Below are positions 1 through 64,000 of a stretch of 64,000 nt of DNA, one piece after another (position 1 is the first letter of the stretch; every line of letters starts with the position of its first letter). Both the position numbers and the translations under genes were made by a program. Source of the stretch: Eublepharis macularius (Eukaryota > Chordata > Lepidosauria > Squamata > Eublepharidae). The stretch spans positions 32,183,001 through 32,247,000 of the forward strand of contig NC_072807.1 of assembly GCF_028583425.1 (NCBI RefSeq), in the 5' to 3' direction. The notes below the pieces were generated by a model that worked only from the letters and a program-made list of their open reading frames with translations, did not search any database and had not been told where the DNA came from.

Positions 1-78
1 GAAGAAGAGAACTGTGATTCTCGAAAGCTTATGCTACAGTAAAGTTGGTTAGTCTTACAGGTGCTACTGGATTCTTTT
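1..78 (+). repeat. Penelope-like element 3' end fragment
   Basis: The window opens inside a short PLE-type 3' end. It carries GAAGAGAAC, a hairpin closing in TTCTCGAAAGCTTATGCTAC, and then a tail reading GGTTAGTCTTACAGGTGCTACTGGA. The same tail ends the large PLE at 24704-27927. Only the second half of the hammerhead-like motif (hairpin, GAAA, short stem) is inside the window, so the first core block CTGATGA cannot be checked. Confidence 0.65.
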
Positions 79-115
79 TTGTGTTGAGAGAGACATGGAG
101 GGTTATTAATTTCAT

Positions 116-280
116 TTACACCCTGCCTTTTTCCTCAGTGGGGAGCCAAAGTGGCTTTACACCATTCTTATCTCTTCCATTGATCCTCACAAGCACCCTG
201 TGAGGAATGTTAGGTTGAGAGTGTGTGTCAAACCCGGCTCTCCAACTAAGTCCAACATTCTTAATGACTAAGCTTAGCAA
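116..280 (-). repeat. tRNA-derived SINE, degraded copy
   Basis: The copy is reverse-oriented. The body reads CCCTGCCTTTTTCCTCAGTG, and the minus strand carries the remnant of the conserved CACAGGGTGCTTGTGAGGAT core. An AACCCGGCTCTCC block corresponds to the complement of the B box. The copy is old, and the A-box end is lost. Confidence 0.55.
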
Positions 281-457
281 CAGCCATCAGCTATGATAAA
301 GAAACCTTCTATGTTCTAAAGCAGGATATATCAGCTGAGGAAAGGTAACAGTGGGGGAGAGCTATTGTGGGTTTCTTGGGGGAACGCCAAGTTATGAATC
401 AGGATGCTGGGCAAGATGGACTTTTACAGTGCCACCCAAAACAGAATAATGCCCTTC
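281..457. other. HCN4 intron 1, mostly unique sequence
   Basis: I see no gene here. The last 40 bases (from about 418) are the left part of an older palindromic repeat that is split by the MITE at 461-647. Confidence 0.4.
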
Positions 458-460
458 TAA

Positions 461-647
461 GGGCCAAGCTAGAAGTGACGAATTACACTTGAATGGCAAG
501 CGAACAGAGTCATATGTATTTCTCCCTGTTCACTTGTGCACCACGCGATTGAGTGAAGCACAAGTGGAGTACATGTGAACAGGGAGGAACACATGTGACT
601 CTGTTCCCTTGCCATTCAAGTGTAATTCGTCACTTCTAGCTTGGCCC
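461..647. mobile_element. Harbinger-type MITE, near-perfect hairpin
   Basis: The ends are inverted copies beginning GGGCCAAGCTAGAAGTGAC. The arms stay complementary over most of the 187 bp, giving one long hairpin. It is flanked by TAA at 458-460 and TAA at 648-650, the 3-bp TWA duplication usual for PIF/Harbinger. It has no coding capacity. It sits inside an older palindromic repeat whose halves read toward it from about 418 and continue to about 710, so it is the younger insertion. Confidence 0.85.
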
Positions 648-650
648 TAA

Positions 651-1135
651 GTCCACTGAAGTTCATGGGCTTAGAAGGGTGCTAACTCTGTTGGGGACTG
701 CACTGTTTGTCTGACACAACACCCCTCTTCCTAGAATCAGCTCACAAGGCAATTCTCATTAAACAGAAGGCATCCTTTTGATGGTTAAGCCGGAGAATTA
801 TAGTTAATATGGTGAGCCTTCGGGAAAGTACAGTTGCCCTTCACATCACAGAACGAGGACAGAAAGCTAAGCAAGCAAGAAATTGTTTAGGGTTGTTTTT
901 TTTTAAAGCAGTTAAGGCCCCAATCCAAACACAAGTAATCAAGCTTGTGAATATCTGTCCTTGATATGGAGACTTTAGGAACATGCACCTATTCAGCCAT
1001 GTTCACAACTATGCGCTCCCCCACTGACTGACTCCTGCATCTGATTTAACATTATCCATAGACAAGTTAAAGAAATGAACGATTCCGCAGTTTCAACATT
1101 TTGTATGTGATGATAGGAAGGGCTGTTTCAACATT
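651..1135. other. HCN4 intron 1, no gene seen
   Basis: The first 60 bases finish the older palindromic repeat. The rest shows no recognisable coding or structural signal. A block at about 1093-1140 is loosely repeated at about 1518-1562 inside the foldback described below. Confidence 0.4.
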
Positions 1136-1139
1136 TGTT

Positions 1140-1365
1140 TGTTTGTTTTGGTTATACCCTGCCTTTCTCCCCAACAGGGACCCAAAGTGGCTTATATCAT
1201 TGTTCTCTGTTGTTATCTTCACAGCTACTCTGTGAGGTAGGCTAGGCTGAGAGCAGGCGACTGGTCCAAGGTCACCCTGTGAACTTCTACGGCAGAGTGA
1301 GGATTCGAACCCGAGTCTCCCAGATCCTGCTCTGACACTCTAACCACTACATTGCTCTGCCTTTC
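1140..1365 (-). repeat. tRNA-derived SINE
   Basis: On the minus strand it reads AGTGGTTAGAGTG (A box region), then GGGTTCGAATCC (B box), then the conserved CTGTGAGGTAGGCTAGGC core (as seen on the plus strand) and a final TGGG-AGAAAGGCAGGGTATA block. This architecture recurs many times in the window. Confidence 0.75.
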
Positions 1366-1439
1366 CACAGAAACATGCATGTTTGCATATAGTTTGCTGG
1401 GGAGAGTCTATTCTACCAATACAAGGGCTCCTTCGATTG

Positions 1440-1756
1440 AAGACCAATCACACTAAAGGGAAAACTTGTCCTCCGAAGGAAAAATAAATAAATATCTATG
1501 TCTAGATTCTACAATAGTACATAGTTTGTATTTGATGATAGGAAAGGTTGTTTCATGATTTTGTTACAAAAGGATACATTGTTATATATATTCTTATTGA
1601 CTGATTATTGTATTGCACATTTCAGCACTTTATAATAACAGAAAAGTAAAAATATTAAAAAATTATTACTCGTGTACTATTGTAGAATCTAGACATATTT
1701 ATTTATTTATTTTTCCTTCAGAGGAGGTGTTTTCCCTTTAGTGTGATTGGAAAAAG
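1440..1756. repeat. Foldback element with about 80-bp arms
   Basis: The left arm (about 1440-1520) and right arm (about 1672-1756) are inverted copies. Both contain CCAATCACACTAAAGGGAAA, a TAAATAAATA tract and TCTAGATTCTACAATAGTAC. The roughly 150-bp loop is AT-rich. I see no clear target duplication, so the superfamily is unknown. Confidence 0.7.
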
Positions 1757-1807
1757 TCTATTCCGCAAGAGAAATCCCATAACTGCTATTGATGTAGTTG
1801 TGCACAG

Positions 1808-1831
1808 ACACACACACACACACACACACAA
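1808..1831. repeat. (CA)n microsatellite
   Basis: About 12 uninterrupted CA units. Confidence 0.9.
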
Positions 1832-2614
1832 AAGGGATCGGGGCTCACTCTTTAATTCCTTCTCTCTAATTTTAACATTGGAGGAAAAAAAGGAACCTTG
1901 ACTTTTCAGTTGGGGCATAATGACCCAGGAAGAAAATGGGACAACCTTGCCTGGAAAGGAGGCAGCGCTTTCATCAGAATATTATATATATAAACATATA
2001 TTTTAAAAATAGTCATGCCTTTCAATTTCCTGCAAGAAACCTCTTCGTGCTTTGGATTGCTACCACTCTCACTTTCTTACAAAGGCCATGTTCAAACAAG
2101 AGGAGATCAGCCCTCAACACCGGGCTAGTCAAACGTACAAAATTAGCTACACTGGCTCCGTTAATAAGAATCACCTAGACATCAAATTCTGGCTCCAGCG
2201 CCAAGAGGAGCCACAATCGGCCCAGGTCACACATTCAGAATTGATTTCCTCTGCCTAATGATTCCTTCTGTTCAGCCAGCGAGTCGGAAGACCTGTCAAG
2301 ATCTGTGCCTGGTCAGGCGGTTTGCAGGGGCCGCGGTGGAGTGACAAACTGGGATGCTAATGAGCTCTGAGTCCCTTGCAGAGACACTGACACCTCGAGG
2401 GCTCAATCAACCGGCCTGCAGGTGTGACAGCCATTCTCAGAGGTGGTCACGGGTGATACCCACAAAGGCAGCAGAAACCTCACTGGCCTCCTCAATCAAC
2501 TGGTCAGTGAGCACAAAAGCCCCTTCTAGAATCCTACTAGCGCTTTATATCCTTTATCCAGAGAGAATAATCCAGAAGCAGTGAGGCTGGGTTTTGGCTA
2601 CTGTTCTTCTGCAG
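1832..2614. other. HCN4 intron 1, no gene seen
   Basis: Short open frames only, none resembling a known protein. No repeat that I can name. Confidence 0.4.
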
Positions 2615-2624
2615 TAGTTAGCAT

Positions 2625-2881
2625 AAAGGTAAAGGTAGTCCCTAGTGCAAGCACCGAGTCATTACTGACCCATGGAGGGACGTCGCATCACGACGTTTTC
2701 TTGGCAGACTTTTTACGGGGTGGTTTGCCATTGCTTTCCCCAGTCATCTACATTTTACCCCCAGGAAACTGGGTACTTATTTTACCGAACCCGGCTTCCA
2801 CCAGGATCGAACTCAGGTTGTGAGCAGAGCTTGGGCTGCAGTACTGCAGCTTACCACTCTGCGCCACGGGGCACTTATTAA
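2625..2881 (-). mobile_element. Sauria SINE, near full length
   Basis: On the minus strand the head reads GTGGCGCAGAGTGGTAAGCT (A box) and carries a GAGTTCGATCCTGG B box. The body ends in a Bov-B-type tail, GGCAATGGCAAACCACCCCG and then AAGTCTGCCAAGAAAACGTC. This is the classic squamate Sauria SINE. Identical TAGTTAGCAT flanks lie at 2615-2624 and 2882-2891, and I read them as the target duplication. Confidence 0.85.
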
Positions 2882-2891
2882 TAGTTAGCAT

Positions 2892-3400
2892 GCTACCCCA
2901 TAAAGAGAAAGATGGGTCTCTTGGCAGAAGCAGCCTAAATGACACTCATATCTTGAGTGGGTGATTAAAAATTTCACAGAGATAAGAGGCAAAAAGTTTT
3001 TCCTCCTTTCCTTTTAGTTTTGCATATCAAGGATATACGGAGATGTACATTTATAACGTGACATGTTTCCTAAGCAACAAACAGTGAAATCCTAGAGTTG
3101 AAATCAATGGGAGTAACGCTGCTTAGGATTTTACTGTAAAACATGCAAGCCACAAGGAAAGCAAGAAAAGTTTGCAAAGCATCTTTGCAAACGAATAAAA
3201 CCCATCAATAATCCTTTATTTAAAATGCTAATATGACAGAAAGAAAATATTATCCAAGGTCCTCACCACTTTAAGGTGGAAACACACCTTCATGTGGTTG
3301 AGGGGGGTTGAGTGTGTCAGTGAAGCTGAGAGCAACAGCCTAAACTCCTGGAAAAGTCACTCAAGGCGGAATGGTCAACGCTGCGACACCAGACGAAGAT
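2892..3400. other. HCN4 intron 1, no gene seen
   Basis: A short copy of a palindromic repeat lies at about 3085-3140 (AATCCTAG, then GAAATCAATGGGAGTAACG, then CTTAGGATT). Nothing else is recognisable. Confidence 0.4.
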
Positions 3401-3439
3401 GTATCCACCCCCTTCAGGAATCAACGGTCACATCAGCAG

Positions 3440-3735
3440 AAGAGAATCGAATGATCCAGTAATGATGGGAGAGGAAGAATTCTTGAAGGTTAGCTACTGG
3501 GCAGCAGCAGTAGTGGAAAGTGACACTGGTGGAGGATCTTTCACATATAATGGCAGTGTCACTTCGACTAACCCTGGTCAGTACTGCAGAGAAAGCGGCA
3601 ATGGTAAATCACTTCTGCTAATCTCTTACCTTGAAAACCCTATGATGAAACAATCCAAATGCTGGCATAGGATGTTTTGGAGGTCTTTCATTCATGGGGT
3701 CACCATAGGTCAGAAGCCACTTGACGGCACATAAC
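3440..3735 (+). repeat. Sauria/Bov-B-type SINE, old copy
   Basis: The 3' half reads GGCAATGGTAAATCACTTCTGCTAATCTCTTACC and ends with CATAGGTCAGAAGCCACTTGACGGCAC, in parts that match the Bov-B-derived tail of squamate SINEs. The 5' head is too decayed to assign. Confidence 0.55.
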
Positions 3736-3774
3736 ACAGAGAGAGCATTTTTATCCTTCCCTTCCTCTAATGAG

Positions 3775-4170
3775 CTCAGGGCAGCTTGCATGGACAATTA
3801 CCTGTTTCTCGCTTTATTCTCACAACAACGCTGAGAGGTAGGTGAGGCAGAGAGAGTGGCCCTTTTCACATGCCGTTAACGTTGCACAGCATTGCACAAC
3901 ACTCACGCAACGCTCGCATCTTTACAGCGTGATTTCTGATGTCATTGCACCATGAAAACGGAATCATGAGAGGGTGATGTCAGAAATCATGCCACGAAGA
4001 TGTCACCGTTCCATGAATGTTGTGCGATGTTGTGCAACATTAATGGCGTGTGGAATCGGCCAGTGTGTGACTGGCCTAAGGACACACAGCAAGATTCACA
4101 ATAGAATGAGGGATCTGAACCCGGGTGTCCCAGATCCAATGCTTTAACCACTACACTACAGTCATTACAG
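3775..4170 (-). repeat. tRNA-derived SINE split by a MITE
   Basis: The minus strand gives AGTGGTTAAAGC and GGGTTCAGATCC, the A and B boxes. The conserved region is interrupted by the 204-bp element at 3858-4061. Removing that element and one copy of its AGT duplication restores a continuous SINE. Confidence 0.7.
3858..4061. mobile_element. Harbinger-like MITE (GGCC terminus)
   Basis: The left end is GGCCCTTTTCACATGCCGTT. The right end, inverted, is GGCCGATTCCACACGCCATT. The arms continue through ACGTTGCACA and TGCGCAAC-type sequence. It is flanked on both sides by AGT (3855-3857 and 4062-4064). The terminus resembles that of the large Harbinger at 52792-62485. The 3-bp duplication is not the canonical TWA, as in that element. 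It has no coding capacity. Confidence 0.75.
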
Positions 4171-4920
4171 CAATCCAACCAACCTTGCAAAGTCTCTAAA
4201 AGGGCACCTGGACTCACAAACCAAGTTCTTGGTATTTTAAGCCTGGACATTTATTATGATCTTTTCATGTGAATTCGATTGGCATTCACCTTTTGCCGTA
4301 TCCTGCATTACTGACCTTTAAACGTACATATGTAGGTGGTTTTTAGAAGAACTCTCTCTGGGAAGAGCAGAACATTTGTTATTCTCCATACTTCTACCTT
4401 GTCTTCTATTTTAAGTACAATCTCAAACCAATCAAGCATACAAGGGTTGTGTGAGATCAGCACCATCCAAATAAGATGTTTCTGTGTAACTACCTAGTCA
4501 CAACGTTATCTGAAAAATTCAGGGGAAAGCTTAGACTGCACAGACAAATGATAAAAACTCTTCCATCTTGTTCTTTTCAGGCTCAACTCCTCCTGAAAAT
4601 AGCAAACGGGTTACAGCTGAAAATCTGTCTTCTGCTGACTTGCAGTGATAGTAAAACTGTTGCGAAGCACATTGCTGGAAAACGCAACAAGATCTAAAGA
4701 CAAGGACTGTCCGACTTCGGGGCCAACACTTTCCAGATGGATTTAGCTGAAGTGTGCCAAGAGCCAAAGTAGAGATGGCAGAAGTTCTACAATTTAAAAT
4801 ACGAACTGCCCCAATTATTTAGCAAGTGTACGTTACAGATCAAAAGCAAAATGGGGCTTTCATTCTCAGAGCCCCTTTTCCCAAATGCTTTTCAAACTTG
4901 AATAATTCCTCGTATCAGAA
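4171..4920. other. HCN4 intron 1, no gene seen
   Basis: Unique-looking AT-rich sequence. Small open frames show no family resemblance. Confidence 0.4.
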
Positions 4921-4924
4921 AAGG

Positions 4925-5172
4925 AGAGCCAGTACGGTGTAGTGGTTAAGAGCGCTGGGACTCTAATCTGGAGAACTGGGTTTGATTCCCCACTCCTCCA
5001 CTTGAAGCCAGCTGGGTGACCTTGGGTCAGCCACAGCTCCTTCAGAGCTCTCTCAGCCCCACTCACTTTACAGGGTAATTGTCTTGAGGATAATAATAAC
5101 ATACTTTGTAAACCACTCTGAGTGGATGTTAAGTTGTCCTGAGGGGCGGCATATAAATTGAATGTTATTTAT
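4925..5172 (+). repeat. tRNA-derived SINE, well preserved
   Basis: It shows a GGTGTAGTGGTTAAGAGCG A box and a GGTTTGATTCCCC B box, then GCTGGGTGACCTTGGGTCAG, a CAGGGTAATTGT core and the 3' end AACCACTCTGAGTGG with GGCGGCATATAAATTGAATG. It is one of the cleanest copies of this family here. Confidence 0.8.
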
Positions 5173-5299
5173 TATCTTGCAGCAGGAGGGAATGAACTAT
5201 GAGAAGGTATGTTGCATGTTCAGAAAGGGTTCTGAAGTCGTCATAATTGGGGGGGGGATGGGTGTTAAATCAGCTGTCCCTATTCCTTTTTAAGGCAAG

Positions 5300-5512
5300 A
5301 ACCAGTGTGATGTAGTCGTTGGGGCATCACACTGGCGAGATGCAAGTTCAAATTCCCATTCAACCATAAAGCTCTCTGGGTGACCTTGGAGCAATCAAGC
5401 CCTCTCAGATGAGCCTATCTCACAAGGTTGTTGTGATTATAAAATGGAGGAGAGGTGAATGGCACATACTGCCTTGAACTCCTTGAAAGAAGGGTGGGAT
5501 GAAAATGTCCTA
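5300..5512 (+). repeat. tRNA-derived SINE, diverged subfamily
   Basis: It reads AGTGTGATGTAGTCGTTGG, then CAAGTTCAAATTCCC (B box), GGTGACCTTGGAGCAATCA and CTCACAAGGTTGTTGTGA. The 3' end differs from the 4925 copy. Confidence 0.65.
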
Positions 5513-5567
5513 AACAGAATCTGAAGTGGTTCTGTACTTTAAAACTCTTACAGTTGTTGCTGCCAAG

Positions 5568-5811
5568 CAGGGCTTTTTTTTCTGGTGGTGGAACTCAGTG
5601 GTGGAACTCAGGACTACACAATGACATCACTTTGGGTCAGCTGGAACAAGGGGGGAGTTTTTTAAAGTTTAAAGTAACCTCGGCGCTGCGCGGAGGGCAA
5701 TCTAAACTCCCCTCTGTCTGGAGATCAGGGGGCAGGGCCACCGGCCATGTGACTATTTTCAAGAGGTGCCGGAACTCGGTTCCACCACGTTCCCGCTGAA
5801 AAAAAGCCCTG
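5568..5811. mobile_element. hAT-type MITE, copy 1
   Basis: The termini are CAGGGCTTTTTTTC and its inverted copy GAAAAAAAGCCCTG. It is flanked by identical 8-bp CTGCCAAG at 5560-5567 and 5812-5819. CAGGG-type termini with an 8-bp duplication define the hAT superfamily. It is non-coding. Three more copies occur at 21832, 42079 and 51968. Confidence 0.9.
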
Positions 5812-5819
5812 CTGCCAAG

Positions 5820-6480
5820 TCAAGAATAGCCCTCGCATGTCACATTAATGTTAGTCATCATTAGGAGGCAGAGATGCAACAGCCCTCCAATGAGAACAGT
5901 TCAAAGTAGTCAGCTAGGCCACAGGGGCTCATTTTGGGTCCAGCTGGAAGTATCGCAGATCCAGGATTCCCAATGGGTATAAGCCACACCTGCTGTCTCT
6001 TCCCATGCTGATGGCAATAAGCCAACAGCACATTAGCATCCTTCCAACTGCATCACCCCAAGTGGCCACTTGAGTAGAAAGTCCTCCAAGAAGGAAAAGA
6101 TGCCATGTTGAACACAAGAAGAAATGAAACCAAGGACTGTAAGCAAAAGTGATCATTCCTTTCTATGTTTCTGGACAATGCATGGACAGTGTTCCTCTTT
6201 AGGAATGGCAACTGCATAAGGCGACCCAGTGAGTCCTGAGACAAATTTTTAATATATGGGGCTCCCACGATTGGTACTCATTTGTGGCAGGAAATCCAGC
6301 CATCTCCCCTATAAAGGTAGTGCTACCACAGAAAGTATATTTCATTTCCCCCTACAATGTCTAACCGCTGTGAGCTGTTCTGCATACACTCTCTTGGCAC
6401 ATTAACTCGGCTTTCTTCTACTGCTATCTCCCACGACAGCCCCACATCCTTACAGCAAGGTTAGATAAGGTTTCTTCTGC
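5820..6480. other. HCN4 intron 1, no gene seen
   Basis: No recognisable coding region or repeat. Confidence 0.4.
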
Positions 6481-6790
6481 TGTGTTTATTTTTAATGACT
6501 TTTTTTTTCTTTTGCAAATTTAGCTGCCTGGATTGCTTTATCAAGGAGAAGGCACTGGGAGGGGCTTTAACCCTTCCCTCCCCTGCCACTTTCTTGCCTC
6601 CAGTTGTTTCTGCTTCGGCTGGGAAAATGTACAAATCCTTGTATTTGGGGGGGGGGTCCCTTGGGGGTGGCTGTTGCAATGAGAAAATGAGAGGAAAGGG
6701 TTCAGAGCTTCCTCCACCATTCTCCTTGATAAAGCAATCCTGGCTGTTATATTTGCAAAAGAAAAGAAGTCATTTAAAATAAACATAGAA
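6481..6790. repeat. Foldback/MITE-like hairpin
   Basis: The left arm (about 6481-6550) has GTTTATTTTTAATGACTT, a T-rich run, TTTTGCAAAT and CTGGATTGCTTTATCAAGGA. The right arm (about 6718-6790) is its inverted copy. The loop is G-rich and includes GGGGGGGGG at about 6648. Superfamily not assigned. Confidence 0.7.
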
Positions 6791-7245
6791 GATGGAAATT
6801 GTAGGGGTTCTAGATACAATTGTGACACAAATACAGGATGCCCTGTAGGCATGAATGTGCGCAAGCACAGGAAGAGAACTAAGGCCAAAGAATAGGCTTC
6901 AGGTCACCAGGAAAAGCTCCTTGAAACAGGCAGAGAGATAAAAAGGGAGGAGGGAAAGTCACCATCAAAATGTCCTATCTAATGCCTGCCGATTGTCCCT
7001 CCAGAAACGTGGGTGGGCAATGGGCACAATAGGATCTTTCCAGCATTTTTACAAAGCAAATTTGCAGGCACACATGGCCTTGAGTTTGATTGCAGGCCCA
7101 GGTGGCGGGGCAGGGGCTAATTCTTTTGCCCACTACGCCATTTTGTCAACACCAACCCCACCTGCACACTTTTCGTAACCTGAAGGCAAAAAGACAGGTG
7201 CCTCCCCCAGGGCTAATGATAATACAGGAGATTACTTTAAAGAGA
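6791..7245. other. HCN4 intron 1, no gene seen
   Basis: Nothing beyond short open frames. Confidence 0.4.
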
Positions 7246-7248
7246 TCA

Positions 7249-7462
7249 CCCTGACCTGGATAGCCCAGGTGAGCCTGATCTCATCAGATCTTAGAAGCTA
7301 AGTAGGGTCAGCCTTGGTTAGTAATCGGATGGGAGACCTCCAATGAAGACCAGGGTTGCAGAGGCAGGCAATGGCAAACCACCTCTGATAGTCTCTTGCC
7401 CTGAAAAACCCAGCAGGGGTTGCCATAAGTCAGCTATGACTTGAGGGCACCACACACACACA
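7249..7462 (+). mobile_element. 5S rRNA-headed SINE (5S-Sauria type)
   Basis: The head, GCCTGATCTCATCAGATCTT then AGAAGCTAAGTAGGGTCAG and GGATGGGAGACC, reproduces the 5S rRNA internal promoter region. The tail, GGCAATGGCAAACCACCTCT then TAAGTCAGCTATGACTTGAG, is Sauria/Bov-B-like. It ends in (CA)n. It is a SINE rather than a 5S gene because the 5S homology ends before the 3' part of the molecule. Confidence 0.85.
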
Positions 7463-7469
7463 CTCACAC

Positions 7470-8880
7470 ACTTTTAAGCAGTGAACCTGTCTGAGAGAGG
7501 GAGGATAAACTGCCTTCTCTCTTCTCTGCATGGCCCCAAATCTGAATCAGGATGGCGTACAGTTGTCATTTAGACAGATCTGACCACAGTTCTACCAAGC
7601 TTCCCTTCTGGTTGACTCTAACGGTAAAGAGAAATTGTACAGTGAGGGAAGGGGACTGGCTTCCGTTCAGAAGAACAGCAGTGAGTCAGCAAACATGTCA
7701 ACTTCGCTGCTATCCACGGGGCATCCTCTTGTCCCCTCAGATTCCCACCCCCCAATTGCATTGGGGGGGGGTCTACATTTACAATCCCCTCCCTCATTAC
7801 TTCTGCAGACTTCTTTGCTGCTCCCCAGCCTTTCCATTCATTTAGAACGAGACCTGAAGTCACTTGAGTCTCTGCTTTGGGTTACACCTCAAGTCAGCGT
7901 TGTTTTGGGTCCACTTAGCAGGACAGGTAGGAGGCAGGGGGGGCAAGTCTGTAGCCCTCAATCGCCCAACCCACAGCTGACTAGCTGGGATGCCCATCCG
8001 CGCTCCCTCTGTGACAGATGGCAGACTGGTTTTAATACGCGCCTCGGCATGTTTTGTAGAGGAGGAGAAAGCACTGCGCGGTGGGAAGAAAGTTTTTGCG
8101 CAGTCGGGCATATGGTGTTTCGAAGGGAGCTAGGTCAGTTCTCAGACAATAAATAGATGACAAGAAAGAAGATAAAAATAGAAAATGCAGATGAATATTG
8201 TCTTTCTCTACGTGTCACTCTCTCTCCCGCTTTCCTCCTTTCCTGTTCTGGATTTCCCCCTTCCTTTTAGAAGAAGCTTTGGTGTCGGTGTTTTGGTGAT
8301 CGGGGTGGATGCAGTGGCTGCTTGTGGAATTGGGGGGGGGCTTAGAATAAACCCCGAGAGACAGCAGAGCATGTGAAGCAGGAGGCATCGCCAATCCTCT
8401 TTACCAGGGCAAGGAGAGAGAGGAACTGGGGAGCACGTCATTTTGGGCCCCATCGGCTGGCCTTCCTGAATGAGCACTACAGCTTCAGAGTTCTCTGCAA
8501 CGGCTCTAAGGGCTTCTGGATGCCCGAATCCCCTCCTGATGGCCTTTTGCTTCCTTCTTCCACAGCCTCAACACCGCAGGAAAAGCAAGAGTAGGGCAAA
8601 AAAGCAGATTTGGTCCCTCGTCTGCCAGTTACCAAACCGGATCACGGAGAAAGCCCTGCTTGGGACACTTTCACCTCTTACCATCAATGAAGGCCTTGCT
8701 CTGCTTTCCTCCTTCTGCGGTGCTGAGAACTGAAAGAGTGCTGCAGAGATGGATTCTCCCCTGCTGTGACAAATGTTTCAAAATCCCTCTCTCCAGAGAT
8801 GAGCCCCTTCGAGCTGTAGTTTCAATCAGGAGACTAGTCCCTTCTTGCTATACTGCTAGTTTGTTACAGCATATCAGCCA
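7470..8880. other. HCN4 intron 1, no gene seen
   Basis: G runs occur at about 7765 and 8331. A 173-codon open frame at 7635-8156 has low-complexity composition and no family resemblance. No repeat that I can name. Confidence 0.4.
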
Positions 8881-8884
8881 GGGT

Positions 8885-9170
8885 GGCTTAGGGTTTAGTG
8901 TTGGACTAAGATCTGGGAGAGCCAAATTAAGATCTTTGCAGGTCTTTTGGTGCTACACCTCTGAAGTTGCCAGCCACAGCTGCTGGCGAAACGTCAGGAA
9001 CTACAATGCCAAGACCATGGCGATACAGCCCGGAAAACCCACAACAACCATAAGATCTTTGCCTTGAACCAGATACTCTCTGATCTACCTTACAGGGTTG
9101 TTGTGAAGATTAAAGGACAAGGGAGAACTATATGCACCACCCTGTGCTCTTTGGAGGGGTGAGATAAACA
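8885..9170 (+). repeat. tRNA-derived SINE split by a PLE fragment
   Basis: It starts GTGGCTTAGGGTTTAGTG with GGACTAAGATCTGGGAGAGC and resumes after 9062 with ACCTTACAGGGTTGTTGTGA. The middle is displaced by the insertion at 8940-9050. Confidence 0.6.
8940..9050 (+). mobile_element. Short PLE-type 3' unit with 12-bp duplication
   Basis: It is flanked by identical TAAGATCTTTGC at 8928-8939 and 9051-9062. The insert carries CTCTGAAGTTGCCAGC, a loop, and GCTGGCGAAACGTCAGG. A stem closed by GCCAGC/GCTGGC is thus bracketed by a CTGANGA-like block and GAAAC, the layout of a hammerhead ribozyme. In this copy the first block reads CTGAAGT, one base off. The end, ACAGCCCGGAAAACCCACAA, matches sequence I recall as abundant in lizard genomes. 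Confidence 0.7.
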
Positions 9171-9260
9171 GTGCAATCCTAAGCAGAGTTACTCCAGTCT
9201 ACGCCCATTGAAATCAATGGGCTTAGAACAATGGGCTTAGAAATGTCCTAGATAAATAGT
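9171..9260. repeat. Palindromic interspersed repeat copy
   Basis: It reads CAGTGCAATCCTAAGCAGAG and GCCCATTGAAATCAATGGGC, which is self-complementary. Related decayed copies occur around 418-710, 3085-3140 and 11130-11205. Confidence 0.5.
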
Positions 9261-9569
9261 GCCATCATAAGAACACTTGCTTGAGTGTAAGCCCCATTGA
9301 ATAGACTTGAGTATGACTCTGAGTAGACCAGTTTAAGACTGCTCTCTGCTGAGCCAACTGGTTCTTAGGCTTTATTTTACACATTTGTGGCCAATTTTAA
9401 TGCCTCGCGTCTCGTTTTAAAGAATTTTCTAAGCCTAATTTTAGACATGCTGGGCATTTAAAAATTTTGATTGCACATATCTTTAAGCACTGAATCACAG
9501 GAAAAACATCTTGTCAAACTTGTAACGGACACATTGCGGAGGCTAAAAGGAGTTGAAAGCATAGAGTGC

Positions 9570-9760
9570 AGCCATGGTTCATCAGTAGAGCATCCTCCCT
9601 GTTTACGGAATATCTCAGGTTCAATCCCCGGCTAAGATAAGACCTGATTCTGCCTAAGATTGCAGAGAACTGCTGCAAGGGAGAACAGCTCGATGGATGA
9701 ACAGTATGTTAGTTTATCCTACCAAAACAAAAACTATACTTAAAGCTTGTGAATGGGCCA
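9570..9760 (+). repeat. tRNA-derived SINE, second family (GCAGCCATGG head)
   Basis: It shows GCAGCCATGGTTCATCAGTAG (A box region) and CAGGTTCAATCCCCGG (B box), followed by a diverged body. The same family occurs on the minus strand at 11588, 11782 and 31388. Confidence 0.65.
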
Positions 9761-11587
9761 AAGAGTTTCTGAAGTCTATTTGACCCCTTCACCAGAAATA
9801 AAAGATAAAAATTTAAAAAATTAGGGGTTGCAAAATTAGCATGCTACTAGCTGCCAAGAAAAAAAAAATCAAACTCGTTATTCCTACCTTGCCAAAGGGA
9901 AATAAAACAGCACCAAAAACAACGGAGAGAAAATATATAAAAGAAAATACAGCAGTCTGTCAATTCTCTCATATATGTGTGTATGTATGCATGCAGGCAA
10001 GTTCATTTACGTTCATAACTGCTTTGGAATGCTAGGACTGGGAAAAAACGGTTGTATTACCTCTAGGATAACTGCCTAGACGTAACTATCTCTGAACTTT
10101 GTTTGCCGCAAGATTGTCTTGCAGGAGATGGGAACCTCAAGCAAAATTTCTGCCTCTCTAGAGTACTTTAAGCACCAATTTCAGTATGAAAAGCAGTGCA
10201 GGGCATGTATGCAACCATTCAGCTGGAAGAAGATTCAAAAGCTGCTGCACAGACCACCTAATCTAGCGGTTTCTGCCACTTCTGCTTTTCTTCTCATACG
10301 TCTGTGCAGAAAGCTCTTTTCCAGTTTTTCATCTAGTTAAGCAACAATTGGTGGGTAGGTGTTAGTTAAAAATACTGCAAGGCCACTCAAGACTCAAGAG
10401 GTAGCCTTAGGGCAGCGCTGGGTTTTCCATGGGCAATTCTGAGAGCGTTCCCTTCCTGCATATCGGCCTGAAAAGAACCAGTTACACTCTGCGTGCCACC
10501 AATGAGCAAAAAGGGCAAGTGCTAGAGCTGTGTTCAGTAGCTACTGCATATTTTCCTTTTCTGGAAACCACATCGGGGAGGGGTACTTGTGTACAGGCAC
10601 ATACGGCCAGCCTTAAGCAAATGTAAAGGCATTTCAGTGTGTGCCACTCCTGCAATCCTATGCAGCCTTAATCTCAGAAAAAGCTTCCCTGATGAGATTA
10701 CCGTGCACAGAATGTTTTTATGATGTGTTCATTTTAATAACTGCTGTTACTTTGCCCCTTTGGGATTACCCAACAGATAAACCAGCACGAGGCAGAATAG
10801 AAACCTGCCACTTCTGTACTTTGAGGTGACTACTGGCTGGCGAGCACGCCAGCGTCTGCCCTCTCCGTTGAAGTCATTGAGACTGGAATTATTTGCTCTG
10901 CAGATACCTTTCTGCAGTGTATCCCTCCTCTGCTTGTGATCTTGGTTGCAAAAGCAGCCCTTTATCCTTCACGGAGCTTGCAAGCGCCATAGGCTACAAG
11001 ACACCACAGCAGAATTAGAGGGGCACCATGGTGGCAATTGGGCCTCAACCGGAGGTGGAGCTGGAAAAAAGAGAGAAACTGGAGAGGAGGGCAAGGGCTT
11101 GGCGGTTGAAGCCATTTACAGTCTCATACAATGCAGAGTCGCTCCAGTTGAAGCCCATCAAAGGGCTTAGAGTGGCACGATAACTCTGTTTAGGATTTCG
11201 TCACCAGAAACCTCAGCGCTGAGGAATAGGGTAGCCCTGATAGAAACCCATTCACTTGTATGTAAGTAACTTGCAAAGAGACTGCAGTCTTCCTTGGGAA
11301 TGCAATTGTCTAACTAAAAAAATAACAGGAGTCTTTCTGTTATTTTGAGACTTATAGGTCAGCAGGCAACAGCTTGAGATGTGTTTTTAAAAAAAGAAAT
11401 CCAAAGAGCCGCACCAATAAGAAGCCTGGCTATTTCTTTAAAACAAGGTCGCTCGCAAGGTTTACACTCCCTCATTTAATCAGAGGTACCCGGGAAGCAA
11501 TTCCAACATCTTCCATAAGGCTGACTTTTACTCAAGTCTACAAGTTTTATGATGTGGCTTTATGTAAACCCTGCATCGTGCTCAGTC
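9761..11587. other. HCN4 intron 1, no gene seen
   Basis: Mostly unique sequence. A decayed palindromic repeat lies at about 11130-11205 (CAGAGTCGCTCCAG, then AGGGCTTAGAG). A short (GT)/(AT) stretch is near 9975. Confidence 0.4.
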
Positions 11588-11768
11588 ACCTGTGAACACA
11601 TAAAGCTGCCTTAAGCCAAATCAGGTGACTGTTCTATCAAGTTCAGCATTCTCACTATGACTGGCAGAGGGTCTCAGGTGGAGGTCTTTCACGTCATCTG
11701 ACCACCTGAGCCTTTTAACAGAAGCTGGGGCTTTCTGCTTTACCACTGAGCTGTGGCCCTTATTCTAA
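11588..11768 (-). repeat. tRNA-derived SINE, second family
   Basis: The minus strand reads GGGCCACAGCTCAGTGGTAA and ends near AAGGCAGCTTTATGTG. The B-box region is degraded. It lies close to another copy, at 11782, in the same orientation. Confidence 0.65.
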
Positions 11769-11781
11769 ATATTTCTGATTG

Positions 11782-11976
11782 AATGTATGAAGCTGTCTTA
11801 GACGGACTCAGCCCCTTTGTCTACCCAGGTCAGTACTGTCTACTCCAATGGATTGAGGGTCTCAGGGTATACTGTATCACCTGCTACATGATCTTTTCAA
11901 CTGGAAATGCCGGGGACTGAACTTGGGGCCTTCTGCATACAAAGCAGATGCGCTACCACTGAGCTACGGTCCCTAT
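11782..11976 (-). repeat. tRNA-derived SINE, second family
   Basis: The minus strand reads GGGACCGTAGCTCAGTGGTA, GCGCATCTGCTTTGTATGCA and AAGTTCAGTCCCCGGCAT. This is a clear tRNA-like head with A and B boxes and an anticodon-arm remnant. It is a SINE because a family-specific body follows. Confidence 0.75.
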
Positions 11977-12164
11977 TTTGGGGACAGTCAACCAAGCTGT
12001 CCTTTAGGGGCAGGAGAATCTCCTTGTCTTTGCATAGCCCAAACTAACTCAATCTGTTCATTTGGTCACGAGTTCTTTCCCTCTGAACTTTCTCTCTTCC
12101 CTAAGTCTTCCCTTAGGCAGTGTGGTGTGTTGCAGAACATGGCAGAATGTTTTGTTGCGTTTTC

Positions 12165-12210
12165 CATATACTACACCATACTTGATCTTAGCCAAAAGGC
12201 CAAGAAAGGA
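12165..12210 (-). pseudogene. U2 snRNA 5'-end pseudogene fragment
   Basis: The minus strand reads CTTGGCCTTTTGGCTAAGAT, then CAAGTATGGTGTAGTAT. This matches the first ~40 nt of U2 snRNA, including the branch-site-recognition segment GTGTAGTA, apart from a 3-base insertion and a few changes. The Sm site and the 3' stem-loops are absent, and I see no snRNA promoter elements. It is most likely a retrotransposed fragment. Confidence 0.75.
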
Positions 12211-13173
12211 TTTTTCATAGAGATATTTGCACGTGCCCCACTTTTGCTAAAACCAACCCAGCAAGGACTGGCCTTTGCACTTCTTCTGGGTTGCAACATT
12301 TATGGGTGGTACAGCAGCAACTTTGGCAGCTGGCAGTCAGTTCAGAAAGATCTTTCCCTACCACCCTCAGTCACTCTCTGTGGTTGCACTTTACAGAAAT
12401 TAGCCCTTGAGTTAATTAATTCATTAACCCCTCCCTTTCTTCCCGAGATTCCCACATTGTGGTTCAGGTTATAAGTGGCTCTATTTACATCATTTCTTTT
12501 AAAGAGCGGAGTCTCTGCCTACAATCTCTCCCTCTAATCTTTTATTCCGTGAAGGTCTTTCCTTTAATGAGCAGAGCGACTCCTGCTACATACAAATTCA
12601 AGGCCAAAGATGCTGCATTGCTTACACTTCTGCTGGTGCTACAGCAAGCCAGAGCAAAGGCCCTCTGTCCCAAGTGCTGCTCAGGTTGGGGGCAAGAGAA
12701 TTTCAGCAAGGCATTGCCATTTACTCAGAAGTCAGTCCCACCAAGTTAAAAGAGGCTTATACCTTAAAAAGCACACCCAGGATTGCAGACAAGGAGGGGA
12801 TCCAGGTGGGCTTCCTTTTGAGTAAATGCTCCTCTGCAGAATGTTGAATCAGCAAATCAAGGTGCATCAGGTGTGTGCAGGGGGGGAAGCAGGGGGGGCA
12901 ATATTCGGTTTTGGAATAAGCACCCCTTGACCTATTTTGGAACACATAATAGGGAAGGGGGCTTGTTTCCAATATGAAAGTTGGAGATTAAAAGTTGGGG
13001 GGAAGAAGCCGGCAGGTCCTCTAAGCACCTGGGGCCAAAAAGTTTCAGCTGCATCCCGAGCACTTAATGGGGTTGCTTCTGAGTAAATCTACTGCAGCTT
13101 CTGCTGCCAATGACCTGTGGCTGGGTCAAAGGCTGCGGAGTTCGGTGGTGGTCTCCAGTGTGGGTTTCGTTAC
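12211..13173. other. HCN4 intron 1, promoter-proximal part
   Basis: No recognisable exon. The minus-strand GTAACG at 13168-13173 is the splice donor of exon 1. The next HCN4 exon, which should encode the first transmembrane segments, is not in the window. Confidence 0.5.
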
Positions 13174-13859
13174 CTGAAATCGCTGTAGGGGTGGATGATC
13201 CAGAAGCCGGCGGACTTGACCCGCTCCTGCTCCCTCTCCACGGCCTTCTGGCTGCCGAACATCCTCAAGGAGAACTTGTTGACCCCAGGCTGCAGCATGG
13301 CCCCGAACTGGCGCTGCATGAAGCCGGCCTGGCCCAGGCACTGCTCCTCCTCGGAGGTGATCTGCTCGGTCCCTCCTTCCCCTTCCACCTTGACGGAGGC
13401 GGAGGCGGGCGCGTCCGGGGGCGGCGAGGCGGCGGGCGCGGGGGACCCTCCCGGCGGGGCCTCCCGGGCTCCCGGCGGGCTCCCGTCCTCGCCAGGAGAC
13501 GCCGCCTCCCCCTCGCTACCGATCAGCCGGCGTTCCTCGGGCGCCTCGGGCGGGTGGCGGCCGCTGGCCAGCGAGGAGAGGCTCCCCTTGAAGCGGCGGC
13601 AGTCCCCGTTGGTGCCGGGCTTGGCGCTCTCCACCGCCTCGCAGCCGGCCCGGGCGGGCTCTCCTGCCCCGGGCCCGCGGGCGCCCCCTGGCGAGGGCGA
13701 GGGCAGGGGCTTGAGGCGGATGCTCTTGCGGGCGGCGTCCTGGCCGGCGCCTTCCTCCTCCTCCTCCTCCTCCTCCTCGCCCATCAGCGACGCCTTGGGG
13801 CCGATCTCCGGCGGGAGGCTGTAGAGGCGCTTACGCATCGCCGGCGGCAGGCGCTCCAT
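13174..13859 (-). CDS. HCN4: HCN4 exon 1: pacemaker channel N-terminus
   Basis: This exon encodes the cytoplasmic N-terminus of hyperpolarisation- and cyclic nucleotide-gated channel 4, the main sinoatrial pacemaker isoform: 228 codons plus two bases. Residues 1-16 ([16 protein letters not shown]) match the HCN4-specific start. A run of nine Glu follows at 28-36, then [27 protein letters not shown] and [11 protein letters not shown], all HCN4 landmarks. From about residue 174 comes the HCN domain ([20 protein letters not shown], then [20 protein letters not shown]), ending at HPYSDF-R. The ORF then meets donor CAG|GTAACG, where vertebrate HCN genes break before the first membrane segment. HCN1-3 lack the MRKRLYSLP start. 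The frame stays open for 62 codons upstream (to an ATG at 14045), but homology begins at 13859. At 229 residues this section is shorter than I recall for mammals. The middle of the protein is Pro/Gly/Ala-rich and of poor conservation. Confidence 0.95.
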
Positions 13860-14560
13860 GGCGAGCGGCGCTCCGGCGCGCCAGAGGTCGGCCAGCGGAG
13901 AGGGGCCGCCGCGGCTGCAGCCTGCCGGAGGGACGTCCGCTCCGCGGCGCCTTATCAGCTCATGGCCCTTCTGCCTCCTCCGCCTCCGCCTCCTCCCCGC
14001 CTCGGAAGGGACGCGCGAGCAGGGCGCGGGGACGGGCAGCCCCACAGCGGCTCCGAGCCGGCTAGCTGGCGTCCCACTGGGCCAGCCGCCCGCCCGCTCG
14101 CCCGCCCCGGGGCACCCGGCAGCCCTGCAGCGCCCGGGACATGGTGGGGGCTCGCGCGGCGGAGGGGGCGGCCGGGCCGAGGCGCTCCCCGGGGCTCCCC
14201 GCGACGCCTCCCGCCGAGCAGCTCCAGCGCCCGCGCCCCGGGCTCAGCCGCCCGCGGCAACCTGCAGCCCCCCGCGCCGGGGCGCCGCTGACATCACCGG
14301 CACCGCCGCTTCCTCCGGCGGCTGGCTGGGACTGGGCGAATATTCATGAAGCCAGCTGATCCGAGCGGGTTGCCATAGGAGCCACCGCGGCGGAGGGGCT
14401 CTGCCTACCTGCGCGGGCACCCCGGCTTCTTAAAAGGGCAACGCCTGGCCGGGAAGGTGTGCGCAAAAGGCGCCTCGGATGCGCAGCGAACCCGCGTCCC
14501 GGGCACGGGCCAGTCGGCGCTGGGCGTTAGGGGAAAGGCATTGCGGGTCTTCCCGCGACC
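13190..14560. promoter_or_regulatory. HCN4: CpG island covering HCN4 exon 1 and promoter
   Basis: GC content and CpG frequency rise sharply between about 13190 and 14560 and drop again on both sides. The island spans the coding part of exon 1, the presumed 5' UTR and the upstream promoter region (minus-strand gene). I see no convincing TATA box, as is common for CpG-island promoters, and the transcription start cannot be placed from sequence alone. Confidence 0.8.
13753..13778. repeat. HCN4: (CCT)n coding microsatellite, poly-Glu
   Basis: CCT/CTC repeats on the plus strand encode the Glu run of HCN4 residues 28-36 on the minus strand. Such tracts are prone to length variation. Confidence 0.85.
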
Positions 14561-16074
14561 CTCATGGTTTTCTCTCCTCCGATTCAACCCCGGACTTCTT
14601 CTTCCATTTATTTGCAGTCAGTCCCGGACTCTTGACGCGCCCCATGGCTGCTAGGCTAAGCATGGACTCTTTGGTCCAAGGTTTGCCATCGCCCTCCACT
14701 CCTCTTCTGGGGAAAGAGAGAAGGGGTAGATGCAAAACCCTTCAATAATAATAATGATAATGATCCTCTGAACCTTGGAAATCTGACGGCACATCTAGCC
14801 AGAGCAGCAAGAAAAATGTCTTAAGGCGTTCCAGACTCAAATCGCACATGTAAAGCGCGCAGGCTGGTCGGATAAATGCAATTTTTAAACCGACCTTCTC
14901 TGCTGGGTTATCAGTCGATTCAGAAAGCTAGCAATGCTTGCAATTAAAGCGGCCTCCCCTCCGTGTCAGAAAACGCATAACTCGAGCGTTTGGAACCCCT
15001 TCAGTTTTTCACACCTCCGCACCAAAGGCTGAAAAGCGCTTTAAGTGGCTCCTGTAAATCCGACCTGTCAAGGTGGGGCTGTACCAGCCTCTCAATGGGC
15101 TTATAAAATCTGCGACACAAAGGATCGTTGGTCTGGTTCAAAACAAATGGGGGGGGCGCCTGCTGCCCCCAAAAGTTTGATTGCTCCAACCCATATCTCG
15201 TTGACCCAGGCAGTTCATGCCACTCAAGACTCCATCCCAAGCCTGCTCTAAACCTCTGAAAAGGCAAGGGGGTGTCCATTAGACGCCTTGGGAAACCTTT
15301 GGAGAAACCCAAAGAGATCAAGGTTGTGATTTGGAGGTGCATTCCTTACCGCCCCTGAAATGCCAATGGGCGTAAGTAAAACACCCCCAAAATCTCTGCG
15401 TTGCCAAAAGCTAGTGTGTTTTGCAGTTCTGTGAGTCTGCATCAAAATCTGTTGTTATTAGTGTTTGGGGCATTTGCGAGGTTGTTTTCCTACCCCTAAA
15501 ACATAGTTACATTCGATGGTGTTTTCTTCCCTCCTGAGACTTCCGCAAGCAGCATAGATGGGGGTTCCCAAGAGATCTCCCAGCTGAATTCTGACCTCTG
15601 GAGCCACACCTGCTCTGCTCCATCATATTCCTTCAACCCATCCCTCTTGCTAGGGCTTCAGATCCCTGCAACATTTGCAATCACAGGTGGGGGGGGGTTA
15701 GGGGGGTGTTGATAATTTGGGGTAGTTCAGGGGGAAACTGAGCAGGAGAAAGGCCAAGGGACTCCCATCTCCAGGGACCAGGCACGGGGAAAAATGAGTA
15801 CATTCAATTTGAGCACTGTCTGAGGGTTGGAGGAGAGAATAGCTACCCAGCCAGAGCTATAAGCCCATTACTGAAAGTGGTGAGACGTGACAGACAACAC
15901 AGATCTCTGTCAGGCTTTGGAAAGAAACTGCAGGCTCTGGTTCAGATTTGGGGGGGGGCACAGACTTCCTTCTTGGATTCCCTCCCTCTTCCACCCGTAC
16001 ATGTTTTTCCTCATCAAATCAGTGTGTGTTTGGATACTGCTGTAAGTTTCATAATGAGTAAAAGGTGGGTACCC
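14561..16074. other. HCN4 5' flank, no gene seen
   Basis: Unique-looking sequence with a short ATA/ATG-rich tract near 14745-14765 and G runs at about 15148, 15688 and 15950. There is no recognisable exon. Confidence 0.4.
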
Positions 16075-16148
16075 CTCTAATAATGACATACTTTGTAAAC
16101 CATTCTGAGTGGGCATTAAGCTGTCCTGAAGGGCGGTATATAAATCTG
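16075..16148 (+). repeat. 3' end of tRNA-derived SINE
   Basis: It reads AACCATTCTGAGTGGGCATT, then CTGAAGGGCGGTATATAAAT, the 3' terminus of the family seen at 4925. The head is missing. Confidence 0.7.
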
Positions 16149-16158
16149 TTGTTGTTGT

Positions 16159-16222
<64 letters not shown>
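16148..16222. repeat. (TTGCTG)n microsatellite grown from a SINE tail
   Basis: About twelve TTG/CTG units follow the SINE tail directly, first TTG only and then alternating TTG and CTG. The repeat probably arose by expansion of the (TTG)n tail typical of the SINE family. Confidence 0.9.
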
Positions 16223-16259
16223 AATAGCCTTTTGGGGTTCAATGTTGATTACTCTTCAC

Positions 16260-17377
16260 TTTTTTTAAAGAAAGAAAAATGGGCTTTCAGTAATCTGCTT
16301 AGCCCTTCTATAAAAAGAGCCACTGAATTTCCCTTCTACCTTTCCTTCTTCCATCTCCACCCTCCCCATTTGTCCGGTTAACAGTTGGGGGGATCTCCCC
16401 CTCTCCAATTTGCTTTCTTGTTGCCTGTCTTATCTGCCATATTTTAAAAAATCAATTAAAATGAATAGCTTTTTAAAAAAAAAATCTTGCTTTTTAAATC
16501 GCAGTAGTTCTAGGCTGGGTTTATTTCAAGGATGATGGATGGAGTTTCTACTTGGGTCAGACCAGAGATGCTAACATTTTGCAGCGATTCACATTTGCAC
16601 CATTTACTGGCCTAAAAAAGCATTAACATCTCAACATCCTCGGAGGAAAACAAAGGCCTCCGATGTCACTTGATGCCAGATAAAGCCCCGTGAGTAATGG
16701 TGCAGAGGCTAAGTTTTGACCCATTTGCCCACATGTTCTCTTCTGTTGGGGGTAATCCATCACTGTGCATCGGAGAATAAACCAATTATGTGGAAAGAAT
16801 GGATTGATGGGGGGGGGGCATATGCACTTCGAATGATTTATTAAAGAGGAGAGAGCGCTTCTCTTTCTTTACTGTTGGCTAAGAAATATCAACTTGAACC
16901 AAGCCACCAGTGGCCATAATATCTCATTTATTAACTAACATTTTGGAACCAGGAGTTCTGTTGTATCTACAACTTCTGGACACTGGGTAAGTCTTCGATT
17001 GAACTCTCATATCAGTCAGCGAGACCAAGATTGAGAATAATTCCTAGCCTCTGAAGGAAACCGATTCTGGCAGGGCCAATCAAACGACTCAATAGGAAAA
17101 AAAGCTGTTCAGATCTGTTTGAAAGTCATTTCTAGCTATGGACCCCTGTGAGAGTCATGAAGCCCCTCTTGGTGGTCCCTTTGCTTTCTGGAAAGTCCGC
17201 ACTGCTGGTGTGCATGAGTGGAGGAGAAATGTGCATTGCTTCACATTATCTTTGTTCAGACCTTCTATTTCATAGCTGCTTCACTTGCTGCAAAATTTGC
17301 GGATAGACAGAGAAGGGCCTTGGATAAAGTTGTTGGAAGAAATGGGGTGGGCCAGAGACTGCCTTGTATGTGGCTTA
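16260..17377. other. Intergenic, no gene seen
   Basis: No recognisable coding region or repeat. A G run is at 16810. Confidence 0.4.
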
Positions 17378-17735
17378 GAGCCAAAACACACGTTAAGAAA
17401 AACCTAGGTTCAGCACGTGTTCTCTTACCTCAAGGTTTGCCGGGATCTGTAGGAGTCCTGGAAGCTTAAAGTAGGCGTCCTGGAAGCTTAAAGATCTGTA
17501 GGGGTCCTGGAAGCTTAAAGTCCTGGAAGCTTAAAGGATCTGCAAGCGTCCTGGAAGCTTAAAGGCGTCCTGGAAGCTTAAAGCTTAAAATACAGGCGCC
17601 TGTATTTCCCTTTCCCTTTTTGCTGCTCTGTAAATGCTAAACTTTAAGCTTCCAGGACGCCTACAGATCCCAGCAAACCTTGAGGTAAGAGAACACGTGC
17701 TGAACCTAGGTTTTTCTTAACGTGTGTTTTGGCTC
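17378..17735. mobile_element. MITE with internal 16-18-bp repeat array
   Basis: The terminal inverted repeat starts GAGCCAAAACACACGTTAAG and extends about 75 bp (through CACGTGTTCTCTTACCTCAA). The flanks are TTA on the left and ATA on the right, compatible with a Harbinger-type 3-bp target but not identical. Between the arms, TCCTGGAAGCTTAAAG recurs about seven times with variable spacers (about 17453-17590). The right arm carries the same motif once, inverted. Confidence 0.75.
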
Positions 17736-18024
17736 ATAGTCTTTAGACAAGGCAAACGATCTGCATGATTAAAAAAGAAAGACAGCAATCAACTCTCTCC
17801 CCCTCAACCTTGTCAATCAAAGTGATTTGACAGCTGTTGCTACGCAAACCCTCAAGGTGGGGAGGAGGCTTTTATTTCCAGATGCCTGGGCAAAATAACC
17901 TGGAAAACCTCTATTTGTTAGAGTAATGAAAATGAATCGAATAAACTCCAGCCATGTTATTATTTTCCCTGGTGCACGCTAATTTATTGGAGAGAGTTCA
18001 AGGAGGTTAGAAGGAATGGGAGAG
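17736..18024. other. Intergenic, no gene seen
   Basis: Unique-looking sequence. No named repeat. Confidence 0.35.
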
Positions 18025-18036
18025 TGAGTCAAGAAA

Positions 18037-18212
18037 CCAACTTTATTGTAGCATAAACTTTCGAGAACCACAGCTCTCTTTGTCAGATGCATACAGACAG
18101 CTGTGGTTCTCGAAAGCTTGTGCTACAGTAAAGTTGGTTAGTCTTAAAGGGGCTACTGGACTCTTTACTATTTTGCAACTACTGACTAACACAGCTAACT
18201 CCTCTGGATTTA
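18037..18212 (+). mobile_element. Short PLE-derived unit with head-to-head hammerhead-like motifs
   Basis: It is flanked by identical 12-bp TGAGTCAAGAAA at 18025-18036 and 18213-18224. The first half is an inverted copy of the PLE 3' motif (TTTATTGTAGCATAAACTTT, then CGAGAACCACAGCTCTCTTT). The second half is the direct copy (AGCTGTGGTTCTCGAAAGCT, then TACAGTAAAGTTGGTTAGTC), ending ACTAACACAGCTAACTCCTC. It is non-coding. The duplication length equals that of the large PLE at 24704. Confidence 0.8.
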
Positions 18213-18439
18213 TGAGTCAAGAAAGGATCTGAAACTGATAGTGAAGGTTTCCAACCATCAAAGTCAAATGGATCTTGCCACAGAAGAGAATTCCCCTAAT
18301 AGATCTTCCCATAATGCATTTATTTTTATAGAAGTATCTCTGGGAGGGGCAAGAGGTGAAGGATTTATGTCCTGGTTTGATGTTTTATGATTTATGTTCC
18401 TGGCTTTCCAGGAACATCTTGCCAGATATGACATGAAGA

Positions 18440-18785
18440 GAACTAGCATACTGTGGTGGTTACAGGATTGTACTAGGACTAGGGAAAACTGGGTACAAAT
18501 TCCCTTCAACCATCAAACTCATTGGGTGACCTTGACTGGGGCCGTATCCACACGGCTCACCTTATTCTGCAAAATAGCGAAATCTCGCGAGAAGATGCTG
18601 TTCTTGCGAGATTTCGCTATTTTGCAGAATAAGGTAAGCCGTGTGGAAACGGCCAGGGTCATTTTCTCTCAGCCTAGCCTAACTTACCTCACAGGGTTGT
18701 TGTGAGGATAAAGCAGAGGAGGAGAGAAACATGTGTGATGTCCCAAGCTCCTTAGAGGAAGAGCAGGATAAAAATGTAATAAACG
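18440..18785 (+). repeat. tRNA-derived SINE split by a Harbinger MITE
   Basis: The head region has TGTGGTGGTTACAGGATTG. After 18654 the body resumes with CTCAGCCTAGCCTAACTTAC and CTCACAGGGTTGTTGTGAGG. Confidence 0.65.
18540..18654. mobile_element. Harbinger-like MITE (GGCCG terminus)
   Basis: The 115-bp element is an almost perfect hairpin. It starts GGCCGTATCCACACGGCT and ends in the inverted copy. The arms share ACCTTATTCTGCAAAATAGC and GAAATCTCGC. The flanks are TGG and AGG, so a 3-bp duplication would have one mismatch. The start closely resembles the terminus of the Harbinger at 52792. Confidence 0.75.
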
Positions 18786-19027
18786 AATTAATATGGGAAA
18801 CAGGATAGAGGACTAGATGGAGCTTAAGTCTGATCCTGCAGGGGTTTAGTCTGATCTGTCTAAAGGATTAAGGGTGCCATCCTCTATAATTAAAAACATG
18901 CTACAAATGTAATGTCGGATGGTCTAATTATTTTTATTTCATGCCTGCTTCATAATACTCAAGGGTCGTGGCTGATACACAATCATATTAAAATCTCCTA
19001 AATTAACTAGTTCCCGCACTAGGCAGA
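18786..19027. other. Intergenic, no gene seen
   Basis: No recognisable feature. Confidence 0.35.
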
Positions 19028-19095
19028 AACTAAGGTTGCCAGCTGCAATGTAGGGTCTAGAAATATCCTGGAATTACAACCGCCCTCCAGACTTC

Positions 19096-19620
19096 AGAGA
19101 TGAAGAAGACCCTGGAGCAAATAGCTGTTATGAAGGTGCCACCCTACACATGGGCGAAATCAACAGCAACCCGTACATGGGCTTTCTCTGTGCTGGCCCC
19201 TACCCTGCGGAATAGCCTGCCTGAAGAGGTCAGGAGAGCCCCCACTCTCCTAGCTTTCCGCAAACAATGCAAAACTGAATTATTCAAAAAGTCTTTTGTA
19301 CTGTCAGGAGGGGCCCTCAGATGCTTTGCTAATGAGTTAAGGACCATAGACTTCACCACTATGTTGCCTTATATCTGTTGTCTTAAATATGTGCTTCTAT
19401 GAGCTACCTGTGCTTCATGTGGTCTGAGGTCAGCCCTGGAATTGCTTATGTTCTGTTTCAGCATTTTTCAACTCTGTGTTGGATTCTTACTAATGCTATG
19501 TCTTTGTAAACGTGTTTATTTTTCCTACGGCACTGTTTATGGAAATATCCTTGAAATTGACTGTACTGGTCTCACACTGTGTAATCTGCCTTGAGTCTCA
19601 GTGAGAAAGGTGTATAATTG
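19096..19620 (+). mobile_element. L2/CR1-like LINE 3' fragment
   Basis: A 100-codon open stretch (19100-19402) includes WAFSVLAPTLRNSLPEEVRR and FRKQCKTELFKK. This is the pattern AFSV-P-LWNSLP-E-R, then F---LKT-LF, that ends the ORF2 of several L2/CR1-clade LINEs. The 3' UTR runs into GTCTCAGTGAGAAAGGTGTA and a (TGAA)n tail. It is strongly 5'-truncated. The exact clade is uncertain. Confidence 0.6.
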
Positions 19621-19621
19621 A

Positions 19622-19680
19622 CATGAATGAATGAATGAATGAATGAATGAATGAATGAATGAATGAATGAATGAATGAAA
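19622..19680. repeat. (TGAA)n microsatellite, LINE tail
   Basis: About 14 ATGA/TGAA units directly follow the LINE 3' end. Confidence 0.9.
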
Positions 19681-19892
19681 ATAAGGGCAGACTGTATGGT
19701 ATTATACCATGCTAAGGTTCCTTCTCCAAACCCCACCATTCGCCCCCAAATCTCCAGGAATTTCCCAACCTGAGTTGGCAATCTGAGCTAAAATAATTAC
19801 CAAACCTTTACCAGTACGAATCCAAACCAACCCAATGCTGTAACATTTTAACTTCCTTAATGAGTACCACCATACCTATAACTAAGTACTTG

Positions 19893-20108
19893 TACTTGTG
19901 TGTGGTGCCCTCAAGTCATAGCTGGCTTATGGCGACCCCCGATGGGATTTTCATGGCAAGAGACTATCAGAGGTGGTTTGCCATTGCCTGCCTCTGCAAC
20001 CCTGGTGTTCCTTGGAGGTCTCCCATCCCATTACTAACCAAGGCCAACCCTGCTTAGCTTTGGATATCTGACAAGATCAGGCTCACCTGGGCTATCCAGG
20101 TCAGGGCT
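19893..20108 (-). mobile_element. 5S rRNA-headed SINE (5S-Sauria type)
   Basis: The minus strand gives AGCCTGATCTTGTCAGATAT, AAGCTAAGCAGGGTTGGCC, GGATGGGAGACCTCC and the tail GGCAATGGCAAACCACCTCT with CCATAAGCCAGCTATGACTT. Confidence 0.85.
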
Positions 20109-20453
20109 ATACACTTGTAACTACAATGATTTTAGAAGCGTGAACTGATTCTCATTCATTTCAAAGGGAAACAAAACAAATTCCAGAAACAAACTTGGTT
20201 GTAGAAAAACACGTAAACGGGAGTCTTGTGACACCTTAAAAGCGGGGTGGGGCCCCCACTTTAAAAAAAAAACATTTTAAAGTTTTATTTTTAAGCTTTT
20301 TTAAAAAATCAGCATTATTTGGCAAAGCACAGAGTTGCTTCTTTCTTAAAATCTGGAAAAGGCAATATTCTAGCCCCTGGTTACCAATTACGTTATTTTT
20401 TTCTCTTGAGCAACAGCAGTGGACCCATTTTCTTTCATCCCTTGAAAAAGGTG

Positions 20454-20561
20454 CTTTTAAAGGTACTTTTAGAATGGATAATTATTTAAATAGTCCAAAG
20501 AGGCCCAGAAAAGCACTCTGGAACACAGAGTGCCAGAAAAATAGACAGACACACATTTTTT
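20454..20561 (+). repeat. 108-bp local direct duplication, copy 1
   Basis: The block starts CTTTTAAAGGTACTTTTAGA and ends AGACAGACACACATTTTTT. It is nearly identical to 20992-21101. It contains no recognised element. Confidence 0.85.
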
Positions 20562-20784
20562 CCCACTGTTATTGTAAAGCTTTAGGAACCCTAACTTCCA
20601 AATCTGGGTTTTTCTTTTTCATTTTGACATTCAATGATTCCCTTTACTTAGCGCATCCAACTGGAGTTTAAAGTTCAAAATGCCCTTGAACTTTAAAGAA
20701 AAAAACCCTCAAAATATATTTTCACATCACATAGACTTGATCTACAAGATTGGAAGCTATTGGGTGTGGCTATGATCAAAAGGG

Positions 20785-20991
20785 ACTGTAGGCTTTTGCA
20801 GAGTGTCGGGCTAGGATCTGGGAGGCCCAGGTTCGAATCCCCACTCTGCCATGGAAGCGTGTGGGATGACCTTGGGACAGTCAAACACTCTCAGTTCAAT
20901 TTATTTCCACAGACTGTTATGAGGATAAAATAGAGAAGAGGAGAATGATGTTAAGCTGCTTTGGGTCCCTCCTGGGGAGAAAGGCAGGGTA
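20785..20991 (+). repeat. tRNA-derived SINE
   Basis: It shows GAGTGTCGGGCTAGGATCTG, a GGTTCGAATCCCC B box, GATGACCTTGGGACAGTC and the end GGGGAGAAAGGCAGGGTA. It sits directly before copy 2 of the local duplication. Confidence 0.7.
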
Positions 20992-21101
20992 CTTTTAAAG
21001 GTACTTTTAGAATGGATAATTATTTAAATAGTCCAAAGAGGCCCAGAAAAGCACTCTGGAACACAGAGTGCCAGAAAAATAGACAGACACACATTTTTTT
21101 T
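20992..21101 (+). repeat. 110-bp local direct duplication, copy 2
   Basis: It is nearly identical to 20454-20561, differing mainly in the length of the terminal T run. Confidence 0.85.
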
Positions 21102-21111
21102 CCTACTAAGG

Positions 21112-21480
21112 GTAGTCAGTACAATAAAACACTAGCTAAAATGCCCAAACCCTGCCTTGGCTAGCCCAGACTAGCCCCATCTCATTAGATCGTAGAAGCT
21201 AAGCAGGGTATAAGTGTAGTCAATACAATAAAACGCTAGCTAAAATGCCCAAACCCTGCCTTGACTAGCCCAGGCTAGCTCCATCTCATTAGATCTTAGA
21301 AGCTAAGCAGGGTATAAGTGTAGTCAATACAATAAAACGCTAGCTAAAATGCCCAAACCCTGCCTTGACTAGCCCAGGCTAGCCCCTTCTCATCAGGTCT
21401 TAGAAGCTAAGCAGGGCCAAGGAAGTCTAGGGTTGACTCATAGTGGGGGACAATGGCAAACCATTGCTTCTTCAGTAGGT
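21112..21480 (+). repeat. 104-bp tandem array built on a 5S-SINE head
   Basis: Three units start at 21112, 21216 and 21320, spaced exactly 104 bp. Each contains GTAGTCA-TACAATAAAAC, ACCCTGCCTTG and the 5S-like TCTCATTAGATC then AGAAGCTAAGCAGGG. The last unit continues into the decayed body of a 5S-type SINE (GGCAAACCATTGC near 21452). Confidence 0.8.
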
Positions 21481-21831
21481 TTCCACATCCATAGGTTTAC
21501 CGGTCTCACTTAACAGGATTATGTGACAGGGTTTATTCAAAAATACATAGCACTAAAAATACATACCCACACACCTCAGCTCATGAGTAATGGGGGAAAT
21601 GCCGGGGAATGGAGAAGCTGGTGTTTTGCTTTCGCTCATTGCCTGAGCATAGATCAGGTGTTTAGAGCATGATTTTCTGCACCTCAGTTCATTCCTACAC
21701 TGTTCAGGGATGGATACCCGAATTCTGACATACCGTAGAAAAATGTGATGCTGATTTTATTTTTAAAAGATCCAATACTCTGGGACTTCTAAGTGTGCCT
21801 TTGAAGCATGCTCAGTTTGTATCCATGTCCT

Positions 21832-22083
21832 CAGGGCTTTTTTCTGGGAAAAGAGGTGGTGGAACTCAGTGGGTTGCCAGCACAGGACCACACAATGACA
21901 TCACTTTGGGTCATCTGGAACACGGGGTGTGGGGGGGAGTTTTTTAAAGTTTAAATCGCCCTCAGCGAAAATGGTCACATGGCTGGTGGCCCCACCCCCT
22001 GATCTCCAGACAGAGGGGAGTTTAGATTGCCCTCCATGCCGCTCCAGTGGTGCGGAGGGCAATCTAAACTCCCCTCTGCCTGG
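21832..22083. mobile_element. hAT-type MITE, copy 2 (right end lost)
   Basis: It starts CAGGGCTTTTTTCTGGG and follows the internal sequence of the 42079 copy (GGTGGTGGAACTCAG, GGTCACATGGCTGGTGGCC, CAATCTAAACTCCCCTCTG). It stops without the right inverted terminus. Confidence 0.8.
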
Positions 22084-22149
22084 CATGGAGATGTACTGAC
22101 AGAGGAAGTTTCACGTGCTGGCTTTTGCCCTGCTATATCACTGTTAAAG

Positions 22150-22345
22150 GTGTAGTCGGTGTGGTGTAGCGGTTAGAGGATCGGGGAGGCTCAGGTTCGA
22201 ATCCTCACTCTGCCACGGAAACTTGCTTCCTCAGTCACACACTCTCAGCCTAGCCTCACAGGGCTGTTGTGAGGATAAAAATAGGGTGGGGGAAGGAAAA
22301 CGATGTAAGCTGCTTCGAGCCCCAGTTGGAGAGAAAGGTGGGATA
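22150..22345 (+). repeat. tRNA-derived SINE
   Basis: It shows GTCGGTGTGGTGTAGCGGTTA, GGTTCGAATCCTCAC, CTCACAGGGCTGTTGTGAGG and AGAAAGGTGGGATATAAAT, with a short A/T-rich tail. Confidence 0.75.
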
Positions 22346-22369
22346 TAAATTAAGTAAATAAATTATAAT

Positions 22370-23499
22370 AAATAAAAATAAAGGCACCAGCTTTCTGCCC
22401 GGAAATCTTAAGCAGCATATTTAAGTAGCATAGCATAATTTATAAGACCTTATAAAAGCTATTATAAAATTATCTCTAACTCAGAAAGCATGCACCATAT
22501 AAAATATACCATTTAGTTAGATAACTACCAGTGCCCCATTTTGCTGCTTATGGCTGTTTGCCTCTAGAAGACAGAAAGGAACTTGCTGAAGAGATGACTG
22601 GGAAGAAAGACCAGATGCAGGCCAGAGTGGGAGATGATATTATCTTCTCTCATTCTCAGTGTAATGCAGTCATCTTTGCTTAAATTACAGCCCCTTAATG
22701 GATAACAGAAGACACGGGGCTTTATAGATACCTAACAAAGGGGGACAAAGTCATTGTTCATCAGGACTGAAAGAAAATGCCAGTCTACTCTGCACCTTCC
22801 TCTTGGTATTAGCTCAAGAAGGGGCTGACCAAGCTATGGCTTAAAAGGTTAATGAGAGGAGTGGGGAGGGGGGTGCTGGAATTGTTGAAAACTTCACAAG
22901 AATTTCAAGCTTCATTTTTAAATGAAAGCAAAAGATGTCTAATCCGCAAATAAATGTACGTAGCCCTTTTTGTAGCAACAGCCTTCAGCTAGGCTAGGTA
23001 GGGGAGAGGGTCATGACATAGTAGAATGGCAACGTACCTTTTATTTATTTTAATTATTTATACACCTTTCAAAATCTGAGGCATGGGATTAAAACAATAC
23101 AAGGACCATCGAAAGGTATGCTGGAAGCCCGCCACGGAATTTGTAATAACAGTTTGCCATCTAAAAATCCCAGGCGGAAGGAAAAAAGAAAAAAGAAAAC
23201 CGAAGCCTCAAAACGAAAAGCATACATTGAGCACACAATGAAGCCACAGAAACAGAAATATATCAAAAGTGTGAATATAATAAATATCACAATTGGTGTG
23301 TACTAATTAAACGTCAAATTGTATATACATGAACTACAACCATGCCAATAAATACAAGTCCAATGAACACCAAAGTGCTCACAGGCACCAAAAGGGGTCA
23401 TTCCAATATCTAAAAATCCCGGCTGCTGAGCCTTTCTGAACTTATTAGCACCCTTTGAAAAAGTTCAGCCCTCTGGGAGGAGATCCTTCTAATAAGTTC
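22370..23499. other. Intergenic, no gene seen
   Basis: AT-rich. No recognisable exon or named repeat. Confidence 0.4.
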
Positions 23500-23760
23500 A
23501 GGAAGGGTAGTTGCTAACTCTAAGAAAATTCCTGTAGTTTTGAGGGTGGTGCCTGTGGAAGGTGGAATTTAGGGAGTGGGGATGTGATGCGATGCGACAG
23601 AGTCCACTTGCCAATGCTGCCATAACTTCTCTCTTTAGCCTGGAGATCAGTTGTAATTCTGGAAGAACTCCAGACTGCACCTGGAGGTTGGCAACCTTAT
23701 CAGGGGAAGGGTTCCACAAAATGGAAACAATGACTGAAAACACCTGTGACTGAGGCATGG
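23500..23760. repeat. MITE-like interspersed repeat
   Basis: It begins GTTGCTAACTCTAAGAAAAT and ends CTGGAGGTTGGCAACCTTA. The terminal GTTGC/GCAAC is roughly inverted. TGGAGATCAGTTGTAATTCT recalls a repeat I know as common in squamates. It is related to the split copy at 19028-19790. Confidence 0.5.
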
Positions 23761-24194
23761 CTGACTATACCCTAACACAAGAAGGGAGAGGGGGAAATCT
23801 CTGATATTATAACCAACCTCTCTATGCGGTGTCATAAAAGGGAGAGGCAGCCATTCGGTTACTCGTAGAAAAGATCCTTCCTTCAGTTTGAGACATCTCT
23901 TGTTAAGTCAGGTGGGTGGACTGAGAGAGGTCTTCCTCTCTTGGAGAACCACAGCCAAAGCAGATAACACTGAGCCAGACAGATAAATGGATTTTTGCCT
24001 TTAATCCCAATTTGAAACACGTTATTTTTTTTACCTTGTATGTCTGTTTTCCTACTTTAAACTCATTTGAATCCACTAAAATCTTAATTACTTAATTACA
24101 CTGAACTCTGTGCTAGATTCTACCCAATGCATTTTAAAATCCTTTTTAATAAAAATTCATCCAAAAGGGAAGAAAATGCTGGAGCAAACTTGTC

Positions 24195-24600
24195 CCGAAG
24201 ACCATTGAAGAATATAAGAATCACCCTACTGGATTGGAATAAAAGTCTAACCAGTCCAGCATCCAGTTTTGCACAGCAACCAACCAGACATCTTTAGCAG
24301 TCCTAAAAGCAGAGCATAAAGCTCGAAGCCTGCTCTCGTTGTCTTCCCTCCACCCCAGAACTGGCGTCCATTGCCTCCGAGCATGGAGGTCCCAAATAGT
24401 CATCATAGCCATTGATGGCTCTCCCCTCCGTGAATTTATTTCATCCCCTTTAAAGCCAACTAAACTAGTGGCCCTCACTATTTGCTGGGGCAGTGAATTC
24501 CACACGCCGTTCCTTCTTTGAGTCAAGAAGTACTTCCTCCAGTCTGTCCTGATTCTATCGCCTGTGCTTTTCACTGAATATGCCAACATGTTGTACTTTT
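24195..24600. repeat. CR1/L3-like LINE 3' UTR fragment
   Basis: The passages ACTAGTGGCCCTCACTA, GGCAGTGAATTCCACA and AGTCAAGAAGTACTTCCTCC resemble the long-known CR1/L3-type 3' UTR consensus (CTAGTGGCCATCACTAC, GCAGTGAATTCCACA, GTGAAGAAGTACTTC). It has no coding capacity. Confidence 0.55.
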
Positions 24601-24707
24601 ATGGAAGAACTTCCAAAAAAATTCCGAATACTGTCCACGGTTCAGGCTGCTGTCAAAAGCACTGGAGCAAGACCTGTAAAGAAAAGGAGACAATCCCTGG
24701 ACAAAAA

Positions 24708-25248
24708 CAAAAAGAGTCCAGTAGCACCTTTAAGACTAACCAATTTTATTATAGCATAAGCTTTCGAGAATCAAGTTCTCTTCATCAGATGCCTGATCAA
24801 AACTGGGCAGATACAGAAGAGGAGGGGGAAAGAGAGAGAAAAGGGAGGGGGCATAAATCACAAGAAGGCAGAATGCAATTAGCATAGAGGCAATCAAAAC
24901 ATTCCTTTGCTTGGAAAAGTAAACATTTCCTTTTGGTGTGCAGTCAGTTTGTAGCAGTGAAGGTATCCAATTCCTATGTAGTATAAGCCTTCGGTAACCA
25001 CAGCTCTCCCTGCCAGTTGCATCTGACAAAGAGAACTGTGGTCCCTGAAAGCCCACACTAGGCGTCACTGGGCTCCCCCAGATCACGCCTCTGTAAAGAG
25101 AATCTGTTACCTGTGGTAATGTGATAACCATTCATAGTCTCTATTCAGTCCCCGCTTGACAGAGTCAAATTTGCATATGAATTCCAATTCAGCAGCCTCC
25201 CGTTGGATTTTGTTTTTGAAAGGTTTCTGTTGAACCACAGCGACCTTT
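24708..25248 (-). repeat. PLE inverted arm, original 3' end
   Basis: It contains the last ~47 codons of the PLE frame, its TAA stop at 25107-25109 and the 3' UTR with the hammerhead-like motif. It pairs with 27345-27885. Confidence 0.9.
24745..24795 (-). ncRNA. Hammerhead-ribozyme-like motif, left arm
   Basis: On the minus strand, CTGATGA (24782-24788) is followed by a hairpin with a GAGAA/TTCTC stem. GAAA (24762-24765) comes next, then a very short stem AGC-TTAT-GCT and TA at the expected cleavage position. CTGATGA, stem II, GAAA and a minimal stem III are the layout reported for hammerheads in PLE terminal repeats. Stem I is weak by eye, so activity is not shown. Confidence 0.6.
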
Positions 25249-27344
25249 AAGTCTTTGGTGGAATGTCCTGGTAGATTGAAGTGTTCTCCCACTGGTTTTT
25301 GGACGTTTCCATTTCTAATGTCAGATTTGTGTCCATTTATTCTTTTGCGTAGAGGTTGGCTGGTTTGTCCAATGTACAGAGCAGAAGGACATTGTTGGCA
25401 CATGAGGGCATATATCAGATTGGAGGATGAGCAGCTGTAAGAGCCAGAGACAGTGTAGTTGATGCCATTGGGTCCTGTAATTGTATTCCCTGGGTAGATA
25501 TAGGGGCAGAGCTGGCATCTGGGTCTGTTGCAGGGCCTGGTCCCTGTGCTGGTGACTCTACTGGCCGATTCATGATTGTAAGTGAGAAGTCGTTTAAGAT
25601 TGGGGGGCTGTCTGTAGGCAAGGAAAGGTCTTCCACCCAGGGCTTCTGAGAAAGAGGTATCATTTTCCAGGATGGGTTGTAGCTCACTGATGATACGTTG
25701 GATGGGTTTGAGCTGGGAGCTATAGGTGACAACCAGTGGTGTTCTGTTGTTAGTTCCTTTAGGTTTGTCCTGGAGCAGACTGTTTCTGGGTACTAGTCTG
25801 GCCCTGTTAATTTGTTTCTTCACTTCATTTGGTGGGTATTGTAGTCCCAAAAATGCTTGTTGTAAATCTCTTAAGTGTGAGTCTCGGTCGAGAGCATTGG
25901 AGCAGATACGGTTGTAACGTAAGGCTTGGCTGTAGACAATAGACCGAGTGGTATGTTTAGGGTGGAAGCTGGAGGCATGTAGATATGAGTATCGGTCTGT
26001 TGGTTTCCGGTATAAGGTGGTATTTATTCGTCCATTATGTAGTTGTACAGTGGTGTCCAGGAAGTGTACCTGTTGTGTAGAGTGGTCCAGGCTTAGGTTG
26101 ATAGTAGGGTGAAAGTTATTGAAGTCCTGATGAAATCTCTCAAGGGCTTCCTTCCCATGGGTCCAAATGATGAAGATGTCATCCAGGAATCTTAAGTATA
26201 GTAGTGGTTCCAGTGGATGGGAGCTGAGGAAGCGTTGCTCTAAGTCCGCCATGAATATGTTAGCATATTGTGGTGCCATGCGTGTGCCCATGGCTGTGCC
26301 ATTAACCTGTAGATATAAGTTGTCACCAAATTCGAAGTAATTGTGAGTGAGTACGAAGTGACAAAGTTCAGTGGCGAGGTTTGCTGTGGTTTTGTCCGTG
26401 ATAATATTCCGTATGGCTTGCAGTCCATCTGCATGTGGGATATTGGTGTACAGGGCCTCCACATCCATGGTTGCTAGGATGGTGTCATCTGGTAGGTTGT
26501 CAATGGACTGTATTTTCCTGAGGAAGTCAGTGGTGTCCCGTAAGTAGCTGCGTGTGCTTGTGGCATAGGGCCTGAGGATAGAGTCCATGTATCCCGAGAC
26601 TCCTACTGTGATGGTGCATTTTCCTGCAACAATTGGGCGTCCTGGGTTACCCGCTTTGTGGATTTTGGGTAGTAGGTAGAATCTTCCTGGTCGTGGTTCC
26701 TGGGGTGTGTCCGTATGGATGCATTCTTGTATGTCCATGGGGAGTGTTTTTAATATTTTATTGAGTTCCCTTTTGTATTGTTCAGTGGGGTCAGAAGGTA
26801 GTATTTTATAGAATGTTGTGTTGGAGAGTTGTCTTTCTGCTTCTTGTATATAATTTTGTTTATCCATGATGACAACTGCTCCGCCTTTGTCAGCTTCCTT
26901 GATTACGATGCCAGAATTATTTTGGAGGCTGTTTATGGCCTCTCTTTCTCCACGGCTGAGGTTCTGCTTTAGGTGTTGTTGTTTGTCAATTATCTCAGCC
27001 TGAGCACGTCTACGGAAGCATTCAATGTAAAAGTCCAATGAGGAGTTATGGCCCTCAGGGGGTGTCCATGTGGAATTCTTTTTCCTGGAGTTTTGTAACG
27101 ATGGTTGTGTATTGCTGGGTTGGGGGGGTGGGGGCTGCTGAGGCTGCTGTGATGGTGTCTGTTCAGTGCTTTGTTCGTCGTTTTGTCCAGCAGAGTAGTT
27201 GAAGAATTCTTTCAGTCTTAGGCGTCTAAAATAGGCCTCCAGGTCTCCACAAAGTTGTATGGTTTGTGTGGGTCTGGCTGGGCAAAAGGATAGTGCACGT
27301 GAGAGGACAGATTCCTCTGCTGGGCTCAGCTTGTAACTGGAAAG
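25107..27344 (-). CDS. PLE reverse transcriptase with GIY-YIG endonuclease (5'-truncated)
   Basis: One open frame of about 745 codons runs from the inverted-repeat junction to TAA at 25107. It has no ATG near its start. It opens at codons reading YKLSPAEESVLSRALSFCP, a typical internal PLE N-terminal block, so the true start was lost at the junction. The reverse transcriptase motifs are DVEALYTNIPHADGL, NGTAMGTRMAPQYANI and LRFLDDIFIIW; the DD of the catalytic box is intact. Towards the C-terminus, a Cys-rich CNRPRCQLCP segment precedes LIYALMCQQC-ALYIGQTSQPLRKR, the GIY-YIG nuclease signature, then EAAELEFICKF. Family knowledge: the nuclease nicks the target and the RT primes from it. There are no internal stops, so the copy is young, though by itself it probably cannot make a complete protein. 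Confidence 0.88.
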   Translation of the reverse strand, partial: LSSYKLSPAEESVLSRALSFCPARPTQTIQLCGDLEAYFRRLRLKEFFNYSAGQNDEQSTEQTPSQQPQQPPPPQPSNTQPSLQNSRKKNSTWTPPEGHNSSLDFYIECFRRRAQAEIIDKQQHLKQNLSRGEREAINSLQNNSGIVIKEADKGGAVVIMDKQNYIQEAERQLSNTTFYKILPSDPTEQYKRELNKILKTLPMDIQECIHTDTPQEPRPGRFYLLPKIHKAGNPGRPIVAGKCTITVGVSGYMDSILRPYATSTRSYLRDTTDFLRKIQSIDNLPDDTILATMDVEALYTNIPHADGLQAIRNIITDKTTANLATELCHFVLTHNYFEFGDNLYLQVNGTAMGTRMAPQYANIFMADLEQRFLSSHPLEPLLYLRFLDDIFIIWTHGKEALERFHQDFNNFHPTINLSLDHSTQQVHFLDTTVQLHNGRINTTLYRKPTDRYSYLHASSFHPKHTTRSIVYSQALRYNRICSNALDRDSHLRDLQQAFLGLQYPPNEVKKQINRARLVPRNSLLQDKPKGTNNRTPLVVTYSSQLKPIQRIISELQPILENDTSFSEALGGRPFLAYRQPPNLKRLLTYNHESASRVTSTGTRPCNRPRCQLCPYIYPGNTITGPNGINYTVSGSYSCSSSNLIYALMCQQCPSALYIGQTSQPLRKRINGHKSDIRNGNVQKPVGEHFNLPGHSTKDLKVAVVQQKPFKNKIQREAAELEFICKFDSVKRGLNRDYEWLSHYHR

Positions 27345-27885
27345 AAAGGTCGCTGTGGTTCAACAGAAACCTTTCAAAAACAAAATCCAACGGGAGGCTG
27401 CTGAATTGGAATTCATATGCAAATTTGACTCTGTCAAGCGGGGACTGAATAGAGACTATGAATGGTTATCACATTACCACAGGTAACAGATTCTCTTTAC
27501 AGAGGCGTGATCTGGGGGAGCCCAGTGACGCCTAGTGTGGGCTTTCAGGGACCACAGTTCTCTTTGTCAGATGCAACTGGCAGGGAGAGCTGTGGTTACC
27601 GAAGGCTTATACTACATAGGAATTGGATACCTTCACTGCTACAAACTGACTGCACACCAAAAGGAAATGTTTACTTTTCCAAGCAAAGGAATGTTTTGAT
27701 TGCCTCTATGCTAATTGCATTCTGCCTTCTTGTGATTTATGCCCCCTCCCTTTTCTCTCTCTTTCCCCCTCCTCTTCTGTATCTGCCCAGTTTTGATCAG
27801 GCATCTGATGAAGAGAACTTGATTCTCGAAAGCTTATGCTATAATAAAATTGGTTAGTCTTAAAGGTGCTACTGGACTCTTTTTG
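27345..27885 (+). repeat. PLE inverted arm, duplicated 3' end
   Basis: It is an inverse copy of 24708-25248. It re-encodes the final ~45 residues of the PLE protein on the plus strand (QREAAELEFICKF to the TAA at about 27485), followed by the 3' UTR. Confidence 0.9.
27795..27850 (+). ncRNA. Hammerhead-ribozyme-like motif, right arm
   Basis: CTGATGA at 27805-27811, the stem-loop AGAGAACTTGATTCTC, GAAA at 27828-27831, then AGCTTATGCTA. It has the same sequence as the left-arm motif in the opposite orientation. Confidence 0.6.
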
Positions 27886-27939
27886 ATTTTGCTACTACAG
27901 ACTAACACGGCTAACTCCTCAGGATCTAATCCCTGGACA

Positions 27940-29005
27940 GTATATCATGCAAGCCAAACCAATAGGGCTGCCTGGACTTTCTGTGTGTGATCTCATTGGT
28001 TTCGCCTGTCCAAGTGACAGGGAGTGGGCCAGCGGGCATAAATACCACCTTCGTGCGAGGGTAATAATTAGGGACTTCTCAGCTGTGTCTTAGAAGCTGC
28101 AAGGGTTTAACTAGGACACAGATCCAAGCTTCCTAGCACAGAATGCGATCTGAAGAAGCTACAGCGTTTGTCTTTCAAAGCACAAGCTTCTAGATGTCGT
28201 TCTGCAGTAAAGCTCGAAAGCCGACAGCCGCGGCTGCTGTTTACTTCTGGTTAGAGCTGCCAGCTTTTATATGAAATGGTCAGGGCTAGTTCTGGGCTTT
28301 GGGGGGGCTCTGGCAGGTAGGGGCACATGGGTGGGAGGTCGAGAAGGAGAGCCTAGTAGTGGGCATAGATAACATTTCGCCCCCCCCCCCAATTGTGCTA
28401 TGTGGTAGGTGTAGCTGGGAATATCACTGCTGTGGCCAGAGGAACGCTGATGCATTGTGCAGTACCTGCATGCCCTTCTCAAGCAGCTAGGGATGCTAGC
28501 CTCCTGGAAGGTGCAGGTAATCCCTCTCCCTCAACTTTTGTCCTCTGGTCCAGCTTGCCTGGCCAGCTTGGGGGGAGGTAGGCAGGCCAGGAGCCCCAGG
28601 ACACACAGCAAAATGGAATGTGCGCACTCTGGAGGCCCTCCAGTGACATCACTTCCTGTTGAAACCTAAAGCGATAATGTCTCTCTAGGGCCAAATCAGC
28701 CCCAAAGAGATGCTGTTGCTTTCGGTTTCAGCTGCCAGAAGCACAGATTGGGCCCGCCAGCCATCCCCATCTCCTCTGGGTTCTAAAGTAAGGGGGGATT
28801 GACAGTGCTAGGCAGCATATGCAGCTGGGAGCAGAGGTGACAAAGCACTCATGGTCAGGCAGTGGAAAGGTGTGAGTGTAAACATCAGAGGAGATGTACA
28901 ACAAGGGAGTCAGCAGCCGTGAGCTCCACCAGATGCCACAGGCCCTGGCAGATGCCCGACTTTGCCATGTGCTGACATTGGCTCTGGGACCAGCTCTACT
29001 GTGCC
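27940..29005. other. Intergenic, no gene seen
   Basis: At 27957-28060 a short stretch has ACCAATAGGGC and GGCATAAATACC, CCAAT-like and TATA-like, but no exon follows. A C/G run is at about 28381. Fragments of uncharacterised repeats occur around 28260-28840. Confidence 0.4.
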
Positions 29006-29009
29006 TTTA

Positions 29010-29105
29010 GCCAAAATCATGTAATATCTTTGTTCAACTGAACAACACAAAAGCAATGTCCAAGCTTCTGAGTTCTCTAGAACTCTTCATCAGAATGAAT
29101 GTTTT
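29010..29105 (-). repeat. PLE-type 3' fragment with hammerhead-like core
   Basis: The minus strand reads TTCTGATGAAGAGTTCTAGA then GAACTCAGAAGCTTGGACAT. CTGATGA and a perfect GAGTTC/GAACTC stem are followed by AGAAGCTTG where GAAAGCTTG would be expected. It is a degraded member of another PLE family. Confidence 0.6.
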
Positions 29106-29109
29106 CGAA

Positions 29110-30170
29110 AAGGGGGAGGAGGGGGGATATTTCAGACCTTTTGTCTGCTCCCTGTATAGAATGCCTAGTAGGTTTGTATGGATAGAATGGTGCGGGGTGG
29201 ACCTCGTGTCACTTTGTCCTTTCCGATAATGGTTTAATCACATCATCTGATTGGGAGGGGTCTGCAGGTGGCCAAAACTGTCGGCCGGATGAACTCCAGT
29301 GCTTTGGTTTGCATGAAAAAAACCCACCCCCTAGGACACTGAACATCAGCTTTGTTCTAGCTGCCTCTCTTTCTGCTAGGGGCAGGCAAAACGGACTGTG
29401 GTTCACAGAACAATATTTCTGCGGCTTGTTATATAATAGAAATTTCAGACGATGCTGCTCAGAGAGAGAAATGAGGCGGCCTTTCAATACTATCATCAAA
29501 GCTCCTGCATTTCCAGAGGGATGAAGGCCCATGAAATACCAAGCGGGAAGCTGAACTCGGAGCTGCGTTTGAAAGATGGAGCTGTATAGCAGGCACGTAG
29601 GGGCAGCTCTGGCTACCTGTTATGATTCAGAGGCACTGCTGGCAGAGGGCCAATCCAAGGTCGCTGAGGGCTGGATTTGAAAACTCAGCTCCAGATGCGC
29701 AGCCCCCACTTCACAACGTATGATTTAACATTTCCAAACCATCACGCTTCCTCCTCTGCAGAACACCTTCACAGCAGAAGAGAAGCCGGTACAACTTCCT
29801 CTGTCCTATGGGACTCATCTCCACCTGGCCAGCTTGATGCAAATGGCCCACTTTGAGCTACAAAGGAGGCCAGGCCTTGGCTTGCAAACTTAATTATTTA
29901 TTTATCACATGGGCATGATGCCTCTCCGGAGACCTGCTCCGAGCCGTCATAACTAAAACAATAATGCAAAGCCAAGCCGAACAGTAAAACAAGACAATAA
30001 AAGCAAAATCATGCACATTAAAAGAACTCCATAAAGTGAACAATAAGACACACTAAAAACAAACCAAGCCAATAAGAGGGTTGAAAGCTGGTCTTTGTTT
30101 CTTCCCAGAGAAGACAGGGCCAGGTCTACAACAAGGTGACCCGAGCCGACAGATGTGGGGTTGGGATAGC
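29110..30170. other. Intergenic, no gene seen
   Basis: No recognisable exon. No named repeat. Confidence 0.4.
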
Positions 30171-30171
30171 T

Positions 30172-30265
30172 TCATAAGAACATAAGAGAAGCCATGTTGG
30201 ATCAGGCCAATGGCCCATCCAGTCCAACACTCTGTGTCACACAGTGGCCAAAAAACCAGGTGTCA
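30172..30265 (+). repeat. CR1-like 3' UTR fragment
   Basis: It reads CATAAGAACATAAGAGAAGC, then TTGGATCAGGCCAATGGCCC and CCAGTCCAACACTCTGTGTC, a common vertebrate CR1/L3-type segment. Confidence 0.6.
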
Positions 30266-31387
30266 TCAGGAGGTCTGCCAGTGGGGCAGACCAGCCAGCC
30301 AGCTGGGCAGACCCATGCCCCCACCTGGCTGCTCTGCAAAAGATAACCCCGCATCCTTCCGCACGGCCCCATCCCTCTTTAAAAGGGAGCAATGCATGCC
30401 AGTTCTTGAACTCTTGCAAGATCCTTCATCTCAGGAGAGTTCTGCCACCCTTTCAGGTTGCCAGAGCAACCCCAAATGGCAGCCGAACTCTTTCGAGAGG
30501 ACAGAGTCCCGCCAGGGTCCAGGAAGCCTTATATGGCATGAGCAGCTTCCCAAGCTATTTTTAAAGAGATATGGGGCAGTAAAGAGGAAAGGAGATCTCC
30601 TCTGGCCTCTGATTGGTGGCAAGAGTGAGGAACTGCTGCCACCACTGCTGCCCCAGAGAGCAAAACACCTTGAGTCTCCTCTGTAAATACTGGATTCTTC
30701 ACTGTACAGTGCAATATACTTTGTGAAATGCAATGTCCTCCAATATACTCTGTATATAGAAATACTCTGCAGTATGCCCTGTACAAAGAGTTGCTAGGCA
30801 ATGCCCGGCAACCATCAGAAAATTAGGGACGGGGGCCTGGGAGGCGCCAGCATTGCATGCACAATGATGTCATGTCCGAGTTTTCCCTGGAAGTGATGTC
30901 ACAGCGCTGTTTTTAAAACTGCTTTGAGTAGCAGTGGAATGATACAGAAAAGCAATTGCTGTTTACCTGGGAGCAAGTCTGGAGGGTGGGCGGGGAGTAT
31001 TTTTGGTTCACTTTAATTAGTTTCTCCCCTGCTTTGTTTTTTTTTCTTCCTCCTTTGACAAAAAGTGCCTCCTTCCGTTGTTGCTGTTTTCCCCGTGGGT
31101 TGCATCAGCAGAAACTCAAGATCTTGAATTTTCTCACCTATAACAGCCAGCTACAATTCTACTTTACATATTGACTGACCTATTTAGGAAACAGGCCAAT
31201 TCTTTGAGCGAAGGAACTGCAGAAATAAAGCACAGGAGACGAGCACCCAGGCCCAGTGTTTGAAAATCCAGAGGGTCTGTGCAGTACGTATTTTGTTACT
31301 AAATTTCACACAAAACTGCTTTCTATGAAGTTGGGCCACTCATTACCATCACCCACTCTGAGTGACAGTGGCTCTTTAGTGTCTTGG
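30266..31387. other. Intergenic, no gene seen
   Basis: The open frame at 30210-30686 starts within the CR1-like fragment and has no family resemblance. Nothing else is recognisable. Confidence 0.4.
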
Positions 31388-31568
31388 AAACACACGCAGC
31401 TGCCTTATACCGAGTCAGAACATTGCTTGACCAAGGTAGGTGTTGTCTACTCTGGCAGGCAGTAGCTCTCCAGGGTGTCAAGAAGAGACCTTTCACATCA
31501 CCTATTGGAGGTGAACCAGGGTCCTTCTACATGCAAAGTAGATGCTCTGCCACTGAGCCATGGGCCCC
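31388..31568 (-). repeat. tRNA-derived SINE, second family
   Basis: The minus strand reads GGGGCCCATGGCTCAGTGGC, AGAGCATCTACTTTGCATGT and ACCCTGGTTCACCTCCAA. The body ends ACTCGGTATAAGGCAGCTGC. Confidence 0.75.
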
Positions 31569-32386
31569 TCTTGAAAGATGTGAATGCACAACGCTGCCTT
31601 CTGTTGAGTTAGACCATTGATCGGTGAAGCTCTGTTTTGTCTGTGACAAGATATGAGTTCCATGACTGTGCCTCTCTCTTTTTGACTCCTTGACTCCTCA
31701 AATCATGTCTCTTTGCTTGGCCAGAAGGGAAAAGACCTGGTATGAACTTCCCAAGAAACTCATACACGCTACAGTTGAAGTGTCAAGAACAACTGCCCGC
31801 CCAGCTTCCCAAGGAAGAGGTTTCCTTCGACAAACACCGATCGGCAAGTGTGATGCTGCAGTCCCAGAGGAGATGAGCCGGAGACATCTTTAGAAGCGAC
31901 AAGGTATTGAGTGCATACCTCAGAGAAAGGAAGAAGAGATCGTATCAGGATATTACTTTCACCTCAAGCTGCAGGATTGTGCTTCCATGTAATAAAACGC
32001 CTTTGCTTTATCCAACTCGTCTCCTCCACTTCTTTGTAGATTTTTTTGGTTTCGTTTTGTTTTACCTTCTTTCTGGCACCTGCACTCAAAGCATTTCAGC
32101 TTCTCCAAACAATGGCAATTGCAAGAGAGCCATTCAATGCACTGGGTCAACAGTCCAGAGACCGGAAAGGATTTGCAAAAGGCGCCATGACAAGGGCAGT
32201 AGAGAGTAATTCCCCTATCTTAAAAGGAAAAAAAGCACCATTATCTGCGTAGTTCTTCCTTGCCTAGTTATATAATCCCTGCCAAATAGCGACACAGAAA
32301 TAAAGGCAGTGATCTTAAGGTTGCATGCTTTAGCCCGTTTACTCAGGAGTAAGCCATGAAATTCAATGTGGCTGACTCACAAGTAC
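31569..32386. other. Intergenic, no gene seen
   Basis: A fragment of the same SINE end is at about 31580-31640. The rest is unique. Confidence 0.4.
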
Positions 32387-32399
32387 GTGCATAGTAGGG

Positions 32400-32560
32400 G
32401 TGTGCAAGCCAAAAATTTTCGGCTATAGCCGAAAGTAGAAAGCCGAAAGAAGATTCTCTATCGTTAAAGCCGAAAGCCGAAACAAGAATCTCTTTCGGCT
32501 TTCGACTTTCGGGATTCTTTCGGCATTATTTCGGCATTCTTTCGGCTTTTTTCTATGGGA
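32400..32560. repeat. TTTCGGC/GCCGAAA cluster, left end of hAT-like element
   Basis: About ten copies of TTTCGGC or its complement lie within 160 bp of the left terminus and are matched at 35965-36130. Clustered subterminal motifs are where hAT transposases usually bind. Confidence 0.75.
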
Positions 32561-32824
32561 AAATGCCTCCGTCTTCCCGGACGTCTGGGGGAGGCATTTT
32601 CCCACCGAATAAGCCCAAAATTGGTGGGGACCTTCCTCTAACCCTTCTCTAACAACCACCCAAGTTTCAGACAGATTGGACTTTGGGGGGCCATGTTATG
32701 GCCCCCCAAAGCAGGTCCCCCCATCCTCCCATAAGAAAGCGAAGGAGCAGCATATTGTTAGCATGCTGCTGCTCATCTTTCTTCATTATTTCCTATGGGG
32801 AAAAAATGAAGAGGCAGGCTTCCT

Positions 32825-33500
32825 TTGCCAGGGGTGGCATTTTGCATGCAAAATGCCCCCCTCACCCTCAGGGGCCCTTCTCCCACCCCTCCTCCCACCC
32901 CCCACCAAGGCTCAGCCTGCTCCCACTTGGGGGGGCCATTTCATGGCCTCCCCAAGTAGGTGCTCTAATCTCTACCACTGACAGCTGGGGGAGGCTTGTG
33001 TTGCCAAGGGTGGCATTTTGCATGCAAAATGCCCCCAAGCCCTCAGGGGCCCTTCTCCCACCCTTCCCCCCACCCCCCACCCAGGCTCAGCCTGCTCCCA
33101 CTTGGGGGGGCCATTTCATGGCCTCCCCAAGTAGGTGCTCTAATCTCTACCACTGACAGCTGGGGGAGGCTTGTGTTGCCAGGGGTGGCATTTTGCATGC
33201 AAAATGCCCCCCAACCCTCTGGGGCCCTTCTCCCACCCCTCCTCCCACCCCCCACCAAGGCTCAGCCTGCTCCCACTTGGGGGGGGGCATTTCATGGCCT
33301 CCCCAAGTAGGTGCTCTGCTCTCATCTCTACCACTGACAGCTGGGGGAGGCTTGTCTTGCCAGGGGTGGCATTTTGCATGCAAAATGCCCCCCAGCCCTC
33401 TGGGGCCCTTCTCCCACCCTTCCTCCCACCCCCCACCAAGGCTCAGACTGCTCCCACTTGGGGGGGGCATTTCATGGCCTCCCCAAGTAGGTCCTCTCAG
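32825..33500. repeat. ~177-bp tandem repeat, four units (left arm)
   Basis: Units are spaced 176, 175 and 181 bp. Each contains a perfect 22-bp palindrome centred on TTTTGCATGCAAAA, at 32836, 33012, 33187 and 33368, followed by C/T-rich sequence and CCATTTCATGGCCTCCCC. Confidence 0.9.
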
Positions 33501-34010
33501 CCCCTAAAGTCCACCCCTTACAGCCCCACACAAACCCAATTCCCCCCCAGCTGCCACACACAGACCCAAATCCCCACATTAGCCCCTCACAGACCCAAAT
33601 CCACCCCCACCTGCCCCACACCCATAACCCCAGGAACAGGCTGGCAAAGGCCAGCCCTCTCCCTTTGTTCCCTATGCTGGGAACTTCTAAACTCTCTTTC
33701 CCTGGGCAATTCTGCACAGCCCAGGGGTGCCACAATGGTGGGCACACTTCTGAGTGCCAGCTGGTCCCTGTGAAAGAGCACCTGAACCACAGACACCCTC
33801 CCTCAAATTCCCCCACCACCTACAGAGATGGCTGGCCAGCCAGCCCCATTGTTCCCTATGATGGGAACCAACTGCACAACAAAGAATAAAACAAGAACAA
33901 CACAAAATAAAGTTTAAAAAAAATTATTTTCTCCCTTCCAAAGTACAAGTAGGCAAAGCATTATGACACATTACACCAGCAGTCCCCCACACAGAAAAAT
34001 TAAAACAAAA

Positions 34011-34430
34011 CTCACTTAACATCAGAGAATCACAAAACACGATTCCTGTCAAAAACACTTTATTTCTTGAACAGCTTTAGGTTACACAGCAGGGGGGAAC
34101 ACCAAAGGGCATGGCAGCACTATCTTACACAAAAATAACACAACTCACTTAACATCAGAGAATCACAAAAGCACAATTCCTGTCAAAAACACTTTATTTC
34201 TTGAACAGCTTTAGGCTACACAGCAGGGGGGGAACACCAAAGGGCATGGAAGCAGTATCTTACACAAAAATAACACAACTCACTTCACATTAAAGAATCA
34301 CCCCAAAAAATTGCTGTCAAAAGCACTTTATTTCTGTAACTGCTTTAGGTTACACAGTAGGAAGGCACCACAGAGAAGGAAAGCAGTGTACTACACAAAA
34401 ATAACACAACTCACTTCACATCAGAGAATC
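34011..34430. repeat. ~133-bp tandem repeat, left arm
   Basis: Units start with CTCACTTAACATCAGAGAAT or a variant at about 34011, 34144, 34279 and 34410. Each carries CACTTTATTTCTTGAACAGC and ACACAGCAGGGGGGAAC. They are mirrored in the right arm. Confidence 0.85.
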
Positions 34431-34469
34431 ACACAAACACAATTGCTGTCAAAAACGGTGAAGTGGGTT

Positions 34470-34870
34470 GTATTATTTTTTGTAGTACATTGCTATCATG
34501 TCCTGTTGTGCCATCCTACTGTGTAACCTAAAGCTGTTCAAGAAATAAAGTGTTTTTGCCAGGAATTGTGTTTTTGTGATTCTCTGATGTTAAGTGAGTT
34601 GTGTTATTTTTGTGTAAGATAGTGCTGCCATGCCCTTTGGTGTTCCCCCCTGCTGTGTAACCTAAAGCTGTTCAAGAAATAAAGTGTTTTTAACAGGAAT
34701 TGTGCTTTGTGATTCTCTGATGTGAAGTGAGTTGTGTTATTTTTGTGTAAGATAGTGCTGCCATGCCCTTTGGTGTTCCCCCCTGCTGTGTAACCTAAAG
34801 CTGTTCAAGAAATAAAGTGTTTTTGACAGGAATCATGCTTTGTGATTCTCTGATGTTAAGTGAGTTTTGT
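34470..34870. repeat. ~133-bp tandem repeat, right arm
   Basis: This is the inverse of the left-arm array, with GCTGTTCAAGAAATAAAGTG recurring about three times. Confidence 0.85.
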
Positions 34871-35384
34871 TTTAATTTTTCTGTGTGGGGGACTGCTGGT
34901 GTAATGTGTCATAATGCTTTGCCTACTTGTACTTTGGAAGGGAGAATATAATTTTTTTAAAACTTTATTTTGTGTTGTTCTTGTTTTATTCTTTGTTGTG
35001 CAGTTGGTTCCCATCATAGGGAACAATGGGGCTGGCTGGCCAGCCATCTCTGTAGGTGGTGGGGGAATTTGAGGGAGGGTGTCTGTGGTTCAGGTGCTCT
35101 TTCACAGGGACCAGCTGGCACTCAGAAGTGTGCCCACCATTGTGGCACCCCTGGGCTGTGCAGAATTGCCTAGGGAAAGAGAGTTTAGAAGTTCCCAGCA
35201 TAGGGAACAAAGGGAGAGGGCTGGCCTTTGCCAGCCTGTTCCTGGGGTTATGGGTGTGGGGCAGGTGGGGGTGGATTTGGGTCTGTGAGGGGCTAATGTG
35301 GGGATTTGGGTCTGTGTGTGGCAGCTGGGGGGAATTGGGTTTGTGTGGGGCTGTAAGGGGTGGACTTTAGGGGCTGAGAGGACC

Positions 35385-35700
35385 TACTTGGGGAGGCCAT
35401 GAAATGGCCCCCCCAAGTGGGAGCAGGCTGAGACTTGGTGGGGGGTGGGAGGAGGGGTGGGAGAAGGGCCCCAGAGGGTTGGGGGGCATTTTGCATGCAA
35501 AATGCCACCCCTGGCAACACAAGCCTCCCCCAGCTGTCAGTGGTAGAGATGAGAGCAGAGCACCTACTTGGGGAGGCCATGAAATGGCCCCCCCAAGTGG
35601 GAGCAGGCTGAGCCTTGGTGGGGGGTGGGAGGAGGGGTGGGAGAAGGGCCCCTGAGGGTGAGGGGGCATTTTGCATGCAAAATGCCACCCCTGGCAAAGG
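35385..35700. repeat. ~180-bp tandem repeat, two units (right arm)
   Basis: Only two units are present, with the 22-bp palindrome at 35485 and 35665, against four in the left arm. Confidence 0.9.
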
Positions 35701-36147
35701 AAGCCTGCCTCTTCATTTTTTCCCCATAGGAAATAATGAAGAAAGATCAGCAGCAGCATGCTAACAATATGCTGCTCCTTTGCTTTCTTATGGGGAGGAT
35801 GGGGGGACCTGCTTTGGGGGGCCATAACATGGCCCCCCAAAGTCCAATCTGTCTGAAACTTGGGTGGTTGTTAGAGAAGGGTTAGAGGAAGGTCCCCACC
35901 AATTTTGGGCTTATTCGGTGGGAAAATGCCTCCTCCAGACGTCCTGGAAGACGGAGGCATTTTCCCATAGAAAAGCCGAAAGAAAGCCGAAAGAATCCCG
36001 AAACGTTTCGGCTTTTTTCTTTCGGCTACCCGAAACGTTTCGGCATTCCCCGAAACGTTTCGGCATTCCCCGAAAGAAGCCGAAACACTTTTGTTTCGGC
36101 ATTCTTTCGGCATTCTGAATGCCGAAACGCACATCCCTAGTGCATAG

Positions 36148-36884
36148 TAAACAGACATTCCAGGTAGACCAGAGAAAAATGAATAAAAATCCATTTATTA
36201 CTGTTTATTAAGACCAACCAAAATGACACAGCAAGAGTGTGCTAACTGGGAGGCGGCAAGCCTCGAATGAAGCAGCAATAGCGGAAGGGTAGCTGGCAGG
36301 TCACTGAAAATTCAAAGAAAACCGACGCAGAGAATTTTCAAATGGGCAATTAAAAGAAGCGACGAAAGAAGCACGGAAAGCCTGCTGCTACTGCAACGCT
36401 CGTCTGCTTCGAGTTCTGACTTGAATCAATCATTCCAGAGGAAATATCTAGCCAGGAAATACCCTTTTTACAAAGAAGTCACGCATTCAACACAGAGCGG
36501 TTCTCTGCATAAAGCTTGCTGGCTTTCTATTCAGATTTCAACTGGGCTTGCAGGAGTTATAGGTGACCTCGGCTAGGACATTAGCCCCGTGCATAATCAG
36601 AGTGCCTTTCATTTATGAACCTTCATAATCTCTGCTTGAAAATGGCCTGGGGGAGGGCGGTGGGGGTAGGACAAAGGCTAAAGCAACAGTACAATGAAGG
36701 TTTCAAGGTGTCTTCCACAGAGTAGTTGAAGACCATTATTTAGAGGTGCTCTCAAATTTTTTGGCTCTAGGCTATTTTTTTCCTCATCTGTGTGGTTGTT
36801 GCGTAACCCACGCTTCCCTGAGCAATCAGAATAGGTTACACTGTTCATAGGCTTTTTAAAAAGACGATTGTTTATTTACTTGCA
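36148..36884. other. Intergenic, no gene seen
   Basis: No recognisable exon or repeat. Confidence 0.4.
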
Positions 36885-37025
36885 GTTTTTTTATCCCACT
36901 CTTCCTCCAAGTTCTTGCTAGTGAACCTGGCTCTCCCTCCCTCCTTTTTTAGCTTCACAACAATCTTGTGAGGTGGATTCGGCTGAGAGACTGAGTGCCT
37001 GGCCCAAGGTCATCCAGTTGGGAAG
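36885..37025 (-). repeat. tRNA-derived SINE fragment
   Basis: On the plus strand it reads TTTATCCCACTCTTCCTCCA, CTTGTGAGGTGGATTCGGCT and GGCCCAAGGTCATCCAG, the complement of the conserved body. The head is missing. Confidence 0.55.
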
Positions 37026-37089
37026 ATGTGATTGCTGTCACTTAGGAAAGAGGAGGGAGATGTTCCTGTTGGTAACAGAGGATGGGACT

Positions 37090-37315
37090 CTTAATAATGT
37101 GTTTAAACTGGAGGAGGGATGGTACTGGCTGGACATTAGGAAAAACTTATTCATGTTAAGAGTAATTCAGTGGTGGCATCGGCTGCCTAGGGATGTGGTG
37201 GGTTCGAGGAGCAGCTGGACAAATTCTTGTCGGGGATACTTCAGGCTGTTCCTGCATTGGGCAGGGGTTGGACGAGATGGTCTGTAAGGCCCCTTCTAAC
37301 TCTAAGAGTTTCACG
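37090..37315 (+). mobile_element. CR1 LINE 3' end
   Basis: CTGGAGGAGGGATGGTACTG and CTGGACATTAGGAAAAACTT, then GGCTGCCTAGGGATGTGGTG and GACGAGATGGTCTGTAAGGC, CCCTTCTAACTCTAAGA. This is the standard CR1 3' UTR order (TGGATGTCAGGAAGAACTT, GGCTGCCCAGGGA-GTGGTG, GA-GATC-TTAAGGTCCCTTCCAAC). It is 5'-truncated and non-coding. Confidence 0.8.
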
Positions 37316-37319
37316 GTCT

Positions 37320-39735
37320 CCCCACTCCTTGTTCAACGACCCAACTGCTGACCCACTTTGGCTGAAGGGGACAAGCATGGAGGAATTGTGTAAACAGCGG
37401 GAGCTTCTTGAGAGGAACCTTCTCTACGCAAGTGGTCAGAAGTGGCCAAGACTCTGTGGTATGCTGTAGTACCATGTAGCCCTGCTGGATCCAATGGGTG
37501 TAGAAAGTACATGAAAAGATTCATGGGCTATTTTCTACAACTAGAGGGACAGTGCTGTGTCCAAATATATGCTGGGGAAGGGCAGCTCTCTAGAGAGCAC
37601 TTTGCCCAGGGCTCACAGCTTGTGCAGGTGAGATGTGTAGAATTTGGCTACACTCCATAATGAACAGCCACTGAGTGATTCTGCCACGATCCAGCCCACT
37701 GATAACTTTGAATGAAAAAATTTACCTTAACTAGAACAATTGGCCCTAGAAGTTTCTTAGATCCTGTGTCTCTTGAGTTTACAGCCACAGCCAGCCATCT
37801 TCTTCAAGGAAGAGCAAAAATGTGCTGCCAGATACGGAGCAAGCCAAAATGTCTGAGTGAGGAGTCTTAATCTAGCCACCAACTTCCCGAGGCTGTTCGC
37901 TGACCCTGAGAGGCCCAGTCAAAAAGGCAACATGTACAATTGTGAAGCGATTCAGTAGTGCTACAGTACTAGCTCCAACCCTTGTCCAACCCTTGCAACT
38001 CCACCTGAGGGCAAAATGCTAGTAAGTCTGCAGACTGGCTCTCATCATGGTTGGAATAACTTGGCTGCTACCTGGGAGCTGTCCGTGGTATTGAGAATTC
38101 TTCTCCCCCTTTTTTTCAATCGTCCTAATCTTCAAGATACTCTTTTCCTGCCTCTTCCACCTTGGCAGGAAGAGAATAGCTTGAAGAGAAGATGCTTGAC
38201 CCAACCTAGCACATGCTTCTAAGTAGAACATGATATCTTCTCACTGCACCTATATGGTGTACATCCCAAGTTAGGAAGCCATTCCTGGTGTGCCTGAAAT
38301 GGCACCTGCCTGGCAACTTCTGTTAGGAAGATAAGGAGACAGGAAAGAGAGAAAGTTTCAAGTCAAGATCTTAAAGTGCCTTTGTTCATATACTGTTGTA
38401 GGATGCCAGGCAAGTTTGAAAGGAAAGAATGGGGAAGGAAATGGCAGGCCCAATTGCAAATATAAAAATCATTGGTTCTCTCACACCAAATGGAACACAT
38501 GGCCACTGGGTATCCAAAGGCAATGGACAGTGTAGTACAGAAGTTGTTTGGGATCTATATTGCCAGAGCATTTCTGTGCAATTAGGTAGAAGATGGAGAA
38601 TGCAGGATCCAGGAAGGGAAACGAAAAAAGGAAATGCAGGTGTGAATCCTGGCAGATCATCTATGACTCACAAGGAATCAGAGGCAGAAGCAAATGACAA
38701 AAAAAGTTTGCATTTATTGCAGTTTGGTAGACAAAATGCCAGAGGCGAGCCCGTGGCTCTGCAGGCACCTGTGACTGAGTGACAGGTCCCTCCCACGATG
38801 AGAGCAGCTGTTCCATCATAGGAACAAACAGAGGCCCTCCACTAATGATTACCAAGACTTGCTCCTTCCTACCTTCATAGAAGCAGCAAGCTGCCCTGGA
38901 AAAGTGGGAAGGAAGCAGCCCTTCTGCATCACAGAAAACTCATGGCTTTCCTGGGATACTCTAGAACAAAAACTCTGGCAGGAGCATTAAACTTTAAGAA
39001 GGCAGAACTTTAGGCAGACAGAAGGAGCCAGGTCTCCTAGGGCGGTCGGAGGGGCTGTCGGGCTCAGAAGATCAGAGTTTAAAGTAAATAAGTCAGACAT
39101 CTCCTATTGTTGCAATAATACATACCTCCCCCCCCCCCTTTTTCGCAGTTCTGATTTTTAGTACCTATTCCTACAACAGGAATAGAAAATAGTTGGCCTT
39201 GGCAAGTGGTCTAGAAAAGTGGTCCTCAATTTTTCATATCTTATGTCCTACCAATCACTCCATCAAAGAATCAGGGTCCCACCATGACAGAACCACTTTT
39301 TCCATATCTACAAACATTCTGGTATTATAGTTATCATTTACGGCAAGTGTTAAGGATGCAAAAAACTGAAGAAGTACAATGGATAAGCTCTGGCAGCTAG
39401 GGTCTGCAGGAAGCAGCATTTCCTCCCGGTGGCTGGGTGGGAGGTGGGATTACTGCTAGCATGCCGAAAGACCACAGGTGGATAGTCCATGGCAGGCGGG
39501 TTGGGCAGAGGATGGCACATCATGCTTGCAGGTAAATATGGGGATAGAAGGGGAGTAAATTCTTAATGATTGCTATGAAAACTCTGCATCCCATCTTCTG
39601 CTTCCCACTGGTTGCAAACCACTGCTCTCGACAAATCTGGGTTTCCATTTTCCACCCCAAAGGAGAAGCCTTGGCTGTTCTGGAACTCTGGGAAAGAATG
39701 ATTCAAGGACATCGGTGCTTCCCCTTTCAACACAT
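37320..39735. other. Intergenic, no gene seen
   Basis: Short open frames without family resemblance. A C run is at about 39127. No named repeat. Confidence 0.4.
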
Positions 39736-39744
39736 CCTTAGTAG

Positions 39745-39905
39745 GCGTGACGGTCTCCCCTCTGGGTTGGCAGCACCTCTGGGTTTGGGGTCAGCCACCA
39801 AGGAAGGCTCTGCAGAGGAAGGCAATGGCAAACCGCCTCTGCTTCTCACTTGCTGAGGTTGCCATGGATCGACTGCGACTTGGCAGCACATATGCACACA
39901 AGAGT
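39745..39905 (+). repeat. Sauria/Bov-B-type SINE tail, decayed
   Basis: It shows GGCAATGGCAAACCGCCTCT, TTGCTGAGGTTGCCATGGAT and CGACTGCGACTTGGCAGCAC. The head is not recognisable. Confidence 0.5.
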
Positions 39906-40494
39906 CATCGACACACGGAAGCAACTTATCACATGTCTGGCTGTCCTCTGCTGGTAAAGTTACCACCAAACCGTTTTAAAAAGCTCACCTGCCTTTAACA
40001 GCATCCTAAGATGCAGAAATCAGACAAGGAAAGCTTTTTGCAGATCAGCCTAAGCATAGGCACCTGTGCTTAATAGCACATTAAGCAGTGTTTCAACACA
40101 CGGAGACAGGGGCTGGCAACCCTACATGCCATTTTGTGAGGTGGAGAAGCTGTGCCTTTCTAAATCTTTTGTCTGAATGGTCTGAAATCTGTCAGGCTAA
40201 AGTGTCTCCATTCACTGGGAGATGTGATTCAGTGTCGCGGCATGCTCGTCTTCGACTGAGCACGCATTGGTTCCTTAGAAATGAAGTGCTGCAGACGAGG
40301 ATGTCACCGTGCAGCAATTGCTGGAGTTTAATGAGTGACATCCGGTATGAATCACATACCGAAGATACGACGGCACTATTTTCATGAATGAAGCCGAAAG
40401 GAAGGCAATTCCCTTACACTGCTGATATAAATGGTTGTAACAGTCAAGCTGACATCTACTTCTGCCCACAACGCTGAAGACAACTAGCAGTAAT
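39906..40494. other. Intergenic, no gene seen
   Basis: No recognisable feature. Confidence 0.35.
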
Positions 40495-40745
40495 AATAAT
40501 AACAACAACATTCAATTTATATACCGCCCTTCAGGACAACTTAACACCCACTCAGAGTGGTTTACAAAGTATGTTATTATTATCCCCACAACAATCACCC
40601 TGTGAGGTGGGTGGGGCTGAGAGAGCTCTGGAAGAGCTGTGACTGACCCAAGGTCACCCAGCTGGCTTCAAGCAGAGGAGTGGGGAATCAAACCTGGTTC
40701 TCCTAATTAGAATCCTGCCGCTCTTAACCACTTCACCAAAATGGC
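40495..40745 (-). repeat. tRNA-derived SINE
   Basis: The minus strand runs from GTGAAGTGGTTAAGAGCGG and GGTTTGATTCCCCACTCC to the 3' end CCTGAAGGGCGGTATATAAA followed by (TTG)n and (TTA)n. Confidence 0.8.
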
Positions 40746-41094
40746 AAGTTTCAGCTGGTTTGACATTCACAACTCCGGGTTGCTTAACAAATGGAAAAAG
40801 GAATGCCATGAAAGAGTTTAGACGCAGGCATCTTCCCACTGGAAGAAAGAAATTACAAATTAGCCTCCTTGGAACAGAGTTACACAGAATGATCAGATAC
40901 CAAAGGTAACAGATCAGCCATGTCTTTGATAGTTGCACAGACGGGGGAATTTTAACAGAGCCAGAGGGTCACAGAGAACTGGGGGGAAGCTGCACTTGCT
41001 AAAATTGTCTCCTTTGTATAGCTATTCCAAGTACAAGTGCTTGGTTCTTTCCGGCACAATTTATTTTCCAATTTATTTTACCATGATCTTAACC

Positions 41095-41193
41095 TCCAAA
41101 AGGAAGGGGCTTCCAACACTTATGCCTCACTTTACTCCCCGACAGGGACCTAGAGCAGCGCATTCTCCTCTCAGCCCCACCCACCTCACAGGA

Positions 41194-41236
<43 letters not shown>

Positions 41237-41335
41237 CTAGCACAAGTTCACCAAGCAAGTTTCCAAGGCCAAAGGGCGGGGTTCAAACCTGCAGCCTCCC
41301 TGATCCTAGCCCAATACTCTCACTGCAACATCCCA
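41095..41335 (-). repeat. tRNA-derived SINE carrying a (TG)n microsatellite
   Basis: On the minus strand, GTGAGAGTATTGGGCTAGGA and GGTTTGAACCCC (B box) lead to the conserved CCTGTGAGGTGGGTGGGGCT, which is split by a CA/TG run (41196-41235). Confidence 0.65.
41196..41235. repeat. (TG)n microsatellite
   Basis: About 20 TG units inside a SINE. Confidence 0.9.
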
Positions 41336-41529
41336 TTTTGATTTGATTTCTCCATTTCAGGAAACAGCCCCCGAGCCTTAATTTGTCCACCAGCTTCTCT
41401 TTCCTCACACTGATTCCCACCCACCCGTTAAAAGGAACTCATTTTCCAACATTATATTTGCATCAGAATAAGAGGTATGTACGTGAAAAAAGAGAGAGAC
41501 AGTCAGTAGGATCAGAGTTAAGTAAATGC

Positions 41530-41781
41530 TTTGATAGGTAATAATAACAATAATAATAATATTTAATTTATATACCACCCTTCCGGATGGCTTAACACCC
41601 GCTTGGAGCGGTTTACAAAGTATGTTATTATTATCCCCACAACAACAAACATCCTGTGAGGTGGGTGGGACTGAGAGAGCTCCTAGAAGCTGTGTCTGAC
41701 CCAAGGTCACCCAGCTGGCTTCAAGTGGAGGAGTGGGGAATCAAACCTGGTTCTCCAGATTAGAGTCCCATGCTCTTAACT
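41530..41781 (-). repeat. tRNA-derived SINE
   Basis: It has the 3' end GGAAGGGTGGTATATAAATT and the B box GGTTTGATTCCCCACTCC on the minus strand. The tRNA-head end abuts the PLE unit at 41782. Confidence 0.75.
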
Positions 41782-41925
41782 TTATTGTGGTATAAGCTTT
41801 TGAGAACCACAGCTCTCTCCGTCAGATGCATCCAACAGAGAGAGCTGTGGTTCTCGAAAGCTTATGCTACAATAAAGTTGGTTAGTCATAAAGGGGCTAC
41901 TGGACTCTTTACTATTTAGCTTGTA
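41782..41925 (+). mobile_element. Short PLE-derived unit, head-to-head motifs
   Basis: The inverted half (TTTATTGTGGTATAAGCTTT, then TGAGAACCACAGCTCTCTCC) is followed by the direct half (AGAGCTGTGGTTCTCGAAAG, then CTTATGCTACAATAAAGTTG). It has the same arrangement as 18037-18212. The flanks ATGCTCTTAAC and ATGCTTAAC suggest an imperfect duplication. Confidence 0.75.
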
Positions 41926-42078
41926 TGCTTAACCTACCTCACTGGATTGCTGTGAGGATGAAATGGACGTGGGGAGAACTACATGTACCACCCTGAGCTC
42001 TTTGCAAAAATCAGTGGGCAAATAGTGTGATAGATGGATGCAGGGAATTTTCTTTTGTGGAAACACATCCCATCATAT

Positions 42079-42392
42079 CAGGGCTTTTTTTATGGGAAAA
42101 GAGGTGGTGGAACTCAGGACTGCACAATGACGTCACTTTGGGTCAGCTGGAACAAGGGGGGAGTTTTTTAAAGTTTAAATCGCCCTTGGAGAAAATGGTC
42201 ACATGGCCGGTGGCCCCGCCCCCTGATCTCCAGACAGAGGGGAGTTTAGATTGCCCTCTGCGCCAGTGGTGTGGAAGGCAATCTAAACTCCCCTCTGTCT
42301 GGAGATCAGGGGGCGGGGCCACCGGCCATGTGACCACTTTCAAGAGGCGCCAGAACTCCGTTCCACTGCGTTCCTGCTGAAAAAAAGCCCTG
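42079..42392. mobile_element. hAT-type MITE, copy 3 (most complete)
   Basis: It runs from CAGGGCTTTTTTTATGGG to the inverted end CTGAAAAAAAGCCCTG. It is flanked by CATCATAT (42071-42078) and CATCGTAT (42393-42400), an 8-bp duplication with one change. Internally it holds a second inverted repeat, with CAATCTAAACTCCCCTCTGT near 42280 matched inversely near 42230. Confidence 0.9.
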
Positions 42393-42400
42393 CATCGTAT

Positions 42401-43860
42401 GAGCTTCCCTCTGCAATCTGACGCTGCTCACAAACAAGTCGGTGAGCTCAGAAAGAACTAAGCCTCGGTCTGCATTTTGTAAATATTTGCTGCTGGATAA
42501 AGTGCTCCATCCCCGGGGACCCATTTTTACATGCAGTTAGAACTTGGCAAGAGGTCTGCTGCTTTGCAGAACAGATGGCAGGAATTCCGAGGCGAACTGG
42601 AAGGCAGGCAATGAGGAAGTCCCATCGGCCTTTGGGGAAAGTTCAGAGGCCTAGTGGGAAAGCAGTAAAGCTGGGCTCATCTGTCTGTAGGAAACAGCTC
42701 TGCAGGAGAAAGCGCGGTGACAGTTTCTCAATGGGGTTTTCTCCACATGTCATTTCATGCTGAGGAGAACACCCCCCCCCCCCATGGTTTCTACAGTTCC
42801 AATTTTTAAGAGGAATCTGTTCAACGTTTCTGTAACAACTCTGATTGGGAATGGCTGGGCGCTCAGAAGGAAATCTTATGGAATAACCTACTTGTGTCAA
42901 CACAGTCAGAATTAATCAAGTCCTTTGCTACTCAGGGGGGAACCTGCCATCTCCAGCAGTAAATACTTCCTCCCTGTGTTTCAGATCGTTTTGACAACCT
43001 GGGGCAGAGGTTGTCTCCAAATTACTGTGGATTCTGGAATAGTGATGGCATGTGGTAAGCAGGACACAGAGAACCAACATAGAAATGATTGGAACCATCT
43101 AGCACATCTATGGAAATGCATGCAATTGAATGAAACCAAAACCCCTGTTTTTAACAGGGCAAATGATGGACTGTTTCCTTTGGTCAAGTGTGTGTGGGGG
43201 GGAGGAGGATTGCAATGAAGAGAATTCAAGAGCTGGATTATTACCTGCTGCGTTGCAAGACCCTACAGGGCCACCATTTTGCTGCCTTTTAGAAGGACTT
43301 GCCGTATAGAGGAAGAGTGCCACACCTCTCTTTGCATATGGGCCCAGAAAAGCAGCAAGACAATGATGTGAGGTCACTCAGCGGTTAACAGGATTCTTCC
43401 ATGGCTCTGTAGACCTCCCATTTGCCCAACTGAGGCAGGGAAATACCCAGACCCAATTTATTACCTCCAAGGAATTGAGGAGCGGGATTTAAAAATGGCC
43501 TCTGCATAGTGACACTCTAGGGATTTCCCCTAGTCACTATGGTAAAGACCATCAAGACTATGGGTGGCAGCCTTGAGTATTACCCGGAAGTAACTCCACG
43601 TCCTCCCTGAATACCCTTCCCAGGCTCCCCACCCCAAATCTCCTAGGATCTGCAGAGGAAGTGTTGGGAATCCTATGACTCTGATCTTTGGCTTGTTCTC
43701 ACGGTCATATACCTTGTGATGTTTGACTTGCATTTCCTGACTGTGGCTTTCTTGGCCTGTGGTCCACATATCTGGCCTTATGAGGCCATGGTTCTGCCCC
43801 CGCTTGCTTTCATCTACTCAAAACTCACAGTCTGAAAAGGTTGAAGACCATTAACCAAGA
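42401..43860. other. Intergenic, no gene seen
   Basis: C and G runs at about 42773 and 43195. No exon or named repeat. Confidence 0.4.
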
Positions 43861-43865
43861 TCTTC

Positions 43866-44110
43866 TGATGTAGGTGTAGTGGTTAAGAGCAGCAGGACTC
43901 TAATCCGGAGAGCCAGGTTTGATTTCCCCACTCCCTCCGTTTGAAGCCAGCTGGGTGGATGTGGGTCAGTCACAGCTTCTCAGAGCTCCCCCAGCCCCAC
44001 CCACCTCACAGGGTGATTGTTGTGGGGATAATAATAACATACTTTGTAAACCATTCTGAGTGGGTGTTAAAGGGGCAGAATATAAATTGCATGTTGCTGC
44101 TGCTGCTGCT
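43866..44110 (+). repeat. tRNA-derived SINE with (CTG)n tail
   Basis: It shows GGTGTAGTGGTTAAGAGCAG, GGTTTGATTTCCCCACTCC, CCTCACAGGGTGATTGTTGT and the 3' end AACCATTCTGAGTGGGTGTT, followed by (TGC)n. Confidence 0.8.
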
Positions 44111-44304
44111 TTTAAGAAATAGTGCCTGTACATGATTAGATTTAGAGTTCTCTTATCTGAGCATCTCATAGAAAGTGGTTTCTTTGGAAGGAGCTGTATT
44201 GGGGTAGAACATGTGCCGAAGGTCCCACAGTCAATCCCTTAAACACTATACCTCTAGAATACATTTAATACCAAATGCAAAACAGACCTTTCGACAGGTA
44301 GCTG

Positions 44305-44400
44305 GGAACAATCATATGAGGAGGCCTGCTGGATCGGACCATCTAGTCCAGCATCCTGTCTCCAAATAGCCAACTTGATCACCTTGGAAAGCGTGTAAGT
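44305..44400 (+). repeat. CR1-like 3' UTR fragment
   Basis: It reads GGCCTGCTGGATCGGACCAT, then CTAGTCCAGCATCCTGTCTC, as in many vertebrate CR1/L3 tails. Confidence 0.55.
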
Positions 44401-44519
44401 GCAGTGCACAAGCCAAGGACTGTCCTTGTTGATGCCCCCAGATATATTTCCTCTGAGAAAGATAGTTCCGTTTATGCATTAAAACCAACGATGTGTCATC
44501 ATAAATACATTGAGCAAGA

Positions 44520-44720
44520 TTTGGGTCTAGTCCCACCTTAAAGACCAACTAGATTTCCAGGGCATGAGCTTTTGAGAATTAGAGCTCCCTTCGTCAGATG
44601 CCTAAATAAAAGATGACTAAGGAAGCCCTGACTCTCGAAAGCTCATACACAGGAAACCTAGTTAAAGATACTACTGGACCTGAATCTTGCTCTTCTACTA
44701 CAGACCAACACAGCTATCTA
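44520..44720 (+). repeat. PLE-derived unit, head-to-head motifs
   Basis: The inverted half contains CATGAGCTTTTGAGAATTAG and CTCCCTTCGTCAGATGCC. The direct half contains CTGACTCTCGAAAGCTCATA and ends CAGACCAACACAGCTATCTA. It belongs to a subfamily different from 18037. Confidence 0.65.
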
Positions 44721-44724
44721 CCTA

Positions 44725-46740
44725 AAAATAAATACATCGATCTCTACAGTGCCACAAGACTCTTTGCTGCACAGATTTTTGACATATTTGCACATGCATT
44801 TACAGTTACGATCTGCAGTCCAAAGAAATCTTTCATTCACACACATCATGATGAATAAATGATGGCTTGATACAGGCACTGGGTGAGGACTTTACTGAGT
44901 TGCAATATAATGTGAGAATTGGCCCCAAGCTGGGGAATAAAAACAGAGGTTGGACAATCAGCATACTCGTGACTGTATTAATATACAGCTCAGCAGGTAT
45001 TCAAAAGAGGCATCCCGAGATAGGAATTAGTTTTCCTGTGTAGAAAAGGAAAGAAAGAGGGAGCAAACACTACGATGGATTGCAAGGACGGTGGAGAACT
45101 TAGAGAAAGGGAAAGAAATGGCATCACTTTCCAAAAAAGAAACTCTGTCCAAGGTACTGGAACCAATAATTTTTTATTAGAAGGAACAAACCAGGAGCTC
45201 AATGTTCCAGCTGGTGGTTTTCTTGTATATAAACATTTTGCAAAACTCATTACATTTATGTCACTTGCAAAATGATTTTAAACTTTCTCCATTACATTGA
45301 ATGGGCTCAAAACTTGATAAAAAATGCAATTATAAACTTGGCTAGGAAGGAAGTCAGTCAGGCTGAGCTCGGGGCTGCGTAGTATAATTCCTTTGCTCTG
45401 TTCTTCTGAGCGAAGAAGGAAAAAGTAACCTTTTAATTTTACAGTTGTAGTCTGATAATAATGAACCCACGCCCATCTAAGCCTTTGAGCTAGGAAAAGT
45501 CCTTTCTTGCCAGAAGGAAAGTTATTCTTGGTGCTTCTAGCCATCTTTTCTCCTTTTCTGGGACAAGCTTCAGAGAAAAGCAAATTCTTTTGTGCTTTTC
45601 CACCAAGACTGTTTGGGACCTTTTTTCAGGTCTTGGTACTATGTAAATCTGAAAAGGGCATATTTGTCCACGTAAAGAGCAAACACCACATTGCCGAAGA
45701 AGTCAACTCTGGCTGTAAAAACGTGTTGCTGTTAAGAGACCACTGGAGGAAAGCTCTGCAGGACTCCCTGTAAATCAAGGCCACTGTTGCCAGGCAACTG
45801 GTTGAAAGATTTGGAGACAAGAAGTGGGGACCCACAGGAGAAAAAAAAAATAAGATGGAAAGGGAGATTTGTTCTTTGGCTGCTCTGTTACACACACAAG
45901 ACTTGCACACAGAGATTCACACAAATGTGCAGAATTCATGAACACACAAACATACTTGTCCCCACCCACGCACCCAGGGCAACCTTGTCCCTTCTACACC
46001 TGCCCTTAAGCAGTGTGCATTATGATGGAGATGCAACAGGTATGGGAGACTGACACGAGTACAGCTATGTTCTCCCACACTAGCTGAATGCTATTCCTTG
46101 CTGTAATTCAATTCCCAGAGAGGAGAAGCCACCAAGGGATACCATGATAGGAAACATGGCTGCCTTTCTCCTCCTTCTCAATTAAAGGCTGCAAAGCATT
46201 GTTTAAAAACAGTGGCTCCAGCCAGCTTGAGATATGGCTGGATGGCTAACACTTGAAACGTTCTAAATACAGAAAAAATATTCAGCTAAAACACACACAC
46301 ACAAAGACTGAAAAGCCTCCACTGAAGTTGAAATACCCCCTTGGTATCACCTGTGGATAGGAAATATGTTATAGCTGAGATTCTGAAGTATTTTTTTTAG
46401 CAAGAATGCTAATATGTAGAAAACATCAATGGCCTCTGTAGACTCCTGCTGATGCTTTGATCACCAATTTTAGATAAGCAGTTTAGGATGCGTTTCTCAA
46501 TTTAGTCTTCGGATGCAATAATTTTTTTAAGTATATGAAACAGAGGGGAACTCTCTGGGTTCGATTAATACAGTCTTTCCCGCTGTGATTTCCAACAGAT
46601 GTGTTCAATCACTGCAGCCCTGTACAATTTCACCTTCAGCCTAGGTCATTATTACTCAATATAATTATTCAAAGTCTCATGGCACTAGCACCAAGAATGA
46701 AAGACAAAAAGCAAAGCATTCTGTTGAGGTGATTTCTGTT
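44725..46740. other. Intergenic, no gene seen
   Basis: Short open frames, an A run at about 45841 and a short (CA)n near 46292. No named repeat. Confidence 0.4.
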
Positions 46741-46744
46741 CAAG

Positions 46745-46790
46745 AAGGGAAGGGAAGGGAGGGAGGGAGGAAGGAAGGAAGGAAGGGAAT
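46745..46790. repeat. GGGA/GGAA purine tract
   Basis: GGGAA, GGGAG and GGAAG units, about 45 bp long. Confidence 0.8.
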
Positions 46791-47038
46791 AATAATAATA
46801 ATAACATCCAATTTATATATCGCCCTTCAGGACAACTTAATGCCCACTCAGAGCAGTTTACAAAGTATGTCATTATTATCCCCACAACAAAAACCCTGGG
46901 AGGTGGGTGAGGCTGAGAAAGCTCCAGAGAGCCGTGACTAGCCCAAGGTCACCCAGCTGGCTTCAAGGGGAGGAGTGGGGAATCAAACCCGGCTCTCCAG
47001 ATTAGAGTCCCGCGCTTTTAACCACTACACCAAACTGG
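46790..47038 (-). repeat. tRNA-derived SINE
   Basis: On the minus strand, TTTGGTGTAGTGGTTAAAAG, GGTTTGATTCCCCACTCC and the 3' end CCTGAAGGGCGATATATAAA followed by (TTA)n. A (GAAT)n/(CAAA)n tract follows at 47050-47092. Confidence 0.8.
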
Positions 47039-47394
47039 AAGGAAGGAGCGAACGAATGAATGAATGAATGAACGAACAAACAAACAAACAACTTAAGTTC
47101 ACAAAATACCCTCCAGAAAGTCTACCAGGATGGGGCCAGGAGATACAAAGCCCACTTGCAAGAGTGATTCATCCCAGTTAAAACAAAACAAAATAGGCTT
47201 TTACACACATGATAGTATGAGAGATTTCATTTTAAGAATGAGGACTTGTTATTACAATTGGAAAATATCTGGTTACTAAAGAGACTGGTGGTGATAGAGT
47301 GATATCCCACAAATATCACTGGTACTCCTGTCCACAACCACCTGATTCACCCCAAATTGCCATGGTTCAGTGTGGATTTGTAACAATTGTTATA

Positions 47395-47610
47395 GAGAGG
47401 GAGCTGTGTTAGTCTGTTGCTGGGCAAAACAAAGAGTCACGCAGCACCTTACAGACTAAAGAATTTTGGTAAATCTAGAGGAGTTGTCATGTTTGCATGT
47501 TACAGCAAAAATAAACAGGAGTCTTGTGTCACCTTAAAGGTGAAGTATAACATTTTGTGGGCTAGAGAGAAGAGAACTTCTTCATATGCAATGAGTGGAT
47601 CTTCATTGTA
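47395..47610 (-). repeat. PLE-type 3' sequences, two decayed pieces
   Basis: One piece (about 47398-47465) reads GTGTTAGTCTGTTGCTGGGC and GTCACGCAGCACCTTACAGA. The other (47510-47610) includes CTTGTGTCACCTTAAAGGTG and, inverted, ATGAAGAAGTTCTCTTCTCT, a degenerate hammerhead-like core. Confidence 0.5.
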
Positions 47611-47631
47611 TAGTCATTTTATAGAGAAGGT

Positions 47632-47680
47632 ATAGAGGGGTTGTGGATCACTGGTAGAGCACTTGGCATGAAAAACTAAC
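47632..47680 (+). repeat. tRNA-like SINE head fragment, second family
   Basis: It reads GGGGTTGTGGATCACTGGTAG and AGCACTTGGCATG. Only the A-box part remains. Confidence 0.45.
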
Positions 47681-47956
47681 TACAAGTACATCTAGACCCC
47701 ATTTCATTCAGACGTCTCCTACATCCTCCGTTTCCAACTTATAATTAATTTTGTATCAGAAAACTGGTCAGTGTAAATATATCAAGGAGCTGATTATAGT
47801 GTTACGTTAAAACAATTTCCTCTGGCAAGTGGCCACTCCCTAATTGGATGTAATTTCAAGCGGGAGATTTCTGTTTCTCGGTGGGACTGTAGTTGATGTC
47901 TATGTTTTGGGGAAAAAAGAATACAAAAATAATTTTGCACTTGTAGCACTTTAGAA

Positions 47957-48168
47957 GCCCTGACCTGGATAGCCCAGGTGAGCTTGCTCTTGTCAGATCT
48001 CAGAAGCTAAGCAGGGTTGGCCTTGGTTAGTGATTGGATGGGAGGGCCCCAACGAAGATTAGGGTTGCAGAGGCAGGCAATGGCAAACCACCTCTGCTAG
48101 TCTCTTGCCATGAAAACTCCACCAGGGGTCTCCATAAGTCAGCTGTGACTTGAGGGTACCACACACAC
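47957..48168 (+). mobile_element. 5S rRNA-headed SINE (5S-Sauria type), with target duplication
   Basis: The head is CAGATCTCAGAAGCTAAGCA, GGATGGGAGGGC; the tail is GGCAATGGCAAACCACCTCT and CATAAGTCAGCTGTGACTTG. It is flanked by identical AGCACTTTAGAA at 47945-47956 and 48169-48180. This is the clearest copy for defining both ends. Confidence 0.9.
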
Positions 48169-48180
48169 AGCACTTTAGAA

Positions 48181-50270
48181 ATTGTATAGAAGTGCACTTT
48201 ACAAAATGAATTTTGATATGAAGAATTTTGTCATCTAAAACGTCTCATGCTTTTGGATAAGTAATGTAGTTAGTTTTTCATGGACATTTTTTTCTTTTTT
48301 TAAAAAAAGCCAAACAGCATGGTCAAGGGGCCATGAAACACAAGGATGCACAATGTGAAATGCAAATATGTAAACTTTATATTTCATAAAAAAAAGGGCA
48401 GAGTTCATTCATTTAGTTTCATTCATGTGGAACTGTTTAACTGGCATTCAGAGATTTCACACCATCTTCCCTACTTATGACCTGGGATTTTCTTTCTTAC
48501 TCTAGATATTAATTATCTTAGCAAAACCTGGGACTCCTTTACACATTACTGATGTTAATCAGCTAATAGATGGTTTCTGTATCTTTCACAGTTAAATTTG
48601 AATTGCACGTTGCCACAAACCCACATCCAACTCGGGCTTAGGCTGACCTTCCCCTACCCTGAGGTAAAATTTCTCCTCTTTAAGTCTATGAAGCTGTATA
48701 CTGGGCTGGGAAGCCTCTGGTAGCATGGTTGATGTTAAGCTTCAACTTTCCTTCTTGTCCCACCCTTAAGGATTATTAAAAATGGTTACCCAGCCAAGTC
48801 TTAGTAGGGGACAGAACAGGGGTTTGCACTTCCCTTTAGCAAAAACTGGCACACAAGGCTTGGGGAGGTTCAAAACATAACTGAAGGTTTATTTACAGAA
48901 GGTTAAATTCAAAAAGCAGGTAGGCAGGTGTTTGAACTGAAGTAACAGGAAGGTTTTTATACAGCAACTTCACTGGTGTGAGGCACAAAACACTTGGTTT
49001 AACACTAGGTTGCTGGCTTCTTTCAGAGATTGACACTGCTTCACAAATGTTTCCCTTTTAAAGCACAGACACAGCACAACTTCCCCTCCTCTCCAGACTT
49101 AAAGGTGCTCCACTGAGACAAACCCTTGCCAGATACTGGGCAGGCGTTATAGTTATGAGTTATAGCCTTGTTCCTAGCACTGAAGGGGAGATGCCTTTCT
49201 ACCCACTTCCTTGGCCCACTGTAACTCCCAGATCTCTCAAGTCTAAGCAGGAGTCAGTGCTGGTTTTTCCCACTTTAGTCCGAGGACTAACTGTGCTTCA
49301 CAAACATTATTTCCTCTCACAGCGGGTTCTCTGGCTGACCCTCTCTGGTCTAAAGCCAGGCTCCAACCCCCTTCCACTTTCTTGTTTCCTCTCCACCTCC
49401 AACTGCCAGCTTCCCCAACATTCCACCCCCAACTGCCATTTCAGGCTAGCCACATGGGGTGGAGGAAACATGTCGATCATATGCTCACTGGCTGGAAATC
49501 TCAGCATCAGAAGCTGAGTCCATCACACATGTGCTTACAATCTACCCTGCATTTCCTGCTGGGGGCGGGTGAGTCCTTTTTTATTTACTGGCCTAGATCC
49601 AGCCGTGAAGTTAAAAGTCCTTAAGAGGGTGTGGCCAATTCCACTGATCTTCCCTCCCACTGCAGCCTACTGCAATTTTGTTCTGAGGTGTCAGGAGCAA
49701 TTATAAATGATAATTGGGGGGGGGGGATTCTGCAGTGAAAAGGGCAAATAAGCAAAAATTGCTGCCCCTTCTTCCAAAAATTTGGGTGTGTGTAGGTTTT
49801 CTTAATCCAGCCCACCACGATTGTGGCCATAGATGGATGCTTCAAGGAAATAAGGAGTAAATTATTTACTTAAGGCAAGCTTGCTTTATAAGTAGGCAAA
49901 AGCTTCTGAACATAAAAAAAAATGTTCCTTTTTGGCTTATAATGCTGATGCTAGATGCTAAAATTCACTTCGATACAGGCTCGGTATGAAGGTTATAGAA
50001 TTTCCTAGCAGTGATGAAGAAGTACTTTCCATCGGTGTCTCTGAAGTCTTGACTGGAGATGAGATAGCACCATCTAGTGAGGGAGGCTGGCTATGACCGT
50101 AGTTCTTCCTGAATGAAGATGAAAACTGGGAATTTTGAAAACTGCACAGCAAGCCCAGTTCAGCAGCCAGGCTCCCAGCACAAGCCTCGCTGAAGCAGGA
50201 TGCAGTTGCAAAGAAGCACAAAGATACTTTTGTGCTGTTATTGTCAATACAGTTTCCGGAAGACTGCATC
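48181..50270. other. Intergenic, no gene seen
   Basis: No recognisable exon. A G run is at about 49717. Confidence 0.4.
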
Positions 50271-50274
50271 CAAA

Positions 50275-50420
50275 ATAAAACCAAAATCCAGCAGCATCTT
50301 CAAGATTAACAAGATTCGGGTCCAGTAGCATCTTAAAGACCAATGAGATTTCCAGGGCAATTATTCAGCCTGAGCGTTTGTGGGTTCCAGCCAGCTTTGT
50401 CAGATAGAAACTCATAGTGG
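50275..50420 (-). repeat. PLE-type 3' fragment
   Basis: The minus strand reads CTGACAAAGCTGGCTGGAAC, CCACAAACGCTCAGGCTGAA and GTGCTGC. It is a decayed core of the GTGGGCT/AGCCCAC-stem PLE family. Confidence 0.55.
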
Positions 50421-50654
50421 GGAATTTTTATGGGGCAGGAGGATTCAAGGCTTGGTGTGAATTATACTCTAAGCCTTTCGCAGGTAAATGTACTAGAGGA
50501 ATTGAAAGGGTTGGTATGCATCCTGTACTGACATTTTCGACCCCTCATGTTGAAATCTACACTTGAAGGTTCATAAATCACACCAAGACTTGTTTCCTCC
50601 TCCTCCATCTCCCCAACCTGCCCCATAAAAATTGCCCAGCATGTCGTTCCATCA

Positions 50655-51010
50655 CTTATCTATCTGATGAAGTGGGCTGGGACCCACAAAAGCTCAGGCT
50701 GAAATTAATGTTGTTCGTCTTGAAGGTGCCACTAGATTTTTGTTTGGTGTAGTGGTTAAAAGCAGCAGGACTCTAATCTGAAGAGCCAGGTTTGATTCCC
50801 CACTCCACTTGAAGCCAGCTGGGTGACCTTGAGTCAAATCACAGCTCTTCCAGAGATCTCTCAGCCCCACCCACCTCACAGGGTGGTTGTTGTGATAACA
50901 TACTTTATAAACTTCTCTGAGTGGGTGTTAAGTTGTCCTGAAGGGCAGTATATAAATTAAATGTTGTTGTTGTTATTTTGCTACAATAGACTAACATAGC
51001 TACATCTTTG
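50655..51010 (+). repeat. PLE-type 3' unit split by a tRNA-derived SINE
   Basis: CTGATGAAGTGGGCTGGGAC, then CCACAAAAGCTCAGGCTGAA, then CGTCTTGAAGGTGCCACTAG. After the SINE at 50745-50985 the tail resumes with GCTACAATAGACTAACATAG. CTGATGA is intact, but the second core block reads AAAA instead of GAAA. Confidence 0.65.
50745..50985 (+). repeat. tRNA-derived SINE inserted in a PLE tail
   Basis: GGTGTAGTGGTTAAAAGCAG, GGTTTGATTCCCCACTCC and CCTGAAGGGCAGTATATAAA, ending in (GTT)n. Confidence 0.8.
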
Positions 51011-51218
51011 TGATCACTGGATTGCATCTGGCATCAAACCCCAGAAAATGGACCAATATGAGATCAAAATCACCGCACAAACTTTTTATCCTACCACACC
51101 TCTTAGCTAAGAGCGGAGCACAAAAACTCTTTCACCAGAGCTAAGATGGGAGGAGGCCATGTCGTTCCAAATCAAATTTTGAAAATGATGGTCATGCAAA
51201 CACCCCTTTCATTTAGGA

Positions 51219-51290
51219 CTAACCAAAATATGACAATATACTGAGCCAGCTTTGACTTCTCCAGAACTCTTCATCAGGCGGGACATTCAG
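51219..51290 (-). repeat. PLE-type 3' fragment with CTGATGA core
   Basis: The minus strand reads CGCCTGATGAAGAGTTCTGG, then AGAAGTCAAAGCTGGCTCAG. It is related to the fragment at 29010. Confidence 0.55.
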
Positions 51291-51760
51291 ATGGCTTTTA
51301 TATTCTCAAAGGAAGAACAGTGATTTATTTTTGCTTCTCTGTCCCATAAGCCTCTGGTGTCTCTCGAAATGTGTTTGCCATCTAGCGCCAACTAATCTGC
51401 AGCAGCTTCTACATCCCATTTTCAGATCCCACAAATTGCAGAGTAGGAGCTTCTCCATCACAACACTGCCCCGTCTTTTTAACACTTCCAGGTTTTTTTT
51501 GTACACAACATGCAGCCTGACAAAGAATTCAGGGAATTCAAAAACATGGTCAATAATGTTCTAGTTGACTATAATTAAAAGGGATTACGCTGCTGCTGTT
51601 CCTGGAATTTCCCTAGGAGATATAGGCATGTTTCTAATTAAGAAAAAAATAAGCTATACCCAACTTTTTTTTTAATTCATTGAACATGAAAGTAGTACAA
51701 ATATCATTTTGTCATTATATGCCCAGGGTGTGTGTGTGTGTTATAGGGCTTGCGTGTCTA
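51291..51760. other. Intergenic, no gene seen
   Basis: A short (TG)n lies near 51728. Otherwise unremarkable. Confidence 0.35.
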
Positions 51761-51764
51761 AGAC

Positions 51765-51962
51765 AGACAGTGTAGTGTAGTGGTTAGAGTGATGAACTAA
51801 GATCTGGGAAAACCAGGTTCAAATCCCAGCGCTGCCATAGAAGCTTGCTTGGTGACCTTGGGGCAGTCACTCACTTTCAGCCTATTGTGAGGATAAAATG
51901 AGGAGAGGAGGGTGATGTATGTCATTTGGGGTTCGCACGGAGAAAAGAGATGGGGTATAAAT
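51765..51962 (+). repeat. tRNA-derived SINE
   Basis: CAGTGTAGTGTAGTGGTTAG, GGTTCAAATCCCAGCGCTGCC and GGTGACCTTGGGGCAGTCAC, ending AGATGGGGTATAAATGAAAC. A MITE inserted at its tail. Confidence 0.75.
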
Positions 51963-51967
51963 GAAAC

Positions 51968-52104
51968 TAGGACTTTTTTCAGCAAGAACGTGGTGGAACG
52001 GAGTTCCGGAACCTCTTGAAAATGGTCACATGGCCATGTGACCATTTTCTCCAAGGGCAACCCACTGAGTTCCACCACCTCTTTTCCCAGGAAAAAAAGC
52101 CCTG
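51968..52104. mobile_element. hAT-type MITE, copy 4 (short)
   Basis: It lies between AATGAAAC (51960-51967) and AATGAAGC (52105-52112), an 8-bp duplication with one change. The left terminus, TAGGACTTTTTTC, is a decayed form of CAGGGCTTTTTTTC. The right terminus is intact. The centre is deleted relative to the 42079 copy. Confidence 0.85.
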
Positions 52105-52112
52105 AATGAAGC

Positions 52113-52788
52113 TAATAATAAATTGTTTATCTAACTGACAATTATTATCATATGAATCTCAAAATCTTATTTCCAGAAAGGGAGGGGGGGGAGATAGAGA
52201 AATTTGCGGAAGACCGAAGATTCAAAACAGCCCTACAATCTAATTAGCCAAGTCCAGAGAGATGCTATTAAAGTTGTCGAAGTAATAATGAATGTCAAAC
52301 AAACAAAGCAAAAAGTCTATCCAAGGGCACATTAGCAAGTAAATATTATATGAAAACAAATCAGGGTAGACATGTCGCCTCCTGCCCTCTCTAGTTTTTC
52401 TGTCCTCAGCATTATTTCTTATTATCAGCATGAGATTGCCTTTAATACATGAGCCCACGCTGCAGTCACAAATGAACAAAGGAACCCCACTTATGTGGAG
52501 ACAGAAGGTTGCTTTGGTTTTATTAGCTTCATAAACACATTGTGCTAACAGATACAAACAACAGACATTTAAGCGAGTCTTTGCTGGCCGCTCCATCTAA
52601 TAGCACACCCAGTGGACAAATGCCTGCCAAACAGGGTACCACGATGGAGCCAATCACAAAGGGAGCGGGGTGGGTGGGCAGCGGTCTGCCTGCGTATTTT
52701 TCTGCAATATTTTCATGCAGGTATTTTTCTGCATGCATGGAGTGCTTCTGGAGCATGTAGAAAAGCATTGCATTGCACACAGAAAAAC
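52113..52788. other. Intergenic, no gene seen
   Basis: No recognisable exon or repeat up to the Harbinger insertion site. Confidence 0.4.
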
Positions 52789-52791
52789 AAC

Positions 52792-52830
52792 GGCCGAATC
52801 CACACTTCCATTTTCCTCCGTTTTTTCCCC
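52792..52830 (+). repeat. Harbinger left terminal inverted repeat
   Basis: GGCCGAATCCACACTTCC matches the inverted right end with two differences. Homology fades after about 20 bp into T/C-rich sequence. Confidence 0.85.
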
Positions 52831-53443
52831 GCATAAAATCCGCAGGTCCCGTTTCAATTCACATACTCTAACCGCACATCCGGATTTCCCGCGGTTTTTT
52901 TCGAACGCATATTTCATGGGTTTCTTGCGCGTCTCTTGCGCAGCAAGCACCGCGGATGTGAACAAAAGAATCCGTTTCTCCTAGTTTCTGCCCAATCCAA
53001 ACCACTCCCATTGTCCTTTTTTCCCCTCCTCTGTTGCTGTGCCTTTCACCCTGTAAGTAAATCACTTGTTTTATATGTTTTTTTTTTATTTAACTTAACT
53101 TATATCGCTGCTCCGCAGCCACGAGTCGACAGTATCCCGAAAATGAAAAAGAAATTCCAGCTCGGGAAAAAATCCTTCCCAAGACGCCTGCTCAAACTTT
53201 CACTCTATCACCACCCCCTTTTTTTTTTTACTTTTTTTTTCAAGATTTCCGTTATGACGAGAAATCAAAGCAACCATAAATATATAGATCGAAACATAAA
53301 CATCACGATGATCGATTTTTGGTAAAGGTGATGACTGCCTTTGATGTTCAATCCGTGCTTCATTGAACAGCAAACTCTAGTATCCTTTAATCTCACACAC
53401 CGCCAATGTTGCCCCAACCGTTCCTTTTACGTTTACCTGATTC

Positions 53444-53456
53444 ATCGATATGTCGA
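53444..53456. promoter_or_regulatory. ATCGATAT motif upstream of gene A
   Basis: ATCGATATGTCGA lies about 140 bp before the gene A start codon. Related motifs precede genes B and C. It may be a site for the element's own DNA-binding proteins, or for a host factor; this is inference. Confidence 0.45.
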
Positions 53457-53597
53457 CAATTTCAACCGTGGAAAAAAATTAGGCGCGAAATGTAACGGTC
53501 GGAAAGAACGGTTTGCGCATGTTCGGAGCTACTGAGCAGGCGACATTCGAGCGGTGTGCAGCAATCAATGATCACTCGACCCCTTCAATAGAGCCAT

Positions 53598-55945
53598 TTG
53601 ATGTCCACAGTGTCTCAAGGTGGGTTGAAAATATCAGAGAGGGAGACCCCAAACATGTCAGCAGATGCATCCTCCACTGCCCGTTCCGCCACTTGGCGTG
53701 AACGAGAAATATTAGATCTTTTGGACTTGTGGGGCGAGGATAAGGTTCAGGAGGCCTTGCGCAGGTCGCATAGAAATATTGACTGCTATCATAAGATTGC
53801 CTCACAAATGGCTGTACGTGGACACAACAGATCCGCTCAGGAGTGCCGCAACAAAACCAAGAGCATGCGCTTGGAGTATAAAAGGGTCGTGGCTCATAAT
53901 GGCACATCGGGTAATTCCCCAACAACATGCGCTTACTACAGGGAGTTGCACAGCATCCTGCGTGGGGACGCAAGCGTTAAGCCAAAGCGCATAGCTCGAA
54001 GCTTGAACATTGCGGTTAAGGAGCTTCCAAGTCGCCCAGAGTTGATCCCATCAGACGGTTCAGAAGAACTCTTCTCTCATGACCTTGTAACCGTGGACTA
54101 CGATCACATACGAAGCTCCACACCTGCTCCAAGAGGTAACAAGGGGTGTGCGTGCCTTCGTCATGGTCACCGCCTACTGTGTTGTTGATTGACCCAGCAA
54201 TAAATGTTACTGGACTGTGACAATTTATTCTTATCCCAATCCACAGTTCAATCCTCCGTGTCCACAGAAGAGGGAACCGACTGTGACCTGGACAGCACAG
54301 TTGATGGACTGGCAGACAAAGGTGAGATTAGTGGGCTTGACAATGCAACACATGCCACAGTTTGCACATTGCATCTTCTCACGCATCGAGATTTTGAAAT
54401 GGGTAACAAAACATTCAGTCGTGTATGGGAGAGCAAGGCAATGATGCAAGGGCCCCTCATTCATGTCTAATTGCAGCACACCGGAAACGACCATCAGTGA
54501 CTGTGAAGGGCTAGGAAAGATGTTTGTGTGCCACTAGTGCACGTCGCCATTCCCTTGATCAAGGAGCGGTCTCCTTTTCCTCCTTGCAATACTAATCTGG
54601 ACTACAAGGGTTAAGTTTGAGTGGAGATAGACAGAACATGATTTGTATCAGCTTCACCGACAGGTCCCATGTCCTGTGTGCCCGGCAAACTGACTCTTTG
54701 AAATTTTTATGGCAAGATGTGTCCATGAATGGTTAGCCATCCGAGGGATGACTGAAAACTATGCTTTCATCATCATGCCAATCCTGACAATTTTTGCTAA
54801 CCCCTATGTCATTCTCTGCCCTTTTTTTTAATAATCTTGCCCAAGAATGGCCAGGACAGGGTTCCTGAATAGACAAGGTGGTTGCTGTTTGGTGGTGTGA
54901 AATGCGCTGATTAGTACTGCAAATTACCACCCGATATTGCTGTCCAAGGACAGGCGCTGTCTTTTTACTTGAAAATGGTAATGATTATCAGTTTCTTAAG
55001 TGCATATCATGTGTGAAATCAGTCCTGGTGGCACATCTGTTCCAGGGTGACAACTCAGCTGGAACATGGAGATCTCAATGAAATGCTGCCGATCATCTTG
55101 CGCTTTGCTGCGGAAACAGAGCTTTCCCCCACCGAAGTTTGAATGGCATTCAACAAGACATTTCATCTATTGGCCCCCCCATTGGAAAACAAGGATGTCA
55201 GGATGTCAACTAAAACCTGGCTAACTGCATCTCTATGTGTGATTCCAAACTGACTCTCATTTTTTTGTGGTCTCCTCAGAAAACATGGCGCCTTGCAATG
55301 ATGCACAGGAAGATTGGATTGGTGTGCGGGGGTCCCCTACCTCGCCCAAGGAATCAACAATTGGTAATTCACTCTGCATTTTCTGTCTCTGATCCTGATA
55401 AGATTTTCATGAATTGATTTCCGCCACAGTATGAGTTATGTTTGTCTCACTTCTACCAAAAATCAATGTTTTCATTCACAGAACGCGCAGGATCTCCAGC
55501 ATTAGAACCAGCAGAGCTCTCACCAGGAACACGTCTTTCAAAAATCAGAAACAGAAAACGAAAAAATGCCGCTCTTTATGGTGTGGCGGACCAAATGCTC
55601 AGCCAAAACAGGACTTTGCACCGAGAGCAGCTTAAGGAATGGAGAGCAGAAAGACAGGAAAATATGAGGTGGTTGGAGGAGGATAAGCGGGTACAAATGG
55701 ATTTTCTGGAGGAAGCAAGGAGGGAAAGGAATGATTTGAGGGAGGCATGGAGGGAAAACCTTGATATAATGAGGGCTGCAGTCGGCACACTGCAAACGCT
55801 TGGGGAATTGATGGTTCAGCAAAAGCAGACGGTCAATCCCTCTGACATGGCACTCAGAATTCCTGAATCACAGCCATCAATTGTCAGAGCAGCCGGTGCT
55901 AAGCGTTCCTGTGTGGGAAAGGCCCGGGAGAGGTTGACGTTGTAG
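53598..55945 (+). CDS. Harbinger gene A: Myb/SANT-like DNA-binding protein
   Basis: Predicted exons are 53598-54135, 54247-54321, 55280-55363 and 55482-55945. Every intron is GT-AG and phase 1, and the joined frame gives 386 residues and TAG at 55943. Residues about 31-125 form a Myb/SANT-like trihelix domain (TWREREILDLLDLWGEDKVQ, RNIDCYHKIASQMAVRGHNR, then AQECRNKTKSMRLEYKRV) with the spaced Trp/aromatic residues of Myb_DNA-bind_4, the kind seen in Harbinger-encoded partners and some SCAN zinc-finger proteins. The middle is acidic. The last exon has a basic KIRNRKRK stretch (possible nuclear signal) and a long charged coiled coil (about 265-345). The first ATG (53598) is used; the next Met, at 53655, is also plausible. 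AATAAA follows at 56210. By family analogy it should bind the element ends and carry the transposase into the nucleus. Confidence 0.85.
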
Positions 55946-56209
55946 AATTGTTTACAGAGCCCTCTTTCATGTTATGTTGTGTGTTGTGTTAACCATCCAC
56001 TGTCAGGGAAAGCATTTCTAACAGTTAGTATCAAGTGATTGCCCATGTCTGAATAATAGCGATGAGTGATGCAAATCTATTAGACAAGATTGCGGTCAAT
56101 GCCCCTGATCAACAACCACTGTTGGCAGTTTCAGCCTTGACATTCCACCCAAAGCCCAATGATCACTTATGTGGCGAACTAAGAACTCAGCATTGTTGGT
56201 TAAACCCAA

Positions 56210-56215
56210 AATAAA
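56210..56215 (+). terminator. Poly(A) signal, gene A
   Basis: AATAAA lies 265 bp after the gene A stop codon. Confidence 0.65.
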
Positions 56216-56742
56216 GTGTTTGTATGTTGCAAACTTGAGGACAATCTTTCTGTATTCTCACCTCCTCTTGTTCTGTCTATGACTGACCGTCACTGGAGAA
56301 ATAAAGGGGAGCATCGGTCAACATGGTTTGGTGGTGGTCTACACTAAATATCTTCAATAGTCACCCACAAGGGGAATGAGAACCGTTTTTTGTCTCCTTA
56401 TAACTCACTTTGAAATAACAATCCTTGGTTTTTGTATGTCTTGGAGCGTAAAGGTGAGCTGATGCTACTCGTGAGAATGTCAATCAGCACGGCTGAGACA
56501 AGGGTCATGTTAGCAGATCCACCTTATCAATGTGTGGGAGGTGTGATGTGATCAAGGAACCTATCGTGGATCAATGTTGTGGATTGTTGTTTTGTGTGGA
56601 ATTTTCCAAATTGAAGTCCATTGAGGATGGCTTGGGAAAAAGATGCCTGTAAGACGGCCACAGTGGTAAGACATCACTCCAAATGCCCTTCCTTTGGAAA
56701 GAATGGGGGCACACAAACGGATTATTAAACTCAGAATAAATT

Positions 56743-56748
56743 TTTATT
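56743..56748 (-). terminator. Poly(A) signal, gene B
   Basis: AATAAA on the minus strand lies about 170 bp after the gene B stop codon. Genes A and B are convergent and end about 530 bp apart. Confidence 0.65.
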
Positions 56749-56916
56749 AACAAACACACAAACTAACATCACACAACAAGAAAGATACGTTAGGCTTCTT
56801 AAAAATTGCCTATAACTATGATGGGACCAACTATTAACATTTCAGAAAGTGATCTGGAAAGGGCCAAATTCAACAACTCAGACTGGACAAAAAAGGGGCT
56901 CACAAACAAAAATCGA

Positions 56917-59410
56917 CTAAACACCCTCCTCTGTTGGAGTTGCACCCCTGTTGGTCTGTCCCCGCTGCCGTTCCCGCCTCTCCATCCGTGACATTCTCCT
57001 GCTCAGCCTTGTCAGTCTGGCATCGAACGAGGACATCCTATCCATCATTTTGGTAACTGTGAAAACAGTGTCAAGTGAAGTGTTAAGCGAATGTTAATGT
57101 GCCCCTCACATCACATTTCCAGTAAGTGTATCGCTGCTAGAACAACAGACAACAGTCATGTTTAACAAAACTGAGATTTCCAGGGATTCAATAAAAGAAT
57201 GCATGATAGCGCTTCCTTTGCTGTCATCTGTTGGAGCATGGGGTGGCCGACACACCATGCAACCCACAACTTTTATTGCTAACGGGCGGTTAGAGAGAAA
57301 GTATGTTTCCTTTCCGTCAACAGATGACACATTGCAATTTTGATGTTTCAGAGACCTCTAGGTGACCTCGAGGTAAAAGAAATGCACCTCTGGATCAGTG
57401 AACGGTTCGAGTTTTGGGTGGGTGGGGGTGTGTTCGCCCGGCCTTATCAGTACAACAATAGTGGAATTTAGCTGTTTCTTTCAAAAGCAGCAGGTGTTCC
57501 AAAACCCCCCCAAAAATGGTCAGCATGTGCCGTGGCGATATGCAAGGTACAGTTATTGTGCTGGACAATGTGGTGTTGGAGAATCACCGGCAATGTGGAG
57601 TGATGTCCCGCAACCCTCAGGTGTGATCAGAACAGGGAGGTGAAAAAAACACTCACTGGTCCCTCCAATTCTCCCCTCCAGGCCGTTAAGCAGGCGGTAG
57701 ACATCCTCCACCGTGTGCTGTTCAGTTGGATGCCGCTGTGTGGAGGATGAATGGGGCTGTGCCTCAGCAGGATCAGCTTGGAAAGAAAAGGGAAATACAC
57801 GCTGTTCAGTTATGACTTCTGCATAGACATTGCGCGCAGTGTTGTCCAAATGGGAATATGCCTTACTTTGCAAAAGGGTTCTTGTCCTTAATTTTTTTCA
57901 TGGTGTTCAAAATGGAATTGCATGTCAATCCTTTGGCATGGATGCGGATTGTGCTTAGAGGTTTGTGCTCATTCTGCAGTTTCCATGCCAAAAGGAAAAT
58001 TTTGGTGGGTTGAACATCTGATTTTCTTTTGATGGTGTGCTCAACGCTTATTGATAAGCGACACGGATTAACAGCACACCACTGTACAGGGAACAGTTCA
58101 CCACAAAACAACATGATGTGAGAGGGAACCAGTCAATGTGCAGATGTGATCCTTTTAAATGCCCCTTTTAGGGTTTCTAGTCTGGGTAATCCACATTACA
58201 AAGATAAAGTCATTTGTGATTTTCGACACACACGACTCCATCATGCTTACAGGTGGCGGGAGTCTGAACCTGGGCAACATCAACAGGGCCAGGCAACTCT
58301 TCTGAGTAGTCCTCCTGGACACCGCTGGTCTCCCCTTCTGCTGGCAAGGCTTGCCGCTCGTCCTGGCTGCGATGAACCACTAAAAAAAAAATTAAACAAA
58401 GAACAGAGATGCTCAGATGACTTTTTATGTTTATGCAAGCTACAGCAGCCACCAAGAAAATTAGAATAAACTAGTGACATCTCATTAAGTGGTTTTCCTG
58501 GCCCTGTGATAAAACATGATTTTTTTCATTCCAGTATATAACACTTAACTGCTGACCCTTTATGAGCCAAGGACAAAAGGACAGTGGTTCCTATCACTGG
58601 ATCAGCAACAAACCCCCCCCCACCCAATTTTTTTTAATTTGTAGACAGGAAAAAAGGAACCTTTTGTTTGGTGCAGCATTTGGGCGTGGAAGATGCTTGG
58701 GCACTCCTTGTGTATGTAAGAGTGCTTGAGCTGGATGGCCAATGCACCTGAGGATTTAATCTTTGTGAGGCAGGTCTGACTACGAGTAGCGCTTTATTAG
58801 AAAAAAAATTGGGCCGGGGCCAGACCGTCCACTAATCGTTCAAATGGGTCAGGCAGTCAAAACGAGATATTGGGTTCTCTAATGTGACACTTGAAAAGGC
58901 AATGATATATCGATTCGATGTTATTTTTTTTTCTTTTATTCTCAAGGACACCCCAGACACATGTTGGACACTTTGCAGATTAGGTCCTCTGGGGAGGGAC
59001 AGGACTATGGAATGAAGCAATGATGCAAAGAGTCTTTTTTGCAAATTTTAAAAAAAAATCACCTTACCAGAATGACGGCGGGCGATCCAGCTCGGTCTCC
59101 CGGCTTGCTCCCAGAGGCGGAGCATCGTGGAGAAGTGTGCAGGGCGAGCGCTTTGGCGGGGAATGCCCTGCCAGGCCTCCAGGGCGTCGAAGAAGGCACC
59201 CTTAACCCGCTTAAACTTTGAGCGGCATTGCTCCGCGGAACGGGTGAAACCGCGGGCACCCATCTGCCTTGATAGCCTGAGAAAGATCAGGCGAGTAGGC
59301 AGATGGGTGCTTTTCATCACCCGTTCCGCTTTTCCACTTCTCTCGAGGAGTTCCAGCATGGCCTCGACCTCCGCTTCCCTCCAAAACACTCCCTTGCCGC
59401 TGGGCGCCAT
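56917..59410 (-). CDS. Harbinger gene B: second Myb/SANT-like protein
   Basis: Predicted exons from 5' to 3' are 59068-59410, 58251-58379, 57657-57776 and 56917-57056. All are GT-AG with phase-1 introns, and they join to 243 codons plus TAG. Residues about 8-110 form a Myb/SANT-like domain (VFWREAEVEAMLELLERSGK, ARGFTRSAEQCRSKFKRVKG, then FSTMLRLWEQAGRPSW), with Trp at 10, the basic AEQCRSKFKRVK helix and a final conserved Trp pair. The middle exons are Glu/Gln/Pro-rich. The last exon encodes a basic amphipathic helix (RMSSFDARLTRLSRRMSRME), likely a short coiled coil. Its sequence differs strongly from gene A, but its architecture and intron phases are the same. Gene B lies between gene A and the transposase and shares the transposase's strand. 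Its role is inferred: a second transposase partner or a regulator. Confidence 0.85.
59068..59410 (-). CDS. Gene B exon 1 (Myb/SANT domain)
   Basis: It encodes 114 codons plus one base and ends at CTG|GTAAGG. The ATG at 59408-59410 sits in a favourable ATGG context with A-rich sequence upstream. Confidence 0.85.
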
Positions 59411-59431
59411 TTTTGTTAGTGCTTAATGCCC

Positions 59432-59439
59432 TATCGATA
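59432..59439. promoter_or_regulatory. TATCGATA motif upstream of gene B
   Basis: A perfect 8-bp palindrome, 22 bp before the gene B start codon. See the related motifs near genes A and C. Confidence 0.5.
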
Positions 59440-60176
59440 AATTGCACTCCTTCTTCTGCGCATGCACGAAATCGTCTCCAGCTCTCAAAAAAGGCGCGAA
59501 TAAAAACCATCCGTTATCATCTTGCGGAGAGCGCTGCGCACTTTAACGATTGATCGAAATTTCAAATTTTAAAAATAACGTGAATGGCGAACACAACTCT
59601 ATCAAATTGTGAGAAAGGAAGGCAAAAGTTACCAAAAAAAATTGGACACTGCGTGGATTGTTTACAAGACATTTCAACGTGATCTGAAACAAAACGTGTT
59701 GGATTCATTGGCTTTGTACTTGAGACATTGGAGACAACCTTTTATTGGTTTACCAAAAGATAAAAAATTAATGTGAACAAACCGGGGGGGGGGGGGGTTT
59801 GTGTCTTGTCTTTTTTCTCCCTTTTTTTTTTTATTTTAATTTTTCTATGTATGAGTCAATATTTTCAACGGTAGTCCTAGGTGAAATACACCCTGGGCTA
59901 GTTTTTTTCAAGACACGGCAAAGGGGCACACGTGGGAAACCGGTTTGGCCACTGTGCAGAGACCATCATCTTACCCAATGTCGCGTTCTGGATCATAGGA
60001 TGTCGCATAACAGTGCATGCATAAGTGCAGGATAAATTTTTGTTTTGATCATGTGGGAGTGAACCCCCACAACGTTTGTGCTACTGATCAGAGTCTTCAA
60101 TGTATTGAAAATGATTCCTGTGGAGCAATCTTCCCTTTCAATAATTTCACAGTCATTGAACCAAGTAAATCCAAAC

Positions 60177-60182
60177 TTTATT
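60177..60182 (-). terminator. Poly(A) signal, transposase
   Basis: AATAAA on the minus strand lies about 75 bp after the transposase stop codon. Confidence 0.65.
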
Positions 60183-60253
60183 TTTAATAAAGAATCATGC
60201 ATTCAAAAAGTAATTTGAGAAGGAACATTCTTGACATCAGAGCATTAAACCCA

Positions 60254-60976
60254 CTATGTATGATGTCCATGCTGTAACCCACGAGCCATCCAACTCGACA
60301 CCACCTCACGCACCGCCTTGCCCTGATCCAGATGGTTGTCTTGCATTTCCCCATCTTGTCCTGCCACCCTGGAGATGAGCAGTGGGTCTACATCGCCCAC
60401 CCCTCCAACGATGTCGTGCCCCCTATCCTCACAGAGGTTGTGGAGGACCACGCAGGCGGTGACAATTGACACCACGTTTTGTTCTCTGGCCAATAGTCTG
60501 TGGGACAGGCACCTGAACCTGGCCTTCAAGCGGCCGAAAGCACACTCCACCCGATTGCGTGCTCTAGCAAGACACCGGTCAAACCTCCTATGTGCCTCTG
60601 TTTCCGCAAATCTTCCGAATGGCTTCAACAGCCAACGGCGCATCGGGTAGGCACCATCTGCAAGCACCAAGGGAGGCACATGAACTCCATCGACACAGAT
60701 GGTAGGATTGCCAGGCACAAAGGACCCAGAGTCCATAGCAACACAGAATGCGGAGTGAGTGAAGACGAAGGCGTCGTGATTTCGACCACTCCACCCAATC
60801 TCTGCATCGATGAACCTTCCCCGGTGATCAACAGTTCCCTGGAGAAGGATTGATGAATAACTTTTACGGTTACCGTACTGGTCGGGCCTTCCTCCAGGGG
60901 AACATATGGGGATGTGTGTGCCATCAATGGCCCCAATGCAGTGTGGCATCCCAAGTTGCAGGAAACCGTCCATTAT
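60254..60976 (-). CDS. Transposase exon 2 (DDE catalytic core)
   Basis: 240 codons plus stop, preceded by a pyrimidine-rich tract and TTTTCAG. It holds all three catalytic acids. Confidence 0.9.
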   Translation of the reverse strand: MMDGFLQLGMPHCIGAIDGTHIPICSPGGRPDQYGNRKSYSSILLQGTVDHRGRFIDAEIGWSGRNHDAFVFTHSAFCVAMDSGSFVPGNPTICVDGVHVPPLVLADGAYPMRRWLLKPFGRFAETEAHRRFDRCLARARNRVECAFGRLKARFRCLSHRLLAREQNVVSIVTACVVLHNLCEDRGHDIVGGVGDVDPLLISRVAGQDGEMQDNHLDQGKAVREVVSSWMARGLQHGHHT

Positions 60977-61941
60977 CTGAAAAGGAAATAAAAAATGCAA
61001 ACCAGTCAAGATGTGAAACAAAGGCATTCAATGAACCACATCTAATTGCTTTCTCCATAACCATCATATGGGAATCACATGTCAATGAGAAGACAGTTCA
61101 TGTCAGCAATGAGGCAGGACCATACCATGTCAACTTCATTGTGCAAAGCCAGTGACAAGAAAACTTTCACAAGTTACACTCACACTCTTTTTGGAAATGT
61201 TAAGGCACACACACACACAGACACGCAAGTGGTGGATGGTGCAGCCCTCTGTAATTAAAGTCAGGAATTATTCAATGTCTACCGGTGTCGATATAACAGT
61301 TTAATGAACTAACAGAAAGACATTACCCTCCCAACGTTGGTCCCTAGCCGAACGGTCTTCGAAAGCAGCTTGTGCTCGACGGCCAGACAGAATTCAATCA
61401 CCAGACTGGCGACGGTGGAGCGACCGACCCCGAAGATGTCATTTGCCACCTGGTAAGTGGAGCCGCTTGCCAGGAACCACACAGCCACAGCCACCCTCTT
61501 CTCCACAGATATGGCTTCTCGAAACGTGGTCCGTTGCCTCTCCAGACGAGGTCGAAGCACAGAAACAAGATAGCCAAAGGTGCTGCGGGACATTCGGAAT
61601 CGGCAGATCCATTCGTGGTCATCCCAGACTTGGAGCACTATCCGCTCCCACCAGTGATCGCTTCGTGGATAGACCCAGCAATCTCTGGGATCATTCAACT
61701 CAGCCACAGAACACCACTGTAACGCAGGGTCATTCCCTTCAGCTCGGATCCGGCGACGGCGTCGGGATGCAAAGGCAAGCAGGCGACGACGGATGCGTCT
61801 TCTTTGATGAAGGAATCGAGCAGTCGCACGATTCGAACGAGCGATGTATCGACTGTAAGATCGAAACATCTCTGAACTGCAACGAAGCAACATGGCAACC
61901 ACTTGTCCGATCAGAAACAGAACCGTCTCTCTTGGAGCCAT
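60254..61941 (-). CDS. Harbinger gene C: PIF/Harbinger DDE transposase
   Basis: Two exons, 61327-61941 and 60254-60976, are joined in phase 0 (AGG|GTAATG to TTTTCAG|ATAATG) and give 445 residues. The N-terminus is Arg-rich. A helix-turn-helix region follows (VEKRVAVAVWFLASGSTYQV, then FGVGRSTVASL), as in HARBI1-type proteins. The catalytic core is intact: GAIDGTHIPI (Asp about 223), LADGAYPMRRW (Asp about 312) and RNRVECAFGRLKARFRCL (Glu about 349), the DDE_4-type triad, plus HNLCEDRG near the end. Length and order match the family. It would cut and rejoin the element ends. In the characterised system it needs a Myb-like partner to enter the nucleus and bind DNA, and this element offers two candidates. 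The ATG at 61941 is the first in frame and fits the family. No frame damage is visible. Confidence 0.92.
61327..61941 (-). CDS. Transposase exon 1 (helix-turn-helix region)
   Basis: 205 codons from ATG at 61941 to the GTAATG donor. It encodes the Arg-rich start and the DNA-binding region. Confidence 0.88.
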
Positions 61942-62248
61942 AGTGATCGCCCACCGCTCTAACTACCCACAAAGGAAAAACGCACAGCGCACGGCTTTTA
62001 TGCCGATTCAAATTCACCCGCGCTGAAAAGGGGACCAATAGTTGGAAGGAGCGCTGACGTGAAACGTGGGCATCCTATCGCTGAACACTTGGTGGGTTGG
62101 TCCTCGCAATTTCAAGTTGCCGATATATTGTCAGTACGGAATAAAATAAACTTTTGGGAGAAATGCGTGTTGGTGTAATGAATGTTGCAAACGACGGACC
62201 TAACCCAAAGTGAAAATTAGGGGCAATCGACTACACATACCAACAAAC

Positions 62249-62261
62249 TATCGATATATCG
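62249..62261. promoter_or_regulatory. TATCGATATATCG motif, right end of Harbinger
   Basis: It lies about 310 bp upstream of the transposase start and about 225 bp inside the right terminus. A related CCGATATATTG is at 62120-62130. Confidence 0.5.
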
Positions 62262-62446
62262 GAAATAAACAACAATTTTTTAAAAAATGCGTAGTGATGT
62301 CATCGCGTATGCGATGGAAGGACACGCCCCGAAAAGCGCATTTCTAACGGAGATGTGAACAGAATTCGGCGCGCAACATCCGCTATCGGAAAGGGTGTGA
62401 GAACACCAAAGGGGGAAATGCGCGCTGGAGAACAACAGAAGACAAG

Positions 62447-62485
62447 CGGAAGAAATGCGAAGGGGAAGGTAGTGTGGATTCAGCC
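62447..62485 (-). repeat. Harbinger right terminal inverted repeat
   Basis: Read inward on the minus strand: GGCTGAATCCACACTACC then TTCCCCTTCGCATTTCTT. It is followed outside by the AAC duplication. Confidence 0.85.
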
Positions 62486-62644
62486 AACATTTCACTTCCA
62501 CAATAGTCTGCACAAGAATTGAACATGCTCTCTGCCTTAGAGGAATAGTGATGGCAGTTAAGCAACAGGTTTTTTTTAAAAAGAAAAGTGTGTGTTTGTG
62601 GGGGGAGAATTAGTCTGCTCAAGTCCCTAGCAGTTTATAGCATA

Positions 62645-62928
62645 CGTAAAGCAAGCACCGAGTCATTACTGACCCATGCGGGGGACGTCACATCACAATG
62701 TTTTCTTGGCAGACTTTTTATGGGGTGGTTTGCCATTGCCTTCCCCAGTCATCTATACTTTACCTCCAGGAAACTGGGTACTCATTTTACTGACCTTGGA
62801 AGGATGGAAGGCTGAGTCAGCCTTGAGCTGGCTACCTGAACCCGGCTTCCGCCAGGATCGAACTCAGGTCGTGAGCAGAGCTTGGGCTGCAGTACTGAGC
62901 TTACCACTCTGCACCATGGGGCTCTTGG
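62645..62928 (-). mobile_element. Sauria SINE, near full length
   Basis: The minus strand has the head GGTGCAGAGTGGTAAGCTCA, B box GAGTTCGATCCTGGCGG, body GACTCAGCCTTCCATCCTTCC and Bov-B-type tail GGCAATGGCAAACCACCCCA. Identical GTTTATAGCATA flanks lie at 62633-62644 and 62929-62940. Confidence 0.9.
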
Positions 62929-62940
62929 GTTTATAGCATA

Positions 62941-64000
62941 ATGGAGAGGAAAATGTGAATTGAGTGGTGGTGGTTAGATTATCTATTTATCCTTCCATGA
63001 TTCTTCCTGGCCTCCCCTATGAGCTACTATAGTTTTTAACATTTATTTGTAGCTGACAATCTTTGCTAGGTTTTTTTTTTTAAAACATCAGTGTGGATTT
63101 GACCCTTATCCTACCACTCCACTGAGCAAAGTTTATTTATTTATTTAAATGTTCAAACTGGCTAAATATCTCTTTCCAAAATATCAATCCTCTTTCATGT
63201 TACTTAGATGTAATGCATTACCTTCCACTGAGATGATGAGCCGTTTTACCATCATTCCCCCTGAGAAACTTTATTGTACTTATTGAAAGGATCAAGTTGA
63301 CTCAATTGCCCATATATCCTTTTTAGCTGCCCCTGTTATAATTCACTTCGCAATCAATATATTACTCCTTGGACTCAACGTCTACAAAATATTTCTGAAC
63401 AACAGAAATGAAAGATTTTACTATCAAACAAGATAAAGTGTACGTGTGATCTAACCATACTTATCTATGCAGTTATAAATTACTTCTAAAATATTTTGAC
63501 ATATGGCTTGTAGGCTGTTAAGTTATGGGTAAAGGAAAGAAAAAATATTTATATTCCACCTTTCTTTTAGCTCAAGTTTGAAACTCTCCTCCAAACTAAG
63601 AAGGCTTCCTACACAGAAGCGGCTTGACTCCTCGGAGGATGGTTGGATCCACTTCCATTGTTCTTTTCAAAAAACAAATTGGGTCAAGTGGACCTTGTGA
63701 AATATATTTAGGTCTAAGATAACCAAGGAGTTCTTAATTTATCTGCAGGGACCACATTCTGCTATCAGGTGGATGGGTGGAGCTGGGAGTACAATCATTT
63801 TGGAAAGAGATCAGTTCCCGCTTCTCTTGTTTAATCAGAACATTTCCACTCCCAAATCAAACGGTGCAAAGGAGAAAGGAGAATAAACTAGCAATACCCG
63901 TACCTTATTATTTCAGATGGTATTTGAGTGGGGGCTTCAGATGAAAGCTGCAGCAGGCTACAGGGTCCATCTTGCAGAATCACAGTTCTTGCAAAACTGC
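62941..64000. other. Intergenic, no gene seen
   Basis: AT-rich sequence with no recognisable exon. A TATTTATATTCCACCTTTCT segment near 63548 may be a SINE remnant. Confidence 0.4.

What the first reader, a model, noticed from the sequence alone, without database searches (positions are those of the whole stretch)
52792..62485. Intact three-gene PIF/Harbinger transposon with two Myb/SANT-like partner genes
Seen: matching termini, an AAC duplication, a transposase with an intact DDE triad, and two separate spliced genes each encoding an N-terminal Myb/SANT-like domain and a C-terminal coiled coil. Known: Harbinger elements usually encode one transposase and one Myb-like protein, and the partner is needed for nuclear import and end binding. 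Inference: this lineage runs a two-partner system, for example one protein per end, an activator/inhibitor pair, or a heterodimer. At 9.7 kb it is also long for the superfamily. It is my best candidate for a previously undescribed system.
Basis: partly seen in the sequence, partly recalled or inferred. Interest (0 to 1): 0.88.

Follow-up and report, generated by a model that had tools for sequence, protein, structure and literature searches.

The report
Three-gene Harbinger transposon with two Mybs
A jumping gene in what appears to be the leopard gecko genome carries a transposase and two different DNA-binding partner proteins instead of the usual one, and related elements keep the same three-gene set, which points to an unusual two-partner way of moving DNA.

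Summary
Window 52792-62485 is an intact Harbinger-type DNA transposon (TIRs 16/18, AAC duplication) with a DDE transposase (T) and two Myb/SANT genes, A and B. The host genome was searchable; I infer leopard gecko. Ten full-length copies, 98-99.9% alike, have different flanks: T and A open in 10 of 10, B in 8 of 10. Of the 150 best T matches, 139 have B downstream, all on T's strand. Seven of seven subfamily elements read carry all three genes between TIRs. B's Myb exon is under strong purifying selection (dN/dS 0.02 in the closest pair; A 0.07, T 0.10). B sequences form one clade apart from A, so the pair predates the subfamilies. Gene order varies (T-B-A, T-A-B). Also found: GTTCACA sites at fixed places (T-side +81, +125; far side +65), a target RAC-NNN-GTY without a fixed 3-bp duplication, and gene-less derivatives keeping both ends. 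I propose that both Mybs are working partners in one asymmetric complex; that step is inferred. 'One protein per end' gets no support: both ends carry the same motif. The papers I saw describe one Myb partner.

The parts
52789..52791 (.). target-site duplication AAC, left copy
52792..52809 (+). left terminal inverted repeat GGCCGAATCCACACTTCC
   Evidence: 16 of 18 match the right one
52857..52863 (+). left subterminal GTTCACA-like site (ATTCACA here) at +65
53601..55945 (+). gene A, exons 53601-54135, 54247-54321, 55280-55363, 55482-55945; 385 aa, Myb/SANT domain, long C-terminal helix in a relative's model, C-terminal RSCVGKARERLTL
56917..59410 (-). gene B, exons 59410-59068, 58379-58251, 57776-57657, 57056-56917; 243 aa, distinct Myb/SANT domain, C-terminal helix in a relative's model
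60254..61941 (-). transposase T, exons 61941-61327 and 60976-60254; 445 aa, D223 D312 E349
62354..62360 (-). right subterminal site GTTCACA at +125 from the right end
62398..62404 (-). right subterminal site GTTCTCA at +81 (GTTCACA in e89, e67, e213, e101)
62468..62485 (-). right terminal inverted repeat
62486..62488 (.). target-site duplication AAC, right copy

Best explanation
An autonomous-looking, recently mobile cut-and-paste transposon of the Harbinger (PHIS) kind whose lineage has a set of three genes. Shown: the three-gene unit moves as one (ten full-length copies), the A/B pair is older than the subfamilies, and the tested exons of all three genes are under purifying selection between subfamilies; most ends examined share an asymmetric set of sites (TIR core GAATCCACA, plus GTTCACA at +81 and +125 on the transposase side and at +65 or +66 on the other); insertion prefers RAC-NNN-GTY and duplicates the middle 3 bp; gene-less deletion derivatives that keep both ends have been inserted too. 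Inferred: A and B are both DNA-binding partners that bring the transposase to these sites (TIR core and GTTCACA may be their two site classes, or one shared class TYCACA), forming one asymmetric complex in which B is needed as well as A, and one or both also help with nuclear import and target choice.
For: Co-occurrence: B downstream of 139 of 150 T matches, 139 of 139 on T's strand; A downstream of 87 of 150, 87 of 87 opposite (one A query, list cut at 150). Seven of seven subfamily elements have matches to all three genes between TIRs. dN/dS, window/e89: B Myb exon 0.02, A Myb exon 0.07, A last exon 0.15, T 0.10; e24/e196: 0.10, 0.06, 0.26, 0.05. Distances correlate: T-A r 0.90, T-B 0.81, A-B 0.79. 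Fixed sites in 5 of 7 subfamilies, then both T-side sites at exactly +81 and +125 in 7 of 12 further loci and an eighth recovered afterwards by looking for the spaced pair. Deletion derivatives: 8 of 8 read keep both ends. Target flanks in 24 sites. Precedent: the zebrafish Harbinger3_DR Myb-like protein recognises a 9-bp subterminal motif (PMC9710019, passages) and is required for nuclear localisation of its transposase (PMC2836001, passages).
Against: No binding, interaction or mobility data. B is frameshifted near its end in 2 of 10 copies with different flanks; they share the change, so a copy with it probably moved (perhaps helped in trans). Subfamilies e24 and e196 lack the T-side GTTCACA sites and have another TIR core; of the 12 further loci one (L046) has a TIR but no sites and in three no TIR was located. 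B was not found at 11 of 150 T matches (lists are capped). The window T has an arginine-rich stretch of its own, so it may not need a partner for import. Among the near-identical copies the few codon variants show no excess of silent changes (A 9 silent/13 not, B 2/5, T 14/11). In nine one-sided flanks the target preference is weaker.
Confidence: 0.6

Rival explanations
1. A is the ordinary Harbinger partner and does all end binding; B is a regulator, for example a repressor of the element's own promoters or a protein that counters host silencing.
For: B lies in a separate, deeply split Myb clade. In T-A-B elements A and B are divergently transcribed, with their Myb exons about 1.2 kb apart, a place for shared promoter control. 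B is broken in 2 of 10 copies while A and T are open in 10 of 10.
Against: B's Myb exon is about as constrained as those of T and A and B lies near 139 of 150 T matches. The two broken copies share one 1-base change in the last exon only.
Confidence: 0.25
2. One partner per end: A serves one end and B the other.
For: The ends are asymmetric: two sites at +81/+125 on the T side, one at +65 or +66 on the other.
Against: Both ends carry the same TIR core and the same GTTCACA motif; number and spacing differ.
Confidence: 0.08
3. B is a captured passenger or a nested separate transposon without a role.
For: Transposons can pick up genes (general knowledge); B's place differs between T-B-A and T-A-B elements.
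Against: 139 of 150 T matches have B, all in one orientation; 7 of 7 subfamily elements have it; dN/dS 0.02; the nine other full-length copies align end to end with the window copy. Termini around B alone were not searched for separately.
Confidence: 0.03
4. A and B are subfunctionalised duplicates of one partner that act interchangeably or as a heterodimer with one shared site class (TYCACA).
For: Profiles of A and B align over the Myb domain (hhalign 96%, 28% identity); TIR core TCCACA and subterminal TTCACA look alike.
Against: The Myb domains are very divergent and the rest of the proteins does not align.
Confidence: 0.3

Closest known systems
PIF/Harbinger group of the PHIS superfamily (Harbinger3_DR, Ping/Pong)
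   Same: DDE transposase, separate Myb/SANT protein, 3-bp duplication, short TIRs; Harbinger3_DR has a subterminal binding motif and mPing is a gene-less derivative (passages)
   Different: two Myb genes instead of one; duplication mostly not TWA; two gene orders
NuwaI and NuwaII groups (Han et al. 2015, PMC4482050)
   Same: PHIS elements with a Myb/SANT partner, TIRs that begin with GG, non-TWA 3-bp duplications
   Different: duplication is neither CWG nor TNA as a rule; two Myb genes; 8.8-11.8 kb against means of about 4.46 and 4.69 kb
PHISTA elements of rust fungi (PMC12730594, passages)
   Same: a three-gene PHIS element
   Different: there the extra genes are a TET/JBP dioxygenase and a protein without Myb/SANT domain; duplications are TA
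Harbinger-Snek of sea kraits (PMC8437027, passages)
   Same: recent Harbinger burst in a squamate
   Different: one transposase and one Myb-like protein, proposed to come from a marine donor; not compared by sequence here

Membership tests
PHIS / Harbinger superfamily in the wide sense | DDE_Tnp_4-type transposase with intact DDE | tested here: met
   Pfam E 1.4e-30; residues located by recalled motifs
PHIS / Harbinger superfamily in the wide sense | separate Myb/SANT protein | tested here: met
   met twice, A and B
PHIS / Harbinger superfamily in the wide sense | 3-bp duplication and TIRs | tested here: met
   duplication perfect in 9 of 10 near-identical copies, 14 of 16 with the six other subfamily elements, 7 of 8 derivatives
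PHIS / Harbinger superfamily in the wide sense | place in a transposase phylogeny with known PHIS groups | not tested
   no reference transposases of the groups were at hand
PIF/Harbinger group in the narrow sense | duplication 5'-TWA-3' | tested here: not met
   1 of 24 triplets; TAA in 1 of 8 derivatives
PIF/Harbinger group in the narrow sense | two ORFs, one transposase and one Myb/SANT protein ('most' members) | tested here: not met
   three genes in 7 of 7 subfamily elements (and window)
NuwaI | duplication CWG, TIR usually GGG | tested here: not met
   CWG 3 of 24 and 1 of 8 (CTG); TIRs GGCC, GGCT, GGTC, GGTT
NuwaII | duplication TNA in C|TNA|G | tested here: not met
   TNA 1 of 24; flank preference is AC|NNN|GT
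ISL2EU | YqaJ exonuclease ORF, 2-bp AT duplication | tested here: not met
   no YqaJ match among the eight ORF pieces given to Pfam; 3-bp duplication

The most novel reading that the evidence does not exclude
A new group of PHIS transposons that needs three proteins: two anciently distinct trihelix Myb partners, each reading its own site class (TIR core and GTTCACA), build with the transposase an asymmetric end complex and steer insertion to RACNNNGTY. Movement would depend on both partners.
Probability: 0.35. Interest if true: 0.8.

Novelty: new variant of a known kind. Interest (0 to 1): 0.63.

Why it matters
Harbinger elements already stand out for dividing DNA binding and catalysis between two proteins. 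A lineage that keeps a second DNA-binding partner under strong selection, with end sites at fixed positions, makes the question of what the partner does (import, end binding, target choice) testable by dropping one protein at a time. Intact, nearly identical copies and short derivatives already exist, so the parts for such an assay are at hand.

Tried and rejected
Nested transposon or passenger: all nine other near-identical copies align end to end with B inside. One-Myb families: families that first seemed to lack B (e196, e24, e213) have it. One odd arrangement among the 61 T/A/B sets has a T with a B of its own listed; I take it for two neighbouring elements. Chance motif: in 500 shuffles the best shared 7-mer reached 8 of 14 ends once, against 9 observed; interior control one 44-bp-spaced pair in 132164 bases, both strands. 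Covariation of A or B recognition helices with the changed TIR of e24/e196: compared by eye, no clear signal. Structure matches of the B model: best Foldseek hit E 0.029 (Sap1), GT-1 at 0.59, none at 0.001 or better; weak, used only as support for a trihelix fold. The A model is poor outside the long helix. T against PDB sequences: nothing useful. Codon variants among the ten copies are too few to show selection.

Literature: paper searches (open-access library; where many papers matched, only the first 10 to 30 were listed). I saw listings and abstracts' beginnings, passages of PMC9179366, PMC4482050 (also sections 7 and 8), PMC8437027, PMC9710019, PMC12730594, PMC2836001 and PMC3158080 (its 'second myb-like protein' means one Myb). 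None of this showed a Harbinger with two Myb genes. The primary Harbinger3_DR paper is not held. Repbase and Dfam could not be searched.

Not done: B and A were not sought at DNA level in other reptile genomes (none held); protein searches found B relatives outside the inferred host only in Heteronotia binoei (P0042, 52% over 49% of the query) and weakly in Phrynocephalus forsythii (P0043). Intactness of the genes was tested in the ten near-identical copies only. The right-end genome search and a second A query did not complete.
Full report
What is there. Its termini are inverted repeats of 18 bp, 16 matching, flanked by AAC on both sides. Gene A (plus strand) and gene B (minus strand) each splice from four exons at GT-AG sites, all introns in phase 1, into 385 and 243 residues. 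The transposase T (minus strand) splices from two exons into 445 residues; the donor site is the least certain point, since three other donors also keep a frame. Pfam finds Myb_DNA-bind_4 in both A and B and DDE_Tnp_4 in T; D223, D312 and E349 are the triad as read from recalled motifs. The exon joins of A agree with an independently annotated protein, 314 of 316 aligned residues identical.

Where it is. The window lies in a held genome of 2.24 Gb. Four of its contigs (C3, C5, C6, C13) have exactly the lengths of contigs that hold proteins named Eublepharis macularius; several others differ from similar lengths there by about 1 to 17 kb. I infer the leopard gecko, perhaps another version of the same assembly.

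Copies. All ten T matches of 98% or more are full-length elements of 9684-9697 bp; the nine others are 98.0-99.9% identical to the window copy, with different flanks. Nine of ten duplications are perfect. T and A are open in 10 of 10; B in 8 of 10, the other two sharing a one-base change in the last exon. The closest pair of copies differs at 0.08% of compared sites, so movement was recent.

Lineage. The genome search scored 150 matches per query out of more than a thousand candidates, so lists are capped. With three B queries, 139 of the 150 T matches have B downstream within 20 kb, 139 of 139 on T's strand, 135 within 6 kb; 11 have none in the lists. A, with one query, lies downstream of 87 of 150, 87 of 87 on the opposite strand. 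Of 83 with both in the lists, 43 have the order T-B-A and 40 T-A-B. A first tally without the downstream condition had one of 61 in another arrangement, which looks like two neighbouring elements. I read seven subfamily elements from end to end (the window's and six others, picked by hand from the lists): all seven have matches to T, A and B between TIRs, 8764 to 11788 bp apart. In e196 the TIRs were found by motif and its duplication is imperfect (TTG/CTG). So B is not a feature of one copy.

Selection and history. In the pair window/e89, dN/dS is 0.02 for the Myb exon of B, 0.07 for A's, 0.15 for A's last exon and 0.10 for T's second exon; in the pair e24/e196 it is 0.10, 0.06, 0.26 and 0.05. 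Most other pairs are saturated at silent sites. The genes show correlated distances: T-A r 0.90 (19 of 5040 permutations as high), T-B 0.81 (6), A-B 0.79 (12). The pairs window/e89 and e24/e196 appear in all four exon trees; e67/e101 appears in three of four (not in A's Myb exon). In the unrooted Myb tree all seven B sequences, with the two proteins from other lizards, are split from A and four host proteins (support 1.0, long branch). Profiles of A and B align only over the Myb domain. The pair A/B therefore existed before these subfamilies split.

Ends. Comparing the two ends of the seven elements, I found GTTCACA pointing inward at +81 and +125 from the T-side end and at +65 or +66 from the other end in five of seven, each with at most one mismatch; e24 and e196 lack the T-side sites and have another TIR, e24 has an exact site at +60 on the other side. 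I then tested 12 further T loci: 7 have both T-side sites within one mismatch at exactly these positions; an eighth (L049, with a worn TIR) was recovered afterwards by looking for the spaced pair; one has a TIR without the sites, and in three no TIR was located. Some of the 12 are close relatives, so they are not fully independent. Interior sequence held one such 44-bp-spaced pair in 132164 bases.

Target. The duplicated 3 bp are not fixed: of 24 triplets, 1 fits TWA, 3 CWG and 1 TNA. The flanks are: in 24 sites with both sides read (16 elements, 8 derivatives), position -2 is A in 22, -1 is C in 17, +1 is G in 16 and +2 is T in 16, that is RAC-NNN-GTY. In nine further one-sided flanks the signal is weaker: +1 G in 4 and A in 5, +2 T in 6.

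Derivatives. A search with the left end gave 35 places, 20 near an A match and 15 not. I read 8 of the 15: all eight are deletion derivatives of 797 to 1626 bp that keep at least 449 bp of the left and 300 bp of the right end, with five different deletions, and seven of eight perfect duplications. Seven of eight keep the three sites within one mismatch; in L061 the fixed positions do not line up. So the ends appear to be enough in cis.

How it works. Shown: three genes, co-inherited, selected, recently mobile, with end sites at fixed places in most subfamilies examined. Known from others: the zebrafish Harbinger3_DR Myb-like protein recognises a 9-bp subterminal motif and is required for the transposase to reach the nucleus (PMC9710019 and PMC2836001, passages). 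Inferred: here the work is shared by two Mybs. Since both ends carry the same motifs in different number, a joint asymmetric complex is likelier than one protein per end. A regulator role for B is the main rival.

Novelty. The PHIS survey (PMC4482050, passages and two sections), the teleost survey (PMC9179366, passages) and the sea-krait paper (PMC8437027, passages) describe one Myb partner. None of the paper searches turned up a two-Myb Harbinger in what I saw, but their lists were partial and subscription papers, Repbase and Dfam were out of reach. From memory only, the zebrafish Harbinger3 target consensus also has AC and GT around its 3-bp duplication, which would fit the flanks found here.

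Noticed in passing
window 32549-35974: A large near-perfect foldback: inverted arms up to 637 bp at 98%, with 175-bp and 133/134-bp tandem repeats.
   Followed up: partly
window 25107-27359 (-): A 750-aa open frame that looks by eye like a Penelope-like retroelement.
   Followed up: no
window 13170-14243 (-): Open frame that looks by eye like the first exon of an HCN channel gene, perhaps HCN4.
   Followed up: no
window 7247-7364 (+) and 11902-11973 (-): Rfam matches to 5S rRNA and tRNA, perhaps parts of SINEs.
   Followed up: no
proteins P0027-P0029 and P0031-P0033 (other squamates): Annotated host proteins that join RING-finger domains to a Myb domain like that of gene A; perhaps a domesticated partner gene.
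   Followed up: no
window 52857-52863; L055-L060: The left site at +65 reads ATTCACA in the window copy and in L054 but GTTCACA in deletion derivatives L055-L060.
   Followed up: partly
G000 C2:184852697, C11:49239307 and 11 like places: A/B pairs about 4 kb apart without a T match among the 150 listed; either another subfamily with a more distant T or copies without T.
   Followed up: no
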